Part shown: in pieces, positions 1-64,000 of the stretch | Layout of the letters: the number at the start of each line of letters is the position of its first letter | Position numbering within the stretch: the first letter of the stretch is position 1 | Assembly (NCBI GenBank): GCA_016342685.1 | Contig: JAEINU010000003.1 | Span: 372,001-436,000 of the forward strand | Source: Bacteroidales bacterium | GTDB lineage: Bacteria; Bacteroidota; Bacteroidia; Bacteroidales; UBA12077 | Direction of reading: 5' to 3' | Length of the DNA: 64,000 bases | Notes under the pieces: generated by a model | What the model was told of the DNA's origin: nothing | Databases searched by the model: none | The model's input: only the letters and a program-made list of their open reading frames with translations | Position numbers and translations under genes: made by a program

Positions 1-2472
1 GATGTTGATGTTGTGGGCGTTCAAACAATATTATTAGTAGAGGATTCAATCAGATATATTTCAACATATTTACCAAATATCTATAAAATAATATTTAAAC
101 AATCTAAGGAATACATGCGCGAGGCACTTAACGAACACCAGAAAATGCTTCGTATGCGCGGTCGTCCAAAAATTCTTCTTGCTACCAATTATGAGCAAGC
201 GATGGAGTTGTACGAGAAGTACAAGTACAATATGCTTGGAATAATTTCCGATATTACCTATCCCAGAAAAGGAATTAAAGATAAATTGGCAGGAATAAAG
301 TTATGTAAAAAGGTAAAAGAAGATGATGAGTTTATGCCTTTGTTATTGCAATCGTCAGATTTAAATAATAAGAAATATGCCGATGAGCTAGAGGTTGGAT
401 TTATCCACAAATATTCGAAAACCTTATCTATTGAATTAAGAAATTATATCATAAAACAATTTGCATTTGGAGAGTTCATATTTAGAGATCCAGAAACATT
501 AAAGCCAATTGGAAGAGCATCTGATTTGCAAGCACTGCAGCATTTAATATTAACAGTACCTGAAAAATCAATCGAATATCATGCAAGTCGAAATGATTTA
601 TCAAAATGGTTAAATGCACGAGCTATATTTCCAATTGCACAATTGTTTAAATATCTAAAACTGACCGATTTTCAAAGTGTAAAAGATGCAAGAGCTTATA
701 TTTACAAAGCCATTTCGAGTTATCGAATGAGCAAAGGGCGTGGAGTTATTGCAAAATTCGATAAAAATAATTTCGATGAGTATCTTGTTTTTTCTAGAAT
801 TGGTGATGGCTCTATTGGAGGAAAGGCTCGTGGATTAGCATTTATAAATTCTATAATTAAGAAGAACAGGATCTTTAATAAGTTTCCAGGAATTATTATA
901 ACAATTCCAAGAACAGTTGTGTTGAGTACCGATATTTTCGACGATTTTATGGAAGAAAATGATCTCTATAAAATTGGAATGTCTGATATGTCTGATGATG
1001 AAATACTTGATCATTTTATTAATGCCAAACTTCCAAGTAGAGTATACCAAGATTTATATGCCTTAATCTCGGTTATAAATAATCCAATTGCAATCAGATC
1101 TTCTTCAAAGCTAGAGGATTCACATTATCAGCCATTTGCCGGAATTTACTCAACTTATATGATTCCTAAAACTACAAATAGCACTTTAATGATAAAAATG
1201 CTATCGGATGCAATTAAATGTGTTTACGCTTCGGTATATTACAAAGCGAGCAAGGCCTATATGTCTGCAACATCAAATGTAATTGATGAAGAAAAGATGG
1301 GGATTGTATTGCAAGAGGTTTGTGGAAAGCAATTTGGGAACAAATTTTATCCAACAATATCGGGAGTTGCACGGTCAATAAATTTTTATCCAATCGAACC
1401 GGAGAAATCCGAAGATGGAATTGTAAATATTGCATATGGTTTAGGAAAACAAATTGTTGATGGCGGAATTTCTCTTAGATTCTCGCCAAAGCATCCCAAA
1501 AAGATACTACAGTTATCGTCACCGGATATGGCACTTAAGGATACACAAAAAGATTTTTACTCCTTAGATATGTGTCCAACAAAATTTATTCCTTCAACAG
1601 ACGATGGCGTAAATTTGGTTAAATACGACATTAAGGAAGCCGAAAAAGATTCATCATTAAAATTTGCAGCGTCAACATACGATTTCCAAAATAATATTCT
1701 TCGCGACGGAACCATATACGAGGGTAAAAGAATTGTAACATTTGCAAATGTATTGAAACATGGGACATTTCCTTTAGCCGAAATTCTGGAAACTTTATTA
1801 GAGGTTGGTCAGAGAGAGATGAATAACCCAATAGAAATTGAATTTGCTGTTGATCTAAATGTACCTAAAGGCGAACCCTATGTGTTTAATTTTTTGCAAA
1901 TTAGGCCAATTGTAAATAACGATCAACAGGAAGGTTTCGATATAGAAGACATTAAACAAGACGATACAATAATATATTGTGAATCTGCAATGGGGAATGG
2001 TAGCATTGAAGACATTTACGATTTTGTTTATGTTAAACCAGAATCGTTTAACTCTATGGAAAGTCTTGCTATTGGAGAAGAAATAAGTTCACTGAACGAA
2101 AAATTTATAGAAGAGCAAAAGAACTATGTATTAGTTGGACCAGGAAGGTGGGGGTCTAGCGATCCACATCTCGGAATTCCTGTGAAGTGGGCACATATAT
2201 CTCAAGCCCGTGTTATAATAGAATCTGGTTTGGAGAATTTCAGAATTGATCCAAGTCAGGGAACACACTTTTTTCAGAACTTAACCTCATTCAGAGTTGG
2301 TTATTTTACAATTAATCCATATATCAACGATGGTTTTTACGATTTAGAGTATCTCAGTAAATTTAAAGCTCATTTCGAAAATAAATACATACGCCATATT
2401 CGATTTGAAAAACCTATAAAAGTTCAGATCGATGGAAAGCATAATAGAGGAGTGATTATGAAACCCATATAA
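1..2472 (+). CDS. PEP/pyruvate-binding (PPDK N-terminal-like) protein with receiver-like N-terminus, 5' partial
   Basis: The frame is open to the left edge: codons for D-V-D-V precede the GTG at 13, so the true start probably lies outside the window. Visible from the edge is a receiver-like segment (ILLVEDS near residue 10, acidic and hydrophobic strands to about 150), then a PPDK N-terminal ATP-grasp region from about residue 265 with GGKARGLA and the nucleotide-binding stretch IRSSSKLEDS followed by FAGIYSTY. No swivelling phospho-His domain or C-terminal PEP TIM barrel follows, so this is not a complete pyruvate phosphate dikinase or PEP synthase. Such receiver/PEP-binding proteins are common in Bacteroidales; their reaction is not established. 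The C-terminal part (GPGRWGSSDPHLGIPV) is typical of this group. It appears monocistronic. Confidence 0.85.
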   Translation, partial: DVDVVGVQTILLVEDSIRYISTYLPNIYKIIFKQSKEYMREALNEHQKMLRMRGRPKILLATNYEQAMELYEKYKYNMLGIISDITYPRKGIKDKLAGIKLCKKVKEDDEFMPLLLQSSDLNNKKYADELEVGFIHKYSKTLSIELRNYIIKQFAFGEFIFRDPETLKPIGRASDLQALQHLILTVPEKSIEYHASRNDLSKWLNARAIFPIAQLFKYLKLTDFQSVKDARAYIYKAISSYRMSKGRGVIAKFDKNNFDEYLVFSRIGDGSIGGKARGLAFINSIIKKNRIFNKFPGIIITIPRTVVLSTDIFDDFMEENDLYKIGMSDMSDDEILDHFINAKLPSRVYQDLYALISVINNPIAIRSSSKLEDSHYQPFAGIYSTYMIPKTTNSTLMIKMLSDAIKCVYASVYYKASKAYMSATSNVIDEEKMGIVLQEVCGKQFGNKFYPTISGVARSINFYPIEPEKSEDGIVNIAYGLGKQIVDGGISLRFSPKHPKKILQLSSPDMALKDTQKDFYSLDMCPTKFIPSTDDGVNLVKYDIKEAEKDSSLKFAASTYDFQNNILRDGTIYEGKRIVTFANVLKHGTFPLAEILETLLEVGQREMNNPIEIEFAVDLNVPKGEPYVFNFLQIRPIVNNDQQEGFDIEDIKQDDTIIYCESAMGNGSIEDIYDFVYVKPESFNSMESLAIGEEISSLNEKFIEEQKNYVLVGPGRWGSSDPHLGIPVKWAHISQARVIIESGLENFRIDPSQGTHFFQNLTSFRVGYFTINPYINDGFYDLEYLSKFKAHFENKYIRHIRFEKPIKVQIDGKHNRGVIMKPI

Positions 2473-2565
2473 TATATAAAAGACATAGTGGAAAAAGGAT
2501 TTGAGTAACTATAGACATTAGATTAATTTTTATATTTATGTTTTATTAACCCAAAATAAATAATT

Positions 2566-3267
2566 ATGTTTTCAATTAAATACTTAAAACTGGTATTTCT
2601 AAGTTTTATTATACTTTTTTTAACACAAAGTTCTTATAGTCAAAACGACGATAAGAGCGCATGTAAAGTATTATTACCAACAATTTCAGAAGAATATAAT
2701 GGAGCTTGTAAAGACGGTTTAGCTCATGGTGTAGGAACCGCCAAAGGAATCGATTTATATACAGGGAAATTCAAGAAAGGATATCCAAATGGCAAGGGAA
2801 AGTACACGTGGGCAGATGGAAGCTATTATGAAGGAATGTGGAGGGCAGGAAAGAAATCGGGGAAAGGTTTTTTGTATACAGCTACAACCGGAAAGGAACT
2901 AAAAGGAATTTGGAAAGACGATGATTTTTATAAAGAGATAGTAGATCCACCATATCAGGTTATAATAAAAAATGGTATAACAGGAATTAGTTTTTATGAA
3001 AAAAATGATAGCGAACCATATCGAATTGAAGTTGTATTTCAAAGAGATGGTGGCAGAACGGGTATTGTTGATAATCTTGATCTTATGTCTTCTACCGGAA
3101 TGGGTACTATGTCAAATGGATTTACTGGATATGAGAATATGAAATTCCCATTCGAAGGTAACATCGAGTTTACAGGTATGAGTAAAATGGGAACAACCAT
3201 TATTAATTATAAAGTCCGATTTATAATAACAAAACCAACAAATTGGAAAATATTAATAAGATATTAG
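2566..3267 (+). CDS. Exported MORN-repeat protein
   Basis: An N-terminal signal peptide (hydrophobic residues 8-22 ending SYSQ) precedes two to three MORN-type repeats at about residues 55-115, recognisable by the Y-x-G-x-(F/M)-K-x-G-x-x-x-G-K-G pattern (YTGKFKKGYPNGKGKY, YYEGMWRAGKKSGKGF). The remaining 110 residues contain no motif I recognise. MORN repeats form beta-hairpin stacks that bind lipids or proteins in other systems; here an envelope role is inference only. It follows the PEP-binding gene by 93 bases on the same strand. A perfect AT hairpin covers its stop codon. Confidence 0.75.
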   Translation: MFSIKYLKLVFLSFIILFLTQSSYSQNDDKSACKVLLPTISEEYNGACKDGLAHGVGTAKGIDLYTGKFKKGYPNGKGKYTWADGSYYEGMWRAGKKSGKGFLYTATTGKELKGIWKDDDFYKEIVDPPYQVIIKNGITGISFYEKNDSEPYRIEVVFQRDGGRTGIVDNLDLMSSTGMGTMSNGFTGYENMKFPFEGNIEFTGMSKMGTTIINYKVRFIITKPTNWKILIRY

Positions 3268-3289
3268 ATTTTAATATCTTATTAATATT
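3249..3289 (+). terminator. Perfect 18-bp AT-rich hairpin across the MORN gene stop codon
   Basis: Arms 3249-3266 and 3272-3289 are perfectly complementary with loop GATTT; the first arm contains the last codons and the TAG stop. There is no clear U-tract after it, so it could be a transcript-end stabiliser rather than a classical intrinsic terminator. Confidence 0.4.
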
Positions 3290-3404
3290 ATCTCATTAAG
3301 AAAGCATTTTATGATTATAGCATTTATCAGGTTTTTCCGTGACAAAAATCATGTTAAAGTCTGTGCTACAAAATATTGTATTTTAAAAATAAAAGTTAAT
3401 TTTA

Positions 3405-3426
3405 CACTGTTAATTAATTAACAGTG
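3405..3426. promoter_or_regulatory. Perfect 22-bp palindrome upstream of gdhA, candidate operator
   Basis: The palindrome has arms CACTGTTAATT and AATTAACAGTG with no spacer, and lies 39 bases before the chosen gdhA ATG. Perfect symmetry of this length suggests a dimeric regulator site near the promoter; no regulator gene is adjacent. Confidence 0.5.
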
Positions 3427-3465
3427 TTGTTGGTTAATTATTCAAACTATTTAAAACCTGATAAT

Positions 3466-4800
3466 ATGAACGTTGATAAATTAATGATTCAGTTAGAGCA
3501 AAAACATCCTGGTGAGGTTGAATATTTGCAAGCTGTAAGAGAAGTTTTAGAATCAATTGAAGAGATTTACAACCAAAATCCTCAATTCGAAAGCGCTGGA
3601 ATTATTGAAAGAATAGTTGAGCCAGACAGAATTTTAACATTCAAAGTGCCTTGGGTAGGAGATGATGGAAAAGTAAACGTTAACTTAGGTTACCGAGTGC
3701 AGTTCAACAACGCTATCGGACCATACAAAGGTGGTTTACGTTTTCACCCAAGTGTAAATTTAAGTATTCTTAAATTCTTAGGATTCGAACAAATCTTTAA
3801 GAACTCATTAACAACTCTACCTATGGGTGGTGGTAAAGGTGGTTCTGATTTCGATCCAAAAGGAAAATCTGATGCAGAAGTAATGCGTTTTTGTCAGGGT
3901 TTCATGATGGAATTATGGAAATTGATTGGGCCAGAAACAGATGTTCCAGCAGGAGATATCGGAGTAGGTGGTCGTGAGATCGGATTCTTATATGGAATGT
4001 ACAGAAAACTAGCAAGAGAAAATACAGGTATCTTAACAGGAAAAGGTTTAAACTGGGGAGGAAGTTTAGTACGTCCAGAAGCAACTGGTTTTGGTAATGT
4101 ATATTTTGCAAAAGAAATGTTAGCAACCAAAGGAGAAACTTTTGAAGGAAAAACAGTTGCTATTTCAGGTTTTGGTAATGTAGCATGGGGAGCAGCTTCA
4201 AAGGCTACAGAACTAGGAGCAAAAGTTGTTACTATTTCAGGTCCTGATGGATATATTTACGATCCAGAAGGAATATCAGGAGAAAAAATCGATTATATGT
4301 TAGAGCTTCGTGCTTCTAATAACGATATAGTTAAACCATATTCTTATAAGTTCGAGAGTGGTCAGTTTTACGAAGGAAAACGTCCATGGGAACAAAAAGT
4401 AGATATCGCCCTACCTTGTGCAACTCAAAATGAGTTAAATAAAGAAGATGCAGAGACTTTACTTAAAAATGGATGTATTTGTGTATCAGAAGGAGCAAAT
4501 ATGCCATCTACACCAGAAGCAGTAGAATTATTCTTAGAGAAGAAAATTTTATTTGGACCAGGAAAAGCAGCTAACGCAGGTGGAGTAGCAACATCAGGAT
4601 TAGAGATGTCACAAAACTCTATGAAATTAAGCTGGGCAGCAGAAGAAGTAGATGCTAAATTACACCAAATTATGCGCGACATTCACGAAGCTTGTGTTAA
4701 GTATGGCACAACAGACGGAAATGTTGATTACGTAAAAGGTGCAAACATTGCAGGTTTCTTAAAAGTAGCTAATGCAATGATGGATCAAGGAGTTATTTAA
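3466..4800 (+). CDS. gdhA: NADP-type glutamate dehydrogenase
   Basis: This 444-residue protein matches the usual hexameric GdhA length (about 445-450). It interconverts 2-oxoglutarate plus ammonium with glutamate in the cytoplasm. Diagnostic segments are YKGGLRFHPSVNLS, the catalytic-lysine loop LPMGGGKGGSDFDPKGKS, PAGDIGVGGREIG, and the Rossmann motif SGFGNVAWGA. The ATG at 3466 is preferred over the in-frame GTG at 3424, which would overlap the palindrome and add 14 residues not typical of the family. The gene is monocistronic, with an operator-like palindrome upstream and a strong terminator downstream, consistent with nitrogen-responsive control, which is an inference. Confidence 0.95.
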   Translation: MNVDKLMIQLEQKHPGEVEYLQAVREVLESIEEIYNQNPQFESAGIIERIVEPDRILTFKVPWVGDDGKVNVNLGYRVQFNNAIGPYKGGLRFHPSVNLSILKFLGFEQIFKNSLTTLPMGGGKGGSDFDPKGKSDAEVMRFCQGFMMELWKLIGPETDVPAGDIGVGGREIGFLYGMYRKLARENTGILTGKGLNWGGSLVRPEATGFGNVYFAKEMLATKGETFEGKTVAISGFGNVAWGAASKATELGAKVVTISGPDGYIYDPEGISGEKIDYMLELRASNNDIVKPYSYKFESGQFYEGKRPWEQKVDIALPCATQNELNKEDAETLLKNGCICVSEGANMPSTPEAVELFLEKKILFGPGKAANAGGVATSGLEMSQNSMKLSWAAEEVDAKLHQIMRDIHEACVKYGTTDGNVDYVKGANIAGFLKVANAMMDQGVI

Positions 4801-4840
4801 TTTATATATAACTTAGTTTTTAGTTTGTAATTTATGGTAA

Positions 4841-4868
4841 AAAGGGAGCGTAGGCTCCCTTTTTTTAT
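4841..4868 (+). terminator. Intrinsic terminator of gdhA
   Basis: Stem AAAGGGAGC / GCTCCCTTT with loop GTAG followed by a T-run. Confidence 0.9.
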
Positions 4869-4971
4869 GTCTTATTGTCAGAATTTGAATAAAATAATCC
4901 AAACAATAAACATATTGACATATGTTGTTACGTTGGCATATTAATTGATAGAAAATAGAAAAATATATACT

Positions 4972-5196
4972 ATGATAAACTTTTATAAGAAACATAAATT
5001 TGGAATCCTTTTATTAATTCCCGGAATAATTGCAGGTTATTTTTACTGGAAGTACGTTGGTTGTGCTAGTGGAACTTGTCCTATAACTTCTAGTTGGTAC
5101 TCAATGGTGTTATTAGGAGGTTTACTAGGTTTCTTTTTTGGCGATAGTATTGATGATGGTATCAAGAAAAGAAAAAAGAAAAAAGAAGATGAATAA
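4972..5196 (+). CDS. DUF6132-type small membrane protein
   Basis: A 74-residue protein with two predicted membrane helices (about 9-25 and 42-60). The pattern GYFYWKYVGCASGTCPITS between them, with two cysteines, is what I associate with DUF6132. The basic C-terminal tail is KKRKKKKEDE. ATG 4972 is chosen because the upstream in-frame codons add a charged stretch before the first helix. Its stop overlaps the start of the thioredoxin gene by eight bases, so the two are probably translationally coupled. A role in thiol or sulfur chemistry is suggested only by this coupling. Confidence 0.8.
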   Translation: MINFYKKHKFGILLLIPGIIAGYFYWKYVGCASGTCPITSSWYSMVLLGGLLGFFFGDSIDDGIKKRKKKKEDE

Positions 5197-5482
5197 TTTT
5201 AACGATATTATTAATGACAGTAAGCCTGTTTTAGTTGATTTTTATGCCGATTGGTGTCAACCTTGTAAGATGGTAGCTCCAATTTTAGAAGAAGTTAAAA
5301 CCGAAATGGGAGATAAATTGAGGATAATTAAGATTAATGTAGATAAAAATCAACAATTAGCTTCGAAATATGGTATTAGAAGTATCCCGACTTTAATGTT
5401 ATTTAAACAAGGGGCAGTGAAATTCTCTCAGGCAGGAGTTATTCCAGCCAACGAAATAATAAAAATAATAGCTAACTCTTAA
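5189..5482 (+). CDS. trxA: Thioredoxin
   Basis: A 97-residue cytoplasmic thioredoxin with active site WCQPC, the strand VLVDFYADWC, the cis-proline segment SIPTLMLFK and a short C-terminal helix. It has no signal peptide. Start ATG 5189 overlaps the DUF6132 stop and is preceded by purine-rich AAAAGAAG. An earlier in-frame ATG at 5138 would put 17 lysine-rich residues before the fold. It reduces disulfides of client proteins. Glutamine replaces the usual glycine in the CxxC, a common variant. Confidence 0.92.
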   Translation: MNNFNDIINDSKPVLVDFYADWCQPCKMVAPILEEVKTEMGDKLRIIKINVDKNQQLASKYGIRSIPTLMLFKQGAVKFSQAGVIPANEIIKIIANS

Positions 5483-5493
5483 AACACAATTAT

Positions 5494-5988
5494 ATGAAAA
5501 AAGTATTGTTTATTATGCTAATTGCTTCTTTGGGATTTACGCAAGGATGTGACGGAAATGTAAAAGCCTCTGAGGATACAAGTGAAAATGTAAAAGGAGA
5601 AAAGAACAATGAAAAAGCTACCATTACCTTAGATAAAGAGGAATTTAAAAAGATGGTAATGAACTATGAAGTTAACAAAGAATGGAAATTCGAAGGAAAT
5701 TTGCCATGTATTGTTGATTTTTATGCAGATTGGTGTGGCCCATGTAGGATTGCTGGACCTATCTTAGAAGAAATAGCAAAGGAATATAAAGGTAAAATAA
5801 ATGTTTATAAGGTTGATACTCAGAAAGACCCTGAAATCGCAGGAGTGTTTGGGGTACAGGGTATTCCTGCATTTTTATACTGTCCAAAAGAAGGACAGCC
5901 AATAATGAGTTCAGGAATAGGTAGATCAAATGAGGAAACTAAAGAAATGTTTAGAAAAGCAATTAATGAAGTCTTATTAAATCAATAA
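5494..5988 (+). CDS. Thioredoxin-fold lipoprotein
   Basis: The N-terminus is a lipoprotein signal (MKKVLFIMLIASLGF, lipidated Cys about residue 19 in TQGC). After a polar linker, a complete thioredoxin domain follows from about residue 65, with active site WCGPC in FYADWCGPCRIAGP and cis-Pro segment GIPAFLY. It lies 11 bases after trxA, so a cytoplasmic thioredoxin, a membrane protein and an envelope-anchored thioredoxin appear to form one operon. The arrangement suggests a thiol relay to the periplasm, but no DsbD-like carrier is visible and DUF6132 is too small to be one by known precedent. Confidence 0.88.
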   Translation: MKKVLFIMLIASLGFTQGCDGNVKASEDTSENVKGEKNNEKATITLDKEEFKKMVMNYEVNKEWKFEGNLPCIVDFYADWCGPCRIAGPILEEIAKEYKGKINVYKVDTQKDPEIAGVFGVQGIPAFLYCPKEGQPIMSSGIGRSNEETKEMFRKAINEVLLNQ

Positions 5989-6032
5989 GTTTCAATTAAA
6001 ATAGTTGTTTCATTTAGTTAATAGTTGCAACA

Positions 6033-6068
6033 AAAGTCAGGTCTTCGAAAGGAGATTTGGCTTTTATT
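6033..6068 (+). terminator. Terminator after the thioredoxin lipoprotein
   Basis: A 12-bp stem with G-U pairs (AAAGTCAGGTCT / AGATTTGGCTTT) is followed by TTATTTT. It overlaps the end of the decayed kinase on the opposite strand. Confidence 0.6.
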
Positions 6069-6448
6069 TTGGTAACGAAAGCAAGAATTCAATACCGTCT
6101 TCTTTTTTGTTTTTTATGATTACCAACCTGATTGTCAGGTAAGGAGAAGTAATAAAAAACGTTATCTTCTCGATAGATTTGTATGAATGTTTTACAATTT
6201 TCACCTGCGTAGTTGATTGAGTTCTCTAAAAGATTTCTGAATATTGAAAGAATTAAAAACCTATCACCATTAATAGAAATATCTTCGTTTAGTCTAACAT
6301 TACCTTTCATTTGTTTTTCTACAAGCGAACCTTGAAAATCATCTAAAATACCGATAATAATTTAGTTAATACTTAAAGCCGAAAAAGTAAAAAAGCCACC
6401 AGGCTTCTCAATTTTATTCAATATAACAATATCATTCATAAAATCATT
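6064..6448 (-). pseudogene. Remnant of a PhoR-type sensor histidine kinase
   Basis: The minus strand encodes a recognisable kinase piece: NDFMNDIVILNKIEKPGGFF (the segment after the H-box), an in-frame TAA, then IFRNLLENSINYAGENC (N-box of the HATPase domain) to LPDNQVGNH, where a DNGVG motif is expected. There the reading frame ends in a basic tail (KKQKRRRY), but a shift of frame gives KNKKEDGIEFLLSLPK and a stop at 6064, which is the normal C-terminus of such kinases. The ATP lid and G-boxes are deleted, and the sensor domain and H-box are absent. It therefore shows three lesions: a missing 5' half, a nonsense codon, and an internal deletion with frameshift. Confidence 0.7.
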
Positions 6449-6492
6449 TTAAAAAATTTATAACGATAAGTAGGTACAATTAAACTTCTTTG

Positions 6493-6500
6493 TATTTTTG
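6493..6500 (+). promoter_or_regulatory. Bacteroidota -7 box before yebC
   Basis: TATTTTTG matches TAnnTTTG, 26 bases before the ATG at 6526. No good -33 TTG is visible. Confidence 0.5.
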
Positions 6501-6525
6501 CAAAATCACAAAAAAACTAAATGAA

Positions 6526-7236
6526 ATGGGAAGAGCATTTGAATATCGAAGAGCATCGAAAGAAAAACGATGGGGAAAAATGTCTACATTATTTCCAAAG
6601 TTGGGGAAAGCGATAACAGTTGCTGCAAAAGAGGGTGGTGGAGATCCTGAGATGAATGCAAAACTTCGTACTGCAATTCAGAATGCCAAGGCGCAAAATA
6701 TGCCTAAGGACAATATCGATTCTGCTATTAAAAGAGCTTTAGGAAAAGATGCTGCAAATTTTGAGGAAATTAACTACGAAGGTAAAGGCCCTCATGGTGT
6801 TCTTGTATTTGTTGAGTGTGCTACAGATAATTCAACAAGAACAGTAGCAAATGTAAAATCATATTTTAACAAAGCTGGTGGATCTTTGGTTCCAACTGGT
6901 TCATTAGAATTTATGTTTTCGAGAAAAGCAGTTTTCGAATTTGAAAAAACAGACGAAACAAATATTGAGGAGTTAGAACTTGAATTGATCGATTCGGGCT
7001 TAGACGAAATTGAGATAAATGATGATTTGGTATATGCATACGGAGATTACACAAGCTTTGGAACCTTAAATAAAGCTTTTGAAGAAAAGACTATTGAGCT
7101 TAAAAAAGCTACTCTTCAAAGAATTCCTACATCTCCGGTTGAATTTAATGAAGAACAATTATTAGAAATTGAGAAAATGCTTGATAAAATTGAAGAAGAT
7201 GACGATGTTCAAGCTGTCTTCACAAATATAAATTAA
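6526..7236 (+). CDS. YebC/PmpR family regulator (TACO1-like)
   Basis: A 236-residue protein of standard YebC length. The N-terminus [20 protein letters not shown] replaces the usual MAGHSKW form, as in Bacteroidota paralogs. Further family segments are [16 protein letters not shown], the core [23 protein letters not shown] and the C-terminal acidic [15 protein letters not shown]. Members act as DNA-binding regulators or, for YebC2/TACO1 types, as translation factors relieving ribosome stalling; which applies here cannot be read from sequence. The upstream in-frame extension to 6490 would overlap the -7 box, so ATG 6526 is chosen. Confidence 0.92.
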
Positions 7237-7253
7237 GCTTTAAATATTTACTG

Positions 7254-7284
7254 AACGCCCTTTCATTTTGAAAGGGCGTTTTTG
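7254..7284 (+). terminator. Terminator after yebC
   Basis: Stem AACGCCCTTTCA / TGAAAGGGCGTT with a three-base loop, followed by TTTG TTT. Confidence 0.9.
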
Positions 7285-7314
7285 TTTATAGTAATTAAAC
7301 TTTTGATGAACGGC

Positions 7315-7347
7315 TTGATTTCTTTTATGAACGTTTATTTATTTTTG
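7315..7347 (+). promoter_or_regulatory. Candidate promoter for the outer-membrane barrel gene
   Basis: TTG at 7315-7317 and TATTTTTG at 7340-7347 resemble the Bacteroidota -33/-7 pair; the 22-base spacer is slightly long. It leaves a leader of about 85 bases. Confidence 0.45.
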
Positions 7348-7437
7348 CAGGTATCTTTTATCTTTATATTTAAATTTCTGATAATTAAATTATTATTGAT
7401 GGGTTAGCTTAAAAATACACACTAAAACGATAAGAAA

Positions 7438-8049
7438 ATGAAGAAGATTATTACAATTTTATTTGTTGTATTTATTTGTACCACAACAAGCTCTTTTGCT
7501 CAAAGATTTGGTGTAAAAGGAGGGTTTAATATTACAAACTTAAATGTTGAAGGTCACGATTACAGTGCAAAATTAGGAATTCACATTGGACCTGTTGCAG
7601 AATTTCATTTTGGAGATATTTTTGGATTAGAAACTGGTGTGCTTCTATCAACAAAGGGCGCTAAAGAAAAATTTGGAGATGACACCTACAAAATCAATTT
7701 AACCTATTTGGATTTTCCTGTAAACTTTAGAGCAGGTTATGACTTTGGAACAACTAGGGTTTATGGGATATTAGGTCCATACTTTGGTTTTGCTTTGGGA
7801 GGGAAGTATAAGAATGAGATTAATGATGTTAAAACTTCAACAAAAATTGAATTCGGAGATGGAGGTTTAAGTCGGTTCGATGCGGGACTTACAATTGGAG
7901 CATGTGCTGCAGTAAGTATTTTCGAATTAGGATTTTCTTACAATCACGGATTTGTAGATATCTCGGGTGACTCAGGGCACAAAATGAAAAATAGAGTGTT
8001 TATGCTTTCGATGGCATATAAATTTGGTGAAAATCCATTTAGAAAATAA
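7438..8049 (+). CDS. PorT-like outer-membrane beta-barrel protein
   Basis: A signal peptide of about 21 residues ends in SSFAQ and is followed by RFGVKGGFNITNLN, the typical opening of outer_membrane beta-barrel (OMP_b-brl_2) proteins. About eight alternating amphipathic strands follow, with aromatic ends, and the protein finishes with FMLSMAYKFGENPF. At 203 residues it fits an eight-stranded barrel. It stands alone between two terminators. Substrate and partners cannot be inferred. Confidence 0.85.
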   Translation: MKKIITILFVVFICTTTSSFAQRFGVKGGFNITNLNVEGHDYSAKLGIHIGPVAEFHFGDIFGLETGVLLSTKGAKEKFGDDTYKINLTYLDFPVNFRAGYDFGTTRVYGILGPYFGFALGGKYKNEINDVKTSTKIEFGDGGLSRFDAGLTIGACAAVSIFELGFSYNHGFVDISGDSGHKMKNRVFMLSMAYKFGENPFRK

Positions 8050-8054
8050 CAGAG

Positions 8055-8080
8055 ACGCTAACTTCGGTTAGCGTTTTTTG
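8055..8080 (+). terminator. Terminator after the barrel gene
   Basis: Stem ACGCTAAC / GTTAGCGT closed by the stable tetraloop TTCG and followed by TTTTTG. Confidence 0.92.
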
Positions 8081-8175
8081 TTTTACTGCCATTTTAAATA
8101 ATGATTTTATTAAACTATTCGTTATTAAATCAATCAAATAGAATGATATTCTAATTTTAACTTATTATTTAAAAA

Positions 8176-11010
8176 ATGAAAAACCTAGTAACAACTTCTT
8201 TAAAGTTAAGTCTAATCTTTGTTTTCTCTATTTTACTTTCGTGTGATATAAATACAAAGCAGGGATTTAAAATTGATTACGAAAAATATGTACTTGAAAA
8301 TGGGCTTGAGGTCGTTTTACATGAGGATCATTCGGATCCAATTGTGGCAGTAGCAACACTAATGCACGTCGGTTCAAATCGCGAAGTAAAAGGAAAAACC
8401 GGTTTTGCACACTTTTTTGAACATATGTCTTTCAACGATTCCGAGAATGTACCTCGCGGAGCAAATCGTAAAGTTATACCAGAGTGGGGAGGAATGAGAA
8501 ATGGCGGAACATGGTCCGATGGAACAATCTATTACGAAGTTGTTCCAACTGATGCTTTCGAAAAAATCTTATGGATCGATTCAGATCGCCTGGGTTACAT
8601 GATTAACACAGTTACCGACGAAGCTTTAGAGCGTGAGAAACAGGTTGTTAAAAATGAAAAAAGGCAGAATTACGATAATGTTGCTTACGGATATACAAGC
8701 GAAGTAATAAAGTCAAATTTATATCCCGAAAATCATCCTTATAATTGGACTGTAATAGGTTCTTTGCCAGATTTACAGGCTGCAAATCTTGATGATGTAA
8801 AAGAATTCTACAATAAATTTTATGGAGCCAATAATGCAACTTTAGTTATTGCTGGCGATATTAATATTGAAGAAACTAAGGAATTAGTTAATAAATGGTT
8901 TGGCGAAATTAGAAAAGCTGAGACTATTGAGTCTTTAAAGCCAATGCCAGTAACTTTGGAAGAAACAAAATCTTTATTTCATGAAGATAATTTTGCTAGA
9001 TTACCTGAACTGAGAATGGTTTTCCCAACGGTTGAAAGCTACAATGATGATAGTTATGCTTTGGATGTATTAGCAGAGATTTTATCAGGAAATAAAAAAT
9101 CACCCTTGTATAAAATTATTGTAGAAGAAAAGAAATTAGCTCCATCGGTTACAACTTATCAAAGCAGTGACGAATTGGCGGGAGAATTTGCATTTATTGT
9201 ACGAGCAAATGCGAATACGGATCTCGATGAAGTAAAATTGACAATAGAAGAGGGGCTTGCAAGTTTTGAAGCAAACTCTTTTACCGATAACGATTTAAAT
9301 AGAGTAAAAGCGCAAATTGAAACCGGATTATATCAAGGAATATCAACTGCGTTAGATAAAGCATTTCAATTGGCAACTTACAACGAATATGCGGGTGATC
9401 CTGGTTATATTACCTTGGAAGCAGAAAAAATGCAATCTGTTAGTCGTGAGGATATTATTAGAGTATATAATAAATACATAAAAGATAAAAAGTACATAAT
9501 GACGAGCTTTGTTCCTAAAGGACAATTAGATTTAATTGTTGAAGGAGCTAAAAAAGCTGAAATATGGGTTGAGCCTAATACAGCAACTGCGGAACATGAA
9601 AAGGTATCGCAAGGAAAAGAGGCTGAGTACGAAAAAACAAAAACAAAGCACGATAGATCAGAACCAGAATTTGGAGAACTTCCTTTATTTAGTGCTCCCC
9701 AGGTTTGGAAGGATAAATTAGCGAATGGTATAGAAATTTATGGAATCGAAAATTCCGAAGTTCCTTTAGTTAATTTTGATATAACAATTAAAGGGGGGCA
9801 TTGGTTAGATTCTTTCGAAAAATCAGGAACTGCAAATCTATTGTCGAGTTTGTTAAAGGAAGGAACACAAAATAGAACACCTGAAGAGTTGGAGGAAGCA
9901 ATTGATCTTTTAGGAGCTTCGATAGATATTTATGCAGGAACCGAAGATTTGGTTATTGAAGTAAGTTGCCTCTCAAAGAATTTTGAGTCAACGCTTAAAT
10001 TAGTTGAAGAAATATTACTTGAACCAAGATGGGACGAGAAAGAATTCATCAGAATTAAATCCCGCTTAGAAACGGGTTTAAAAGGAATGGAGGCTAATTC
10101 AAGATTTATATCAGGTAATATTTATAAAAAACTATTATACGGCGAAAATCATATTTTAGGAAAATCGCAATATGGTACATTAGAAACTTTAAGTGACATT
10201 AATTTAGATGATTTAAAAGACTATTACAATAAGAATCTTGCACCTAATATATCTACATTTCATTTGGTTGGTGATGTAAAACAGGAGCGAATAAAAAAAG
10301 CACTCAATAGTTTTGAAACAAGATGGAGCTCCAAAGATGTAGTATTTCCTGAATATGAATTGCCTAAAAATACTCTGGGAAGAAAAGTGTTTTTTGTTGA
10401 TATTCCTGGATCGAAGCAATCAATCATAAGAGCTGGTTATGTTGCAATTTCTAAATCGGATGATGATTTTAATAACTTGGACTATGCCAATGAAATTCTT
10501 GGAGGAGGATCTAGTGGAAGATTATTCCAACTTTTACGAATTGAAAAAGGATTTACTTATGGAGCATATTCATTTTTAGAATCATCATTAGAAAAGGGAC
10601 CTTTTACCGCTTATACAAGTGTTCGATCAAATGCAACATTAGAATCCTTGCAATTGATTAAGGATTTGATAGGAAATTACGCGGTTAGTTTTGGTGAAAA
10701 TGAAATGGAAATAACTAAAACAAAGCTCATTAAAGAAAACACACGAGCATATGAATCATTAGGTGCTAAATTGGGAATTCTTCACGAAATGAGTAAGTAT
10801 GGTTACTCTGGAAATTATTTAGTTAGAAATCAGCAAGAGTTATTAGAAATGAATTTGGTCGATTTTCGAAATATGATTAATAAGTATATTGATGAAAGTC
10901 AGATGCTATATTTTATAGTTGGTGATGCAAAATCAGAACTGCAAAATGTAAATAAATTTGGATATGGAAAAGCAACAATGCTCGACATTTTTGGAAATGA
11001 AATAGACTAA
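8176..11010 (+). CDS. M16 family zinc peptidase, lipoprotein, two-repeat form
   Basis: The lipoprotein signal ends at LLSCD (Cys about 23). The inverted zinc motif HxxEH is H79-F-F-E82-H83, and the distal zinc ligand is in the ALEREKQVVKNE stretch about 70 residues later, so the N-terminal half is catalytically intact. The C-terminal half (from about residue 510) is a second M16 pair without HxxEH; it contains the R/Y pair region (RLFQLLRIEKGFTYGAY). The total of 944 residues is the full-length PqqL/pitrilysin-like arrangement with both halves in one chain. It probably degrades peptides in the periplasm or at the outer membrane. No linked receptor is present. Confidence 0.93.
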   Translation: MKNLVTTSLKLSLIFVFSILLSCDINTKQGFKIDYEKYVLENGLEVVLHEDHSDPIVAVATLMHVGSNREVKGKTGFAHFFEHMSFNDSENVPRGANRKVIPEWGGMRNGGTWSDGTIYYEVVPTDAFEKILWIDSDRLGYMINTVTDEALEREKQVVKNEKRQNYDNVAYGYTSEVIKSNLYPENHPYNWTVIGSLPDLQAANLDDVKEFYNKFYGANNATLVIAGDINIEETKELVNKWFGEIRKAETIESLKPMPVTLEETKSLFHEDNFARLPELRMVFPTVESYNDDSYALDVLAEILSGNKKSPLYKIIVEEKKLAPSVTTYQSSDELAGEFAFIVRANANTDLDEVKLTIEEGLASFEANSFTDNDLNRVKAQIETGLYQGISTALDKAFQLATYNEYAGDPGYITLEAEKMQSVSREDIIRVYNKYIKDKKYIMTSFVPKGQLDLIVEGAKKAEIWVEPNTATAEHEKVSQGKEAEYEKTKTKHDRSEPEFGELPLFSAPQVWKDKLANGIEIYGIENSEVPLVNFDITIKGGHWLDSFEKSGTANLLSSLLKEGTQNRTPEELEEAIDLLGASIDIYAGTEDLVIEVSCLSKNFESTLKLVEEILLEPRWDEKEFIRIKSRLETGLKGMEANSRFISGNIYKKLLYGENHILGKSQYGTLETLSDINLDDLKDYYNKNLAPNISTFHLVGDVKQERIKKALNSFETRWSSKDVVFPEYELPKNTLGRKVFFVDIPGSKQSIIRAGYVAISKSDDDFNNLDYANEILGGGSSGRLFQLLRIEKGFTYGAYSFLESSLEKGPFTAYTSVRSNATLESLQLIKDLIGNYAVSFGENEMEITKTKLIKENTRAYESLGAKLGILHEMSKYGYSGNYLVRNQQELLEMNLVDFRNMINKYIDESQMLYFIVGDAKSELQNVNKFGYGKATMLDIFGNEID

Positions 11011-11027
11011 TACTGATGTTTTCAAAG

Positions 11028-11060
11028 AAAGCTGCTAGGATTACTTAGCGGCTTTTTTTA
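11028..11060 (+). terminator. Terminator after the M16 peptidase gene
   Basis: Stem AAAGCTGCTAGG / CTTAGCGGCTTT with G-U pairs, followed by TTTTT. Confidence 0.75.
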
Positions 11061-11170
11061 TGCAATCAAAAAGTAATTCTTTAAAAATAGTGTAATTTAA
11101 ACTCTATTTTTCTTAAATTGTAAACGATGAGGTTTATTTCATCATAAAATGATATAATAGAGACAAATAA

Positions 11171-11941
11171 ATGATAGGCGAACTGGAAAAAACACTCCAA
11201 AATTTTGATCCAATAAGTTTAAAACAACTTTCGGATTACAAATTGCTTAATCGTATTGATACTAAATATATTTGTAATATAAATTCACTTCCATTAATAC
11301 TCAATAATTCGCATAAAGACTTTCGGATTCAACAAATTAATAACGATCGTATATTTAATTACGAATCTCTTTATTTTGATACGCCCGATCTTAAAACTTT
11401 CTTTGATCATCATCAGGGGAAAAGATTACGTTACAAAATACGGTTTAGAAAATATGTCGATACCGGTAATGCATTTCTCGAAATTAAGAAGAAAAAAAAC
11501 TACATAAGAACAGATAAAAAGAGAACAGAACTTGAATTTGCCCCAATAATATCAGACGAACATCTTGATTTTCTTAAAGAGCATATTCAAGTTCCCGAAG
11601 CAGGTTTTCATCCATCAATCTGGACAATTTTTAATCGCATAACCTTAGCAGGGAGAGATCATCTCGAAAGAATAACCATCGATACAAATATTAGTTTTAA
11701 AGATGAAAATTCGAAAACAATAAATCTACCCAATATGGCTATTGTCGAAGTTAAAAGAAATAGAACCGGCGATATTAGTCCATTTACACAAATTTTAAAA
11801 GATCTAAGAATTCGACCTTTCGGAATAAGTAAGTATGTATTGGGAAATGTATTATTATCTCCTGACATCAAGCATAATAGATTTCATAAAAAAGTAGTAA
11901 CTGTAAATAAGATATGCAATGGTACTAAGTTTAATTATTGA
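11171..11941 (+). CDS. VTC-domain protein (polyphosphate-polymerase fold)
   Basis: A 256-residue soluble protein with the VTC tunnel-fold signature: KLLNRIDTKYI near residue 25, SLYFDTPDL near 72, then the basic strands RLRYKIRFRKY, FLEIKKKKN and RTDKKRTELEF, ending with a late VEVKRN strand. In eukaryotes the VTC4 domain makes polyphosphate from ATP on these basic residues. Bacterial homologues commonly sit, as here, beside DUF4956 and CotH-like genes, and their product is not established. The 3' end overlaps the DUF4956 start by 23 bases, showing translational coupling. Confidence 0.88.
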   Translation: MIGELEKTLQNFDPISLKQLSDYKLLNRIDTKYICNINSLPLILNNSHKDFRIQQINNDRIFNYESLYFDTPDLKTFFDHHQGKRLRYKIRFRKYVDTGNAFLEIKKKKNYIRTDKKRTELEFAPIISDEHLDFLKEHIQVPEAGFHPSIWTIFNRITLAGRDHLERITIDTNISFKDENSKTINLPNMAIVEVKRNRTGDISPFTQILKDLRIRPFGISKYVLGNVLLSPDIKHNRFHKKVVTVNKICNGTKFNY

Positions 11942-12590
11942 TACAATAGAATCGATCAACGTTTTTGGTTTGGATTTTTTTCATTCAGAGGATTTTATCC
12001 ATTTAGTAACGAGATTTTTTTACAATTTAATTTGGGTATTTATCCCATCCTATTTTTTGTATTATAGGCGACAAGGAGATAAAGAGTACTTTTTCACCTT
12101 TATGATTGCCAGTATTATTGTTTTCCAAATATGTATGCTTCTGGGAACAGTTAGTCTTCGTATTGGTTTTGCCTTGGGCTTGTTCGCAATATTTGGAATT
12201 CTTAGATACAGAACCAATCCCATTCCTCCTCGCGAAATGACTTACCTTTTTATGGTTATTGGAATGTCGGTTAAAAATTCTTTAGCGAACGAAAATATTA
12301 GTTTGGCAGAGCTAATAATAACAGATCTACTTACTGTGATTGTGGCGTTTAGCTTGGAGTTATATTTCGATAAAGATAAACTTGTTCGAAAAAGCATCGT
12401 TTATGATAGAATCGATTTAATCAAGCCAGAGAACTATAACGAGCTTCTGGCAGATCTTTCCGAAAGATTTGGAGTAAAAGTAGATAAAGCAGATATTGGT
12501 CCAGTTGATTTAATTCGCGATCAGGTTAAATTGATAATTTATTTTCATAAAGTTGATGGAATAAGTTTTTTCGATTTACCAAAAATGTAA
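11919..12590 (+). CDS. DUF4956 membrane protein
   Basis: A 223-residue protein with three to four membrane helices between about residues 25 and 150. The conserved block LGLFAIFGILRYRTNPIPPR followed by EMTYLFMVIGMSV is diagnostic of DUF4956, and a C-terminal cytoplasmic domain of about 70 residues follows. The ATG at 11919 lies inside the VTC gene. Its constant pairing with VTC proteins suggests a membrane partner or channel for the VTC product, by analogy with the eukaryotic VTC complex, whose catalytic subunits act at a membrane pore. That function is inferred. Confidence 0.88.
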   Translation: MVLSLIIDTIESINVFGLDFFHSEDFIHLVTRFFYNLIWVFIPSYFLYYRRQGDKEYFFTFMIASIIVFQICMLLGTVSLRIGFALGLFAIFGILRYRTNPIPPREMTYLFMVIGMSVKNSLANENISLAELIITDLLTVIVAFSLELYFDKDKLVRKSIVYDRIDLIKPENYNELLADLSERFGVKVDKADIGPVDLIRDQVKLIIYFHKVDGISFFDLPKM

Positions 12591-12605
12591 AATAGTAGTA
12601 AAGCT

Positions 12606-13658
12606 ATGTTGGTGTTGAGTAAAAAAGTAATACAAATTATTATTCTAATTTTAATTTGCAAAATTGGAGTAGCTCAGACTGAAATTAATACAGATTCAAT
12701 ACTCTTTACAACAGATATTTTCGATAAGGAACAGGCTTTAGAAGTTGCTTTAGAATTTGATATTAGTGAATTCATAGATCAGAAATTAACTAAGCAATAT
12801 GTTCCTGCAATTTTATCATATTACATAGCTGACAGTGTTAATATTAGAGATTCTGTAAGGTTAAAATCAAGAGGTATATTCCGACTCAAAAAATGTCTTT
12901 TCCCTCCATATTGGATAAATATTAAAAATGCAAATCATAGTGTCGACTCTAATTTAAAGGTTAATAAGATCAAAGTCGTATCGCATTGTAAAGCCTCCAA
13001 GATGCACGAGAATTATTTGTTAAAAGAATTCGTTGCATATAAGGTTTTTAATATTATTACTGATTATAGTTTTAAGGTTCGCTTACTAAAAATAAATTAT
13101 TTAGATACAGGTAAAGAGCGTAAAGAGCGAACAAATTGGGCTTTTATGATTGAACCTGAAGAAGTATTAGCCGAAAGACTTGAAGCTTATCCCTTAAAGC
13201 TTGAGAAAGTAAGTTATTCTCAAACAGACACTCTAAATACAACAATATTAAGTTTTTTTCAATATATGATCGGGAATTTGGATTATTCTATGGTAGGTAG
13301 GCATAATATCAAGTTAGTAACATTAAAAGACCACAAAAAAACGGCAATTATTCCAATTCCTTATGATTTTGATTATACCGGAATTGTCGATGCATATTAT
13401 GCCAAGCCACAGCCTATTTTCGAATTAGCAAGTATTACCGAAAGGTACTTTTTTGGCATGTGTCGATCCAATGAGGTATACAATTCTGTAATACAGATCT
13501 ACAATGAAAAGGAAGAGGAAATTTATTCTTACATATCATCTTGTGATTTTCTCGATAAGAAAACAAAGAAATATGTACTGAGTTATATTCAGGATTTTTA
13601 CAAAGAAATGAATAGATCAGATTTTATAAAAAATTATTTAAGAACAACTTGCGAATAA
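12606..13658 (+). CDS. CotH-like exported protein
   Basis: A signal peptide (MLVLSKKVIQIIILILICK to VAQ) is followed by a 325-residue domain. CotH-like features are RLKSRGIFRLKKCLFPPYWI (RGxxR...P substrate strand), the helix ENYLLKEFVAYKVFNII, and the late IPIPYDFDYTGI segment resembling the D-F-D metal motif of CotH kinases. It is 15 bases downstream of DUF4956, so VTC, DUF4956 and CotH form one operon. CotH proteins phosphorylate proteins in spores; a kinase or phosphotransfer role here is inferred. The stop lies only five bases from the convergent phosphoesterase stop. Confidence 0.68.
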   Translation: MLVLSKKVIQIIILILICKIGVAQTEINTDSILFTTDIFDKEQALEVALEFDISEFIDQKLTKQYVPAILSYYIADSVNIRDSVRLKSRGIFRLKKCLFPPYWINIKNANHSVDSNLKVNKIKVVSHCKASKMHENYLLKEFVAYKVFNIITDYSFKVRLLKINYLDTGKERKERTNWAFMIEPEEVLAERLEAYPLKLEKVSYSQTDTLNTTILSFFQYMIGNLDYSMVGRHNIKLVTLKDHKKTAIIPIPYDFDYTGIVDAYYAKPQPIFELASITERYFFGMCRSNEVYNSVIQIYNEKEEEIYSYISSCDFLDKKTKKYVLSYIQDFYKEMNRSDFIKNYLRTTCE

Positions 13659-13663
13659 ATAAC

Positions 13664-14800
13664 TTATAGTTTTATCGTGTTTCCTGAAGTTGTCCCTCTA
13701 TAAAATACTTTATCTCTATATATGAGTACTTCTCCATAATCGCCATGTTTAATGCTAGAATCAATGCCTATTATTTTACCTCCCAGTAAAGAAGAAATAT
13801 TTGGAAAAGAAGTATGTCCAACAATTACACTGCTAACATTAAAATAGGCAAGAATATTATCAAGTTCAGATATTTCTATGAATGGAGTCTTAAAATAACC
13901 TCGATACCAAACGGGACCTTTGCTTCGCATCATAAATGTTAAGGTAGAATCCTTAAAAATGGTATCCCAATCTTTACCTACAAGTTGATTTTTAAAAAGC
14001 TCATTCGTTTCAGAAATGGAAAAATTATTTTGGATAAATTCGGGAGAAATTCCTGCATGTACAAATAATAGATCATTAATTTTAACCATTACAGGTTTTG
14101 ATTTAAGCCAGTTTCCAAGAAATGAATTGTCCGAAAATAATTGAGTATAGGTTGTTCCCATTGTTTGTGCCGTTTTCTGATATTTCTCGTTTATGTAACG
14201 AATATCATTATTCAAAACCATTATTTCATGATTTCCAAGCATAACATGAACCATTCCTCCACTTAACTTAGCTTGCTGTTCTATTTTGTATACCAACCAA
14301 AGAGTTTCAGTAACCTTAGGGCCTCTGTCCATAATGTCGCCTAATACAACTAAATGCCCAGTTCCAAATATCCAATCTAAGTCTTTATTTAATACACCAT
14401 GCTCAATTAGTAATTTTGCAAAAACGCCGAATTGACCATGAATATCGCTTACAGCGATTAAATTTTCGACTCCAGTATAAGTTTGTTTAAAGTCTATATC
14501 TTGATTCTTATTCTGCTTAATCCATTCAGGATTAAATTCAAAACCAAATTTTCTTTTTATAAACTTGAAATTGTTATTTACAACAGTTTTTTCAACAAGT
14601 CGATTGTTCTTAATCCATTTAACATCAATCGCATTGTTGTTATAAAAAATATATGGACCATCGGTTATACTCTTTTTTCCGAACGGTATTTCTATTTCCT
14701 TTTTTTCAACAAGTGGTTTCTCCGTTGAGGGGTCATCAAAAGAAAGAATTAAAAGAAGAATTACAGGGCTTAAAATATATAGCAATCGTTTTTTTAGCAT
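13664..14800 (-). CDS. Metallophosphoesterase (Shewanella-like phosphatase type), membrane-anchored
   Basis: Calcineurin-like motifs are in order: VSDIHGQFGVF (about 117), LGDIMDRGPKV (about 152), LGNHEIM (about 187), FVHAGIS (about 255) and VGHTSFP (about 335). This is a complete dimetal phosphoesterase core, with GDxxDRG and GNHE as in PPP-like bacterial phosphatases. The first 22 residues are a hydrophobic anchor or uncleaved signal (LLYILSPVILLLILSF), so the catalytic domain is probably periplasmic. It is convergent with the CotH-like gene and probably monocistronic. The natural substrate is unknown; protein phosphotyrosine is one possibility by family precedent. Confidence 0.9.
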   Translation of the reverse strand: MLKKRLLYILSPVILLLILSFDDPSTEKPLVEKKEIEIPFGKKSITDGPYIFYNNNAIDVKWIKNNRLVEKTVVNNNFKFIKRKFGFEFNPEWIKQNKNQDIDFKQTYTGVENLIAVSDIHGQFGVFAKLLIEHGVLNKDLDWIFGTGHLVVLGDIMDRGPKVTETLWLVYKIEQQAKLSGGMVHVMLGNHEIMVLNNDIRYINEKYQKTAQTMGTTYTQLFSDNSFLGNWLKSKPVMVKINDLLFVHAGISPEFIQNNFSISETNELFKNQLVGKDWDTIFKDSTLTFMMRSKGPVWYRGYFKTPFIEISELDNILAYFNVSSVIVGHTSFPNISSLLGGKIIGIDSSIKHGDYGEVLIYRDKVFYRGTTSGNTIKL

Positions 14801-14911
14801 GAAGTTGTATTTCTGTATTGTATTAGATGATTGTTAATTAGTAACATTAGATCATGAAGATTGGTTCAAAAATAATGGTTTTTAGTTAGTATTAACATGT
14901 TTTAAAAAATA

Positions 14912-14943
14912 AAAACCCCACCGATGTATCTTCGATAGGTTCA
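14912..14943 (-). terminator. Possible terminator after DUF1761 gene
   Basis: On the minus strand AACCTATCGA pairs imperfectly with ATCGGTGGGGTT and is followed by TTTATTTTTT. The stem has a bulge, so confidence is modest. Confidence 0.4.
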
Positions 14944-14961
14944 TATCGCGAAATTATTAAT

Positions 14962-15375
14962 TTACCACACACCAATTATAGCTCCCATAATTCCAAATAA
15001 CGTTATTTGGTAACCGGCATCAATAGCCCATAGTTTAAAAGATTTTCTTTGATAAAGCATATTAACACCGTACGATGTTGCAACGAAGAAAATTCCAATA
15101 AAGATTCCATGCGATAAACCACCTAATAAGCTTGATTCTGCATTGTCATGCCCTTGTTGGAACATAGCTATTCCTAATCCCGCTATAAAGATTAAAACAA
15201 AACTAAGTCCAAAAGTTAAAGGCATGTTCGAGTCTTTAATATCATCGTCGGTTAAGCCTACAGCTTTTTGCCAGCCTTTACCAAACATTAACGGGCTATA
15301 CCATACCGAACCTAAAGCGAAGGCTGCAAGTGCAGATACAAATACTGCTAAAAAATTAATACTTAAAAAGTCCAT
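14962..15375 (-). CDS. DUF1761 membrane protein
   Basis: A 137-residue protein with four membrane helices (about 5-25, 53-73, 85-105, 118-137). The N-terminal AFALGSVWYSPLMFGKGWQK motif is characteristic of DUF1761. It lies 59 bases after the ABC ATPase gene on the same strand and could be the last gene of the tungstate-type operon, or independent. Function unknown. Confidence 0.85.
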   Translation of the reverse strand: MDFLSINFLAVFVSALAAFALGSVWYSPLMFGKGWQKAVGLTDDDIKDSNMPLTFGLSFVLIFIAGLGIAMFQQGHDNAESSLLGGLSHGIFIGIFFVATSYGVNMLYQRKSFKLWAIDAGYQITLFGIMGAIIGVW

Positions 15376-15434
15376 AAGATTTGGTTTCGTTATTTTTCTT
15401 AAACAACAAATTATATGGATTGTTCTATTGGTAG

Positions 15435-16475
15435 TTAATGAATTATCTTAATCGCACTAGATTTAAAGGATACCCAGCACTCCGAATTTTCCTTAAAAGA
15501 GAATTTATTTAATGATTCTTCTGATATAACGGCACTAAGCACAATTCCTATATCAACAATAATTTCATAGTTCATTAAATAAGGGATTATTTGTTTAATA
15601 TGTCCCTTAAAATTGTTAGTAGCACTCGATTCAAGCTTGTCTTGGGAAAGAATTATTTCTTCGCCACAAATTATAATTTTCCCATTACTAATTTCATCAA
15701 TATTGGAAACATGAATTTCGATTGAATTGTTAATTTTCGCGATGTTTATAGAAGAAAAATCCGCAAAAAAGAAATTCTTGATTCCTGTAAAGTTTGCAAC
15801 AAATTTATTCGCTGGTTGACGAAAAACTTCTTTTGTAAATCCCTTTTGAATTATTTCACCTTCGTGCATTACAGCCACTTTTTTTGAAAGCGCAATGGCT
15901 TCTTCGTAATCGTGTGTTACATGAAGTATTGTAGTTCCGTTTTGATTAATTTTTCGAAGCAGATTTCGTAAGTCTCCCTTTAATTGCACATCTAATGATG
16001 CTAAAGGTTCGTCCAAAAGTAAGCACTCGGGTTTAGTTACTAACATTCTGGCAAGCGCTACACGCTGCAATTCACCACCGGATAAATTCTGAGTGCCGCG
16101 ATTTAATAAATGACTAACATTCGTTATTTCTGCATATTCGTTAGTTAATGCATCTTTTTCGCTTTTACTTATTTTCTTCCCTTTTAAAGAGTATTCAATG
16201 TTTTGTTTTACTGTTAAATGTGGGAATACAGAATAATCCTGAAAGACAATTCCCACTTTGCGCTTTTGTATTTTTTTCTCTGTTATATCTTCATTATTCA
16301 GAAAAACTCTTCCTTTATCTGGATTAATTAAACCAGCAATAATTTCAAGTAAAACCGTTTTTCCAACACCCGATTTCCCAAGGAGAACATAATAATCACC
16401 TTTCTCTAATTCAAGATTAATATCATTTAATTGGAATGATCCCAGTTGTATAGATATGTTTTCTAGTTTAAGCAT
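15435..16475 (-). CDS. wtpC: WtpC/ModC-type oxyanion ABC transporter ATPase
   Basis: A full nucleotide-binding domain: Walker A GKSGVGKTV, Q-loop VFQDYSVFPHL, signature LSGGELQRVALARML, Walker B CLLLDEPLASLD and switch His in LHVTHDYEEA. The C-terminal 110 residues form a TOBE/MOP-like beta domain, as in molybdate and tungstate importers, where it can bind the oxyanion and inhibit transport. Its ATG overlaps the permease stop by eight bases. With the WtpA-type binding protein it would power import of tungstate or molybdate across the inner membrane. Confidence 0.9.
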   Translation of the reverse strand: MLKLENISIQLGSFQLNDINLELEKGDYYVLLGKSGVGKTVLLEIIAGLINPDKGRVFLNNEDITEKKIQKRKVGIVFQDYSVFPHLTVKQNIEYSLKGKKISKSEKDALTNEYAEITNVSHLLNRGTQNLSGGELQRVALARMLVTKPECLLLDEPLASLDVQLKGDLRNLLRKINQNGTTILHVTHDYEEAIALSKKVAVMHEGEIIQKGFTKEVFRQPANKFVANFTGIKNFFFADFSSINIAKINNSIEIHVSNIDEISNGKIIICGEEIILSQDKLESSATNNFKGHIKQIIPYLMNYEIIVDIGIVLSAVISEESLNKFSFKENSECWVSFKSSAIKIIH

Positions 16476-17256
16476 TGCTTGAATTTTTATCTTTTGAAAG
16501 GGTTCTTAGAAAAACAAAAAAGACCAGACAAACTAATATAAAAACAACAGAAACCGGCCGTGCATATTTTAATCCGAATGCACCAAAACGCTCATAAATA
16601 AGCACTGGTGTAATCATTGGGTGATAAGCAACAATTACAACTGCACCAAATTCGCTTAATCCACGAGCAAACATCATTATTAATCCAGAAAGTATATTTT
16701 TCCATGCTAAAGGCAAAGAGATTGTAAAGAATACCCGAACTGGCGAAGCTCCTAAGTTAAGTGCTGTTTTTTCTAAACGTACTGGAACATTTTCGAAGCC
16801 ATCGCGAGCTGCATTTATCAAGAACGGTATACTAACAAATGCCATGGCTAAGCCAATTCCAATTGGATGACCAACAAAATTTAATCCAAATGATGATGCC
16901 ACTTGTCCTAAGGCCGAATCGCGAGAAATAAAACCAAGAATAGCAATCCCGGCAGCTGAGTGTGGTATTATTACTGGTAAATCAACAATACCATTTATTA
17001 ATCTTTTAAATCGGAATTTGGTTCGAGCTAAAAAATAGGATAGGGGAATTGCCCCAATTGCAAAAAACAAAGTAGATAAGAAAGAAACTCTAAGCGTTAA
17101 CCAAATACTATCAGTAACTTCACGATCTTTTGCTGTCTCGAAAAGTTGTAAAGGTGTTGTTTCTAAAAACATTCCAATAAGGGGCCCCAATATAAATACC
17201 AATATTAGACCACCTAATAAAGTGAAAATTAATGGAGTGTTTTTTGAATTATTCAT
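16468..17256 (-). CDS. wtpB: WtpB/ModB-type ABC transporter permease
   Basis: A 262-residue permease with six membrane helices and the BPD_transp_1 EAA-type loop ENVPVRLEKTALNLGASPVR, which contacts the ATPase. LPVIIPHSAAGIAIL and GLSEFGAVVIVAYHP match molybdate/tungstate permeases rather than sulfate CysT. It overlaps wtpC and follows the binding-protein gene by 53 bases. It forms the homodimeric channel of the importer. Confidence 0.9.
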   Translation of the reverse strand: MNNSKNTPLIFTLLGGLILVFILGPLIGMFLETTPLQLFETAKDREVTDSIWLTLRVSFLSTLFFAIGAIPLSYFLARTKFRFKRLINGIVDLPVIIPHSAAGIAILGFISRDSALGQVASSFGLNFVGHPIGIGLAMAFVSIPFLINAARDGFENVPVRLEKTALNLGASPVRVFFTISLPLAWKNILSGLIMMFARGLSEFGAVVIVAYHPMITPVLIYERFGAFGLKYARPVSVVFILVCLVFFVFLRTLSKDKNSSNA

Positions 17257-17309
17257 TGCAATTTTTCTGGTTCCTTTTTTGAAATTTCTAAATTACTACT
17301 TTTTAATAT

Positions 17310-18272
17310 TTAATTTGAATTAGCAAATTGCTTTAACTTCTCTGGAATACTTGAATAGGTTTCCGATTTTGAGGGTATCATTGAGGCTTGTCCATTTTTA
17401 TTCATTATTTCCATTCCTTTGTGCTCAGATAATATAAACTCGACAAAATCTATTGCAAGAACTTTATTAGGTGCGTTGCTTGGAATTGTTAAACCGTAAA
17501 CCATTGCCTGACCAGTTTTTGTTATTTTTGTTCCAGGTTGTTTTCCTGTTATGTCAAGTTTGGCCTTTTTATAAAAATCGGCTAGTTCTGGATTGTTCAA
17601 GTTAATAGAATCAGGCAAAGTAATAAAAATTAATCCATGTTGTTCTGCAACAGAACGATATAAGAATATATAATCGATTGTATTCGATTCTAACAATGCT
17701 AATAGATCAACTTCTTTAGGGCGAATATATTCTTGGTTTTTTGCAATGATTTTTTCTGCTAGATTTTCATAACTATAATAATATTCGGATAATTGACTCG
17801 TTAAAATGGCACGATAACCGCAAGGATCAGAATTTGGATCGGAACGACCAAAAATTACATCATCTTTTAGTAAAATTTCAAACCAATTATGAGCATTAAT
17901 TTCATTGGCATACTTAGATTCTTTATGATAAACAATTGCCATTTCGTTACTTGCAAATTTTATGTTCCAACTTGCAAAATCAGGAATAAGAAGTTCATCA
18001 ATTACTGTATAATCGGCAGAAGCCATAAGGTCGCATTCTCGATTTAATTCGGTTATTTTACGAGCGCATTTTACACTTCCTGCTGATTCAAGTAATATTT
18101 CAACCTTAGGATTTGTTTTTTCATATTCTGTTTTTATCTGTTTAAAAGGAACAGATAAACTGCCAGCATGAAAAACGATTAATTGTTGTTTCTCCGAATT
18201 TTTCTTAGTTGAACAAGAAACAAAAATCAGAGAAATAAACAAAAAAGTTACAATTGATTTTAAATACTTCAT
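17310..18272 (-). CDS. wtpA: WtpA-type tungstate/molybdate-binding lipoprotein
   Basis: A lipoprotein signal (FLFISLIFVSC, Cys about 20) anchors a 300-residue class II binding protein. LIVFHAGSLSVPFKQI and ESAGSVKCARKITEL contain the Ser residues that hydrogen-bond the oxyanion; DLMASADYTVID and FGRSDPNSDPCGYRA are strongly WtpA-like, the latter carrying the carboxylate that gives WtpA its octahedral coordination. That favours the WtpA over the ModA type. It starts eight bases after the molybdopterin-fold lipoprotein. Whether tungstate, molybdate or both are carried needs binding measurements. Confidence 0.9.
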   Translation of the reverse strand: MKYLKSIVTFLFISLIFVSCSTKKNSEKQQLIVFHAGSLSVPFKQIKTEYEKTNPKVEILLESAGSVKCARKITELNRECDLMASADYTVIDELLIPDFASWNIKFASNEMAIVYHKESKYANEINAHNWFEILLKDDVIFGRSDPNSDPCGYRAILTSQLSEYYYSYENLAEKIIAKNQEYIRPKEVDLLALLESNTIDYIFLYRSVAEQHGLIFITLPDSINLNNPELADFYKKAKLDITGKQPGTKITKTGQAMVYGLTIPSNAPNKVLAIDFVEFILSEHKGMEIMNKNGQASMIPSKSETYSSIPEKLKQFANSN

Positions 18273-18279
18273 ATTTCAA

Positions 18280-19338
18280 TTATTGTTCGTTTGCTGAGAA
18301 ATATATTCCTGTAATTCCTTTTATTGCTCTGTCGGAGAAAAAATCACTCGAAGGAAATACTCTAAAAATACCATTGTCTTTTGCTTCAGGATAGCACATG
18401 AGCATTATTTCCGATTGATCGTCGCGATTCATTATTTCGCTATAAGTGTAAACTCCACGAAATCCATCTTTGGCAACAATTAGAAATAAACCTTCACGAA
18501 TATTTTTTTTGTTAAAAACCACATGCTTTTCCAAAACATTTTTTAATAACACTCCTTTAAAAGGTGCCAAGGAGTGTATTCCTCTTCCTTGGCCATAGAA
18601 TGTTGTGTTAAACGTTTCAACTTGCATTTCTGTGGGGTTTTCAGTTAAAGTTTCAACTAATTTATTCTCTGTGTAAACATCAAGAGTAGGAGAATACAAT
18701 GGTCTCAAGCCTTTAACTGTAACAAATGATTTGGGATATGATTTTACAGTAATTTTTGTTGGATTTAAGATATTTCTTTCTGTTACTAAATCACTCGAAA
18801 TAATTAATTTTGCTTGGTTCGGTAAAGGCCATAAATCATCGGTTTTAGTAGGTTTAATTCGCATTACCTGACTTGCAATTATTATCTCATTTAAATGATT
18901 TGAGAGAAAGATCTCGCCCCAGCTTATTTTTACAATCTCACCTTTATCGTTTTCTATTTCTAAATATAAATCGATTATCGGCTTAAATTCTTTTTTGTTT
19001 TTTTTGTTGATCTTAAACAGATTTAAGATATCGTGCAACGAATAGCCATCGTAACGATAAGCTCCCAGAAATTCTTTGCCATCTTTTCCCAGAATGGTTT
19101 CTTTAACAATGATGCTTCGCAATGGTAAGTTCGAGAAATCAATCGTTCCTGGATTTTCAATCTCACCATCTATTTTTAAAGCCTGAATAGGTAATTTATT
19201 TGTTTTGGCATTATCGTAGAAATCATTTGTTTGGTTTTCGGTATCGGCCTGAAATATTGATTGATTCTTTTCATATTTTGGAGACAAGCAAGAAATGAGA
19301 AGAAGGCAAATGAAATTAATAAATAAAATATTTTTCAT
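18280..19338 (-). CDS. Lipoprotein with sulfite-oxidase-type molybdopterin-binding fold, catalytic Cys absent
   Basis: The lipobox is at about residue 17 (LLISCLSP). The body resembles the oxidoreductase molybdopterin-binding domain: LKIDGEIENPGTIDFSNLP, then YDGYSLHDILNLF, as in YedY/sulfite-oxidase relatives, and the pattern repeats near residue 205-290 (VKGLRPLYSP, LAPFKGVLLKNVLEK). The only cysteines outside the lipobox are one near residue 308 (LMCYPEA), not in the expected Moco-ligating position, so it is probably not an enzyme of the YedY type. It sits between the TonB receptor and WtpA genes with gaps of 12 and 7 bases. Binding of a pterin, Moco or oxyanion chelate is inferred. Confidence 0.65.
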   Translation of the reverse strand: MKNILFINFICLLLISCLSPKYEKNQSIFQADTENQTNDFYDNAKTNKLPIQALKIDGEIENPGTIDFSNLPLRSIIVKETILGKDGKEFLGAYRYDGYSLHDILNLFKINKKNKKEFKPIIDLYLEIENDKGEIVKISWGEIFLSNHLNEIIIASQVMRIKPTKTDDLWPLPNQAKLIISSDLVTERNILNPTKITVKSYPKSFVTVKGLRPLYSPTLDVYTENKLVETLTENPTEMQVETFNTTFYGQGRGIHSLAPFKGVLLKNVLEKHVVFNKKNIREGLFLIVAKDGFRGVYTYSEIMNRDDQSEIMLMCYPEAKDNGIFRVFPSSDFFSDRAIKGITGIYFSANEQ

Positions 19339-19350
19339 AACGATATAAGT

Positions 19351-21669
19351 TTAAAATTTAACACCAAATTCGATTGTTATAAATCTGCCAGGACAAACAT
19401 TGCCTTTGCTATCGTAGAACTTCTTGTCTAATATATTATGAACGCTAAAGCTAGCAAACATTTTATAAAATTCTTTCGATAGTTTCACATTAACAGTTGT
19501 ATAGGCAGGGTATTGATCGTCGAGAATAATTTCATCAACCAAGTTTAAATCATTAACCCAGCGTTGTCCTGTATATTTGGCAGTTAGACCAAAGTTTACA
19601 ATTTTATTGCGCCAGTTTGCCGAAAAAGTAGCCATATGTTCTGGAACTTCCGATAAGTAATTGTTTGTTAAATCAATCGGGTCATTAGGGTTTGGCGAAT
19701 TGTAATCTTTAATTTGAGAATGAGCATATGCATAGTTTGCATTTAATACAATGTTGTCTAAAAGCAAATAGTTAAGTTCAATTTCGCAACCATAAATTTG
19801 TACTTCAGAAATATTTGAGGCTTTAATAATAGGACGCATACCATAACTTAGCTCGATGGAATCGCCTGTATTTACATAATACATGAAATCATCGCCTAAA
19901 GAATAATATGCCGAAACAGAAGTCCGCAAGCGATCAAATAATCTCGAATCTGTTCCTATTTCGAAATTATTTAAATACTCAGGTTGTAATCCGGGATCAG
20001 AAACTTTGAATCCACCACGAATTCTACCAGATCGGCACATATCATCTAAAACAGGAGGTCGGAAACCTTTTGAATAACTTGCATACACCCGATGATTTCT
20101 GTTAATAGTATATTGAGCCGATAGTTTTGGACTTAAAGCATTCCACTTATCTTCGCCCAAATCATCGTTATGATATGCCAACATAAATGTCGTTTCGGAA
20201 GTAGGATCTTCGATAGCGAAACTACCATCGAAGAATTTTGCATAATCAAAACGCAAACCAGCAATAACTTTAAGCTTTTCTCCAATATTTATTTCATCTT
20301 GAAGAAATAAACCCAGCAAATTCATTTTGCCTTTGTTGTATACAAGATCCGTTGATGTGTAATATTCATCTTTGGCATCAACCAGCCCTTGTTTATAGTC
20401 AATACCAGCTGTTAGTGTTTGATTTTTTAAACTGTACGAAAAAGACGATAAAGCTCCCATATCTATTCGATTCGAAAGAACCTTGTAAAAGGTATAATCG
20501 TCTTTATACCATTCGCTTGTTTTTTTATAATCTTCGTTTAAATAAAAGAGACTAACATTCCATTTTAACTTATTTTTTTCGCCGAAATATCTTGCTCGAA
20601 TGTGATAAGTATCGTGTTCGCTATTATTCCCTTCGGGTTGATACACCTTTTCACCTTTACCACGATCATCATCATAATATAGCAGGCTCAGTTCAAGTCC
20701 ATTGTTTTTATTGAAATCATACCCCAGTTTTGCAGCAGTTCCCCATTCTTGCAAATCAGATTCAACTAAAAATGGATTTGCAGCCTGATCGGCTTCAGAA
20801 GCTGTGACATATCCATCACTTTGTCGGTAAAAGGTATTCATGTTCCAATAGAAACCGGTATCGACTTTTTCAGACAATCGACCACCAAGGTATAACTGAC
20901 CACGCCTAGTATTGTAGGTTCCATAATCAATACTTGCTCTGCCTTCTAATGATTTTTTTGGATTTTTAGTAATAATATTGATTGCTCCACCCATGGCGTT
21001 ACCACCATATAATGAAGATCCCGGACCTTTAACAACTTCAATACGTTCTATCTGATCTGTATTTAATAAATTCCAGTTTACAGAACCTCCATCTGATTTA
21101 TTGGTTGGTATTCCATCAATCATAACTAGTACACGACCTTGTTCTGCTCCGTTCAATCCACGCATGCTTACGGTCGATTTATGCGAAAAAATCCCAAATG
21201 TTCTGCTAATATTTACTCCGGGAATTGTATTTAACAAATCATCGGTACTTTGTGCGGGGATGGATTTTATTTGTCGTGGTGATATTAAATTAATTCTAGT
21301 TGGTACGTTCTGAATGTAGTTTTCTGTTTTTGTTGCAGTAATAACTACATCATCGGCTGTAAAATAAGATTGTTTTAATAGAATCTCTAAATCGACTATT
21401 TCGTTATTTTTCACTTCGATTTTTTTCGAATATCTTTCGAATCCTAAAAATGAAACAACAAGATTGTAATTGCCAGCTTTTAGATTTTTAAACTCAAAAT
21501 AACCTTTTTCATTACTAACCATTCCTAGTTTATTTCCGAGAGTTATGTTGGCAAAAGCAATAACTTCTTTTGTTTTTGAATCTTTAATTGTTCCTTTTAT
21601 TTCCGATTGAGCAAATAAGCTCGATGTATAAGAAACGACTATAAATAGTATTAAGATAATTTTTCTCAT
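19351..21669 (-). CDS. TonB-dependent outer-membrane receptor
   Basis: A 772-residue receptor. After the signal (MRKIILILFIVVSYTSSLFAQ) comes a CarboxypepD_reg-like domain (GTIKDSKTKEVIAFANITLG, about 25-105), then a plug domain with VVITATKTENYIQNVPTRI, TDDLLNTIPGVNISR, MIDGIPTNKS and VVKGPGSSLYGGNAMGGAINI, then a 22-strand barrel to a terminal F (FITIEFGVKF). It belongs to the CirA/FepA-like class, not SusC, which is consistent with uptake of a metal complex or cofactor. ATG 21669 is preferred over the upstream TTG. It is three genes upstream of wtpA, so it is likely the outer-membrane entry point of the same pathway. Confidence 0.93.
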   Translation of the reverse strand: MRKIILILFIVVSYTSSLFAQSEIKGTIKDSKTKEVIAFANITLGNKLGMVSNEKGYFEFKNLKAGNYNLVVSFLGFERYSKKIEVKNNEIVDLEILLKQSYFTADDVVITATKTENYIQNVPTRINLISPRQIKSIPAQSTDDLLNTIPGVNISRTFGIFSHKSTVSMRGLNGAEQGRVLVMIDGIPTNKSDGGSVNWNLLNTDQIERIEVVKGPGSSLYGGNAMGGAINIITKNPKKSLEGRASIDYGTYNTRRGQLYLGGRLSEKVDTGFYWNMNTFYRQSDGYVTASEADQAANPFLVESDLQEWGTAAKLGYDFNKNNGLELSLLYYDDDRGKGEKVYQPEGNNSEHDTYHIRARYFGEKNKLKWNVSLFYLNEDYKKTSEWYKDDYTFYKVLSNRIDMGALSSFSYSLKNQTLTAGIDYKQGLVDAKDEYYTSTDLVYNKGKMNLLGLFLQDEINIGEKLKVIAGLRFDYAKFFDGSFAIEDPTSETTFMLAYHNDDLGEDKWNALSPKLSAQYTINRNHRVYASYSKGFRPPVLDDMCRSGRIRGGFKVSDPGLQPEYLNNFEIGTDSRLFDRLRTSVSAYYSLGDDFMYYVNTGDSIELSYGMRPIIKASNISEVQIYGCEIELNYLLLDNIVLNANYAYAHSQIKDYNSPNPNDPIDLTNNYLSEVPEHMATFSANWRNKIVNFGLTAKYTGQRWVNDLNLVDEIILDDQYPAYTTVNVKLSKEFYKMFASFSVHNILDKKFYDSKGNVCPGRFITIEFGVKF

Positions 21670-21681
21670 TATTGGCAAATG

Positions 21682-22584
21682 TTATTTCTGAATTTTTATT
21701 GCTATTTCGATTGAACCGGTATCAAATTCGTCGGCGCGAATTACTTTAATTATTCCGTATTTTCCTTGAATGGTTTTAAATGGAATTATTTTGCCTGTGT
21801 AACAGAATTTACATGTTCCACTTACACTATTTGGTGTATAAGCATTAACCATTAAGCTGTCGTTTTGTGATTCATCAAATTGAGTTTCAGAAACAACATC
21901 GTTATCGCAAGTATAATAATCGTAAAGGGTAGAGTTCTGAGTTGTCCAATCGCTAATGGCAGGGAAATAAAAACGAGCATTTTCGTATGAAGGGCACGAA
22001 AGAGTTGGTGATGATTTTCCTGAGTTTTGGTAATAATAGCTTACAAAATCAATAGTAGCTTCTTTGCCAGAAACAGAAGTGTTATCATAAGCTATCCCTG
22101 CATTTAGGTCAACATAGTTAGGTAAGCTAGGGCTATTTTGATACCCAATTGTAACCGAAGGGAAAAAATCAATAGGACCGTAAGCACTTCCTTCCCCTCT
22201 AAAAATTACAGTTGATGTTGAGGCAGTATCACGATGATCGTTCATAATAGAAAACCTCCATTTCTCAATATTGGCAGCTCCTTTTACAAAAGTTACCAAA
22301 GTATCTAAACCTCCCTTTTCAATAAATATTCCTTTGTCTAGCTCAGTAATGATTCCTTCATCGGTAATTCTTTGTACTGTAAGGTTTGTAATAGCAGCAC
22401 CATCGCCTACTGCAGAAATGCCAAACTTTAATTGTCCGCCAATTGGAACATAATCTCCACTTTGGTTAAATTCATCACCAGACTTGAGTAAAATAAAAGG
22501 ATCGGTTTCCGAAAGTTCTTCTTCGGAACAAGAAAATGCAGTTACTATGATTGCAAGAAAAATAAAAAGTTTATAAACTTTCAT
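21682..22584 (-). CDS. HmuY-like surface lipoprotein with CxxC
   Basis: The lipobox is at residue 19 (VTAFSCSEEE). About 280 residues of beta-rich sequence end with IIPFKTIQGKYGIIKVIRA and GSIEIAIKIQK; the next upstream gene product ends in a closely similar way (IFAFQTEDNYYGLLKV, GSVEFQYILKK), so the two are divergent members of one family, resembling HmuY-type beta proteins (KTxxGKYG-hyd-hyd-K-hyd). A CKFC motif near residue 257 and four further cysteines could bind metal or form disulfides. It is three bases before the TonB receptor and likely acts as its surface-exposed partner. Confidence 0.68.
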   Translation of the reverse strand: MKVYKLFIFLAIIVTAFSCSEEELSETDPFILLKSGDEFNQSGDYVPIGGQLKFGISAVGDGAAITNLTVQRITDEGIITELDKGIFIEKGGLDTLVTFVKGAANIEKWRFSIMNDHRDTASTSTVIFRGEGSAYGPIDFFPSVTIGYQNSPSLPNYVDLNAGIAYDNTSVSGKEATIDFVSYYYQNSGKSSPTLSCPSYENARFYFPAISDWTTQNSTLYDYYTCDNDVVSETQFDESQNDSLMVNAYTPNSVSGTCKFCYTGKIIPFKTIQGKYGIIKVIRADEFDTGSIEIAIKIQK

Positions 22585-22652
22585 CGCGTATTTTTATTAA
22601 AAGGGGTGCTCCTTTTAAATGATGGAAAAGTTGTATAAACTTATTCGAAGAA

Positions 22653-22688
22653 AAATACTTATTACAAATTGTTTTGTAATAAGTATTT
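22653..22688 (-). terminator. Attenuator-like hairpins between the two lipoprotein genes
   Basis: Perfect 16-bp arms at 22653-22668 and 22673-22688 are followed, on the minus strand, by TTTTTCTTC, an intrinsic-terminator form inside the operon. A smaller hairpin (AAACACC / GGTGTTT, 22695-22713) precedes it at the first gene's stop, and a third (AAAAGG / CCTTTT near 22600-22616) lies just before the next start codon. Readthrough would set the ratio of the first lipoprotein to the receptor and transporter. Confidence 0.6.
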
Positions 22689-22712
22689 TGAAAGAAACAC
22701 CCTGTTGGTGTT

Positions 22713-23285
22713 TTATTTTTTTAGTATATATTGAAATTCAACAGAACCTGTAGTTCCTTGAACAACTTCAGTTACTTTTAATAAACCGTAGTAGTTATCT
22801 TCAGTTTGGAATGCAAAAATATTATCAACTTCTAACAATTTAGCTTTTCTTCTACCTTCTTCGGCATTGAATAAAGTTTCAATAATTGCGTCATCAGCAG
22901 ATAAAGCATCAAATTGAGCAACAGTAAAAACAGTTGATTCTAACTGAAAAAAGTAAGTTGTATCCTGAACAGTCCAGTTTTCTGGAGCATTGTCTCCAGT
23001 GAAAATTTCAGTAATGTTAGCACCAGGAGATGATAAAGAAATATTGTTTTTTCCTTCTTCGTAGAAGCATAATAAATCAATAGTTGATTGATTTGAGGCA
23101 GCATCAGTTAAAGAGTAAGTTTTTTCTTCGTTAAAAGAATAAAATCCATCAATAGTAGTGTTTTCCTGAGCTCCTAAAACAACAGTTTTAAAAGGAGATT
23201 CTTTTTTGTCATCATCGTCGTCGCATGAAACAAAAGTAGCGCTTGCTATAAAAGCAAATAGAAATAAATAAATTAGTTTTTTCAT
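22713..23285 (-). CDS. HmuY-like lipoprotein, first gene of the receptor-transporter operon
   Basis: The lipobox is at residue 21 (SATFVSCDDDDDKK), and the Asp-rich stretch after the Cys resembles a surface-export signal of Bacteroidota lipoproteins. The 165-residue body is beta-rich with NWTVQDTTYFFQLE and ends in the same motif as the following lipoprotein. It has a single non-lipidated Cys. Position first in the operon, ahead of an attenuator, suggests it is made in excess over the receptor, which fits a surface capture protein. The ligand is unknown; linkage to WtpABC favours an oxyanion complex. Confidence 0.68.
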   Translation of the reverse strand: MKKLIYLFLFAFIASATFVSCDDDDDKKESPFKTVVLGAQENTTIDGFYSFNEEKTYSLTDAASNQSTIDLLCFYEEGKNNISLSSPGANITEIFTGDNAPENWTVQDTTYFFQLESTVFTVAQFDALSADDAIIETLFNAEEGRRKAKLLEVDNIFAFQTEDNYYGLLKVTEVVQGTTGSVEFQYILKK

Positions 23286-23315
23286 GGTTTAATTTTAATT
23301 TAGATTTGAAAATCA

Positions 23316-23337
23316 GATATGTAAATAATAACATATC
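23316..23337. promoter_or_regulatory. Inverted repeat in the operon leader, ModE-box-like
   Basis: Arms GATATGT (23316-23322) and ACATATC (23331-23337) are separated by eight bases, just downstream of the -7 box. The arrangement (C)GATATGT-N8-ACATATC resembles the molybdate-responsive ModE operator form from memory (CGTTATAT-N-ACATAACG). No modE gene is in the window. Confidence 0.4.
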
Positions 23338-23342
23338 GCATG

Positions 23343-23350
23343 CAAAAATA
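23343..23350 (-). promoter_or_regulatory. -7 box of the lipoprotein-TonB-wtp operon
   Basis: TATTTTTG on the minus strand, about 60 bases before the first ATG, matches TAnnTTTG. Confidence 0.5.
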
Positions 23351-23408
23351 ATAAGCTAATTGAATTAATCAGTATTTTTTTAGGATTTTTATTTAAAAAG
23401 TAGATTTT

Positions 23409-24107
23409 TTATTCTGACAAATTTAAAACAACTCCTACAGTTGGAATCGTTTCAATTTTTATTCGGGGTTCGGATTGTAGGTGTCTACGTATTTTAGAGA
23501 TAAATACATCAAGGCTTCTGCCAATAAAATAATCTGTTTCGCCCCATACTTGTTGCATAATATCTTCACGTGGCACTATATTGTTTTTTGATTTTGCAAG
23601 AATCGAAAGGATTTTGCTTTCTTTTGATGTCAATCTTTTTGATTCTTTGCCAATTTTTAGCTCTTGGTTATTTACATCAAAAGAGAAATCCCCCAATTGA
23701 TAAATTAGTTTTTCATTTTGTGGTTGTTCTGGGTTTACTCGATTTAATATAGACTCAATTCTGAATAAAAGTTCATCTTCATCGAAAGGTTTGGTAACAT
23801 AATCATCAATCCCAATTTTAAAACCACGTATTTTATCTTCTTTCATTGACCGAGCTGTGAGAAAAATAATTGGGACCTTTTTATTTCCTTCACGGATTTT
23901 TTCTGCAAGAGTAAATCCATCCATCTTTGGTAACATTACATCTAAAATACAAAAATCAAACTGTGATGATGAAAACCCGTTGTATCCAGAAATTCCATCA
24001 CGGTATAATTTTACATCAAAGTCATTTGATTCTAAAAATTCCAATAAAAGAAATCCCAGATTGGTATCATCTTCTACCAATAGTATTTTGGTTTTTTGTT
24101 TTGTCAT
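23409..24107 (-). CDS. OmpR-family response regulator (RprY-like)
   Basis: The receiver domain has LVEDD near residue 10, phospho-acceptor Asp in FCILDVMLPKMDG (about 55), switch Thr in IIFLTAR and Lys in DDYVTKPFDEDEL. The C-terminal winged helix (about 135-232) contains RLTSKESKILSILAK and GRSLDVFISKIRRHL. It starts one base after the kinase gene stop, so the pair is co-transcribed. Direct repeats TTAACAT with 11-base spacing upstream of the kinase gene and of a Cys-rich gene are plausible sites. Confidence 0.93.
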   Translation of the reverse strand: MTKQKTKILLVEDDTNLGFLLLEFLESNDFDVKLYRDGISGYNGFSSSQFDFCILDVMLPKMDGFTLAEKIREGNKKVPIIFLTARSMKEDKIRGFKIGIDDYVTKPFDEDELLFRIESILNRVNPEQPQNEKLIYQLGDFSFDVNNQELKIGKESKRLTSKESKILSILAKSKNNIVPREDIMQQVWGETDYFIGRSLDVFISKIRRHLQSEPRIKIETIPTVGVVLNLSE

Positions 24108-24108
24108 A

Positions 24109-25368
24109 TTATGCTTCCTTACAATAAGGTATTTTAATAATAAATGTGGAGCCTTTACCTAGTTTGCTTTGCACTTCGATGCTTCCGTTTACCGATTCAA
24201 TTATTGCTTTAACAGTTGATAATCCAATCCCGAAACCTTTAACATTATGAATATCGCCGGTTGGTACACGAAAATATTTTTCGAATATTTGTTTTATATG
24301 TTCTTGTTTGATTCCAATTCCATTATCACGTATTTCTGTAACAACAAACTCAGAACTATTATATGTTCGTATTTCTATAACAGGAGTTTTGTCGCAGTAT
24401 TTTAAGGCGTTATCAATTAAATTTGAAATGGCTGATTGAAACTGTTCTTTATCGGCATGCACTGTACAACGATCCGATGTACGTTCGTATTTTATTTCTC
24501 CGTTCAACTCTTGAAGTTGAACTTGATATGATTTTACGGTTGTTTCTATTAGTTTACAAATGTTTATTGTTTCGCAGAAGTTCGTGTTTCCGTTCTCGAT
24601 TCGTGCAATATCTAATAGTCCTTCAACTCGGTTCTTCAGTTTTTGATGTTCCGATTTTATGATATTGGAATATTGACTTAATTTTTCATCTTTAATAACT
24701 TTTTGACTTTTAGAGATCATACTATTAGCCAATGATATATTCGTAATTGGGGTTTTAAATTCGTGTGTAATGTTATTTATAAAATCACGAGTGCTTTTAT
24801 AAAGCATTTTCTCACGTTTATAATATCTAATTATTAGCAAAAAGGAAAAACTGATTAACAGGATTAAAAAGATTGATGTTATAAACATTGAGCCTATTTG
24901 AGCAGCGATGAATTCCCTTTTTTTTGGGAAACGAATTTTTAATTCGATGGCGTTTTGTAAAAGAACACTTTCTAGATTATTCGAGAAGTAGGTTTTTTCA
25001 CATTTTTCGTAGTCGGTATCTTTTCTTATATCAACAATATCGAATTCGTAATCGATTTCTATTTGATAATAATCTAAACTTGATTTAATAATTGAATCAA
25101 CTTTAAACCATTCCTTTTTGCCAAACATGTTTTGAACGCAAGATCCATTTCCAAAGCTATTGATACAACTTGATACTTCCAGACAAATAGCTTCGTCTTC
25201 CGAAATTTCTTTTACAATATGACTAAGAGCAAGTTTTACACTATGATTAAATTGCCTTTCTTGCATGTTAGCTGCTTTTATTATCCACGACACCTGAATA
25301 AATACTAAAGCGATTAAGCTAATAAAGGTTAATGTAATAAGAAGCAATTGTAATTTCCGATTTTTCAT
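24109..25368 (-). CDS. Sensor histidine kinase with Cys-containing periplasmic domain (RprX-like)
   Basis: Two membrane helices (about 8-30 and 158-180) flank a 125-residue periplasmic domain with four closely placed cysteines (CLEVSSC, NGSCVQ, then YEKCEKT), unusual for such sensors and suited to disulfide or metal sensing. The cytoplasmic part is complete: H-box FINNITHEFKTPITNI, N-box LIDNALKYC, G1 IRDNGIGIK, F-box IFEKYFRVP and G2 GFGIGLSTVKAI. A -7 box TACATTTG at 25376-25383 lies almost at the start codon, so the transcript may be nearly leaderless. It probably controls the divergent Cys-rich gene. Confidence 0.93.
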   Translation of the reverse strand: MKNRKLQLLLITLTFISLIALVFIQVSWIIKAANMQERQFNHSVKLALSHIVKEISEDEAICLEVSSCINSFGNGSCVQNMFGKKEWFKVDSIIKSSLDYYQIEIDYEFDIVDIRKDTDYEKCEKTYFSNNLESVLLQNAIELKIRFPKKREFIAAQIGSMFITSIFLILLISFSFLLIIRYYKREKMLYKSTRDFINNITHEFKTPITNISLANSMISKSQKVIKDEKLSQYSNIIKSEHQKLKNRVEGLLDIARIENGNTNFCETINICKLIETTVKSYQVQLQELNGEIKYERTSDRCTVHADKEQFQSAISNLIDNALKYCDKTPVIEIRTYNSSEFVVTEIRDNGIGIKQEHIKQIFEKYFRVPTGDIHNVKGFGIGLSTVKAIIESVNGSIEVQSKLGKGSTFIIKIPYCKEA

Positions 25369-25410
25369 ATTAATACAAATGTAGCCAGAAATTGAGTGAT
25401 TTGCACGATT

Positions 25411-25438
25411 TTAACATCGCATTAACATGAATTAACTT
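25411..25438. promoter_or_regulatory. Three direct repeats TTAACAT, candidate response-regulator box
   Basis: TTAACAT at 25411 and 25422 and TTAACTT at 25432 are 10-11 bases apart, one helical turn, as expected for OmpR/PhoB-type tandem binding. They lie between the divergent kinase and Cys-rich genes. A near copy (TTAACATCGC then ATAACAT) lies at 34608-34625. Confidence 0.55.
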
Positions 25439-25469
25439 CATAATAACTTAGTTGAATGCTTGCAATTAT

Positions 25470-25477
25470 TACATTTG
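25470..25477 (+). promoter_or_regulatory. -7 box of the Cys-rich small protein gene
   Basis: TACATTTG matches TAnnTTTG, 37 bases before the ATG and about 30 bases downstream of the direct repeats, which may replace the -33 element. Confidence 0.55.
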
Positions 25478-25514
25478 TTTAACATTAAACTATGATTAAT
25501 TAAAACAAATTATT

Positions 25515-25715
25515 ATGAAAAAATTATTATCAGTATTTACAGCAGTTGCATTTTTAATGGTAATGACTGCAGCAGTTAATGCTCAAGAGCCAGAAAAGAA
25601 ACAAGCTGATAAGAAAGCAAAGACTGAAAAGTGTGAAACTAAAAAATCAGAATGTTGCAAGAAAGCTGAAGCTGCAAAATGCGACAAAACTAAAAAAGAA
25701 GAAAAAAAGAAATAA
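25515..25715 (+). CDS. Small secreted Cys/Lys-rich protein
   Basis: A 66-residue product: a clean signal peptide (MKKLLSVFTAVAFLMVMTAA to VNAQ) leaves a mature 42-residue peptide of mostly Lys, Glu and Ala with five cysteines (KCETKKSECCKKAEAAKCDK). There is no globular domain. It is transcribed divergently from the Cys-containing sensor kinase and has its own -7 box and terminator. Plausible roles are periplasmic metal binding or a thiol buffer reporting to the kinase; both are inferred. Confidence 0.75.
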   Translation: MKKLLSVFTAVAFLMVMTAAVNAQEPEKKQADKKAKTEKCETKKSECCKKAEAAKCDKTKKEEKKK

Positions 25716-25744
25716 GGATTCTTCGTTTGATTTAATTATAAAAC

Positions 25745-25770
25745 GGCCTACTATTAAGTGGGCTTTTTTT
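25745..25770 (+). terminator. Terminator after the Cys-rich gene
   Basis: GCCTAC / GTGGGC stem with six-base loop and a following run of T. Confidence 0.75.
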
Positions 25771-26143
25771 ATAGGTCTTGATGAATTTGAATAATATTTC
25801 CGCATGTATCATCAAATTCGGCAATAATTCCCCAATCTGTTTTTATTGGTTTTTTAGTAAAGTGTACTCCTAACGATTTCAATCTTTCAAAGGTTTCGTA
25901 AATATTTTCATCGCCCAGTACAATTGAAGGAAGGTTTTTCTTAAAAACTGTTTCTTGGTATTCTTTAGCAAATTTATCTCCTCTTGGTTCAAGTAATAAT
26001 GTGATCCCATTTTCATCTTCGGCAGAAACTACAATTGCTAATTTACCTTCGGGCATAAATAAGTGCTCTTTAAACCCTAATATGCGTGTGTAAAACTTAA
26101 AGGCTTTTATAGGATCATCAACAAAAATACTAGTGAGTTTTAT
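25769..26143 (-). CDS. VOC (glyoxalase-fold) protein without a canonical start codon
   Basis: In-frame translation gives a complete VOC monomer beginning IKLTSIFVDDPIKAFKFYTR and ending TCGNIIQIHQDL, with two beta-alpha-beta-beta-beta units. The first ATG (26056) would remove the first unit, yet the N-terminal part is well conserved in form. Upstream to the preceding in-frame stop there is no ATG, GTG or TTG; ATA at 26143 or 26149 is where a start would be expected. The gene overlaps the end of the Bor-like lipoprotein gene. It may use ATA by coupling, or be newly inactivated. The substrate is unknown. Confidence 0.6.
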   Translation of the reverse strand: MKLTSIFVDDPIKAFKFYTRILGFKEHLFMPEGKLAIVVSAEDENGITLLLEPRGDKFAKEYQETVFKKNLPSIVLGDENIYETFERLKSLGVHFTKKPIKTDWGIIAEFDDTCGNIIQIHQDL

Positions 26144-26471
26144 TTTTATTCGTAGTAGTTTCTGGATTTTTGACCGATTCTTTAATCTTAATCTTCACCG
26201 AATAATAAGAAACAACGCCGAATGTTCCATAAAAAACTAAATTATCGAAGAATGTTCTTTTTGTGATTTTCTCATAATTCTTTATTTTAAGATTTTTTTC
26301 TACATCTTGAATCTGAACTTGGTTCCAAAAAAGATACATGTCTTTTCCTGTCTCGTATACTGTTGTTTTTCCTTCGGTAGTAGAATAGTTTCCTAATTGT
26401 TCTCTTTGAATAGCACAAGAAGACAAGAAAATAATTAAAGTAAATGCTGATAATATTATTTGTTTATTCAT
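26130..26471 (-). CDS. Small Bor-like lipoprotein
   Basis: The lipobox is at residue 19 (FLSSCAIQ). The 94-residue body has the layout of Bor/Iss-type proteins: a strand near YETGKDMYLFWNQVQIQD, then TFFDNLVFYGTFGVVSYYSVKIKI, comparable to the glycine-rich hydrophobic C-terminal strand pair of Bor. Similarity is judged by pattern only. Its 3' end overlaps the upstream part of the VOC reading frame. Function unknown; Bor proteins are surface lipoproteins linked to serum resistance in enterobacteria, which need not apply here. Confidence 0.6.
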   Translation of the reverse strand: MNKQIILSAFTLIIFLSSCAIQREQLGNYSTTEGKTTVYETGKDMYLFWNQVQIQDVEKNLKIKNYEKITKRTFFDNLVFYGTFGVVSYYSVKIKIKESVKNPETTTNKNKTH

Positions 26472-26497
26472 ATTGATTTTTTAAGATCAATGATTAA

Positions 26498-27037
26498 TTA
26501 ATCATTGAATAAATTGAGTTGTTTGTTTTGTTTATTTTTAGATTCTAATTGTAATAACTTATTCTTCACATTAAGCCCTCCGGCATATCCAACAAGTTTA
26601 CCATTGCTTCCTATTATACGATGGCATGGCACAATAATAGATATTGCATTTGCTCCATTAGCAGATGCAACAGCCCGAATAGCTTTTTCTTTGTTCATTT
26701 TTTTTGATAAGCCCAAATAGGTTTCAGTTTCTCCAAATGGAATTTTTAACAATTCGTTCCAAACTTCTTTTTGAAAATCGGTTCCAATAAAATTTAATGG
26801 AACATTAAAAATTTCTCGTTCACCATTCGTATATTCATTAAGTTGTTGAATTGTTAATTGAATTGTTTCTGAATTTTCTTCAAAATAACTTGCATTTAAT
26901 CCGTTCTGAATTCTTTTATCGATTTCGGTTCTCATTTTTCTGTATCTCCAATCGCAAATACAAAGTTGATTGTTAAATGAACCAATTATTAATTCGCCGA
27001 ATGGTATTTTAACATATTGTATACTTATTCTGTTCAT
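26498..27037 (-). CDS. ogt: Methylated-DNA-protein cysteine methyltransferase
   Basis: A 179-residue suicide repair enzyme that moves methyl groups from O6-methylguanine (and O4-methylthymine) to its own cysteine. The active site is IIVPCHRIIG with acceptor C138; the recognition helix ATENGA-type segment appears as RAVASANGANAISI; the Asn hinge and the late GYAGGLNVKNKLLQLE match the family. The N-terminal Ada-like domain is present. It starts six bases after the amidase stop, probably co-transcribed. Confidence 0.95.
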   Translation of the reverse strand: MNRISIQYVKIPFGELIIGSFNNQLCICDWRYRKMRTEIDKRIQNGLNASYFEENSETIQLTIQQLNEYTNGEREIFNVPLNFIGTDFQKEVWNELLKIPFGETETYLGLSKKMNKEKAIRAVASANGANAISIIVPCHRIIGSNGKLVGYAGGLNVKNKLLQLESKNKQNKQLNLFND

Positions 27038-27043
27038 TTTATA

Positions 27044-28624
27044 CTATTCAGATTTAAATTCGGGAATTATTCTATGCTTGGTCGCCTGTTCGTATGAGTA
27101 GGCAATTTCAATTAATACAGGTTCGCTCCATGCGCGACCAAAAAATGAAACGCCGACAGGAAGGCCATTCACATTTCCCATAGGAACAGTTATGTTTGGA
27201 TAACCCGATTGAGCTGCTGGAGAAGAACTCCCCATCATATAATGATCTCCATTCAAAAGATCTGTTTTCCATGCTGGAGAACCTGTAGGTGCTATTATTG
27301 CATCTAAATTGTATTTATCCATTACCCTATCGATGCCATTTTTGCGAGCTCCTTTTATTAGTTTCGATAAGGCATTTTTATATTCTTTAGAAGATAAATC
27401 GCCTTTTTTATTAGCCATTAGCAAGTACTCTTGGTTATAGTGTAACAATTCAATAGAGTCATTTTTATTAAATTCAATTAACTCATCCAGATTTTTTATT
27501 GGAGCATCAGGACCTAGTGATTTGAAATAATTATTTAAACCATCTTTATACTCATAAAGCATAATTTCAAATGAAAAAATATCAACTTCAGGTTTAGCAA
27601 TTTCATCTATTTCGATGATTTCGACACCTTTCGACTTAAGAAAATCAACTGTTTCATTCATGAGTTTATCAACTTTGTAATGAGCTCCCAAAGCTTTTGT
27701 ATACAATCCAATTCTTTTTCCTTCTAATCCATCATTTATTAGGAATTTAGTATAGTCTGTAAATGATTTCCCTTTGCTTTCTAATGTTTTACTATCCATG
27801 TTATCAACACCAACAAGTGCACCCAAGCAAATAACAGCATCTTCAACTGTTCTTGCCATTGGGCCAGGAGTATCCTGTGTAAAGGAAATTGGCACAATGC
27901 CAGAACGACTAATTAATCCTACGGTGGGTTTTATTCCAACAATTCCGTTGTTATTTGATGGGCAAACAATCGACCCATTTGTTTCGGTACCAATAGCAAG
28001 TATTGTTAAATTAGCAGATACAGCAACACCAGATCCAGAACTTGAACCACAAGGATTCCTGCTTAAAACATATGGGTTTTTAGTTTGTCCGTTAATTCCG
28101 CTCCATCCGCTCGACGATAATTCACCTCTAAAATTGGCCCATTCGCTTAAATTTGCTTTTGCTAGTATAATAGCACCTGCTTCACGTAATTTCTTTGCAA
28201 CATAACTATCCTGAAGAGGAAAGGAATTACTTAAAGCTCTTGAGCCTGCAGTGGTTGGCATTTTGTCGTGAGTGTCTATATTATCTTTTAAAACAATTGG
28301 AATTCCATGTAAAGGACCGCGAATTTCTCCGGCTTTGAATTCTTTGTCTAGTTCCTGTGCTATTTCTAGTGCATCAGGATTAATAACAATTATTGAATTT
28401 AACTCATAACCATTTTTATCGATTTGATTTATTCGATCGATATAAGCTTGGGTAAGTTCGGCTATTGAATAATCTCCATTTTTTAATGATTTATGAATTT
28501 CAGAAATTGTTAATTCATTGTAATCAAATTCTGTAGAGGAATAAGGAAATGTTTTCTTTTCTTTTGGTTGACACGAAATTAAAAGTATTAAACTTACGAT
28601 TAGGAAAGAATATAATCTACTCAT
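27044..28624 (-). CDS. Amidase-signature family lipoprotein
   Basis: The lipobox is at about residue 18 (LILLISCQP). The amidase-signature Ser-cisSer-Lys triad is intact: Lys in IPIVLKDNIDT, cis-Ser in the GSSSGSGVAV loop and nucleophilic Ser in GTETNGSIVCPS. At 526 residues it matches secreted amidase-signature hydrolases rather than GatA, as no GatB/C genes are near. It would hydrolyse amide bonds of an unidentified substrate in the periplasm. It lies upstream of ogt and is separated from csp by a terminator. Confidence 0.92.
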   Translation of the reverse strand: MSRLYSFLIVSLILLISCQPKEKKTFPYSSTEFDYNELTISEIHKSLKNGDYSIAELTQAYIDRINQIDKNGYELNSIIVINPDALEIAQELDKEFKAGEIRGPLHGIPIVLKDNIDTHDKMPTTAGSRALSNSFPLQDSYVAKKLREAGAIILAKANLSEWANFRGELSSSGWSGINGQTKNPYVLSRNPCGSSSGSGVAVSANLTILAIGTETNGSIVCPSNNNGIVGIKPTVGLISRSGIVPISFTQDTPGPMARTVEDAVICLGALVGVDNMDSKTLESKGKSFTDYTKFLINDGLEGKRIGLYTKALGAHYKVDKLMNETVDFLKSKGVEIIEIDEIAKPEVDIFSFEIMLYEYKDGLNNYFKSLGPDAPIKNLDELIEFNKNDSIELLHYNQEYLLMANKKGDLSSKEYKNALSKLIKGARKNGIDRVMDKYNLDAIIAPTGSPAWKTDLLNGDHYMMGSSSPAAQSGYPNITVPMGNVNGLPVGVSFFGRAWSEPVLIEIAYSYEQATKHRIIPEFKSE

Positions 28625-28695
28625 AATAAAGATTTTAAGATTGTTATTATTATTTCACAAGTTAATAATAATCTTCTAAACAGCAAGGCATAAAA

Positions 28696-28725
28696 AAAGC
28701 CTGTCAGAAACTGACAGGCTTTAAT
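28696..28725 (-). terminator. Terminator of the first cold-shock gene
   Basis: AAAGCCTGTCAG / CTGACAGGCTTT with loop of three; on the minus strand it is followed by TTTT. The same stem core occurs behind the other two csp genes. Confidence 0.9.
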
Positions 28726-28752
28726 TTAAGTTTTAAAGATAAGTAATAAATA

Positions 28753-28944
28753 TTATATTACTTTTACGTTTACGGCGTTAAGTCCTTTTTTACCTTCTTG
28801 TAATTCGAATTCAACAACGTCACCTTCACGGATTTCGTCGATTAAACCTGATACGTGTACAAAATGTTCTTTGTTTGATCCATCTTCAGTTATAAATCCA
28901 AATCCTTTAGATTCATTGAAGAATTTTACTGTTCCTTTGTTCAT
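28753..28944 (-). CDS. CspA-family cold-shock protein (copy 1)
   Basis: A 63-residue OB-fold with RNP1 KGFGFITED and RNP2 HFVHVSGL. It binds single-stranded nucleic acid and acts as an RNA chaperone. It differs from copy 2 (30440-30631) at only three residues, and the leader and terminator are also near identical, showing duplication of the whole unit around the DEAD-box helicase gene. The -7 box TAAATTTG and long leader are consistent with cold-responsive translation control. Confidence 0.95.
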   Translation of the reverse strand: MNKGTVKFFNESKGFGFITEDGSNKEHFVHVSGLIDEIREGDVVEFELQEGKKGLNAVNVKVI

Positions 28945-28973
28945 TATTAAAATTTTATAAATTATTTAAAGTG

Positions 28974-28981
28974 CAAATTTA
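28974..28981 (-). promoter_or_regulatory. -7 box and leader of csp copy 1
   Basis: TAAATTTG on the minus strand, followed by the leader motif CACTTTAAATAATT that recurs at the other cold-shock genes. Confidence 0.55.
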
Positions 28982-29143
28982 ATGTTATATCTTATTATCT
29001 TATAGTTTTTTTGCAATTTTTTTGCAATTTTTTAAAATGTATTTTGAATTTAAACATATAACAATGCAAATAATATTTTGTTTAATGATTGGGGGTATTA
29101 TTTCTTTCTAAAAAATGAAGAGTTTTTATCTTTAAAAAAAGAA

Positions 29144-29151
29144 TACCTTTG
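29144..29151 (+). promoter_or_regulatory. -7 box and leader of the DEAD-box helicase gene
   Basis: TACCTTTG followed directly by CACTTTAATAATT, nearly the leader motif of the csp genes on the opposite strand. Confidence 0.55.
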
Positions 29152-29179
29152 CACTTTAATAATTACTAGAGATTTACTG

Positions 29180-30382
29180 ATGAAGTTTACAGAATTTAAT
29201 TTGGATGAGCAATTACTAGAAGCTATCTCATATATGGGATTTGACACTGCAACTCCAATTCAGGAAAAATCGATTCCTGAAATAATGAAAGAAAAAGATC
29301 TTATAGCTTGCGCACAAACGGGTACAGGAAAAACAGCGGCTTTTATTTTACCTATTTTAAATAAGTTAAGCCAAGCAAATTATAAATCAGTAAATACTTT
29401 AATTATTGTTCCAACAAGAGAGTTGGCTTTACAGATTGATCAACAAATTCAAGGGTTTTCGTATTTTGTGCCTGTAAGTTCTTTGCCTGTTTACGGAGGA
29501 GGCGATGGTAGCGATTTTGAAACAGAACGAAAAGCACTTTCTGGAAATACTGATATTATTGTTGCAACTCCCGGAAAGTTATTATCACATTTGAAAATGG
29601 GATATGTGAAGTTTGAAAACATCAAACATTTGATTTTAGATGAGGCGGATAAGATGCTCGATATGGGCTTTTCCGAAGATATTAAAAAAATCATTTCGTT
29701 TATTCCTAAAAAGCGACAAACTCTTATGTTTAGTGCAACAATGCCGCCTAAAATAAGAACCTTAGCGAATGAAATCTTACATGCTCCGGAGGAAATATCG
29801 ATTGAGCTTTCTAAGCCAGCCGAAGGGGTTTTACAAGCTGCATATTTGGTTTATGATACGCAAAAAACAGACATTATTAAAAAATTGATTGCTGACAAAC
29901 CCGATTACGACAGTATATTAATTTTTACATCGACTAAAAGTAAGGTGTCGGAAATTGCACGAGGAATGAAAGGCCAGGGATATAGTGTTGAGGGGATTTC
30001 TTCTGACTTAGAGCAACAACAAAGAGAAGATGTTTTGTCGCGGTTTAGGTCGAAAAGAACACGTGTGTTGGTTGCTACTGATGTTATTAGTCGTGGGATT
30101 GATATTAAGGATATTAATTTGATAATAAATTACGATGTTCCTATGGATGCCGAAGATTATGTGCATCGAGTTGGTAGAACAGCAAGGGCAAATACAACAG
30201 GTGTAGCACTTACGCTAATTAATGAGAACGATATGCAAAGATTTAAGCGTATTGAGGATTTAATAGAACGGGAGATAATCAAAATGCCTGTTCCGGCAGA
30301 AATGGGCGAGAGTCCAAAATGGAATCCAAAACCAGCGTTTAAAAATAAGCGAAAATTTAAAAGTAAATCAAAACGAAAATAA
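29180..30382 (+). CDS. DEAD-box RNA helicase (RhlE-like)
   Basis: A 400-residue helicase with the full motif set: Q motif FDTATPIQEKSIPEI, motif I AQTGTGKTA, Ia PTRELALQ, II LDEADKMLDMGF, III SATMPP, IV ILIFTSTK, V ATDVISRGIDI and VI HRVGRTAR, then a short basic tail (KPAFKNKRKFKSKSKRK). It unwinds structured RNA in the cytoplasm, typically for ribosome assembly or mRNA at low temperature. ATG 29180 is chosen over the upstream start because the extra 34 residues would cover the promoter and are not family-like. It lies between two csp genes. Confidence 0.95.
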   Translation: MKFTEFNLDEQLLEAISYMGFDTATPIQEKSIPEIMKEKDLIACAQTGTGKTAAFILPILNKLSQANYKSVNTLIIVPTRELALQIDQQIQGFSYFVPVSSLPVYGGGDGSDFETERKALSGNTDIIVATPGKLLSHLKMGYVKFENIKHLILDEADKMLDMGFSEDIKKIISFIPKKRQTLMFSATMPPKIRTLANEILHAPEEISIELSKPAEGVLQAAYLVYDTQKTDIIKKLIADKPDYDSILIFTSTKSKVSEIARGMKGQGYSVEGISSDLEQQQREDVLSRFRSKRTRVLVATDVISRGIDIKDINLIINYDVPMDAEDYVHRVGRTARANTTGVALTLINENDMQRFKRIEDLIEREIIKMPVPAEMGESPKWNPKPAFKNKRKFKSKSKRK

Positions 30383-30412
30383 AAAAAGCCTGTCAGTGTT
30401 GACAGGCTTTTT
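30383..30412. terminator. Bidirectional terminator between helicase and csp copy 2
   Basis: AAAAAGCCTGTCA / TGACAGGCTTTTT with loop GTGT; A- and T-runs on both sides serve both convergent genes. Confidence 0.92.
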
Positions 30413-30439
30413 CAGTATCGTAAAGTTAAAAGAGTAAAA

Positions 30440-30631
30440 TTAAATTACTTTAACGTTTACTGCATTTAATCCTTTTTTACCTTCTTGTAGTTCAAATTCA
30501 ACAACGTCACCTTCATTGATTTCGTCGATTAAACCTGATACGTGTACAAAATGTTCTTTGTTTGATTCATCTTCAGTTATAAATCCAAATCCTTTAGATT
30601 CATTGAAGAATTTTACTGTGCCTTTGTTCAT
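30440..30631 (-). CDS. CspA-family cold-shock protein (copy 2)
   Basis: A 63-residue cold-shock domain, identical to copy 1 except at three positions (E for G after TED, N for R and a neighbouring change in the DEI loop). RNP1 and RNP2 are intact. Its leader is identical to copy 1 for more than 25 bases upstream of the ATG. It is convergent with the helicase gene and shares its terminator. Confidence 0.95.
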   Translation of the reverse strand: MNKGTVKFFNESKGFGFITEDESNKEHFVHVSGLIDEINEGDVVEFELQEGKKGLNAVNVKVI

Positions 30632-30660
30632 TATTAAAATTTTATAAATTATTTAAAGCA

Positions 30661-30668
30661 CAAAGGTA
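30661..30668 (-). promoter_or_regulatory. -7 box of csp copy 2
   Basis: TACCTTTG on the minus strand, followed by TGCTTTAAATAATT. Confidence 0.55.
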
Positions 30669-30842
30669 GTATTGTATCTTAATATACAAGCATTTATTCA
30701 AAAAAAAATGATCTTTTTACAAAAATATCACTGGGCAGCCTATAAAACAATGATTCTGAGTGCTTTTTTATTTGAAGATTATTTAATTTTAAACAAAAAC
30801 ACAGACAATTTTGCCTGCGTTTTTATCTAGATTGATAGCTGT

Positions 30843-31787
30843 TTATACATTCTTCATCTTTTCGTCGATTGCGCTTATTATATCGGAAGATGCCCCGTGT
30901 TCTATTGCTTTTGCTTTTATTTCCGCTAAGGAATTTAAACTGTTTAATTTATCTTCTTGTTTTTGGGATTCTTTTCCTGCTTTAATTTTTGAGCTTACTT
31001 CATGACTGTCGTTCTGATTTGTTCCTTTAAATACAGCAATAATTAGCTCAGCAACTCTTTCTAAAATTGTTGAAACAGCATCTGCTGAGAATCCGCCAAC
31101 AACTGCAAGGATCTCATCAGAGAAATGGAAATTTTCAATTTGAATTACATCTTTAAAAATCAAAGCTAGGATTGTACCTGCTGTTATACCTAAAAGAAAT
31201 CGAATTAAGTATGTTGGATTATAACTTGGATCAAACGTTCTATTTACTAAATATTTTCTAGATGAAGAGAGGGTGTAGAAGCCCGCACCTAATCCACTAG
31301 CAAATAATAATGAGAGTAACTGATAAATTGATTTGTCATTAAGGGAATATGAAATTAAGAATAAAATTAAACACAAAATTGTTAGTATAATTATTAAGTT
31401 TATTACTTTGTTGTTGGCAAAAAATAAACCATAAGCTTGTTTTGTGTAGTTTATTGTCTCCGGATTGGCAGGATATGTTAGTTTGGTTAGTTTATTATAA
31501 ACAGAGAGTGAATTATAATAAAGTGTTTCATATTCTTCGAAATCTGAAATCTTTTTTGATTCAGGGATCTCTTGCTTGTTTGGATGTTTACAGAAATGCT
31601 CAATTTCTGCAATATTTGTTGTTAGCGTTGAGATATCTTTATTTATTGAATCTGATATTTCTATTCCTTTATCTGAAAGAAACTTATGCATTGTTATAAT
31701 ATCCTTTTCTAGATCTTTTACTTTATTCAGGATTCCTTTATCTTTTTCAATTGGTGTCGAGAAAATTCTTTCGATAATATTTGCCAT
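30843..31787 (-). CDS. Unrecognised membrane protein, last gene of a three-gene operon
   Basis: I do not recognise a family. Residues 1-120 are soluble and largely helical (KVKDLEKDIITMHKFLSDK). Four membrane helices follow at about 128-147, 152-170, 193-212 and possibly 225-245, then a polar helical tail (SSKIKAGKESQKQEDKLN). The pattern resembles a membrane protein with a coiled-coil cytosolic head. It lies 30 bases after the coiled-coil protein gene, so the two are likely co-expressed partners. Confidence 0.7.
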   Translation of the reverse strand: MANIIERIFSTPIEKDKGILNKVKDLEKDIITMHKFLSDKGIEISDSINKDISTLTTNIAEIEHFCKHPNKQEIPESKKISDFEEYETLYYNSLSVYNKLTKLTYPANPETINYTKQAYGLFFANNKVINLIIILTILCLILFLISYSLNDKSIYQLLSLLFASGLGAGFYTLSSSRKYLVNRTFDPSYNPTYLIRFLLGITAGTILALIFKDVIQIENFHFSDEILAVVGGFSADAVSTILERVAELIIAVFKGTNQNDSHEVSSKIKAGKESQKQEDKLNSLNSLAEIKAKAIEHGASSDIISAIDEKMKNV

Positions 31788-31817
31788 AATTGATTCAGTT
31801 TAATATTGGTTTTGTTC

Positions 31818-33617
31818 TTAAAAATTGAGTTCTTTCATTAAAAATGGTACACGGATACTTATTAATAAATACCAATCTCCTTGAGTAAAATTATAACCGT
31901 ATCCACTAACTAAATAATCATTAAAAATGGATACAACAGGAGCTGCACCAAATTCGAATGGATTGTCGGTTTCAAAATTTAGAGTAGAAATATTGACACC
32001 TACACCCACATCAATAAATTTGCGATAGAATGTTCTTTTAGCTTTTGTGCCAAACTTAAAAAGTGTATTTGAACTTACAACCGCTGTAAAATTTTCATCT
32101 CCTTTGTTAGGTTTTACAAATGCTATACCCACATTGGTTACAATATGTGCCTGGGTTTTTATTAATGTAAAATATTCCTTGCCTAATGTTTTAGGTTTTT
32201 CATTTACCTTACCGCTGCGCATTTCTAAAACTACATTATCACCTTCTTCGCGGTAGCCAGTATTGTTTTTAATATCTAAAACAGTCATTTTTGGAAGATC
32301 TTTCAGGTCAAGTTTTTTAACCTTGTCGGAGAAATCGGCCGATAATTTATTAATCTCACTTATCGTTCTATATCCTGTAAGTTCTGAATGAACTTGGTTA
32401 ATAGCCGTTCTTCCTTGGTCTAATTTATCAGTAATAATTTTTTCGATTGAATCTTGAAATGTATTTATAGCTAATTCGATATTGTTTGGAATAACTTCTT
32501 TATTATCGTCAATTATTTTAATGATTTTCTTTGCATCAGTAACTATAGAAGACACGTTGCCTGATAATTTTTGAAGATCTTTAAGAATAAGCTTAATCGT
32601 TTCGACATTTAAAGATAGATCTGTCTCTGAATACTTTTCATAGAGATGTTTTAGCTCGAATTGGATTAATATGAGTGAGTTTTTAAGAGAAATTATGGTT
32701 TGTTCCAGTTCATCAATCGGAATGTCTTGTTTCAGTATTTTTTCCGATTCTTTTAAAAGCTCTGTAGTAGATTCAGTTAAATCATCTATAATAGGTTTTA
32801 TGATTTCTGTGTCAAATTTGTCAATGTAATTCGATAAAGCTTTAGAAATGCCAATCTTATTAATTGAATCACAAGCTTTCTGGAGGTTTTTTATTTCGTC
32901 GAGTTGTTTGTCATTTAAAGTTAGATTTAACTCATAAGGGTCGTAAAATTCAGGTGGTTCAAAACTATCAAATCCTTCTATGTGTATCGATTGTTTTTCG
33001 TTGTTGCTAATACGATGAAGAGTTGCAGCCATTTGAACATAAATCCCTTCGTTTTCTAGGAGTTGATCAAGTTCCATGCGTAAAGTTAAGGCGTATTTAT
33101 GTGATGCCTGAAACAGCTCTAAGTATACATTCGACCAACTATTGTCGCCATCGCTTATAGCTTTATAAAAAGCATCGTTTAATACAGCTCTCAAAGCGTC
33201 GTCTTCTTCCGATAATCCAATTAGGTTTAAGGATAGATTGGAAATAGTATCGCTTATAGAATTTAAGATTTTTATTTTTTCATCGTTGGATTTACTCTTG
33301 TTATAAGCAATGATTCCCTCCGAATATTTGGGCAAGCTTTTAAGACCTTCTTTCGATAATTCATTTAAAATAATAACTTTATTTATTAGCCTGTCAATTT
33401 CAGTTTCCTGATTTGACAAACTACTTAATTCTTTCCGAATATTTTCTTGATTAAAATTTATGAGTATGCGACTACTTATATCGATATTGTGATATACAAG
33501 TAAGCTATCAATAGATTCTTCCTTTCCATTTGGTTTGCTTTCTGTTAAATCCCAAATAGATTGACCATAGTTTATATTTACACAAACTATAAATAATAAA
33601 GTGAGTATATATTTCAT
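31818..33617 (-). CDS. Unrecognised exported coiled-coil protein with beta C-terminus
   Basis: A signal peptide (MKYILTLLFIVCVNINYGQ) is followed by about 430 residues of long amphipathic helices (for example LYLELFQASHKYALTLRMEL and DELEQTIISLKNSLILIQFE), then about 150 residues rich in beta strands ending LLISIRVPFLMKELNF, resembling a partial outer-membrane barrel or anchoring domain. ATG 33617 is chosen because 15 basic residues upstream would spoil the signal peptide. It is the second gene of three. A periplasm-spanning scaffold between the membranes is a reasonable but unproven reading. Confidence 0.7.
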   Translation of the reverse strand: MKYILTLLFIVCVNINYGQSIWDLTESKPNGKEESIDSLLVYHNIDISSRILINFNQENIRKELSSLSNQETEIDRLINKVIILNELSKEGLKSLPKYSEGIIAYNKSKSNDEKIKILNSISDTISNLSLNLIGLSEEDDALRAVLNDAFYKAISDGDNSWSNVYLELFQASHKYALTLRMELDQLLENEGIYVQMAATLHRISNNEKQSIHIEGFDSFEPPEFYDPYELNLTLNDKQLDEIKNLQKACDSINKIGISKALSNYIDKFDTEIIKPIIDDLTESTTELLKESEKILKQDIPIDELEQTIISLKNSLILIQFELKHLYEKYSETDLSLNVETIKLILKDLQKLSGNVSSIVTDAKKIIKIIDDNKEVIPNNIELAINTFQDSIEKIITDKLDQGRTAINQVHSELTGYRTISEINKLSADFSDKVKKLDLKDLPKMTVLDIKNNTGYREEGDNVVLEMRSGKVNEKPKTLGKEYFTLIKTQAHIVTNVGIAFVKPNKGDENFTAVVSSNTLFKFGTKAKRTFYRKFIDVGVGVNISTLNFETDNPFEFGAAPVVSIFNDYLVSGYGYNFTQGDWYLLISIRVPFLMKELNF

Positions 33618-33628
33618 AGTTCCTGTGA

Positions 33629-34015
33629 TTAACCTTTTAATGCAAGTTGGAATGATTTCCATATTCGGAGAATGTCTAATTTATTTTCGTCTTTTTTAAT
33701 TACATCAACAACTTTGTCAATAATTGAAAGGGCAAAGGCGTATGTGTTGTCCAAATCATTTAGCTTATTTAATGGATCGTTAAGACTTTCGATAATATCA
33801 GAAACTACGGTATAGTCAGTTATCCAAATAACCATTCCGGGATCTTGATTGCTACCTGCGGCTTTGGTAGCCAGATCTAAAATCTTGTTTACAGTTTCGC
33901 CGGTACCTAAAACGATGAATAGCAGATAGGCTTCTTCGAAAATTAGCTTCTTAAAGGAATTTTTAGCTTCTTCGGGATATTGACAGGGTAGGGTGATAAG
34001 TTTTTCGTGATTCAT
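33629..34015 (-). CDS. Unrecognised small soluble protein, first gene of the operon
   Basis: 128 residues with no signal peptide and no motif I know. It is mostly helical with one hydrophobic segment (EEAYLLFIVLGTGETVNKIL) and a central MVIWITDYTVVSDII. It begins 317 bases from the divergent small gene at 34332 and ends 11 bases before the coiled-coil gene. Three adjacent unrecognised genes with one promoter region suggest a functional unit. Confidence 0.65.
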   Translation of the reverse strand: MNHEKLITLPCQYPEEAKNSFKKLIFEEAYLLFIVLGTGETVNKILDLATKAAGSNQDPGMVIWITDYTVVSDIIESLNDPLNKLNDLDNTYAFALSIIDKVVDVIKKDENKLDILRIWKSFQLALKG

Positions 34016-34331
34016 AGCTAAAGGATTTCGTTAATAAACACTCTATATCTATTTATTCTGAAAATGGACAAATAGTAACCCTAATTTAACGACTTATTTT
34101 TATATAACCTTAAAAATCAGAATTATAAGAGGTGCCAAAAATAGATGGATTGCTTTAATGATAGGGAGTTTAGTTCTATTTTTAGAATCATTATAAATTG
34201 AATGTCAATCAATTAAGTGTTTTGTAAATGTGGAGTTTTTTTTAAAGAAGATTATCAAAAGTATTGTAATTACAATACTTAATCCTACAAAGATTTTTTG
34301 TTAATTTGTTATTAAATTAAATCTCACGAAT
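34016..34331. other. Divergent intergenic region with a 22-bp perfect palindrome
   Basis: No gene is seen. AAGTATTGTAA / TTACAATACTT at 34259-34280 is perfectly symmetric without spacer and is the only clear structure. It lies 52 bases before the + strand gene, and could control one or both divergent units. Confidence 0.5.
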
Positions 34332-34538
34332 ATGGCATTAAGTGAAAGTGGCGAAAGACTTCGCCTGGCAATAATAAAAGCAATTGATGATCATATAATT
34401 ACTCCGGAAGAATACGACGAGATTATAAATATCTCAATGGAAGATGGTCATATTGATTCTCAAGAAAGAGCTTTATTAGCTCAACTTCAACAGATGATCG
34501 AAAATAAGGAAGTTAAATTTGCTCGAATAAAAGAATAA
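34332..34538 (+). CDS. Small acidic helical protein
   Basis: 68 residues, no signal peptide, helical, with the repeated pattern D-x-x-I-(T/D)-x-x-E (IDDHIITPEEYDEII and MEDGHIDSQERALLAQL). This has the look of paired short helix-loop-helix units, comparable to the acidic helical repeats of TerB-type or EF-hand-like proteins, but the calcium loop is incomplete. Function unknown. It is divergent from the three-gene operon. Confidence 0.65.
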   Translation: MALSESGERLRLAIIKAIDDHIITPEEYDEIINISMEDGHIDSQERALLAQLQQMIENKEVKFARIKE

Positions 34539-34607
34539 GCCAACATTCCGTTTTTTAATCTCCAATTACTCGTCTTATCATTATTATATTGCTCAATTAC
34601 AATATCT

Positions 34608-34652
34608 TAACATCGCCATAACATTAAGCGATTCAGATTTGTTTTACATTTG
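34608..34652 (+). promoter_or_regulatory. Regulator repeats and -7 box before the DUF4395 gene
   Basis: TTAACAT (34608) and ATAACAT (34619) are 11 bases apart and nearly match the repeats at 25411-25428, including the linking CGC. TACATTTG follows at 34645-34652. The same regulator may act at both promoters. Confidence 0.5.
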
Positions 34653-34752
34653 TTATTATCTAAAAATTGTAAAAGGAATAATTTCTAAGTTTTGTGTGAA
34701 CTTAACTTTTGCAGTATGGTTATATTTAATTGTAAACTAAAACGTAAGTAGA

Positions 34753-35415
34753 ATGAGTAAAGTAAAACAATTTGGCGAAAAAGTGGAAGGTTATACTATT
34801 CCTGTATTAAATGAGCGAGAGATAAGAGCATCGGCAGGAATCCTTTTTTTATTAGTATTTATATCAATTATGCTAGCCATTTTTAAAGGTAATTTTATAA
34901 TGCTGAAATACTTTATAATTGGGTTTTTGGTTGATTTTATAATTCGGATATTTATTAATCCTAAATATTCGCCTACTTTAATTCTTGGTCGCTTAATTGT
35001 TAGTAGGCAAGTTCCAGAGTATGTTGGCGCTGTTCAAAAAAAGTTTGCTTGGGTTATTGGATTGTTCTTGGCTGTTATTATGTTGTTTTTAGTGGTAATA
35101 GTTAACTCATTCAGTGTAATTACAGGTCTAATCTGTTTAATTTGTATGGTATTCTTATTCTTCGAATCGGCATTTGGAATTTGTTTAGGTTGTTTAACTT
35201 ATGGGTGGTTTTATGGGAAAAAAGCCCAATACTGTCCTGGTGAGGTTTGCGATTTAAAAAATAAAGACGATATACAAAAAACATCTTTTACCCAATTGCT
35301 TATTGTAATGGCTTTTATCGCTTATATTGTTGTTTCGGTTTATTTATTTAATGATTTTTTTAGCGAAGCTCCGAGTGATTTATGGGAGATTATAAGAACT
35401 GCTCGTGCGAATTAA
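34753..35415 (+). CDS. DUF4395 membrane protein
   Basis: 220 residues with about five membrane helices. The DUF4395 signature is visible: VNEREIRASAG-like opening (VLNEREIRASAGILFLL), DFIIRIFINPKYSPT, then VPEYVGAVQKKFAWVIGLFLA and a Cys-bearing end of the domain (FGICLGCLTYGWFYG, AQYCPGEVC). In other bacteria DUF4395 proteins are linked to thiosulfate/sulfide or thiol genes; here the four cysteines and the shared promoter motif connect it to the Cys-sensing kinase, by inference. Confidence 0.88.
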   Translation: MSKVKQFGEKVEGYTIPVLNEREIRASAGILFLLVFISIMLAIFKGNFIMLKYFIIGFLVDFIIRIFINPKYSPTLILGRLIVSRQVPEYVGAVQKKFAWVIGLFLAVIMLFLVVIVNSFSVITGLICLICMVFLFFESAFGICLGCLTYGWFYGKKAQYCPGEVCDLKNKDDIQKTSFTQLLIVMAFIAYIVVSVYLFNDFFSEAPSDLWEIIRTARAN

Positions 35416-35447
35416 CAATTGCCATTAAATTTATTAAGATCGATTGA

Positions 35448-35575
35448 AACATACCAGTAGTTCGGGTTTCCACTGCTCTGCTTTGTCTGATGGTTGAACG
35501 AAAACGAAGATAGTATCCCGATAGCTATCGGGATTGTTAGACCGCCAAAACCCCGTATTACTGGTGATGTTAGGT
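35448..35575. repeat. attC-like imperfect hairpin with internal palindrome
   Basis: AACATACCAGTA (35448-35459) pairs with TACTGGTGATGTT (35559-35571) except for one extrahelical G, followed by GTTAGGT, which fits the attC core GTTRRRY; on the other strand this reads ACCTAAC, fitting RYYYAAC. Inner arms (TTCGGGTTT / AAAACCCCG) continue the pairing, and a perfect 20-bp palindrome (ATCCCGATAG / CTATCGGGAT) is at 35515-35534. The element is directly at the 3' end of the minus-strand gene 35604-36113, where an integron cassette would carry attC. No integrase is present. Confidence 0.5.
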
Positions 35576-35603
35576 TTTGTGTTGTAAATTTTTACAATCT
35601 CAT

Positions 35604-36113
35604 TTAATATTCATAGTCAGTACGATTAAGAATTTCATCTAATACAATTTTAGCATTCTTTTGGCTTACAATATTTTTAACTAAAATCGTATCATTACCA
35701 TTCTCATCTCTGAGTATAATATCATAAAGTTTTAAGGAATATTCAGATTTAGCTGTAGGTTTCAGTTCAGATTCAATTTTATAAGGTTTATTTCCTTTTC
35801 GAATTGAAATTCCTTTATATTCATTAATATTAAACGTACTACCCACTTTTATAATAGAATATAATTGGTTGAATGAATATATGAACTCATTATTCACTAC
35901 GATATGTTTTGTTGAAGTAATAGGAATTAAGCCTAAAAGAATTGGTAAAACTAAAAATATTGTCTTTATAACTAAGCCAACACCAATTACATATTCTTGA
36001 TTCCAGAAAGTTTGATAAAATCCAAAACAACCAAAAAAGACCAAGGCCAATCCAAACAAAATCGCATTTGGAAAAGCTAATCCTAAAAATATTTTTTTTG
36101 TGTTAGTACTCAT
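35604..36113 (-). CDS. Unrecognised membrane protein with PH-like C-terminal domain
   Basis: 169 residues. Two membrane helices (about 10-30 and 40-62) are followed by a beta-rich cytoplasmic domain of about 100 residues (KHIVVNNEFIYSF to ILDEILNRTDYEY), the layout of bacterial PH-type (DUF2244/YdbT-like) proteins. The family is not certain. It is 27 bases downstream of the EF-hand-like lipoprotein gene and ends next to the attC-like hairpin, so the two genes may have arrived as one unit. Confidence 0.65.
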   Translation of the reverse strand: MSTNTKKIFLGLAFPNAILFGLALVFFGCFGFYQTFWNQEYVIGVGLVIKTIFLVLPILLGLIPITSTKHIVVNNEFIYSFNQLYSIIKVGSTFNINEYKGISIRKGNKPYKIESELKPTAKSEYSLKLYDIILRDENGNDTILVKNIVSQKNAKIVLDEILNRTDYEY

Positions 36114-36140
36114 AGTAATATTATTCTATAAAATTTTTAC

Positions 36141-36866
36141 TTAATTTTTTCCGTCCAGATTTTTTTGAATCTCATTCATTTTCACGGAGTCAATTACTGG
36201 TTTTAATTCTTCTTTATCAAAGTCAAAACGATAAACATACGTCGGCTCATTTTTTTTGTCAAATTCTCCGTTAGCATCTCTGTCGTGTCCAAAAATAAGA
36301 ATCAAATTCTTTGTTTCGGGAATGAACTTATAAGATATGAAACTCATTTCTTTTTCAGTTACTTTTAATAACTTGTCTTGATTTACTGAATAAATAAAGA
36401 ACGTTTCTATGTCTTCATAATTCAGTTTCTTATCCTTATTTGTATCTTCATTGATTCCTGAAAATGTAATTATAATATCATTATCAATGCAACTATAATC
36501 TATCTCGTTAATAAGAAACCTTTCATTCAATATTTGAATTACATTGCCAGTCTTATCAAAATAAAGCGCAATGTTATTAAAAGAACTATAGTTTCTATAT
36601 GACTTTTTTGAACTTCTTAATCTAAGAACTCCGTCATCTGCTACATTTTCAGTTTTATCCAGGAATTTTTGATTAACTGGGATTAAAAAAACTGAATTTA
36701 AAGTATCTATTAAAAGAGGTTCTTTAAAAGAGACAATTTGTTTTCTTAGATTTTGGTCTAAAAGTTCTTTTGTTTCATTTGCTGTAAGAATTTGATTGTT
36801 TTTATCTTCATTATTACATGAAGAAATTAAAACTACAGAAATTAAAACTAGCAATATCGTTCTCAT
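36141..36866 (-). CDS. Lipoprotein with calcium-loop-like repeats
   Basis: The lipobox is at residue 17 (LISSCNN). Two DxNxDx loops are visible, DTNKDKKLNYED near 140 and DRDANGEFDKKNE near 198, as in EF-hand/dockerin-type calcium sites embedded in a beta-propeller-like protein (FLIPVNQKFL, YFDKTGNVIQI, KNLILIFGHDRD). I do not know the family. Calcium binding is inferred from the Asp/Asn spacing. Confidence 0.65.
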   Translation of the reverse strand: MRTILLVLISVVLISSCNNEDKNNQILTANETKELLDQNLRKQIVSFKEPLLIDTLNSVFLIPVNQKFLDKTENVADDGVLRLRSSKKSYRNYSSFNNIALYFDKTGNVIQILNERFLINEIDYSCIDNDIIITFSGINEDTNKDKKLNYEDIETFFIYSVNQDKLLKVTEKEMSFISYKFIPETKNLILIFGHDRDANGEFDKKNEPTYVYRFDFDKEELKPVIDSVKMNEIQKNLDGKN

Positions 36867-36912
36867 TTTCTAAATTTATTTTACCCGTAACTCTTAGTTA
36901 TATTTTAACAAA

Positions 36913-36942
36913 AAAAAAGCCTGTTGAATTTCAACAGGCTTT
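36913..36942 (-). terminator. Terminator of the third cold-shock gene
   Basis: AAAGCCTGTTGA / TCAACAGGCTTT, with a T-run after it on the minus strand; clearly related to the other csp terminators. Confidence 0.9.
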
Positions 36943-36968
36943 AAAGTAATGTAGTTTAAATGCAAATA

Positions 36969-37160
36969 TTATATAACTTTTACGTTTACTGCGTTTAATC
37001 CTTTTTTACCTTCTTCTAATTCAAACTCTACTTGATCATCTTCTCTGATTTCATCAATTAGACCTGATACATGTACAAAATGTTCTTTGTTTGAATCGTC
37101 TTCTTTAATAAATCCGAATCCTTTAGATTCATTGAAGAATTTTACTGTTCCTGTGTTCAT
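36969..37160 (-). CDS. CspA-family cold-shock protein (copy 3)
   Basis: A 63-residue cold-shock domain with RNP1 KGFGFIKED and RNP2 HFVHVSGL. It is more divergent from copies 1 and 2 (T3, K for T, DD for EG in the loop). Its leader has TAACTTTA then CACATTAATTAATT, a looser form of the shared leader motif. RNA chaperone role as for the family. Confidence 0.95.
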   Translation of the reverse strand: MNTGTVKFFNESKGFGFIKEDDSNKEHFVHVSGLIDEIREDDQVEFELEEGKKGLNAVNVKVI

Positions 37161-37237
37161 AATGATTTTTTAATTAATTAATGTGTAAAGTTAGTAATAT
37201 TAATTACTTATATGCAATTATTAGTACTATAAATAAT

Positions 37238-38314
37238 TTAATTTTTTAATTTAGGGTAATCAGTATATCCAGATTCTCCTGGAGTGTAGAATAAATCGAA
37301 GTTTGGAGCTGCAAGCTCCTTATCCGATTGTAATCTTTCTACTAAATCGGGATTAGAAATAAATGGACGACCAAAAGCAGCTATGTGTCCAATTCCTTCA
37401 GACAAATGTTTTTCTGCAGAGGTTTTATCCAAACCGCCACTCGTAATAATGGTTCCACCAAAAGCTTCTTTAATAGATTGTTTGATTGCTGCGGGAACTT
37501 CAGGAGCTCCCATGCTAGAGTGATCTACTAAGTGAATGTATACTAGATTTAATTTCCCTAGTTCCGTTGCTAATTTCGTATATGCTTTATCGATTCCTTC
37601 AAAAGGCATCATATCATTAAAAATCCCATAAGGAGAAAGTCTTATTCCAGTTTTATCAGCTCCAATTGCAGATGAAATTTCACGTGCAATTTCTACAACA
37701 AATCGATTTCTACTATCTATCGAGCCACCATAATTATCGGTTCTGGTATTTGATATTGGATTAATGAACTGATTTGGCAAATATCCGTTGGCGGCATGTA
37801 TTTCTACACCATCGAATCCAGCTTCAATAGCATTTTTCGATGCAATAACATATTCAGTAATAGTTGATTTAATATCGTTAAATGTCATTTCGTTGGGAAC
37901 AGGATAATCTTGCATGCCAGCATCATCTGTATACATTTGTCCGCTTAGTTTTATTGCAGATGGGGATAGTACTTTAGCTTCCGAATCCATATTGTTGGGA
38001 TGAGAAACTCTACCTGTATGCATGAGCTGAATAAAAATTTTACCATTATTAGCATGCACTGCTTTAGTGGTTTTTTTCCAGCCTTCAACTTGATCTTTGC
38101 CAAATATTCCCGGGATTCGAGCATAGCCTAATCCATTTGGAGAGGGACTTACGCCTTCGGTTATAATTAATCCAGCACTTGATCTTTGTTGGTAGTATGT
38201 TGCCATAATATTGTTTGGCACATTATCGATTGCTCTTGAACGTGTCATTGGAGCCATTACAACTCTATTTTTTAATAGGATATTTCCTAATTGGAATTCT
38301 TTAAATAATGTCAT
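37238..38314 (-). CDS. Old yellow enzyme family ene reductase (NemA-like)
   Basis: A 358-residue FMN TIM barrel. Segments include VVMAPMTRSRA, GLIITEGVSPSPNGLGY, QLMHTGRVSHPNN (the substrate-binding HxGR), FDGVEIHAANGYLPNQF with the H-x-x-N pair, NPISNTRTDNYGGS and GGLDKTSAEKHL. It reduces activated C=C bonds or nitro compounds with NAD(P)H in the cytoplasm. It stands between csp copy 3 and an empty stretch and appears monocistronic. Confidence 0.95.
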   Translation of the reverse strand: MTLFKEFQLGNILLKNRVVMAPMTRSRAIDNVPNNIMATYYQQRSSAGLIITEGVSPSPNGLGYARIPGIFGKDQVEGWKKTTKAVHANNGKIFIQLMHTGRVSHPNNMDSEAKVLSPSAIKLSGQMYTDDAGMQDYPVPNEMTFNDIKSTITEYVIASKNAIEAGFDGVEIHAANGYLPNQFINPISNTRTDNYGGSIDSRNRFVVEIAREISSAIGADKTGIRLSPYGIFNDMMPFEGIDKAYTKLATELGKLNLVYIHLVDHSSMGAPEVPAAIKQSIKEAFGGTIITSGGLDKTSAEKHLSEGIGHIAAFGRPFISNPDLVERLQSDKELAAPNFDLFYTPGESGYTDYPKLKN

Positions 38315-38701
38315 TGTTGTTTTTTTTGTTATAAATTTTATTTAGAACAATTGTAAATAAGGATTTGTTCTATTCGTATTAAAAATGATTGATTTGAACG
38401 TTGATTTTTAAAGTATAAGTGTTGTTTTGGGAAATAAAAATCAACTTTCGGGAAGGCATCAGAATGGCTCTTTGTGTAAATTGATTAAAGGGTAGGAATT
38501 AAATGAGTACTATTTAATCCAATATCGATATAATGAATTAAGTTCTCGATTCTTTACAGAAGCTTATCTAGATATCTCTTATTAAGAAAGCGAGCAATTT
38601 CGACAACTTTTAAAGCTCATAAAACAATATTTATTACGATGGAAAGTACATCTACATTAAAAATGTGATGGTGGGCATCAATATGTTTTTGTATTTAGAA
38701 T
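38315..38701. other. Non-coding stretch
   Basis: 387 bases without a convincing reading frame or RNA structure. The left end serves as leader for the ene reductase; nothing else is recognisable. Confidence 0.5.
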
Positions 38702-39358
38702 TTATGGTTTCTTGTCTTTATAAATAACCTGACCTTTAGTAATCCAAGAAATACCGAATGCAAGTAATGCAAATGATTCTAACCAAAACACAGGTTGAAA
38801 AATGCCGTGATTTGGGAAAGTATTAATTAACAATGCCATGTAAATAATAATGAATGCTATACAAACAATCATGGTGTAACCACAAATTTTATAGACTCTA
38901 TTTCTATTTTTCTTTTCCGCCGACATCACCTCTTGATTTGTTTTAGGAAATAACCAAAGCGAGAATAAAATAAGAACCGTAAAAAAACACAGTGCCGAAC
39001 TTAGGTGTATAATATTTATTGTAGTAAGAGGATCCTGAACGTTGTTTGGAAAAAAAGCAATGCCTAAAGCAAAAATACCAGCAAGATGTCCTAATAAATT
39101 ATCTTTAAAATCGTGACCGAGATACGAAAACATAAAAAGAGAAACGGCACACATAATACCTACAAAGCCATTTCCCATTTTTGTATGACCATAACTGCTA
39201 ATTGAATTTAATGGTTGTGGTTGATTGTCCAATATAAAAACTCCAATTACTAGTAATATAGGTAATAGAATTCCGAGTATACCAACTGCAATTCGTAGTG
39301 TGTTGTACGATATTACATACAATTTTGCATCTTTCGGATCGATTGAGATATTGTTCAT
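38702..39358 (-). CDS. DUF998-like six-helix membrane protein
   Basis: 218 residues with six to seven membrane helices and the polar loop NSISSYGHTKMGNGFVGIM after the first helix, followed by LGHLAGIFALGIAFFPNN. This is the layout of DUF998/Frag1-type proteins (S-x-Y near the first periplasmic loop and helix-embedded His). The assignment is by pattern. It starts 25 bases after the preceding small exported gene, so the two form an operon. Confidence 0.65.
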   Translation of the reverse strand: MNNISIDPKDAKLYVISYNTLRIAVGILGILLPILLVIGVFILDNQPQPLNSISSYGHTKMGNGFVGIMCAVSLFMFSYLGHDFKDNLLGHLAGIFALGIAFFPNNVQDPLTTINIIHLSSALCFFTVLILFSLWLFPKTNQEVMSAEKKNRNRVYKICGYTMIVCIAFIIIYMALLINTFPNHGIFQPVFWLESFALLAFGISWITKGQVIYKDKKP

Positions 39359-39383
39359 TTTTCTTTGGTGAGGGTTAATGACT

Positions 39384-39854
39384 TTATTTTTTTAGTGCGG
39401 CCGATAATTTTACCTTTTTAAGTTCTTTTAAAGCATACTCATTAAAGTATCCTGTTTCGAGCGCAAATCCTTTTGTTTTTATAAAGTAATATTTGTTTGG
39501 CTTAATATTGGTGTAATTAAATTTCGAATGTGGGAAAAAGAATGAATGGCCTTTTTGTGTTCCATCTAGATGAATCACAAAATATTCTTTGTTTTTTACG
39601 TTTGCTGCAAGTGCTTTATCTACTTCAATAGCCCATTTAACTGCAGATCCTACCATCGATTTTGATCGAATAACATATACAATGGCATCGTTGTTGTTTT
39701 GAAATGGCTCTAAATTTGCAAAAACAGAAGGATCGATTACTTCATTTTCCATTTCTGGTTTTGTAATACTTATAGGATCAATACCATCGTAAAAATTTTG
39801 GCCAAATAAAGTTGATGTAACTAGGACTAAGGAAATAATGAGTAAATTTTTCAT
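39384..39854 (-). CDS. Unrecognised small exported protein
   Basis: A signal peptide (MKNLLIISLVLVTSTLFGQ) leaves 137 residues of mixed alpha-beta sequence with the segments IVYVIRSKSMVGSAVKW and YFVIHLDGTQKGHSFFFP. No family is recognised. It is the first gene of a two-gene operon with the DUF998-like protein. Confidence 0.65.
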   Translation of the reverse strand: MKNLLIISLVLVTSTLFGQNFYDGIDPISITKPEMENEVIDPSVFANLEPFQNNNDAIVYVIRSKSMVGSAVKWAIEVDKALAANVKNKEYFVIHLDGTQKGHSFFFPHSKFNYTNIKPNKYYFIKTKGFALETGYFNEYALKELKKVKLSAALKK

Positions 39855-40000
39855 GCTTAGAATTTAAAGGTTCATAAAACATTGTTAATGATCAATTATT
39901 CACACGAATATACAAAATGTTTTAACGATAGCTATTTTTATTAAACAAATAAATGATGCTAATTTCACCGAGCATAAATTTAGATTTGCCATTCAAATAA

Positions 40001-40034
40001 AAATGCTAAGTGTCATTTATGACACTTAGCATTT
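40001..40034 (-). terminator. Terminator of the POT transporter gene
   Basis: AAATGCTAAGTGTCA / TGACACTTAGCATTT, loop of four, followed on the minus strand by TTATTTG. Confidence 0.9.
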
Positions 40035-40064
40035 AAACTATTTTTTAATCAATTTCGTATTTTT

Positions 40065-41435
40065 TTAGATAGGGTTGTTTTTTAACCATCTGTTATAAGC
40101 CCACATAGAGAATGCAGATGCAAAACCAATTCCCATAAGAATAAGCCATCCCATCGAATTCCAGAAAGAGTTTAATTCTAACAAACCTGAATCGAGTTGA
40201 ACTGCATTTTTACACATAATTTCATTAAAGATAAATGCGCCTGCAGGTCCACCAATTAGAGCTCCAATAGCCATAGGTAGGTTGGCATAACCAAGAAATA
40301 ATCCTTCTTGTCCTTTTGGTGCTAAAGCTCCAATGTATTCGTATGTTCTTGCCGATGTAAATAATTCACCAAAGGCTATCAAGGCAACTGTTAAAACAAT
40401 GAAAAGTGATCCTAGTGGAATTAAATCGCCAAAAGCAAGAGCTTTTACTCCACCGCTCATAAATATTGGTATAAGGTTTATTACCATTGATATTCCAATT
40501 ATAACAATACCTACAATGATTGAATTTATCGGTTTCATCTTACCGAATTTCTTCGTAATTAATAGTTGAAAAAATACAATAACGAATGGATTTGCCATGG
40601 TAATAAGATCAACTGCAGGATCTAATTCAACAACCTTTTTTAAGTATAAAGGAAATACATTATAAACCTGAGAGTAGATAAAGAAAAATCCACTTGAAAC
40701 GATCAAGAACATTGCAAATCTTAGATTCTTAAGAACAAGAACCATATCTGTTAGAATCTTTAAGATAGATTTTTTTGTTTTTTTAGCTGTGTCTTGATTA
40801 TCTGGATCTGAATAAAATATTAATACAGCAAAAAAGGCAACAATAGAGAAGAAAACCGAAACAGCAAATATGTAGCTTAAATCGAATTGTTTTCTCATTA
40901 TATAACTGGCACCTCTACCAAAAAGAGATCCAATATTTATTATCATATAAAAAATTCCAAAACCAAGTGTAGCTTTCGCTCCAGCAGTTTTCTGAACTGT
41001 TCCCGAGATACAAGGTTTTATAATTGATCCCCCAACTCCAATAACAATTATTGCAAGAATTACAGGAAAAAGAACACCAAATCCGGCTGTCATATTGGGG
41101 TCAACGGAATTACTAAGAGTATATCCACCAAACCATACTGGGTAACCCATAGTAAAGTACCCAATAGCTAATAAAACAAAAGCTATTAAAAGTGATTTTT
41201 TAAATCCGATTTGGTCGGCAATTGTTCCCGAAAGAATAGGAAGAAAATATACCAATGCCCATAAAATACCATTCAAATTACTAGGCCAATAATCTCCAAG
41301 GCCAATTTGTCCTAAATATAGAACAACAAAACTAGCCATGGCATAGTATGCACCCCTTTCAAATAATTCTGTAATGTTTGCCGTCCAAAAACTTCGTGGA
41401 AAGCCATCTTGTTTAATCTCTTTTGTATTTTCCAT
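40065..41435 (-). CDS. POT/PTR2 family peptide-proton symporter
   Basis: 456 residues with 12 or more membrane helices. The POT ExxER-type motif is in FWTANITELFERGAYYAMASF (residues 17-36), and the second signature GGSIIKPCISGTVQKT matches PTR2 family members. It would import di- or tripeptides or a similar small solute with protons. Length is near the short end for POT (usual 450-520). The upstream region contains repeats described separately. Confidence 0.82.
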   Translation of the reverse strand: MENTKEIKQDGFPRSFWTANITELFERGAYYAMASFVVLYLGQIGLGDYWPSNLNGILWALVYFLPILSGTIADQIGFKKSLLIAFVLLAIGYFTMGYPVWFGGYTLSNSVDPNMTAGFGVLFPVILAIIVIGVGGSIIKPCISGTVQKTAGAKATLGFGIFYMIINIGSLFGRGASYIMRKQFDLSYIFAVSVFFSIVAFFAVLIFYSDPDNQDTAKKTKKSILKILTDMVLVLKNLRFAMFLIVSSGFFFIYSQVYNVFPLYLKKVVELDPAVDLITMANPFVIVFFQLLITKKFGKMKPINSIIVGIVIIGISMVINLIPIFMSGGVKALAFGDLIPLGSLFIVLTVALIAFGELFTSARTYEYIGALAPKGQEGLFLGYANLPMAIGALIGGPAGAFIFNEIMCKNAVQLDSGLLELNSFWNSMGWLILMGIGFASAFSMWAYNRWLKNNPI

Positions 41436-41623
41436 TATAATGTTTTAATAATAATTCTCGATTTTGGTAAAATATTTTTTAAGATCACCAAAGATAAAAT
41501 TTATTATTTACTTTATTTACTACTTAGTTCTTTCGTGAGACGATACACTCAGTTCACGATATCGAATCCTTTTGTAAACTTAGTTGCCCTTTGTAAAAGA
41601 TGTATTTTATAGAATTTGAAATC

Positions 41624-41737
41624 TTTCGGAAGAATTATTGCATAAAAATGCACAAAGAAAAGAATGTGTGTCGGTAGTTATTTTTCGCTAAGTTGTGCAG
41701 AATGGGATTGTAGTTGCTTTGTTATTTAAAGATGTTG
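41624..41737. repeat. Direct repeat A (114 bp), partner of 42807-42920
   Basis: TTTCGGAAGAATTATTG, an AATAAAA/TGCACAAAG block and the end AAAGATGTTG recur in order in copy B with scattered differences and almost identical length. The copies bracket the SDR pseudogene. Confidence 0.7.
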
Positions 41738-41740
41738 GGG

Positions 41741-41882
41741 CTGTCCAAAAAGCCCCAAAATTGTCATTCTCTTGAACTTCTCTCAAATGAAGTGAGTAAG
41801 GGATCTTATACTTAACAGTAAATAGGACTGTTATAAGATCCCAAATTAAGTTGGGAATGACAAAGCAAGACTTTTTGGACAG
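41741..41882. repeat. MITE-like nested inverted repeat
   Basis: Nested arms are CTGTCCAAAAAG / CTTTTTGGACAG (outer), TTGTCATTC / GAATGACAA, GGGATCTTATA / TATAAGATCCC, and ACAGT / ACTGT (inner), giving a 142-base cruciform. A related, degenerate element lies at 58065-58320. Confidence 0.65.
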
Positions 41883-41900
41883 CTCGAAGAATTGATTTTC

Positions 41901-42677
41901 CTATGAATCCGAATGCATCCTATCAACAGTTTTGCTCATTTGTTTTAGAATAAAACCTGGAAAATAACGACTCATAAATTTTAATTGACTTGATTGTCCC
42001 GGGCATATTTCATATTTATCGTTTGAAAAACCCTTAAGAAAGTCAGTAACCATTGCCTGAACGGTCATGGTTGAAATGCCTTTCATATCTTCTTCGTTGA
42101 AGTCTGCAAGTAACTCCGTTTCTGTTGCAGGAGGAGCTAATTCAAATACCTTAATATTTGTATTCCGTAATTGTTCTCGTAAAGATAAAGTGTATGAGTG
42201 AAGTGCCGCTTTGCTTGAGCAATATACTGGAGAAATTGGTAAAGGAACGAATGCCAATCCAGATGAAACAGTAACTGTTGCAGCATTTTTCTTCCCTTTC
42301 AATAAAGGCAGAAAGGCATCATTCATCCATATGGTTCCTTTTACATTGATGTCAAATTCTTTTGTTAAATCTGTTGACGATAATTTGTGATTTTGCAAAT
42401 TGATCGTTCACATAATGCCGGCATTGTTTATTAAAATATTAAGATCGGGAAAATCTTTTTCCACTTGTTTATAAAGTTCAATAATATCATCTGGATTACT
42501 TACATCGCTTTTAATTGCAACCACACCATCCAATTTTTCTTTTGCTTGTTGCAGCTTTTGCTCATTGCGACCAGTTATTATGACTTTGTTTTTTCTCTTT
42601 AGAAATTCTTTGGCCATTTCAAAGCCAATGCCACTTGAGCCCCCGGTTATCAAAACAGTGTTTTCGCTTAAGTTCAT
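41901..42677 (-). pseudogene. SDR oxidoreductase interrupted by an in-frame TGA
   Basis: The N-terminal half has the glycine motif TGGSSGIG and NNAGIM; immediately after, TGA stands where homologues carry an amino acid, and reading continues in frame (TINLQNHKLSSTDLTKEF) through the active site YCSSKAALHSYT (Y-x-x-x-K) to the C-terminus. The protein would otherwise be complete at about 258 residues, DltE-like. One base change (for example CGA to TGA) explains it. An internal TTG-starting C-terminal piece is unlikely to be functional. Confidence 0.8.
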
Positions 42678-42806
42678 TATTTTTTGATTTAGTTTATATT
42701 CTCTAAGTCAACAATAAAACGAAATGGATTGTTCATGTTAGCTGCAATATATCAGCGCTTTTGGAATTTATTTCTCTGATCTAATCTCTTTAATTGAAGT
42801 GAAAGT

Positions 42807-42920
42807 TTTCGGAAGAATTATTGAATAAAAATGCACAAAGAAAAGAATAGGGGTAGCTCGTTGCTTTTCGTTATGTTATGTAGAATGGGATTTTAACTGT
42901 TTTGGTATTAAAAGATGTTG
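42807..42920. repeat. Direct repeat B (114 bp)
   Basis: Copy of 41624-41737 on the same strand on the other side of the SDR gene; 5' TTTCGGAAGAATTATTG and 3' AAAGATGTTG ends match. Confidence 0.7.
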
Positions 42921-42942
42921 CACGGAAAGTATATCCGTGCAA
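42918..42942. repeat. Short inverted repeat TTGCACGGA / TCCGTGCAA
   Basis: Perfect 9-base arms with a 7-base loop. A related sequence (TTGCACGGACA...TGTCCG) occurs at 46475-46494 in the truncated exonuclease. Confidence 0.55.
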
Positions 42943-42959
42943 GCAGTGTTTTAGGATTC

Positions 42960-43202
42960 CTAAGATCGCGAACTGTCTTCACTTTCGTTTGGTTTCTTCC
43001 ATAAGATATAGCATAAGCCACCCCATACAATAAGAATAACTAACATCCCTATAATTAATACTGTGTCGCCACCATCATCAAAGGTATATTTTGCTAATTT
43101 AAATACATAAAGAGCCCAAAGTACATCCAATATAATTTGACCAACCCAATATGCAATTTTCCCTTTTTTACTTAGATACTTCAAAAATAATCTGTCTAAC
43201 AT
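42960..43202 (-). CDS. Small two-helix membrane protein
   Basis: 80 residues with two membrane helices (about 17-37 and 46-68), basic N-terminus (MLDRLFLKYLSKKGK) and a polar tail. No family is recognised. Standing alone, it has no informative neighbour. Confidence 0.6.
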   Translation of the reverse strand: MLDRLFLKYLSKKGKIAYWVGQIILDVLWALYVFKLAKYTFDDGGDTVLIIGMLVILIVWGGLCYILWKKPNESEDSSRS

Positions 43203-43298
43203 AATTTGCTTTTTATTAATTTAGTAATAAAATTTTTTCTGGTTTTGGGAGTGTATTGCACTTTTTATGTAAGTAATCCATCATAAAACAAGCTGTGT

Positions 43299-43334
43299 TA
43301 TACTATCTTCCATTAAAAAGTTGAAGATAGCATA
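43299..43334. repeat. Isolated 12-bp inverted repeat
   Basis: TATACTATCTTC / GAAGATAGCATA with one G-T pair and a 12-base loop, in a non-coding stretch. It lacks a T-run and is not assigned a function. Confidence 0.4.
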
Positions 43335-43422
43335 ATGTTTGTGAAACGCAAAACACCAACATCATATTTAATGGCTGTTGGCAGTTAAGTTGAGAGCTCT
43401 TAATGTATTGTTAAATATGTAC

Positions 43423-44031
43423 TTAATGCTTTATATTATGCCACAATGTGTTAACGATTTTCTCTTTAGTTACAGGGTTGTTGAAATCCAGATTTTTTTT
43501 ATCGCCGAATAGTTTTTTATAAATTTCATTATTAATTCTAAATACTTGATTGATTCGTCCAAATGATTCTTTTACAATTAAAAGATATGTGTCGTAGTTA
43601 TTTGAATTAGACGATGAGCTATTTATAAACTGCCCTAACTCCCGGCTTCTTTTAATAGAGATCTCATTTATTGGTTTCTTTTCATCAAGACCTTTGTAAA
43701 GAGGAATGAAGTTAATCATGTGCATTAACCAATCTTGAGAAAGATTTTTGGGAAGATAACCATTCTTCATATAGAACAATTCTTCGTTTACCAAACCAAG
43801 ATGATCTCTTACAAGAATTAATTGCTCATTTATTTTGTTGGGTTTTGTTTTGCATCTTTGTTGTTTTCTTAAAATATCTCGATGATCATCAATGCATTTC
43901 TGAACCGTCGAAAAATGGACTTCTTTCTTTTGAAATTTAAGAGTGATAAGTCCAAGATAAACCGCAATTAGAATAAGTATTTGTATACTTAATTCAATTT
44001 CGGGTATATAATTACGTATTATAAGTATCAT
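43423..44031 (-). CDS. Unrecognised membrane-anchored protein
   Basis: 202 residues with one N-terminal membrane helix (about 12-32, IQILILIAVYLGLITLKF), then a helical cytoplasmic domain (STVQKCIDDHRDILRKQQRC and IYKKLFGDKKNLDF). No motif is recognised. It follows the HAD lipoprotein gene by 14 bases and is the last gene of a three-gene operon with two exported phosphatases. Confidence 0.65.
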   Translation of the reverse strand: MILIIRNYIPEIELSIQILILIAVYLGLITLKFQKKEVHFSTVQKCIDDHRDILRKQQRCKTKPNKINEQLILVRDHLGLVNEELFYMKNGYLPKNLSQDWLMHMINFIPLYKGLDEKKPINEISIKRSRELGQFINSSSSNSNNYDTYLLIVKESFGRINQVFRINNEIYKKLFGDKKNLDFNNPVTKEKIVNTLWHNIKH

Positions 44032-44045
44032 AGCTTCATGTTTTT

Positions 44046-45098
44046 CTAATCAATAAAAATAGAATCTTGTTTAAATACTTTGCTCATATCCATTTTATTC
44101 CACTGATTTAATAGCATGATATTCTCAAAAATTCCAGTGTTCCATGTAGAATCATTATAATATGTATTATTCCAGTTCTTAGAAACATGCTTGCAGGTGT
44201 CAAATGGATTATATTCTGCTTCAAAGGTATCACTATCGTGATTTAGAAGCACACACATGGTTCTGTGGTGTTTGTTCGATGAGGTAAATGCAAACATATC
44301 AAAATCGTTTACTGTATTTCCAAAGGCGAAAATGGGCGTTTTATTAATCCGATTGTAAATGTTTGTTGATTTTCCTTTCGATGAATTACTTAAAAGAATG
44401 GTACTGTCCAAATAAAACTTAGTTCCGCCTTCTCGTGTGTAAACGATAGATTCGTAATTTGTTAACGAACCTATAATGTGTTGTCGATCAAAATCCAGCT
44501 CTTTTACATTTTGCACTACACCCCAAATAAATTGTTGTTCCGATCCCGATACAATATAAACATCGAATTCTTTTCGTTTTAAATACTGAATTAGTTCAAG
44601 CATTGGTTTATAAAACTGCTTACTTAAAAGTCTGGAGGTGCGTTGTGAGGTATCAACGGGAATGCATTTATTTCGAATGGTATCGCTTAGAAAAGCCGAT
44701 ATTTCTACAAATTTCTCAGAATCGAACTGCATATCATAAATAGACTTTTCAATATGCTTTTTAGTGGAATCATTTATAGCCGTTTCACAATTGGGTAAAG
44801 ACTTATACGCAAGATAATAAGCACATAACATTTCCATAGAAAGCGGGCGCTCGCAGGCAATGGTACCATCCATATCGAAAACGGCAATGCGATCTTCTAC
44901 TTGAACAAAATTTTTGGAATCCTTGCAGGTAACTGCATTCACAAAATCGATAATAGAGTAAATCGAAAAATCCTCAGGGTTTGTTTCTAAGGTGTCTTTC
45001 CACGACGACAATTCTAATTTTTCAAGATCCGTTAGTTTACAATTATCGCACGCCGAAAGTAAAATTGCTCCTAAAAGGATTAAGATAATTTTTCTCAT
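44046..45098 (-). CDS. HAD-superfamily phosphatase lipoprotein
   Basis: The lipobox is at residue 16 (ILLSACDNC). The HAD core is complete: motif I VFDMDGTIACERP (nucleophile and acid D-x-D), motif II IVSGSEQQF (Ser), motif III Lys region TREGGTKFY and motif IV FAFGNTVNDFDMF (D-x-x-x-D). It resembles phosphoserine-phosphatase-like enzymes with an inserted cap helical domain. Placement at the periplasmic membrane face, next to another phosphoesterase, suggests scavenging of organic phosphate or processing of a phosphorylated compound; that is an inference. Confidence 0.85.
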   Translation of the reverse strand: MRKIILILLGAILLSACDNCKLTDLEKLELSSWKDTLETNPEDFSIYSIIDFVNAVTCKDSKNFVQVEDRIAVFDMDGTIACERPLSMEMLCAYYLAYKSLPNCETAINDSTKKHIEKSIYDMQFDSEKFVEISAFLSDTIRNKCIPVDTSQRTSRLLSKQFYKPMLELIQYLKRKEFDVYIVSGSEQQFIWGVVQNVKELDFDRQHIIGSLTNYESIVYTREGGTKFYLDSTILLSNSSKGKSTNIYNRINKTPIFAFGNTVNDFDMFAFTSSNKHHRTMCVLLNHDSDTFEAEYNPFDTCKHVSKNWNNTYYNDSTWNTGIFENIMLLNQWNKMDMSKVFKQDSIFID

Positions 45099-45115
45099 TT
45101 TATTGGGGTTTTAAA

Positions 45116-46441
45116 TTATTTTTTCTCTTTTAAATCCAATGATATACTTTCAATATTACCATTCCCATATATAAATAATGGAGTTGGTTTACTTACATCG
45201 TCAATACCTACCCATCCGCCAGTATTGTATATCGATAAATTAAATTTAAGTGTGTATCCCATCAAATCATTTATATCTTTAATATATTGAACACTATCAC
45301 ATGGCACATGTGTATGACCATAAATTAGTGTATTAAATATCATATCTTCATCAAGCATTTGTCCTTGAGTATGTATTAAAAAAGAATCGACCAATTCGGG
45401 ATGCTCCAATAGTTTTTGAATATCGTTATGCTTGGTTCTTTTAACCTTATTTGGTTTTACAGGAAAAAGCTGAGGGTACTTCGCAACAAGTTTAAGATAG
45501 GTTTGATAATAGCTTGAATCTCCATACATTATATCATTTATACCTTGCGCTAAACCACCCATTGACTGAGCAATTGCATAATCGCTAAATTCGGTAAGTG
45601 GAGAGTTGTTTTTTTCAAGCTCACTAAAATAAACAGAATCATTTATGGACTCGCCAGGTTTACTAATATTTAACGAAGAATTGTTCCAGCCGGGTTCAAA
45701 AAAATGACCGTGAGTTACGCAAATATGCTTTGAATCTGTCTTTATGTAAAGATTTGGATAAGCAATATAAACCGGTTTTTTAGTATCACTTAAAATTCTG
45801 GAAAGAAAGTTTTTCTGTGGATCAGGAAAAATCACAGAATCTTTACTCATTGATCCTTTTTCTAAATCGAGTACTCCAATAATTTGCTGTTGCACTGGTG
45901 ATGCTATTCCGGTAAGTTCCATGCTATTCGATATGTAATATTGTTCCTGTAGCATTTTCCAAACATGATGATCGTGATTACCTGGAATATAGATTATGGT
46001 GTCAAAATAGGAGGTGAATGACTTGCCCTTGGAAATTGTTGTATCATTAAAAATAGAATGTGCCAGATTCATTGCATCACTTGAGTTATGCACAGCCATA
46101 TCGACTATATCGCCCATAAGAATAAGGTAAGGGATTCTGTTATTTTTCTTGCATTTTTCATCTAAAGTTTGAAATAGCTTCTTAACTTCCCTTCGATAAT
46201 AGATTTTTTCATTATTTACGGTAGTACTATCATAATATTTTTTGATAGAATCGTTTTTAGGCAGAACTTTTGTTACAGATCCATATACCTCACCAATATG
46301 GAAATCGCTAAGAAACATTGCTGCGGGAACGTCTATATTTTCAGAGTTTATTGTATTTACTTTATTGCTTTGAGCACAACAATTGTAAATGCTAATAAGG
46401 AACAAAAAGGTGCTTAGAAATAATAATTTAGCTAGTCGCAT
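45116..46441 (-). CDS. Exported metallophosphoesterase
   Basis: A signal peptide (LLFLSTFLFLISIYNCCAQ) precedes a 420-residue calcineurin-like enzyme with the motifs FLSDFHIGEVYG, LMGDIVDMAVHN, IPGNHDHHVWKM, THGHFFEPGW and IYGHTHVPCDS in order, all metal ligands present. Only 17 bases separate it from the HAD phosphatase gene, so the two enzymes are one operon and likely act on the same pathway. Substrate is unknown. The upstream region contains the decayed exonuclease. Confidence 0.88.
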   Translation of the reverse strand: MRLAKLLFLSTFLFLISIYNCCAQSNKVNTINSENIDVPAAMFLSDFHIGEVYGSVTKVLPKNDSIKKYYDSTTVNNEKIYYRREVKKLFQTLDEKCKKNNRIPYLILMGDIVDMAVHNSSDAMNLAHSIFNDTTISKGKSFTSYFDTIIYIPGNHDHHVWKMLQEQYYISNSMELTGIASPVQQQIIGVLDLEKGSMSKDSVIFPDPQKNFLSRILSDTKKPVYIAYPNLYIKTDSKHICVTHGHFFEPGWNNSSLNISKPGESINDSVYFSELEKNNSPLTEFSDYAIAQSMGGLAQGINDIMYGDSSYYQTYLKLVAKYPQLFPVKPNKVKRTKHNDIQKLLEHPELVDSFLIHTQGQMLDEDMIFNTLIYGHTHVPCDSVQYIKDINDLMGYTLKFNLSIYNTGGWVGIDDVSKPTPLFIYGNGNIESISLDLKEKK

Positions 46442-46471
46442 TTTCTTTTAGGTTTTAGGATTATCTTGTAA

Positions 46472-46642
46472 TTATTGCACGGACAACATGTCCGCACTAG
46501 CGGGGTATTCATTATTAGGAGGCTGAATTAATATGGAAACTTCTTTAACAATTTCTAAATTTTCAACTCTCACTAAACCAACTTGGCAAATACTCCATCT
46601 TGGTCCTTGAGCAGTTTCGACATCAATTGCTGTGAAATTCAT
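46472..46642 (-). pseudogene. Truncated DnaQ-type 3'-5' exonuclease
   Basis: The 56-residue frame starts MNFTAIDVETAQGPRWSICQ, the Exo I motif (D-x-E) and following strand of DEDD exonucleases related to DNA polymerase III epsilon, and runs through VGLVRVENLEIVKEV to IQPPNNEY. There the family sequence stops and the frame goes into a short-repeat element (TTGCACGGACA...TGTCCG), ending at a TAA. Exo II and III are missing, so it cannot be active. It lies immediately after the PD-(D/E)xK gene on the same strand. Confidence 0.72.
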
Positions 46643-46654
46643 AAAATGCTAGTT

Positions 46655-47686
46655 TTAAAAATTGCTAATTTCTTTTTCAATTAATTTATATTTATCCTTT
46701 ATGTCTTCTCCAGAATAAAAATCAAGTAGGTCCTTTTTAGTAAGTGTTCCATCGTTAAGGAATTTCTTCATATATTCTTGATTAAACTCCATTAATAACA
46801 TTGATTTTTCCAGTTGTTTTAATATTGCTTTATTATTCTCAATATTGTTTTCAACAAGAGATTTAATTGTTAAAATTTCATTAATGTCTTTAATAATTCG
46901 ATTAACAATTAATGCTAAAAGGTTTTTGTCCAAATCAACTTCTTTTGCATTTAAGGCAATGTCTCTTGCAAGCATATATGCTATTGCTAAGTTGGAATAA
47001 TCTCCTTTCTGTGAGTTAATAATTGCCACAAAACCAATTCCTGGTATATAACCCACATTTTCAAAGTTCTTTAATATTGAACTCTCAACTAAAGAAATAT
47101 CAAAAACAATGATGCTTACTTTGGAATCTCTATTAGCTTGAGTTTCTATTAATTGACTCCAAGCTGTGTCTGATTTTTTCGTAAATAGATCTTTACTCTC
47201 AATATTGCCAAGCCGAACACTCTTATCGAATTTACACTCAATTCCAATTTTTAAATCGGGAGAGCCATTCACTTCACAAATTATATCGCCTGTTTTATTC
47301 TTAGGAATATTTCCAGCAATATTTCCAGTTAAAAAGGCTTTGTCTTTAAGTTTCTTATCTGAAAAATATTGATTTAGAAATTCGGCTATTTCATCTTCTG
47401 CTAGAACACCTTTTATAGTTGACTTATAGAAAAGCTCTTTTTTCATTTCAAAGATCATCTTCAAACTTTCTAATTCTGTTCCCAATTCATTCGAAGTTTT
47501 TGAAAGGAAAGCAGAAATTCTATCTTCCATTAAAGCAAGTACACCAATGTAAATGGCACGAAGCAATTTTTCGTCTCGTTCCTTTGCAGGAAGATTATCG
47601 AAATAATTGAAAACTACTTGATTTTCAATTTCAAATTCTTTGATTTCGATTCGTTTAAGTTGTTGGTTGATTTTTATTGTAGACAT
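46655..47686 (-). CDS. PD-(D/E)xK nuclease-like protein, partner of the RloC-like ATPase
   Basis: 343 residues, soluble. A candidate PD-(D/E)xK core is in the middle: D134 in KTGDIICEV, then IGIECKF with E150-x-K152, a spacing of 15 between the acidic residues, followed by a strand-rich part (SKVSIIVFDISLV, GIGFVAIINSQ) and a helical C-terminus (LLMEFNQEYMKKFL). It starts three bases after the ATPase stop, the tightest link in the operon. The fold assignment comes from motif spacing and predicted strands. In known systems ATPases of this kind are paired with separate nucleases; a role as the second effector or a sensor is inferred. Confidence 0.65.
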   Translation of the reverse strand: MSTIKINQQLKRIEIKEFEIENQVVFNYFDNLPAKERDEKLLRAIYIGVLALMEDRISAFLSKTSNELGTELESLKMIFEMKKELFYKSTIKGVLAEDEIAEFLNQYFSDKKLKDKAFLTGNIAGNIPKNKTGDIICEVNGSPDLKIGIECKFDKSVRLGNIESKDLFTKKSDTAWSQLIETQANRDSKVSIIVFDISLVESSILKNFENVGYIPGIGFVAIINSQKGDYSNLAIAYMLARDIALNAKEVDLDKNLLALIVNRIIKDINEILTIKSLVENNIENNKAILKQLEKSMLLMEFNQEYMKKFLNDGTLTKKDLLDFYSGEDIKDKYKLIEKEISNF

Positions 47687-47689
47687 AAT

Positions 47690-49996
47690 TTATTTATTTA
47701 CCGCATTTTTTAAAGCTTCAAAATGTAACTTATCTTTTTTTATCTGTTTTATTAGTTCTTTACATGCAACAGGTATATCAGCAACAAATTCACTTTGTTT
47801 ACCAATTCTATCTATGTTATTAAAATGGCTAAAATAATGAAAAGGTTTACAGATTCTTTTTGAAATTTCAGAAGTAAATATTTTATCTGCTCTTCTATCC
47901 ACATTATCTGTACTAGGATATTTTGTAAGGGTATACATCTCTAGAAACCTTCTTAATATATTTGGAATTAGTAACAATTTCTCTGACTTAAGTGGTTTTC
48001 TTAGTATGCTAAAATCAAATATTTCTTTAAAAAGGTAATGATATTCTGATTTAAATTTATCTAAAATCAAAGGTAAAGGTTTAATTGTTGCTGTATTATC
48101 AACAAATGATCTTTCTATATAATATTTAGATTCCTTATTGGGCTTATCCATTGGCAATTCACGCATAAGGTTGAAAAATTCAAAATTATGCGTTGATAAA
48201 AAAAGTTGATTGCACTTTAATTTCCACTCATTACCAGGATTGTCATTTGTAAAGAAAACTTCTTTTAGCAATGAATTTATTTGAAAGACATGATTGCCGT
48301 CTAAGCTGGAGATTGGGTCATCTACAAAAATAATATAGTCTTTAAATTTTCCCTTTGATTCAATAGCTTTAATAGAAACTAGAAAATGAGAAAATGCAAT
48401 AGCTGTTTTCTCACCTTCACTTAAATTTGATGCATTCTCATTGTTTCTGAGTAGTTTAAACTGTTTTGTAGCATGATCTAGCTTAATTTCAATATCTTCT
48501 CGGTTCAAAAAACTTTGAATGAAATATGTGTATTGTAAAGCCCCCTCTTCATCACTAAATTTTTTGGACTCATAGAATAAAATCTCCTTATCAATTTCCT
48601 GAATCCTAGTATTTAATTTTTCAACTTCAACAAGGGCATTTTTATATTTCTTTTCTTTGAGATTGTATTTTTCACTTTTTAAAAATGATGCGACTAAATG
48701 GTTTTTATAAAATGTCCGTTCACTTTCAATTCTATGCTGAAATCCCTTGGTAAAATCGTTATTCTTAATAATGTGCTCATTAATCTGTTTGATAGAATTT
48801 ATTACATCTACGTTTTTAAAATCGAGTACATTATTGACACTTAAATAGAGAGATTTATTCAATTTGTTATCCAATTTGCTGAGTATTAGGTTCAAATGTT
48901 TCTTATAAGAACCTGTGATTTTATCAAATTGTTTTTTTAGAACTTTATATTCATCAATGTACCCCAAATTGAAGTCATTACTACTTGAAGGTATGTTAAT
49001 TGTCTTAATCTTGTTCTGTTCTTCAAAAATTAATTGTCTAACTACATCAACATCTTCTTTCAAATTTGCTGCTTGACTATTAAAGTACTTTGTTAGAAAT
49101 CTTATTCTATCTTCATTTATTATGTTGCCACAAAAAAGGCATTTATTATTAGCCTTATTAAGTTCTTGACCCTTTTTTACCCAAGAATATGCTTCAGTGT
49201 TTTTATCTAATATTTTATCTAATTTATTCTTATCAGGAATACTACTTAATATTTTATTAGTCTTTTCAATTATTTCAGAATATGAAAAATTAATTTGAAT
49301 TTCGTCAAGTTCATCCCTCGGTTCTTTTGTTATAACTATCACTCTTAATCGTGCAAGTTGTTTATTATTCCTAATAATATGAGTGGATAAGCTCTCTTTA
49401 ACTTTTGGGATTATATGTTTTAAGTTAGTTTTAGTAAAATCAATTATACTATCAAAGTGTTGATTTTTAATTTCTCTTGCCAATAGTGTAAACTTGCCGG
49501 AATTTGGTTTGTCATAAATTCCAAATTCTTCTATTTCATCTAGGAATTTATCTTTTTTACCAATTATGGACTCTGTTCCATTAATCGAATCTATTTCGGC
49601 TTGTAGGTTATTTATTTTTGTCTGATGTTTTACATTTTCTCCAACCTCAAATAAGATCGTCTTTGAATCTGAAATATCATCTTTGTGAATACTAAAATTC
49701 AAATTATCTTTAATGTAATCTGAATTAAAAACAAGTAAATCATATGGAAATAATTCAAGGTCACTTGAATCAAAATCACCATCAGATGTTTTTATTTTAA
49801 ATTTCCCTTTCTCATAACCTTCATGAATCTTTTTATCTCTTAAAGAACTGAATATTCTTGACAGTGTGGTTTTTCCAGAATAGTTCCAGCCATAAAAAAG
49901 GTTCTTATGATTAAAGTTTTTGATATCTAAAGATGTTGCCCAATTGAAATTCTTATAAATTCCAAATTCTTTTATTGATTCAATTTTCTTAATCAT
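47690..49996 (-). CDS. RloC/AAA_13-like ABC ATPase with zinc hook and anticodon-nuclease-like residues
   Basis: 768 residues. Walker A is G36-WNYS-GKTT; a coiled-coil region interrupted by a CLFC hook (C286, C289) spans about 110-510; the signature is LSEGEKTAIAFSHFL (about 525-539); Walker B and D-loop IIFVDDPISSLDGNH (about 553-567); switch His in LFLSTHNFEF. The C-terminal region has R682-x3-E686 and, 34 and 38 residues on, H720 and H724 (FHYFSHFNN), compatible with the Arg-Glu-His triad of PrrC and RloC anticodon nucleases. RloC senses DNA damage or phage and excises the wobble nucleotide of tRNA. Its start overlaps the KTSC-like gene by eight bases. Confidence 0.82.
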   Translation of the reverse strand: MIKKIESIKEFGIYKNFNWATSLDIKNFNHKNLFYGWNYSGKTTLSRIFSSLRDKKIHEGYEKGKFKIKTSDGDFDSSDLELFPYDLLVFNSDYIKDNLNFSIHKDDISDSKTILFEVGENVKHQTKINNLQAEIDSINGTESIIGKKDKFLDEIEEFGIYDKPNSGKFTLLAREIKNQHFDSIIDFTKTNLKHIIPKVKESLSTHIIRNNKQLARLRVIVITKEPRDELDEIQINFSYSEIIEKTNKILSSIPDKNKLDKILDKNTEAYSWVKKGQELNKANNKCLFCGNIINEDRIRFLTKYFNSQAANLKEDVDVVRQLIFEEQNKIKTINIPSSSNDFNLGYIDEYKVLKKQFDKITGSYKKHLNLILSKLDNKLNKSLYLSVNNVLDFKNVDVINSIKQINEHIIKNNDFTKGFQHRIESERTFYKNHLVASFLKSEKYNLKEKKYKNALVEVEKLNTRIQEIDKEILFYESKKFSDEEGALQYTYFIQSFLNREDIEIKLDHATKQFKLLRNNENASNLSEGEKTAIAFSHFLVSIKAIESKGKFKDYIIFVDDPISSLDGNHVFQINSLLKEVFFTNDNPGNEWKLKCNQLFLSTHNFEFFNLMRELPMDKPNKESKYYIERSFVDNTATIKPLPLILDKFKSEYHYLFKEIFDFSILRKPLKSEKLLLIPNILRRFLEMYTLTKYPSTDNVDRRADKIFTSEISKRICKPFHYFSHFNNIDRIGKQSEFVADIPVACKELIKQIKKDKLHFEALKNAVNK

Positions 49997-50207
49997 ATAA
50001 ATCTCTTACATATCTATTAACATATTCATTCAAACCCGAGCCATTTTCTGCTAAAACCTTCATTCGTTCAACATGCTTTTGTCCAGCTCTTCTATAACTA
50101 TATTTATATAATTTAATCGTTCCTTTAAATTTTATTCTAATATAGTCTTCACCAAGTTCAAAAGATGAAACTCCAGAATCTCCATTTCTATTTTTATACC
50201 TTTCCAT
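49989..50207 (-). CDS. KTSC-like small protein (second)
   Basis: 72 residues: KFKGTIKLYKYSYRRAGQKH then GSGLNEYVNRYVRDLY. The C-terminal part follows the KTSC pattern (Y-x-Y ... G-x-x-L/F ... Y-I/V-x-x-x-Y). I judge it a divergent relative of the upstream 69-residue KTSC protein. Overlap with the ATPase start shows coupled translation. A small partner of this kind could restrain the ATPase; this is inferred. Confidence 0.7.
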   Translation of the reverse strand: MERYKNRNGDSGVSSFELGEDYIRIKFKGTIKLYKYSYRRAGQKHVERMKVLAENGSGLNEYVNRYVRDLYD

Positions 50208-50214
50208 GTTTCAA

Positions 50215-50424
50215 CTAAAGTTTAGTATAACTATAAACATCTTTTATATACTGATGGAAGTAACTTCCATGTGAATTGGCATTCATTAATCCTGAATGAA
50301 CATTAGATGGCACGTTTGCATATTGATATACACCACCGTGATTAAATTCAATTTCAAGAGTTTTACTATTAGCATCATAGCCTACTGCAGCTAGATTGGA
50401 TGAACTTACGCTTTCTCTGTACAT
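50215..50424 (-). CDS. KTSC-domain protein (first)
   Basis: 69 residues forming one KTSC domain (named for the C-terminus of some lysyl-tRNA synthetases): VSSSNLAAVGYDANSKTLEI, FNHGGVYQYANVPSNVHSGL, SHGSYFHQYIKDVY. It starts an operon whose third product resembles a tRNA anticodon nuclease, seven bases before the second small gene. A tRNA-related recognition or inhibitor role is an attractive but unproven reading. Confidence 0.85.
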   Translation of the reverse strand: MYRESVSSSNLAAVGYDANSKTLEIEFNHGGVYQYANVPSNVHSGLMNANSHGSYFHQYIKDVYSYTKL

Positions 50425-50489
50425 AATGATTTATTTTTAGGGTTAATAATTAATTTAGTATTTATGTAATTCTCATTTACTTTTTAATA

Positions 50490-50696
50490 TTAACTATTAT
50501 GACACTCATTACAACAATAATAGCATCCATCGACAGTAGAATAAATTGTTTTTGCAGTTTTCACAGCATCAAAACAAGTATAAAAATCACCTAATAAAAT
50601 CCTATTCTGCTCTTCTGGCATATGTGTGCATCCAGATTTATGCACTTCGTGATCCCCATTTGATTGAGGATTTTTGTTTACATAGTAATCTGCCAT
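50490..50696 (-). CDS. Small Cys/His-rich protein
   Basis: 68 residues beginning MADYYVNKNPQSNGDHEVHK. Six cysteines and several His (SGCTHMP, FYTCFDAV, DGCYYCCNECH) give a C-x2-C and C-x-C-type cluster suited to zinc. ATG 50696 is chosen because this start matches the compact domain; the upstream in-frame ATG adds 16 residues. It lies 65 bases before the KTSC gene on the same strand, so it may belong to the same operon. Similar small proteins are common in bacteria; no function is known to me. Confidence 0.72.
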   Translation of the reverse strand: MADYYVNKNPQSNGDHEVHKSGCTHMPEEQNRILLGDFYTCFDAVKTAKTIYSTVDGCYYCCNECHNS

Positions 50697-50744
50697 AATC
50701 ATTTCTTTTTGGGTTAACAACACATCATATTGCAATTTTTGCAA

Positions 50745-51317
50745 TATGTATTTTTAATATTAATGTAAATTAATACTCCGATTTCGAGTTCAGAAATGTG
50801 CGTTTTAAACGGTAGGTGAGGATGAAATTAAGTATAATATGTTAAACTGCAAAATATTGGGTATCAATAATAAAAGACATTTTTGTGGCTTATCAGATTG
50901 CAGGTAGGCGATGCGTTACTAGTTAAATGTTCACTTTGTGTACTTAAAACTCAAACAGGGTAGTGTGTGTGGGTTTTTGTAATGTCAAAATATTTTGGTT
51001 TTTTGTAGGTGGAGCGAGGGTGAAAGTTTTTTTTTGATTGTGTATCCTTTGACAAGCTCAGGATGACATTTTATTATCTTGTTGTTCACCCTTCGACAGG
51101 CTCAGGATGACGTTTTTGTTATATGTGTTATACATCCTTTGGCAAGATCAGGATGACATTTTATTCTATGGTTATTCATTCTTTGACAGGCTCAGGATGA
51201 TGTTTTCATTATATGGTTATCTATCCTTCGACAGGCTCAGGATGACAAAGGGCAGTCTTTATTTTTTGTATTTACAAATTGAGATTACATCCGTGTAAAC
51301 GGGAGGTTTAAAAAAAT
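50745..51317. other. Repeat-bearing non-coding region
   Basis: About 570 bases without a gene. Left part shows no feature; the right part (51046-51246) holds the five-copy tandem repeat. A + strand frame through the repeats (SFDRLRM repeated) is a by-product of the repeat and not a gene. Confidence 0.6.
51046..51246. repeat. Five-copy tandem repeat, period 44-46 bp
   Basis: Copies of CCTTCGACAGGCTCAGGATG-type sequence begin near 51046, 51090, 51136, 51180 and 51225, each followed by 22-24 bases of variable, T-rich sequence. Two copies carry AAG in place of AGG and two are slightly changed. Related fragments (TTGAGCTTGTCGAA / TTCGATAAACTCAA) occur as an inverted pair near 58105-58165. Confidence 0.8.
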
Positions 51318-51551
51318 CTAACTCAACATTCGAGCTACCTGATCCTCAATAATTGCTTTAAACTCATCGCAGCAAGCATTAATATGAATAAAATAGGTGT
51401 TAGGTGCATCAAATACTAATTTAAAATCAGCATTTTTATCGTGTGTTTTGCATTTAATCTCGGATATGTTTGCCGAAATAATCGAACTGTATGTTTGTTC
51501 TATTGATGGTTTTGGTTTTCCATCTGGATTCTGAAATACTATTTTATTCAT
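51318..51551 (-). CDS. Small unrecognised protein
   Basis: 77 residues, acidic, with KTHDKNADFKLVFD and INACCDEFKAIIEDQVARML. No signal or motif is recognised; the CC near residue 60 is notable. It begins 75 bases after the KAS III-like gene on the same strand. Confidence 0.55.
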   Translation of the reverse strand: MNKIVFQNPDGKPKPSIEQTYSSIISANISEIKCKTHDKNADFKLVFDAPNTYFIHINACCDEFKAIIEDQVARMLS

Positions 51552-51626
51552 GGCCGCTAGATTATAAATTGTTTTAGTGTTTATCGGTTTAAAGCAATCT
51601 GTTGTTCATATTCAGATTGCACTTAC

Positions 51627-52700
51627 TTACATTTTATAGATTAGGGCATTAATATTCATTCCTGCACCAACAGATGTAAAAACCACTGTGTCGCCTTTAT
51701 TTATTTTGTGAGATTCTAATTTACCTTTTAAGATAATATCTAATAAAGTTGGAATGGTTGCTACCGATGAATTTCCTAACCAAGGAATTGTCATAGGCAT
51801 AACATTTTCGGGTAAATCAGTAATGTTGTAAAGTCGATAAAGTCGTTTTAAAATGGCCTCGTCCATTTTTCCATTTGCCTGATGAATTAGCACTTTCTTT
51901 ATGTCGTTAATGTGCATATTGCATTTGTCGATACAATCTTTTACAGCTTGCGGAACTGTTTCCAGCGCATATTGATACAATTTTCGACCATTCATTTTCA
52001 AATAATACTCCTTATTATCTGGATTGTACGATTTGCCCATGAATAACATTTGGGAATGTAAAAATGTATCGGATCGAGTTTTATGAGCCAGAATTCCAAT
52101 TGGCGTATCGCTTTCTTTGGCTTCCAGAATAACAGCTCCGGCACCATCGGCATACAACATGCTATCTCTATCGTGCGGATCTGAAACTCTCGATAATACA
52201 TCGGCTCCAATTACTAGAATTTTTTTAGCATCACCCGATTTTATGTAGTAATCGGCCTGAATAACTGCTTGCAACCAACCCGGGCAACCGAAAGGTAAAT
52301 CGTAAGCTACCGTGTTGGGGTTTTTAATTTCTAATTTAAATTTTACTCTGGCCGCTAGGCTAGGTACAATATCTAATTGTTTATTGTCGGTTTTTACATC
52401 GCCAAAATTATGCGCAACAATAACATAGTCTAAATCTTCTTTATCGATATTTGCCGATTTTAGGGCTTCAAGAGCCGCATAATGTGCAATATCTGATGTT
52501 GTTAAATCGTCGGTAACATAGCGTCTTTCTGCAATAGTTGTAATTTCCAGAAATTTATCTATTATTTCTTGATTCGATTTTTCGAGTTTAGTTCCATCAT
52601 TGTCATAAAACTCAGTGTTCAAAAAATCTTCATTTTTGATTTGTCTTGTTGGAAGGTAATTACCTGTTCCTGTAATAATGCTATATATCTTTGTGCCCAT
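51627..52700 (-). CDS. Ketoacyl-ACP synthase III (FabH-like)
   Basis: 357 residues with the thiolase-fold catalytic triad: Cys in PFGCPGWLQAV, His in LIHQANGKMDEAI and Asn in WLGNSSVATIP. It condenses an acyl-CoA primer with malonyl-ACP. The longer frame (start 52733) adds eleven residues before MGTKIYSIITG; ATG 52700 is chosen because it places the first strand as in FabH. The FabH house-keeping gene is usually near plsX/rpmF, which are absent, so this may be a specialised paralogue, perhaps starting branched or secondary lipids. Confidence 0.9.
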   Translation of the reverse strand: MGTKIYSIITGTGNYLPTRQIKNEDFLNTEFYDNDGTKLEKSNQEIIDKFLEITTIAERRYVTDDLTTSDIAHYAALEALKSANIDKEDLDYVIVAHNFGDVKTDNKQLDIVPSLAARVKFKLEIKNPNTVAYDLPFGCPGWLQAVIQADYYIKSGDAKKILVIGADVLSRVSDPHDRDSMLYADGAGAVILEAKESDTPIGILAHKTRSDTFLHSQMLFMGKSYNPDNKEYYLKMNGRKLYQYALETVPQAVKDCIDKCNMHINDIKKVLIHQANGKMDEAILKRLYRLYNITDLPENVMPMTIPWLGNSSVATIPTLLDIILKGKLESHKINKGDTVVFTSVGAGMNINALIYKM

Positions 52701-52971
52701 ATCTGAAGTTCTGAAAATTTGGTATGTAGCCAATTTGTTCTTTTATCATCAATTGGCAAGGATGAGGTTGAGTGGATAAGTATATAAAATACTCGTATTT
52801 AATTATTTTAAAGATAACAAAATTAACGAGTAATAGTTTTAGATTACTCTTTATTGTAATTTATTCCCAAATCAGCCTTAGAGTCAGAAATTTAAGAAAC
52901 GAAATACATCTTAAATCGCTGTCGTTTTCTAAATCTATAATCAATAATTCGGAGTTGTTTATTCATAATCT

Positions 52972-53943
52972 TTACTCGTAATACTCAAAAGCATCTATAA
53001 TATCTAAATATACGCCGTCGAAATTTGCATCGAGAATTTTCTTAAGATAAGAGTTGTTGTTTCCATAAATAAGACTTTGCCATTCGGGGCGCCAATATTT
53101 TACTTTGTAGTTTCCTTCCCAATCTGGATTTTCGGCATCAAGCCAAGATACATTGTTCTTAATCCAATCTTGATCCCAATAGTATCGGTAATCTTCAGCT
53201 TCGCCAATAGACATGTAACAAATTACAAATCGTGTTCCGCCATTTTCTTTATTTTTAAGTTGATTTATTTCGCTGTAGGTAAATTCTGTGTTGTCGTTAA
53301 AAAATAAATCCATAATTAACAAGTCGTAATTTGTTGAGGTAACGGCATTTATAAAATCTTGTTTTGTAGTATAATTTTCAGGATTAATTAAATACAAGAA
53401 ATTTTCAACATCAGCCAATGTTACTAAGGTTTTGTTATTCTCGGAATATATTGTTGTTGGGTAGGTAGGAATCGTATTCAATTCCCGATGATCGGCAGCA
53501 AAAGAAACATATCCAGACATATTGTTTTGTGTGTAGGAATCGTCCATTTTCGATTCTGTAGAGCAATAATCGGTAACTAGGATTGTATTGCCTGCTGTTT
53601 TCGAAATATCTAAAAGTGTTTTTAAATACGTATTCTCTTCAATGGGAGTGGCATCGTTGTCGTTATCGTAACCGTAAAATAAATCTTCTTGTCCGTTGCC
53701 ATCAATTGCATTTAAATAATTGGTATGTGGCATTCCATAGTCTTCGCCATTAATTGTAGCAAGCTCAATTCCGTTTTGTGGAATAATTAAAAATTTGCTG
53801 TTTATGGCTTTTGAGTATTTGCTTATTCCGATTACAAAATCGCGCATATCTTCTTTAAAATCCTGATTAAGTGAATTGTCATGGTCGTCGGCACACGATA
53901 TAATAAATAATAAGCTAAGTAGTAAGCTTAAATATTTCTTCAT
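52972..53943 (-). CDS. GH114-like (endo-alpha-1,4-polygalactosaminidase) lipoprotein
   Basis: The lipobox is at residue 17 (FIISCADDHDN). The GH114/TM1410 signature is visible: FVICYMSIGEAEDYRYYW with the catalytic-site Glu region and, near the end, FDGVYLDIIDAFEYYE with two acidic residues. It has the 300-residue length of the family. GH114 enzymes cut galactosamine-containing exopolysaccharide; substrate here is inferred. It is downstream of a YCF48-like lipoprotein gene and shares its strand. Confidence 0.8.
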   Translation of the reverse strand: MKKYLSLLLSLLFIISCADDHDNSLNQDFKEDMRDFVIGISKYSKAINSKFLIIPQNGIELATINGEDYGMPHTNYLNAIDGNGQEDLFYGYDNDNDATPIEENTYLKTLLDISKTAGNTILVTDYCSTESKMDDSYTQNNMSGYVSFAADHRELNTIPTYPTTIYSENNKTLVTLADVENFLYLINPENYTTKQDFINAVTSTNYDLLIMDLFFNDNTEFTYSEINQLKNKENGGTRFVICYMSIGEAEDYRYYWDQDWIKNNVSWLDAENPDWEGNYKVKYWRPEWQSLIYGNNNSYLKKILDANFDGVYLDIIDAFEYYE

Positions 53944-54017
53944 AATACAGGTTTTAACTTAAATTAAAAACAAGTTAGTAATTAATTCATTTAATTGAAA
54001 AAAATGAACTTGATTTA

Positions 54018-55091
54018 CTATTTTGAATATTTTAAGACAGCAGCACCACGGGAATCTTCATCGGATTCATAGCCTACTGCGTATCCAATTTTATTTGATG
54101 CCATTGTAAAGTTATATACTTCTACATATACTTCATATTTATTATCTAAATCTTCAACAGATAGTTTTGAATTTTTTATAAACTGATTTTCTGTTTTATA
54201 TATATTCTCATTTCCTAAGAAATAAATATTATTTCCTTCCGGATAGGAGATTTTTAAATCACCACCAATCCTTTGATTATTAATATGCAAATTGAGGGAG
54301 TTAATTAGAGTAAAAGATTCGCAACCGTCGGTTGTTTTAAAAATACCTTCATCATTAAAAATGAATCCTTCCAGTTCGGATATAAAAAACATAGCTTTTA
54401 CTGGATATTCGCCATAATTATTTTTATTTAATGCAATCCAATCTTTGTTATATATTTCCCAGGATTGTCCACCATTTCTTGTTATGAAAATTTCTCCATT
54501 TTGGTCAAAAGCAAATCCAATTCTTGAATTATTAGTTAAGAATTGCACTCCTTCAATCCATAAATCGCCATCTTCAATAGTAGATTTAAATGTTCCTTCT
54601 GGATAACGATCCCAATTTTGTCCTCCGTCAAAGGTGTAGTATATTTTTGCTTCTGAATCACTATTATGTGTAAATCCAGTGTCGACGCAACTAAAATGTA
54701 AGTTCCTTTGAAAAAATCCATTCATTTTATTCCAAGTTTCACCCTGATCGCTTGTCTTGTAAGCATCGATCCCGAACATTAAATAACCAATATTTTCACT
54801 TGTAAAACAGATGGCATCTACCGAATTATCAATTGGCGAAATAAAATCATCTATGTATATATTGTCCCATGTAATTCCTCCATCAGTGGTTTTAAATAGA
54901 ACGTGATTGTATTGGTCTCCTCCACCTACAAAACCAATATCTTCATTTATAAAGGAAACTGAATATAAGTTGTAGTCACATGCAATATCTAACTTTTCAA
55001 AGTCAGAAGATTTTTTAGTATCATTATTTAAACAAGAATTAAAACTTAAAAGCAGTGCAGATAAGACGATTAAATAGAATGTTTTTTTCAT
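54018..55091 (-). CDS. YCF48/BNR-like beta-propeller lipoprotein
   Basis: The lipobox is at residue 20 (LLSFNSCLN). Repeats of the F-(K)-T-x-D-x-G-x-(T/S)-W type (FKTTDGGITW, YKTSDQGETW, YTFDGGQNW, FITRNGGQSW, FKTTDGCESF) form a BNR/YCF48-like propeller of five to six blades, with intervening IGFV/IGYA strands. Such proteins act as surface binding or assembly proteins rather than enzymes. It may be co-transcribed with the GH114-like gene 74 bases away. Confidence 0.82.
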   Translation of the reverse strand: MKKTFYLIVLSALLLSFNSCLNNDTKKSSDFEKLDIACDYNLYSVSFINEDIGFVGGGDQYNHVLFKTTDGGITWDNIYIDDFISPIDNSVDAICFTSENIGYLMFGIDAYKTSDQGETWNKMNGFFQRNLHFSCVDTGFTHNSDSEAKIYYTFDGGQNWDRYPEGTFKSTIEDGDLWIEGVQFLTNNSRIGFAFDQNGEIFITRNGGQSWEIYNKDWIALNKNNYGEYPVKAMFFISELEGFIFNDEGIFKTTDGCESFTLINSLNLHINNQRIGGDLKISYPEGNNIYFLGNENIYKTENQFIKNSKLSVEDLDNKYEVYVEVYNFTMASNKIGYAVGYESDEDSRGAAVLKYSK

Positions 55092-55572
55092 TTGGCTAGG
55101 TTTAAATATCTTTTCAGTAATATAAATATACTTATTCTATTTGGAAGTATATGAAATTCCCCTCCTTATGCTCTTAGAATTTACAAATTTTAAAAATATT
55201 AATTTTTGAGTTTGCATTCCTCGAAAAAGGAAAATGTAATGCGCTTGTTTAAAGATGCTCTCTTAATAGACATTTAGAAATTCACAATTAAAATATTATG
55301 ACTATGATTTAGGCTGATAAAAAAGGTTACATAAATATGCAATCACATAACAATCAAAAATTTAAGATGCTGAGTGCTAATTGTTTTTATAAAACATGTT
55401 ATGCAACACATTTTTAAGCGGGTCACTTTCTATTAAAATACTCCATTAATAAATGAGGATCATTAAGTATTTGGTTTGTATTCTAAAAAAGAATTCATGC
55501 GAATTGGTTGAAAACATGGGGGTTGTAAAGTTTTGCTTGTAACTATTTATTGCGAATAAGTATATAAAATCA
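55092..55572. other. Non-coding stretch before cheW
   Basis: 481 bases without a gene or clear structure. A few palindromic hexamers only. It must carry divergent promoters for the YCF48-like gene and the cheW-MCP pair. Confidence 0.5.
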
Positions 55573-56079
55573 ATGATTATGGAAATAGAAACTAAAACAA
55601 AGGTAAATTCTTACTTAACATTTAAAATTGGGGATGAAGAGTTTGCAGCCAATGTTCATGATGTGGTAAATATTTTGGAATTACCGAAGATTACCAAGAT
55701 CCCGAAGGCCCCAGATTATTTGAAAGGAATTATTGATCTGAGAGGTAGGGCTTTGCCTGTAATTGATACGCGTGTGAAATTTAATATGCCTCCAACAGAA
55801 TACACCGACAATACCTGCATTATTGTTATGGATTTAAAAGTGAAAAATGAGATAATTCATATCGGAGCTTTAGCCGATTTGGTTGTTGCAGTTCGCGAAA
55901 TCGACGAGAGTTTAATTGATAACACACCCGATATTGGAAATAGTTATAAAGCCGAATTTATTACTGGTGTAGCAAAGTTTAACGAAAGATTTATAATGAT
56001 TTTAGACTTGGTAAAACTTTTTACCAGCGATGAGTTACTTAATCTAAAAGAATCAGGTAAAATAAAACAACAGAATTAA
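55573..56079 (+). CDS. cheW: Chemotaxis adaptor CheW
   Basis: 168 residues with the CheW two-barrel fold: [51 protein letters not shown] and the late [20 protein letters not shown]. It links receptors to CheA. Start 55573 or 55579 (both ATG) cannot be separated. It is 11 bases before a chemoreceptor gene; cheA, cheY and the rest are not in the window. Confidence 0.95.
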
Positions 56080-56090
56080 ATAAAAATATT

Positions 56091-58031
56091 ATGAGAAATA
56101 TTAAAATATCGAATAAGCTAATTATAGGAATCATAGGTCAGTTGGTAGTAATTGCTCTAATGATATATTTTATTTTTAGTTTGAATATTAATCTGGATAC
56201 AATGGTTGTGCAAAAGACAGAGAATCTAAAAGAGCACAATACATTACGAACTATGTCGAATTTGTTTACAGATTTTATTTACGATAAAATAACATACTCT
56301 GGATTAGAAAAAGAACTAATAAAGATTGAAGATTCGGTTAAGGAAGAAAAATATCGAAATAAGATTCATAATCTTAAAGCACAGGTAGATAAGATACAAG
56401 AATTTAAAGTTCAAAATTTACAGATCGAAGATCAATTAGTAATTTTAACAGGAGAATCTCTAAAACAGTCGAACGGATATATAGATAATATGAGTGTTCG
56501 TTTAGCAGATCCTAGAATGCGAGCAAAAGTTTCTACTCTGGAGCGCCAAGTTATAGCAGGAGCAAATGCAGGGAGTAATCATGTGCAAAATATCAGGTAT
56601 ATGTTTTTAAAAATAAAAGAAGATATTTCGAGTAAGGACGATTTACTTTCTTTTTTGGATAAGGCGATTGCTCAAGGCGAAAAAGATGCTGAAAATTTGA
56701 AGCATACGAAACTTGCTGCAATGCCTGTTGGAGCTACAACAGCACTTTCAAATATTAAGAAATTAGTGGTGCAATATGTTGAAAATCTTGAAGAAAGTAA
56801 TGGCGTTAGAGTTAATTTAGTTGCAGATACCGATCGTTTTATGGAGGAGTTAAATCAGGATGATTTAAACAATACCAAGAGTAATTTTGCTGGTTTACAA
56901 AGCAAGGTGCGGAATGTTCTTATTATTTTGTTGGTAATAACTATTTCAATTATCATTTTAAACTATACATTATCAAAACTTTTAACATTCTTATTTAAAG
57001 GATTAACTATTGATTTATATAAGATTTCGAATGGCGATTTAACAATGATTGTTCCAGATCATATGCGTAAACGTACCGACGAAATAGGAACATTAAGTAA
57101 ATCGTTTGTAAGCTTGGTCGATAATTTAAAAAATGTTGCAGGAACGGTTATTATCGGCGCCGATAATGTGGCAAGTGCAAGTCAACAAATAAGTTCTACT
57201 GCACAGCAAATTTCGCAAGGAGCATCTGAGCAAGCATCATCTGCCGAAGAAGTTTCTTCTACTATGGAGGAAATGACATCGAATATTCAGCAAAATGCCG
57301 ATAATGCAGCTATGACAGAAAAGATTTCTACTCAGGCCGCTGAAAAAATTTCAAGTGTAAAAATGGCTTCGCAAGAAAGTTTAAGATCGATTAAACAAAT
57401 TGCCGAAAAAATTACGATTGTTAACGATATCGCTTTTCAAACAAACATTCTTGCCTTAAATGCCGCAGTCGAAGCTGCAAGGGCGGGAGAGCACGGTAGA
57501 GGATTCGCAGTTGTAGCTGCTGAGGTTCGTAAACTGGCTGAGCGCAGTAAACTTGCCGCTGACGAGATTGTTGGTTTATCGAAAAATAGCGTGAGTGTTA
57601 CCGAAGATTCAGTAAGTCAAATGAACGAAATAATTCCTCAAATCGAAAATACTGCAAAATTATTGCAAGAAATATCATCTTCTATTTTTGAGCAAAATTC
57701 GGGAGCCAATCAGGTAAATACAGCCGTTCAACAACTGAATGTCGTTACGCAGCAGAATGCAGCAGCTTCAGAAGAAATGGCTACCGGCTCAGAGGAAATG
57801 TCTGGTCAGGCTGATAATTTACGCGAAACAATTAATTTCTTTAAAATTGACGAAAAGGATATTGAGAATAAGCAACATGCCAATAAACTTCAGCAGTTTA
57901 CATCTGTTCAGGAAAAGGTTAAAAAACCCGTTGGATCAAATGGTGAAGGTGATAAAAAAGTAATTAAGGAGAATGGCTATGATTTAGTTATGGCTGACGA
58001 TAATTTGGATAATGACTTTAAGTCTTTTTAA
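56091..58031 (+). CDS. Methyl-accepting chemotaxis protein
   Basis: 646 residues. Membrane helices at about 11-31 and 274-298 enclose a 240-residue helical periplasmic domain. A HAMP domain (about 299-350) precedes the signalling coiled coil with methylation-type Glu/Gln runs ([20 protein letters not shown]) and the hairpin tip [20 protein letters not shown] to [11 protein letters not shown]. The C-terminal tail ends DNDFKSF without the CheR-binding pentapeptide. The ligand is not predictable. It is co-transcribed with cheW. Confidence 0.95.
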
Positions 58032-58064
58032 ATTATTTAACTAATGGTCATTTTCTTATTTTGA

Positions 58065-58320
58065 ATTAAGAGAGGCTTCCCAAAAGCCTCTCTTAATTGT
58101 TATTTTGAGCTTGTCGAAAAATCTCTTCTGATTAATAGTGCGGCATTTGTGCTTTACAAGTGAAGAGTTCGATAAACTCAATATGACATTTAAATTTAAA
58201 ACCTCACTTTTTGGACAGTCTCTTTTTTAGTTCTGCATCAATGGCTTCAAATGTTTCTAAAGATATTAAATCTGTATTTGCAAAGTTTGGAGTTGCTACA
58301 ATAGCTTTTAGAGCTGTCTA
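58065..58320. repeat. Composite inverted-repeat region after the chemoreceptor gene
   Basis: A perfect 14-bp hairpin (ATTAAGAGAGGCTT / AAGCCTCTCTTAAT, 58065-58097) is followed by TTGAGCTTGTCGAA / TTCGATAAACTCAA and by CTTTTTGGACAG (58208 area) with a degenerate partner CTGTCTAAAAAA near 58313. It looks like a decayed relative of the element at 41741-41882. The first hairpin may also end the MCP transcript. Confidence 0.6.
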
Positions 58321-58325
58321 AAAAA

Positions 58326-59144
58326 TTATTTAAGTTTTATTTTTTGTTTCTTTTGCTTATCGAATTCAGCCTTTAAATCAAGCTTAGTAACTTTTGTATT
58401 ATCGAGTTTGTAAACCAAAAAGAATTCCATGTCGGTAATATTAATAAACGTAGAATATAAGGTGCCACCAATTTTTCCATTCTCGTTCTGCTTTGGAGTT
58501 TGTGCCGATTGTCCCAGAGCGTTTCCAATTTTTAGTAAGTCGAGCGTGTCGGAGTTTATTTCTAATTTATTCAGATTTTCGTTTATTGCACTGTATCTGT
58601 AACATGGAAAATTCCCTGTTGTAGTATCCGACAAATGAAAATTAGTCATTACTAAACGATTGTCTTTAATAGAAATAATTTGTTGTTTCCCATTTACCCA
58701 TTCTATTATCTTTGCATTTCCGGTGCTGTCGCCGAACATTATATGTGCATTAGGTAAAGCAATATTTCTTTCGTTGATATAATTAATTGCTTCATCGACG
58801 GTTTTGCAAGTTGCCAAAATATGATCGCCCATATTCCCAGCTGGGTTTGTATAAAAGCTGGGGCCTTTTTGTATTGGAGTTACAGCACCGTCGAAAAACA
58901 AACCAGCTTCGTTAATCCCGCCTTGGGCAAAATCGTCCCAGCCATACCATAAACGCGCGTATTTGTTTTCTGATCTTGGATTTATTTGAATATAGGTTTT
59001 TGTTTCATACCAATAATCCTCGTTATTGGCAACATAAATTTTCCCGGTATTTTTATCGACATAATATAATATAGAGCAAGCACAAGTTTTATTTGTACTT
59101 GCAATGCACCCTACAATAAATATCAATAAAAATAATTTACGCAT
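58326..59144 (-). CDS. Linear-amide C-N hydrolase (choloylglycine-hydrolase-type Ntn enzyme)
   Basis: The signal peptide (MRKLFLLIFIVGCIASTNK) is followed by TCACSILYYVDKNTGK, where a Cys becomes the N-terminal nucleophile after cleavage; YVANNEDYW and the WGNGFAQGGINEAGLFFDG-type segment match Ntn hydrolases acting on linear amides. About 270 residues, somewhat short. ATG 59144 is chosen because it places the signal at the start. It acts on an exported or periplasmic amide of unknown identity. Confidence 0.78.
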   Translation of the reverse strand: MRKLFLLIFIVGCIASTNKTCACSILYYVDKNTGKIYVANNEDYWYETKTYIQINPRSENKYARLWYGWDDFAQGGINEAGLFFDGAVTPIQKGPSFYTNPAGNMGDHILATCKTVDEAINYINERNIALPNAHIMFGDSTGNAKIIEWVNGKQQIISIKDNRLVMTNFHLSDTTTGNFPCYRYSAINENLNKLEINSDTLDLLKIGNALGQSAQTPKQNENGKIGGTLYSTFINITDMEFFLVYKLDNTKVTKLDLKAEFDKQKKQKIKLK

Positions 59145-59166
59145 TGTTAAAAGTTTTGTAAACAAT

Positions 59167-60132
59167 CTATTTCCAGCGAGTATTTTTCCAGTTGTTTTGT
59201 TGTTCTTTATCCAAAAATGTCCAGGCAATTATACGGCTCGATTTATTTCCTTGCCCCATTGGAATTGTCTTTACATCAAGTGCTTTAAATCTTTCTAGAG
59301 TTTTGTAAGCTATTTTTAAATTCGATTTTTTTGAGATTAAACATGTAAACCAAAAACAGGAGGTAGCAAATTTTTCACTTTCACGAATCATATCACGCAC
59401 AAATTTCTCTTCACCACCATCACACCATAGTTCGTTGTTTTGTCCTCCAAAGTTAAGAACTGCCTCGGTAACTTTTTGTTGATTTAAATTATTAAGCTTT
59501 TGTAGGGTTTTCGATTCCGCCTCTTTCAATGATGCATTGAACGGTGGATTGCAAATCATAACATCGATCAACTCATCTTTTTTAAGTATTCCGTAGAAAC
59601 AATCTTTAGAATTATTCTGAAATCTTAAATCAAGCCTATTTTGCAAAATTGAATTTGATTCAATAATTTTTGTTGCACTTTTTATGGCATCACGATCAAT
59701 TTCAGCACCAACAAACGACCAGTCATATTCTTTAATTCCAATTATAGGATATACGCAATTTGCACCTACTCCAATATCCAAACATTTTATTTTTTCTCCT
59801 GTTGGGATTTTTCCATAATTACTGGATTGCAATAAATCGGCAACATTATGAATATAATCTGCTCTTCCCGGAATAGGAGGGCATAAATATCCTTCTGGGA
59901 TATCCCAATATTCAATATCATAAAAATGTTTTAACAATGCCTTGTTTAGCATAATTACTGCAGTGGGGTTTGAAAAATCGATCGACTCGTCGTTAAATTT
60001 ATTAAGTTGAACGAAAGGTTCCAATTCAGGACTGGTTTTAGTCAATTCTTTGAAATCGTATCGTGCACGGTGTTTATTTCGTGGATGTAATCGTATTTTA
60101 ACTTTTGGATGTTCTTTCTTTTTAGCTTGCAT
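59167..60132 (-). CDS. rlmF: 23S rRNA m6A1618 methyltransferase RlmF
   Basis: A SAM-dependent N6-adenine methyltransferase with the RlmF opening HPRNKHRARYDFKEL, SAM motif LDIGVGANCVYP and the catalytic NPPF (MICNPPFNASL). It methylates A1618 of 23S rRNA in the cytoplasm. ATG 60132 is chosen over TTG 60141, which lies next to the DUF1456 stop. The arrangement rlmF-DUF1456-methyltransferase on one strand suggests co-transcription. Confidence 0.95.
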   Translation of the reverse strand: MQAKKKEHPKVKIRLHPRNKHRARYDFKELTKTSPELEPFVQLNKFNDESIDFSNPTAVIMLNKALLKHFYDIEYWDIPEGYLCPPIPGRADYIHNVADLLQSSNYGKIPTGEKIKCLDIGVGANCVYPIIGIKEYDWSFVGAEIDRDAIKSATKIIESNSILQNRLDLRFQNNSKDCFYGILKKDELIDVMICNPPFNASLKEAESKTLQKLNNLNQQKVTEAVLNFGGQNNELWCDGGEEKFVRDMIRESEKFATSCFWFTCLISKKSNLKIAYKTLERFKALDVKTIPMGQGNKSSRIIAWTFLDKEQQNNWKNTRWK

Positions 60133-60141
60133 GGAATTCAA

Positions 60142-60633
60142 TTAGTGTTTATTTTTTTTTGATGTTTTTTTCGAATCTTCTTTTAATTTCATTTGTAAAC
60201 CCTGCAGGAAATTGCGTAAGAACTGATCTTTACATGGTTTGTATTGATTCTGTTTTGGATTTCGGAAAAATGCACTTAGCTCTGTTTTGCTAATTCTCAA
60301 ATCAACTAGTTTAAAGATGTCAAGAATATCTTCATCTCTATATTTTAAAGCAATTTTAAGCTTTTTAAATACAATATTATTATTTAGTTTTTTTTCAGGA
60401 GAGGGTTGTTCACCTTCTTTTTTTCCACGTTTATCATTAATTACGCCATTTAAAAAAGTGGATAATTCAAAATCCAGAATACCCTTGTAATCTGGGTCGT
60501 CATCTTTTTTTAACCAATTGCTAATTTGAGCTCTTGTAACTTCGTAATTGGCAGAACCAAATAGAGCAATCATTTTATCATCGCTAAAATCGAAGATGTA
60601 TCGCACACGGCGTAAAACATCATTGTTATCCAT
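60142..60633 (-). CDS. DUF1456 protein (YehS-like)
   Basis: 163 residues with two copies of the DUF1456 helical module: LRRVRYIFDFSDDKMIALF near the N-terminus and KLKIALKYRDEDILDIFKLV near residue 85, each ending in a basic helix; a Lys-rich tail. It ends at the rlmF start region (9 bases apart) and begins one base after the methyltransferase stop. Function unknown. Confidence 0.9.
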   Translation of the reverse strand: MDNNDVLRRVRYIFDFSDDKMIALFGSANYEVTRAQISNWLKKDDDPDYKGILDFELSTFLNGVINDKRGKKEGEQPSPEKKLNNNIVFKKLKIALKYRDEDILDIFKLVDLRISKTELSAFFRNPKQNQYKPCKDQFLRNFLQGLQMKLKEDSKKTSKKNKH

Positions 60634-60634
60634 A

Positions 60635-61303
60635 TTAGTTTATTCTTTTAAATAAGGTATAAATATATTCCCGGGTATCGTTAAAGGGATTTTTATAAGT
60701 ATAATCGAAAGATTCTGTTAATTCAAAATCACTACCCATTCTTTTTTGAAGCATTTCTTTATTGTACCTAAAAACATACAAACCATTGCATTTAGTTGCT
60801 CCGTTTAAATTATATGTGGCAATAATAACTTGCCCATTTTTTTTAACTAATTTCTTTACCAGATTAAAATAAGATTCTTGATCTTCTTTTTCGTTAAAAA
60901 AATGCAAAACGGCTCTGTCGTGCCATAAATCAACTTGTTCTATATCGAGAAGATTTGTTGGGTTTGTTAAATCATCAACAATCCAATTTACTTTTTTAGA
61001 TTCAGACCCCAACCTTTCCTTTAATTTATGCAATGCGGCTGAGCTTAAATCGTTAGCAATAATATTTTCAAATTTTTCTTTTAAAAGTTTATCAATAAGC
61101 GTTGATGTTCCAACGCCAATATTAAGAATTCTTGCATTCTTAGCAATCTTACATTTTTTTATTAAATCTAAAGAAGGCTTTGGATTTTCTTCGTACCATC
61201 CAAGTTTATTAATATTTTTAGAATAAGCTTTATCCCAATGTTTCGTTAAATCATTATGAGATTCTTCCTTGTACGATGAACAGCAAGAGCAAGTAGGTTT
61301 CAT
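60635..61303 (-). CDS. Class I SAM-dependent methyltransferase
   Basis: 222 residues. An N-terminal CSCCSS cluster is followed by the SAM motif ILNIGVGTSTLIDKL, ANDLSSAAL and the catalytic-region DLWHDRAVLHFF and IIATYNLNGATKC. It belongs to the class of small methyltransferases that includes thiol and arsenite methylases, but the substrate is not determinable. It is in a run of genes with rlmF. Confidence 0.85.
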   Translation of the reverse strand: MKPTCSCCSSYKEESHNDLTKHWDKAYSKNINKLGWYEENPKPSLDLIKKCKIAKNARILNIGVGTSTLIDKLLKEKFENIIANDLSSAALHKLKERLGSESKKVNWIVDDLTNPTNLLDIEQVDLWHDRAVLHFFNEKEDQESYFNLVKKLVKKNGQVIIATYNLNGATKCNGLYVFRYNKEMLQKRMGSDFELTESFDYTYKNPFNDTREYIYTLFKRIN

Positions 61304-61308
61304 AATCT

Positions 61309-62304
61309 TTAAGCATCAAATTTTAATACAGTTCTTCCTTTTAATTTACCTTGTAAAATTAAATCGATTTTTTCATTTAATTCTTCAAGTGATATTTCAG
61401 TGTAAATATCCATCATTTTTTTTGGTTTCCAATCTTTGGCTAATTTATTCCAGACAATTTCTCTGTATCGCATCGGGTAATTCTGCGAATCGATTCCAAC
61501 TAAAGAAATTCCTCTTAAAATAAATGGAAATACAGTTAGGTTTAATTTTATTGAGGCAACATTTCCACAACAAGTAACTACTCCCATAGCTTGGGTTGAT
61601 TTAATAATATTATCGAGAATTGGTCCACCAACTGTATCTATTCCTCCTGCAAATTGAGTTTTAAGCATAGGTCGTTTATCTTCAAGTTCAAAATCCTTGC
61701 GTAAAATTACTTCGCTTGCACCGAGATTAATTAAATCATTGCGTTCTTTTTCTTTTCCTGTAATGGCAACCACATTGTATCCCAATTTGGCAAGTATAGC
61801 AATGCTTAAAATGCCAACTCCGCCTGTGGCACCCGAAACGATTATTTTTCCATCTTCGGGTTTAACATGTTCGGTTAATCTGTAAACCGACATCCCTGCA
61901 GTTAATCCAGCAGTTCCAATAATCATAGCTTCTTGCATACTCATTCCTTCGGGTAAGCTTACAGCCCATTCAGATGGGACACGTATGTATTCGCTAAAGC
62001 CGCCAGATGTGTTCATTCCAAGATCATAGCTTGTAACAATTACTTTTTCGTTAATAGAAAATTTTGGATTGCTCGATTCTACAATAATTCCTGCCGCATC
62101 AATACCAGGAGTATGTGGGTAATTTCTGGTAACACCCTTATTTCCTGTTGCCGATAAAGCATCTTTATAATTTAAGGATGAATAGTGAACCTTTATTAAT
62201 AAATCTCCTGCAGGTAAATCATCAATTGTTTTGTTTTTAATACGTCTAATAAATTGGTCGTTTTGTTCTTCAACAACCAAGGCTTTAAAATTATTTTGAT
62301 TCAT
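61309..62304 (-). CDS. YhdH/AcuI-type NADPH quinone/acrylyl-CoA reductase
   Basis: 331 residues, medium-chain reductase without the catalytic zinc ligands. HYSSLNYKDALSATGNKGVT and PHTPGIDAAGIIVES are YhdH-typical; the Rossmann motif is VSGATGGVGILSIAILAKLG, and FIL RG-type C-terminal segment PFILRGISLVGIDSQ matches acrylyl-CoA reductases. It detoxifies acrylyl-CoA or reduces quinones. It is five bases from the methyltransferase gene. Confidence 0.92.
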   Translation of the reverse strand: MNQNNFKALVVEEQNDQFIRRIKNKTIDDLPAGDLLIKVHYSSLNYKDALSATGNKGVTRNYPHTPGIDAAGIIVESSNPKFSINEKVIVTSYDLGMNTSGGFSEYIRVPSEWAVSLPEGMSMQEAMIIGTAGLTAGMSVYRLTEHVKPEDGKIIVSGATGGVGILSIAILAKLGYNVVAITGKEKERNDLINLGASEVILRKDFELEDKRPMLKTQFAGGIDTVGGPILDNIIKSTQAMGVVTCCGNVASIKLNLTVFPFILRGISLVGIDSQNYPMRYREIVWNKLAKDWKPKKMMDIYTEISLEELNEKIDLILQGKLKGRTVLKFDA

Positions 62305-62542
62305 AAGTACTCTTTTTACATTCTTGTTTTTTGTAAAACACTGTTTGCTAGCACAATGTTTAGTATAAAAGAAATTGAGCTACAAAGTTAGTAAAACATG
62401 GAAAGAATAGGATAGTCGAATGCAATAATATCGATATTGCTATATGTAAATATGATACATATCATATGAATAAATATATATAAATGTAAAGTAGTTACTA
62501 TATTGCGCTCAAATTTAATATTGAAAATTAAAATTTAAAGTC

Positions 62543-63838
62543 ATGAAGAATATTTTTAAAACGTTTTTAATAGCATTGTTAATAGGTGCTGGAGTAATGG
62601 TAACATCTACGGTTCACGCAACCGATGGATATTTTGGCGTTGGATATGGAGCCTTAAATAAAGGTGTAGCCGGTGCTGGAATTGCATGGTATAACAATTC
62701 TTTAATGAATGGAAACCCTGCAGGTCATGTTATGTTAGGTAATCAATATGACATTGGATTAGGTTTTTTTAATCCTAACAGACAATTTACTGTAACAGGA
62801 GACCCATCTGGAATGCCAGGAACTTTTGGTTTAACTCCAGGGACTGTTGAAAGTGATTCCAAATTATTTTATATGCCAAGTTTAGGCGCAAATTGGATGA
62901 TCGGTGAAAAAAGTAGTATTTCAGCAACTTTTTTTGGAAATGGCGGTATGAATACTGATTATCCAACACAAGCTTTTTACGATGCTAGTTCAAGCACAAC
63001 TGGTGTTGATTTAGCTCAAATGTTTCTTGGAGTATCTTACTCAAGAAAACTTGGAGAGAAACACAGTGTAGGTATTACTGCTTTGGGTGTATACCAGTAT
63101 TTTGAAGCTAACGGTATTGCATCTTTTGGAATGATGTCAAGCGATCCAACAAAATTAAGTGGTAACGGACACGATAATGCTATGGGATTTGGTGTTAAAC
63201 TTGGTTACATGGGAGAAATTATTGATAATTTAACTCTTGGTGCTAGTTATCAACCTAAAATTAATATGAGTGAATTCGACGAGTATTCAGGATTATTTGC
63301 TGAACAAGGTGATTTTGATATTCCTTCTAACTTAACAGTTGGTTTGGCTTATAAATTTAGTGAAAAACTTGCTGTAATGGCTGATTATAAAAGAATAAAT
63401 TATTCTGATGTAGCTGCTGTTTCTAATAAATTCGATCCAATGTCAACAGATCTTTTAGGTTCTGATAAAGGAGCTGGATTTGGTTGGAACGATATTAATG
63501 TTTACAAAGTAGGTATTGAATATGGTGGAATTGAAGGATGGACAATACGTGGTGGTTATTCTCATAACGATCAGGCTGTTCCTGAGTCAGAAGTATTATT
63601 CAATATCTTAGCACCAGGAATTATAGAAGATCATATTTCTTTAGGATTTTCAAAATACCTAGGAGAATCTGGAAAAGCTTTACATTTTGCAATGGTTTAT
63701 GCTTTACCTGCAACTGTAAAAGGATATAATCCAATGGATTTTGACCCTGTTGAAGCAATGGCTGGAAATATGGTTCCAAATCAAACAATTGAATTAGAAA
63801 TGAGTCAATTAGAATTCGAAATTGCATTTACTTTCTAA
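62543..63838 (+). CDS. FadL/OmpP1 family outer-membrane transporter
   Basis: 431 residues. A signal peptide (MKNIFKTFLIALLIGAGVMV to VHA) is followed by TDGYFGVGYGALNKGVAGAG, the FadL N-terminal hatch and first strand pattern, then repeated strands with NPA/NPN-like loops, ending in F (LEFEIAFTF). These are channels for hydrophobic substrates. It starts a transcript of its own with a strong terminator. Confidence 0.92.
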   Translation: MKNIFKTFLIALLIGAGVMVTSTVHATDGYFGVGYGALNKGVAGAGIAWYNNSLMNGNPAGHVMLGNQYDIGLGFFNPNRQFTVTGDPSGMPGTFGLTPGTVESDSKLFYMPSLGANWMIGEKSSISATFFGNGGMNTDYPTQAFYDASSSTTGVDLAQMFLGVSYSRKLGEKHSVGITALGVYQYFEANGIASFGMMSSDPTKLSGNGHDNAMGFGVKLGYMGEIIDNLTLGASYQPKINMSEFDEYSGLFAEQGDFDIPSNLTVGLAYKFSEKLAVMADYKRINYSDVAAVSNKFDPMSTDLLGSDKGAGFGWNDINVYKVGIEYGGIEGWTIRGGYSHNDQAVPESEVLFNILAPGIIEDHISLGFSKYLGESGKALHFAMVYALPATVKGYNPMDFDPVEAMAGNMVPNQTIELEMSQLEFEIAFTF

Positions 63839-63856
63839 TAAAGGTTCATACAAAAT

Positions 63857-63888
63857 AAAAGGGGTTCTTCATTTGAAGAACCCTTTTT
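63857..63888 (+). terminator. Terminator of the FadL gene
   Basis: GGGTTCTTC / GAAGAACCC with loop ATTT, flanked by A- and T-runs. Confidence 0.92.
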
Positions 63889-63906
63889 TATTTAAGGTGC
63901 TACCGA

Positions 63907-63945
63907 TAAAAAAAAGACCCTATAAGTCTTCACCTACAGAGTCTT
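63907..63945 (-). terminator. Terminator of a minus-strand gene beyond the right edge
   Basis: AAGACCCTATAAG / CCTACAGAGTCTT pairs over 13 bases with G-U pairs; on the minus strand a long T-run follows. It implies a gene that enters from the right. Confidence 0.75.
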
Positions 63946-64000
63946 GGCTAAATTGAAATAAACTATCTAATAATAAACTAACTTATACATCGCAATTAAT

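Follow-up and report, generated by a model that had tools for sequence, protein, structure and literature searches.

Several described systems lie close to the locus considered here. PrrC is regulated by a linked restriction-modification protein and RloC by DNA breaks (PMC3874168; PMC2610378). SIR2 is found in solved structures together with a HerA protein that ends in a KTSC domain (PDB 8wld and 8woc). Recurrent acquisition of a nuclease of another kind by unrelated defences is also already known.

Four ORFs on the minus strand of the window, i.e. the whole 64,000-nucleotide stretch that was analysed, form an operon with intergenic gaps of 7, -8 (an overlap) and 3 bases (Table 1). These coordinates and gaps are as given in the earlier note, which had read the genes as an unclassified four-gene defence system; the operon is thus confirmed, and the interpretation as a whole is partly supported.

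Table 1. Genes of the operon and their positions in the window
Feature	Position	Strand	Basis and role
PD-(D/E)xK nuclease-like protein, 343 aa	46655-47686	-	ORF; putative active-site residues; constant gene of the module
RloC-like AAA_13 ATPase, 768 aa	47690-49996	-	ORF; PF13166, PADLOC PDC-S06; exchangeable partner
K2 small protein, 72 aa, possibly KTSC-like	49989-50207	-	ORF; hhalign to KTSC, AF2 model
KTSC-domain small protein, 69 aa	50215-50424	-	ORF; PF13619

The ATPase matches the full-length AAA_13 domain (PF13166, E 1.8e-92, residues 10-738 in a numbering one below that of the full protein) and, in PADLOC, the profiles PDC-S06 (E 5.9e-126) and PrrC (2.1e-12). An alignment of 11 RloC-type sequences, two of which are C-terminal remnants, has invariant residues in the P-loop (G41-K42), in the signature motif L525-S-E-G-E529, at D559/D560, and at R682, E686 and H724; the CxxC pair C286/C289 is invariant in nine of the 11, namely all those that cover the site. 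The R-x3-E...H arrangement is presumably the RloC catalytic triad. Three of the anticodon-nuclease residues proposed earlier (R682, E686 and H724) therefore stand, and H720 is missing from the invariant list. These features identify the protein as RloC-like, with putative anticodon-nuclease residues, as previously proposed.

The first gene of the operon likewise encodes the KTSC protein that had been claimed (PF13619, E 6.7e-27); among solved structures the KTSC profile has matches in 7x8c, a KTSC protein, and in HerA 8wiv at its C-terminal end. The relationship of K2 to KTSC is only suggestive: hhalign aligns the two with a probability of 28% (E 6e-4). K2 itself matches nothing in Pfam or PADLOC and has one weak match in NCBIfam (E 0.026). 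Its AF2 model (b-b-b-a-a, pLDDT 80.8) resembles no fold in the PDB at E <= 0.001, and solved KTSC proteins are absent among the matches listed, so that the fold lends no support to the earlier description of K2 as KTSC-like. Plasmid relatives of K2 and KTSC occur in other settings too, and we rejected defence as the sole role of these small genes.

Pfam detected no SIR2 or HerA among the nine window proteins encoded from 43423 to 51551, and no MBL-fold nuclease or trypsin-like protease in the four operon genes. These four also lack any PADLOC profile match at E <= 0.1 to GajA-GajB (Gabija) or PtuA-PtuB (Septu), as the earlier note had anticipated. Its wider statement, that the set could be assigned to no named system, holds for the nuclease, KTSC and K2, which have no PADLOC protein model, but not for the ATPase, which is already the PADLOC candidate PDC-S06. 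A literature search found no description of such a gene set. Orf84 was considered as a further member and excluded: its relatives occur in two of the related loci described below (L011 and L030), where they stand apart from KTSC. As to the flanks, the FabH-like gene (51627-52733) has orthologues within the window's genus, and in the four regions examined these are not accompanied by any gene of the window's interval 43423-50744; the phosphatase gene was found in none of the other genomes among 19 of the genus. Neither comparison demonstrated an empty site in the genus. In one locus (L146) the surroundings of the FabH-like orthologue include relatives of two other window genes (at 29078 and 59167).

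For the PD-(D/E)xK protein, all 72 sequences compared, among them that of the window, share residues E97, D134, E150, K152 and Q178; these conform to the pattern E...D...ExK...Q, so that the original assignment to this superfamily holds by motif. PDDEXK_15 of Pfam is matched by 14 of the 46 aligned members (best E 1e-6), with the window's own protein giving no such match in the Pfam scan, and phrog_244, annotated as a RusA-like resolvase, by ten (best 5e-5); GMP_synt_C is an unrelated sub-threshold match in 17 of the 46 (best 0.0084). The AF2 model (pLDDT 73.5, pTM 0.46) has a b-b-b-a-b core between long helices, and Foldseek returns BamHI, EcoO109I, EcoT38I and MspJI among the first matches listed, all weak (best E 0.02) and none at E <= 0.001. 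Searching PDB chains with the nuclease profile found no sequence relative.

Using exact peptide patterns of the window's nuclease we gathered 71 related loci, a procedure that may overlook relatives sharing less than about 60% identity. Many of them are metagenome bins, and hosts outside Bacteroidota are therefore unsure, except for a complete Omnitrophota chromosome (L071) and a Paracoccus plasmid. The plasmid and a single viral contig (L074, picked up by scanning for two exact peptide patterns) both carry the nuclease; a search for a phage origin gave no match at E 0.01 in 50,697 phage records.

The nuclease gene is kept throughout these loci, and the gene that precedes it varies: SIR2-HerA-KTSC, an OLD-type ATPase-TOPRIM protein, an RloC-like protein, two kinds of SMC-like ATPase, PDC-S46 and the reverse transcriptase (RT) UG39. 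Seven partner classes are represented by two or more rows each, with labels derived from BLAST clusters and family scans of representatives rather than of each gene; the WYL-like labels rest on sub-threshold Pfam matches and an hhalign probability of 94% between both clusters, and the membrane-protein label of cluster C15 was assigned by eye. Loci with HerA fragments (L005, L017), a split SMC-like gene (L009) or a 56-residue RloC remnant (L045) were counted as other. SIR2-HerA is the commonest partner (26 HerA and 26 SIR2 genes in the 71 loci), and RloC-type partners occur in 13 of 72 rows, window included. The order KTSC-K2-RloC-nuclease recurs in two other loci (L030 and L049), as would be expected from the earlier note, and the K2 cluster (C4) is found in 17 of the 71 loci. 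The majority of partners are P-loop ATPases of the SMC, RecF/OLD or HerA type, and a few are of other kinds, namely AlbA_2-KTSC (L015), PIN-KTSC (L017) and RT (L053, L061); the OLD-type partner of L025 matches Old (9e-73) better than GajA (best 1e-22). In 61 of 69 loci the gap to the upstream gene lies between -30 and +30 bp; the downstream neighbour is as close in 26 of 68. Within a modular locus the PD-(D/E)xK gene is thus the fixed 3' element, close behind a varying defence-type gene. This rules out the fixed four-gene system of the earlier note: the ATPase is exchangeable, and the nuclease is common to SIR2-HerA, OLD-type and other ATPases.

Mapped on a nuclease tree of 68 of the 72 rows (L055, L056, L072 and L073, under 330 aa, were dropped), of whose 65 inner branches 28 are open, partner class requires 38 changes, with a shuffled mean of 39.5 and 57 of 200 shuffles as low, and for 12 RloC rows ten or more changes are required by the starred branches on their own. 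Nuclease identity is 0.772 within and 0.764 between partner classes (58 rows), a difference reached or exceeded in 185 of 1000 shuffles. The HerA label alone needs 15 changes where shuffling gives a mean of 20.0, and 3 of 500 shuffles reach so low a value; it thus clusters above chance. Partner class is therefore nearly random on the tree, with HerA somewhat clustered. Closely related loci show the exchange directly: in L041 and L042 the nucleases are 95% and the flanking genes 65-90% identical, against 32% for SIR2, 41% for HerA and 40% for KTSC; L022 and L024 share a 93% identical nuclease behind RloC in one and OLD in the other; and L021 and L024 combine 94% identity in the nuclease with 24% in OLD. 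In 12 of 13 pairs, selected rather than drawn at random, DNA similarity restarts no more than about 15 bp from the start of the nuclease; in L068/L069 it does so 138 bp ahead of the nuclease. At matched chromosomal sites the partner is thus replaced, and flanks and nuclease persist. Such restarts, together with the near-random labels, might be read as the mark of a homing-like or recombination-promoting gene that drives cassette exchange ahead of itself and has no defence role. We consider this very unlikely, as similarity restarting at a gene boundary is equally expected from plain gene replacement, and the whole-protein constraint and tight partner spacing point to a working complex.

This constraint is considerable. 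Amino-acid identity of the nuclease across relatives has a median of 76%, compared with 28-49% to which partner proteins diverge, making it the slowest-changing part of the locus; its N-terminal helical region is the most constrained (33 of 79 columns invariant). Saturation at fourfold sites (median identity 0.34) rules out recent spread as the cause, and the nuclease is old yet under strong constraint.

One protein kept behind such varied likely defences suggests a common trigger or partner. We tentatively propose that the protein acts as an activating nuclease common to ATPase-based abortive defences, and that its cutting of DNA might switch on the neighbouring ATPase. On infection it would cleave or process foreign or replicating DNA, and the resulting ends, or the nuclease-DNA complex, would switch on the adjoining DNA-sensing ATPase, with KTSC, K2 or WYL-like small proteins possibly acting as nucleic-acid or partner adaptors; we infer that OLD-, HerA- and SMC-type partners may respond to DNA ends. 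The activated ATPase would then deliver a class-specific toxicity: tRNA cleavage by the RloC-like protein in the window, NAD loss by SIR2-HerA, or nucleic-acid cutting by the OLD-type TOPRIM. The proposal draws support from the invariant catalytic residues and the constancy of the gene behind seven partner classes, from the near-random distribution and in-place swapping of partners, and from the tight upstream gap, the prevalence of P-loop ATPases and the activation of RloC by DNA breaks through its break-responsive ATPase, as described in part of PMC3874168. Against it, the same source holds that RloC, in its host, can do without an outside partner to cut DNA; the proposal is further weakened by the partners that are not such ATPases, by the clustering of HerA and by the weak fold matches.

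It is also weakened by related loci without the nuclease. The nuclease profile has four matches in 395 Bacteroidota genomes, among them the window's own protein and a fragment. Of the 395, 31 have a PDC-S06-like match (E <= 1e-30), and 30 of these 31 lack the nuclease, the window's own being the only one with both; 10 of 12 KTSC-HerA loci in the Bacteroidota sample lack it too, several of the 12 being from one genus and two near contig ends. The nuclease is therefore an optional add-on, unneeded for activation in general. Three of the nuclease-free loci (L101, L102 and L104) look like near relatives of one another. A part that is facultative among HerA-KTSC operons alike in other respects, and placed directly downstream of likely toxic genes at near-constant spacing, could also be a brake or proof-reader that clears the DNA activating the partner and so limits accidental toxicity in healthy cells. 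This seems distinctly unlikely: similar partners live without it (HerA proteins 60-66% identical to nuclease-linked ones in L094, L101, L102 and L104), and three RloC loci (L013, L038 and L045, two of them metagenome bins) retain an intact nuclease beside a truncated ATPase, unexpected for a pure antidote.

Catalytic residues identical in every sequence would also suit a second, independent effector that destroys phage (and host) DNA beside the partner's own toxicity, perhaps activated by the partner. We think this rather unlikely. Effectors of such defence systems usually diverge quickly, unlike this slowest part of the locus, and a single nuclease would need control by partners as unlike as HerA and RloC. 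There are precedents in its favour in two studies: the ATPase of DUF4297-HerA activates a PD-(D/E)xK nuclease through assembly (PMC11291478), and MBL nucleases recurrently added to unrelated systems cut DNA indiscriminately (PMC12799240).

Returning to a shared activating nuclease, a broader version, which we hold to be somewhat doubtful, would make it a general licensing nuclease arming structurally unrelated ATPase suicide systems: the toxic cassette would be swapped in place as phages adapt and the trigger preserved, and the constraint would stem from its recognising itself and a conserved product of infection rather than the partner. That the systems so armed extend to tRNA cutters, NAD destroyers, TOPRIM nucleases and SMC-like and RT-containing systems is a comparably speculative suggestion. 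The wider pattern is that one conserved, unnamed nuclease-like protein accompanies many defence-type ATPases. Should it prove to be a common trigger, this would explain how unrelated systems are rewired without new sensors; the nuclease would serve as a sequence handle, each gene ahead of it being a candidate partner system, and activation of RloC-, OLD- and SIR2-HerA-type systems would become directly testable by partner exchange.

Among known systems, RloC and PrrC resemble the window ATPase in the ABC motifs, the CxxC and the R-x3-E...H residues; descriptions of RloC usually involve one gene only, whereas here a PD-(D/E)xK gene, KTSC and K2 are added. SIR2-HerA with KTSC is the commonest partner of the nuclease, but the window operon has neither SIR2 nor HerA, which its relatives possess, most sampled KTSC-HerA loci of Bacteroidota lack the nuclease, and the nuclease itself has no sequence relative in the PDB. 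DUF4297-HerA likewise joins a PD-(D/E)xK nuclease to a HerA ATPase; in the relevant part of PMC11291478 that nuclease is HerA's partner in a two-gene system, whereas the present one is an extra beside SIR2 and stands behind ATPases other than HerA as well. The MBL nuclease-trypsin pairs of Hachiman, AVAST, Lamassu and DRT similarly involve one nuclease family moving among unrelated defences (PMC12799240, in part), but belong to another nuclease superfamily and are, in that portion of the study, typically 5', whereas our scanned partner representatives include no protease and the nuclease is 3', with the partner replaced at fixed sites. Operons combining HerA, a KTSC protein and an unspecified endoDNase are mentioned as an unpublished remark in a 2022 paper (PMC9503650); the endoDNase there replaces the sirtuin, whereas the nuclease described here occurs together with the sirtuin, as well as with ATPases of other kinds.

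The four minus-strand genes at 46655-50424, with gaps of 7, -8 and 3 bases, lie as claimed in the earlier note (ORF check). The 768-residue ATPase belongs to AAA_13 (Pfam PF13166, E 1.8e-92) and matches the PADLOC candidate PDC-S06 (E 5.9e-126), and the 69-residue protein matches PF13619 (KTSC, E 6.7e-27), while the window's 72-residue K2 and 343-residue nuclease-like protein (below, the nuclease) have no curated-family match above the cut-off. Among 11 RloC-type ATPases of related loci the P-loop, CxxC, signature and Walker B motifs are retained; of the proposed RloC-like catalytic residues R682, E686 and H724 are kept and H720 is variable.

By its motif the last gene is predicted to encode a PD-(D/E)xK protein, as first read from the window: E97, D134, E150, K152 and Q178 are identical in 72/72 sequences, the window's included. 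Of the 46 aligned members, 14 match Pfam PDDEXK_15 (best 1e-6) and 10 a PHROG whose annotation is RusA-like resolvase (best 5e-5). Sub-threshold matches to GMP_synt_C in 17 of the 46 (best 0.0084) were taken for chance. An AlphaFold2 model from 46 sequences (pLDDT 73.5, pTM 0.46) has a b-b-b-a-b core flanked on its N-terminal side by an extended helical region and on its C-terminal side by a long helix. Restriction enzymes of the PD-(D/E)xK fold are among its first Foldseek matches, the best of which are all weaker than E 0.001, so that the fold assignment depends chiefly on the motif together with the profile matches.

Scanning 84,980 species genomes recovered 71 nuclease loci (60-89% identical), mostly from Bacteroidota; other record names, many of them bins, are Omnitrophota, Cloacimonadota, Aminicenantes, Ignavibacteria and Parcubacteria, and further carriers include one Paracoccus plasmid and one viral contig. 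The nuclease gene is a hub, and the nearest upstream large gene, its partner, differs among loci. With families assigned from scans of representatives, the partner in the 72 rows (71 loci plus the window) is HerA preceded by SIR2 (24), RloC-like (13), an OLD-type ATPase-TOPRIM (12), an SMC-like ATPase with a second, seemingly membrane-bound gene product (4; best PADLOC match LmuB, 7e-6), PDC-S46 (3), a second kind of SMC-like ATPase (2), the reverse transcriptase UG39 behind an OLD-type gene (2), AlbA_2-KTSC (1) or another gene (6); five rows have none. Small KTSC, K2 or WYL-like genes occur at most six ORFs upstream of the nuclease in 55/71 loci, and L025 and L037 carry two stacked cassettes, SIR2-HerA-KTSC then K2-OLD, before a single nuclease.

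Four loci (L048, L067, L068, L069) have no recognised partner close in front of the nuclease (gaps 110 to 881 bp); a large Eco57I/ResIII-type protein is encoded upstream in L068 and an AAA protein in L069. Type I restriction-modification genes lie beside or around the module in L057 (by profile) and in L045, L051, L053 and L061 (by BLAST cluster), an arrangement resembling that of prrC, which is known inside a type I locus.

Features in the window and in related loci (L-numbers)
Feature	Location	Coordinates	Remark
Nuclease gene	window	46655-47686 (-)	3' gene of the set
84-aa cysteine-rich ORF	window	50490-50744 (-)	lies 65 bp upstream of KTSC; L011 and L030 have relatives, there not next to KTSC
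HAD-type and calcineurin-type phosphatase genes	window	44046-46441 (-)	downstream of operon; no other copy of the 441-aa phosphatase in 19 genus genomes searched
Second, more distant PDC-S06-like ATPase	window's genome, C5	139471-141327	E 1.2e-42
UG39-type defence reverse transcriptase	L053	4246-5991	between OLD-type ATPase and nuclease
UG39-type defence reverse transcriptase	L061	4293-5993	same position; profiled here
KTSC fused to PIN-like domain	L017	938-1909	beside module
KTSC fused to AlbA_2/HATPase protein	L007	1922-3775	beside module
SIR2-ATPase-KTSC, then SLATT-domain gene	L128 (Pseudoalteromonas plasmid)	5001-5772	SLATT gene in nuclease position
Gene run with a K2 homologue	L124 (Arcobacter plasmid)	1-8773	mostly uncharacterised genes, together with an SbcC/MukB-like protein

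Partners are swapped in place at the nuclease locus. At the one chromosomal site shared by L041 and L042 the flanking genes are 65-90% and the nucleases 95% identical in amino acids, whereas the partners are far apart (SIR2 32%, HerA 41%, KTSC 40%). Similarly, L022 (RloC) and L024 (OLD) have their flanks in common, with K2 86% and the nuclease 93% identical, and in 12 of 13 chosen pairs DNA similarity restarts no more than about 15 bp from where the nuclease gene begins. In 36/58 rows the nearest relative of the nuclease goes with a different partner class. Mapped onto a nuclease tree of 68 rows, the partner label requires 38 changes, the mean for shuffled labels being 39.5 (57/200 shuffles as low), and the well-supported branches taken by themselves imply a minimum of 10 changes for RloC, of 8 for HerA and of 7 for OLD; the HerA label by itself shows some clustering, with 15 changes against 20.0 on average after shuffling (3/500 shuffles as low).

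The nuclease is also an optional part of these loci. PDC-S06-like ATPases (E 1e-30) are present in 31 of 395 Bacteroidota genomes, only the window's own, with its single nuclease-profile match, carrying both. KTSC is found in 74 of the 395; among 30 KTSC loci fetched, 12 adjoin HerA, two of these with the nuclease, and Rhizobium and Pseudoalteromonas plasmids have annotated SIR2-ATPase-KTSC operons without it. Judging from the SLATT gene of L128, the position behind KTSC may serve effectors in general. HerA and KTSC can also form one polypeptide: in entry 8wiv the HerA chain ends C-terminally in a KTSC domain, L026 carries this fusion too, and 8wld and 8woc combine a SIR2 chain with HerA of the 8wiv type. 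Papers disagree on the KTSC ligand, which is called DNA in a passage of one (PMC9503650) and RNA in a passage of another (PMC7824862).

Sequence comparison shows the nuclease to be old and slowly evolving. Across 2278 pairs the median identity is 0.76 for amino acids and 0.34, i.e. saturated, for fourfold sites; the corresponding amino-acid values are 0.45 for HerA, 0.39 for SIR2, 0.49 for RloC, 0.28 for OLD, 0.49 for KTSC and 0.58 for K2, with fourfold values of 0.35-0.38. When nuclease and partner are each compared between the same two loci, the nuclease is more conserved than RloC in 43/45, OLD in 78/78, HerA in 264/325 and SIR2 in 310/325 pairs. Invariant columns make up 33/79 of the N-terminal helical region versus 28/118 of the core, and the former may contain a self-interface or an interface with a common partner.

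The nuclease gene lies within -30 to +30 bp of the upstream gene in 61/69 loci regardless of partner, but within this range of the downstream gene in only 26/68, indicating that it belongs with the preceding genes. In the portion of PMC3874168 consulted, RloC is activated by double-strand breaks via its DNA-break-responsive ATPase and needs no R-M partner in the host studied. The other partners are mostly SMC, RecF/OLD or HerA-type ATPases. As the simplest unifying reading we infer that the nuclease would supply or shape a DNA signal, to which the partner would deliver the toxic answer. It is rather unlikely that the nuclease is a second weapon beside the partner's toxic activity, an idea favoured by DUF4297-HerA, described in part of PMC11291478 as a PD-(D/E)xK nuclease activated by an ATPase. 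We regard a brake that restrains the partner as improbable, and a pure brake is mildly opposed by three loci that keep an intact nuclease gene with the RloC-type ATPase largely lost (N-terminal part absent in L013 and L038; about the first 56 residues alone in L045).

The gene set proposed as a new four-gene system is thus present as described, and the observation stands, but its reading shifts to that of a nuclease module shared among exchangeable partners. The literature searched, in which subscription journals were thinly covered, yielded no published account of the nuclease or its shared use. The nearest precedent for a nuclease common to several defence systems is that of the MBL nuclease-protease pairs, which, according to part of a 2025 paper (PMC12799240), have repeatedly been taken up by Hachiman, AVAST, Lamassu and DRT systems.
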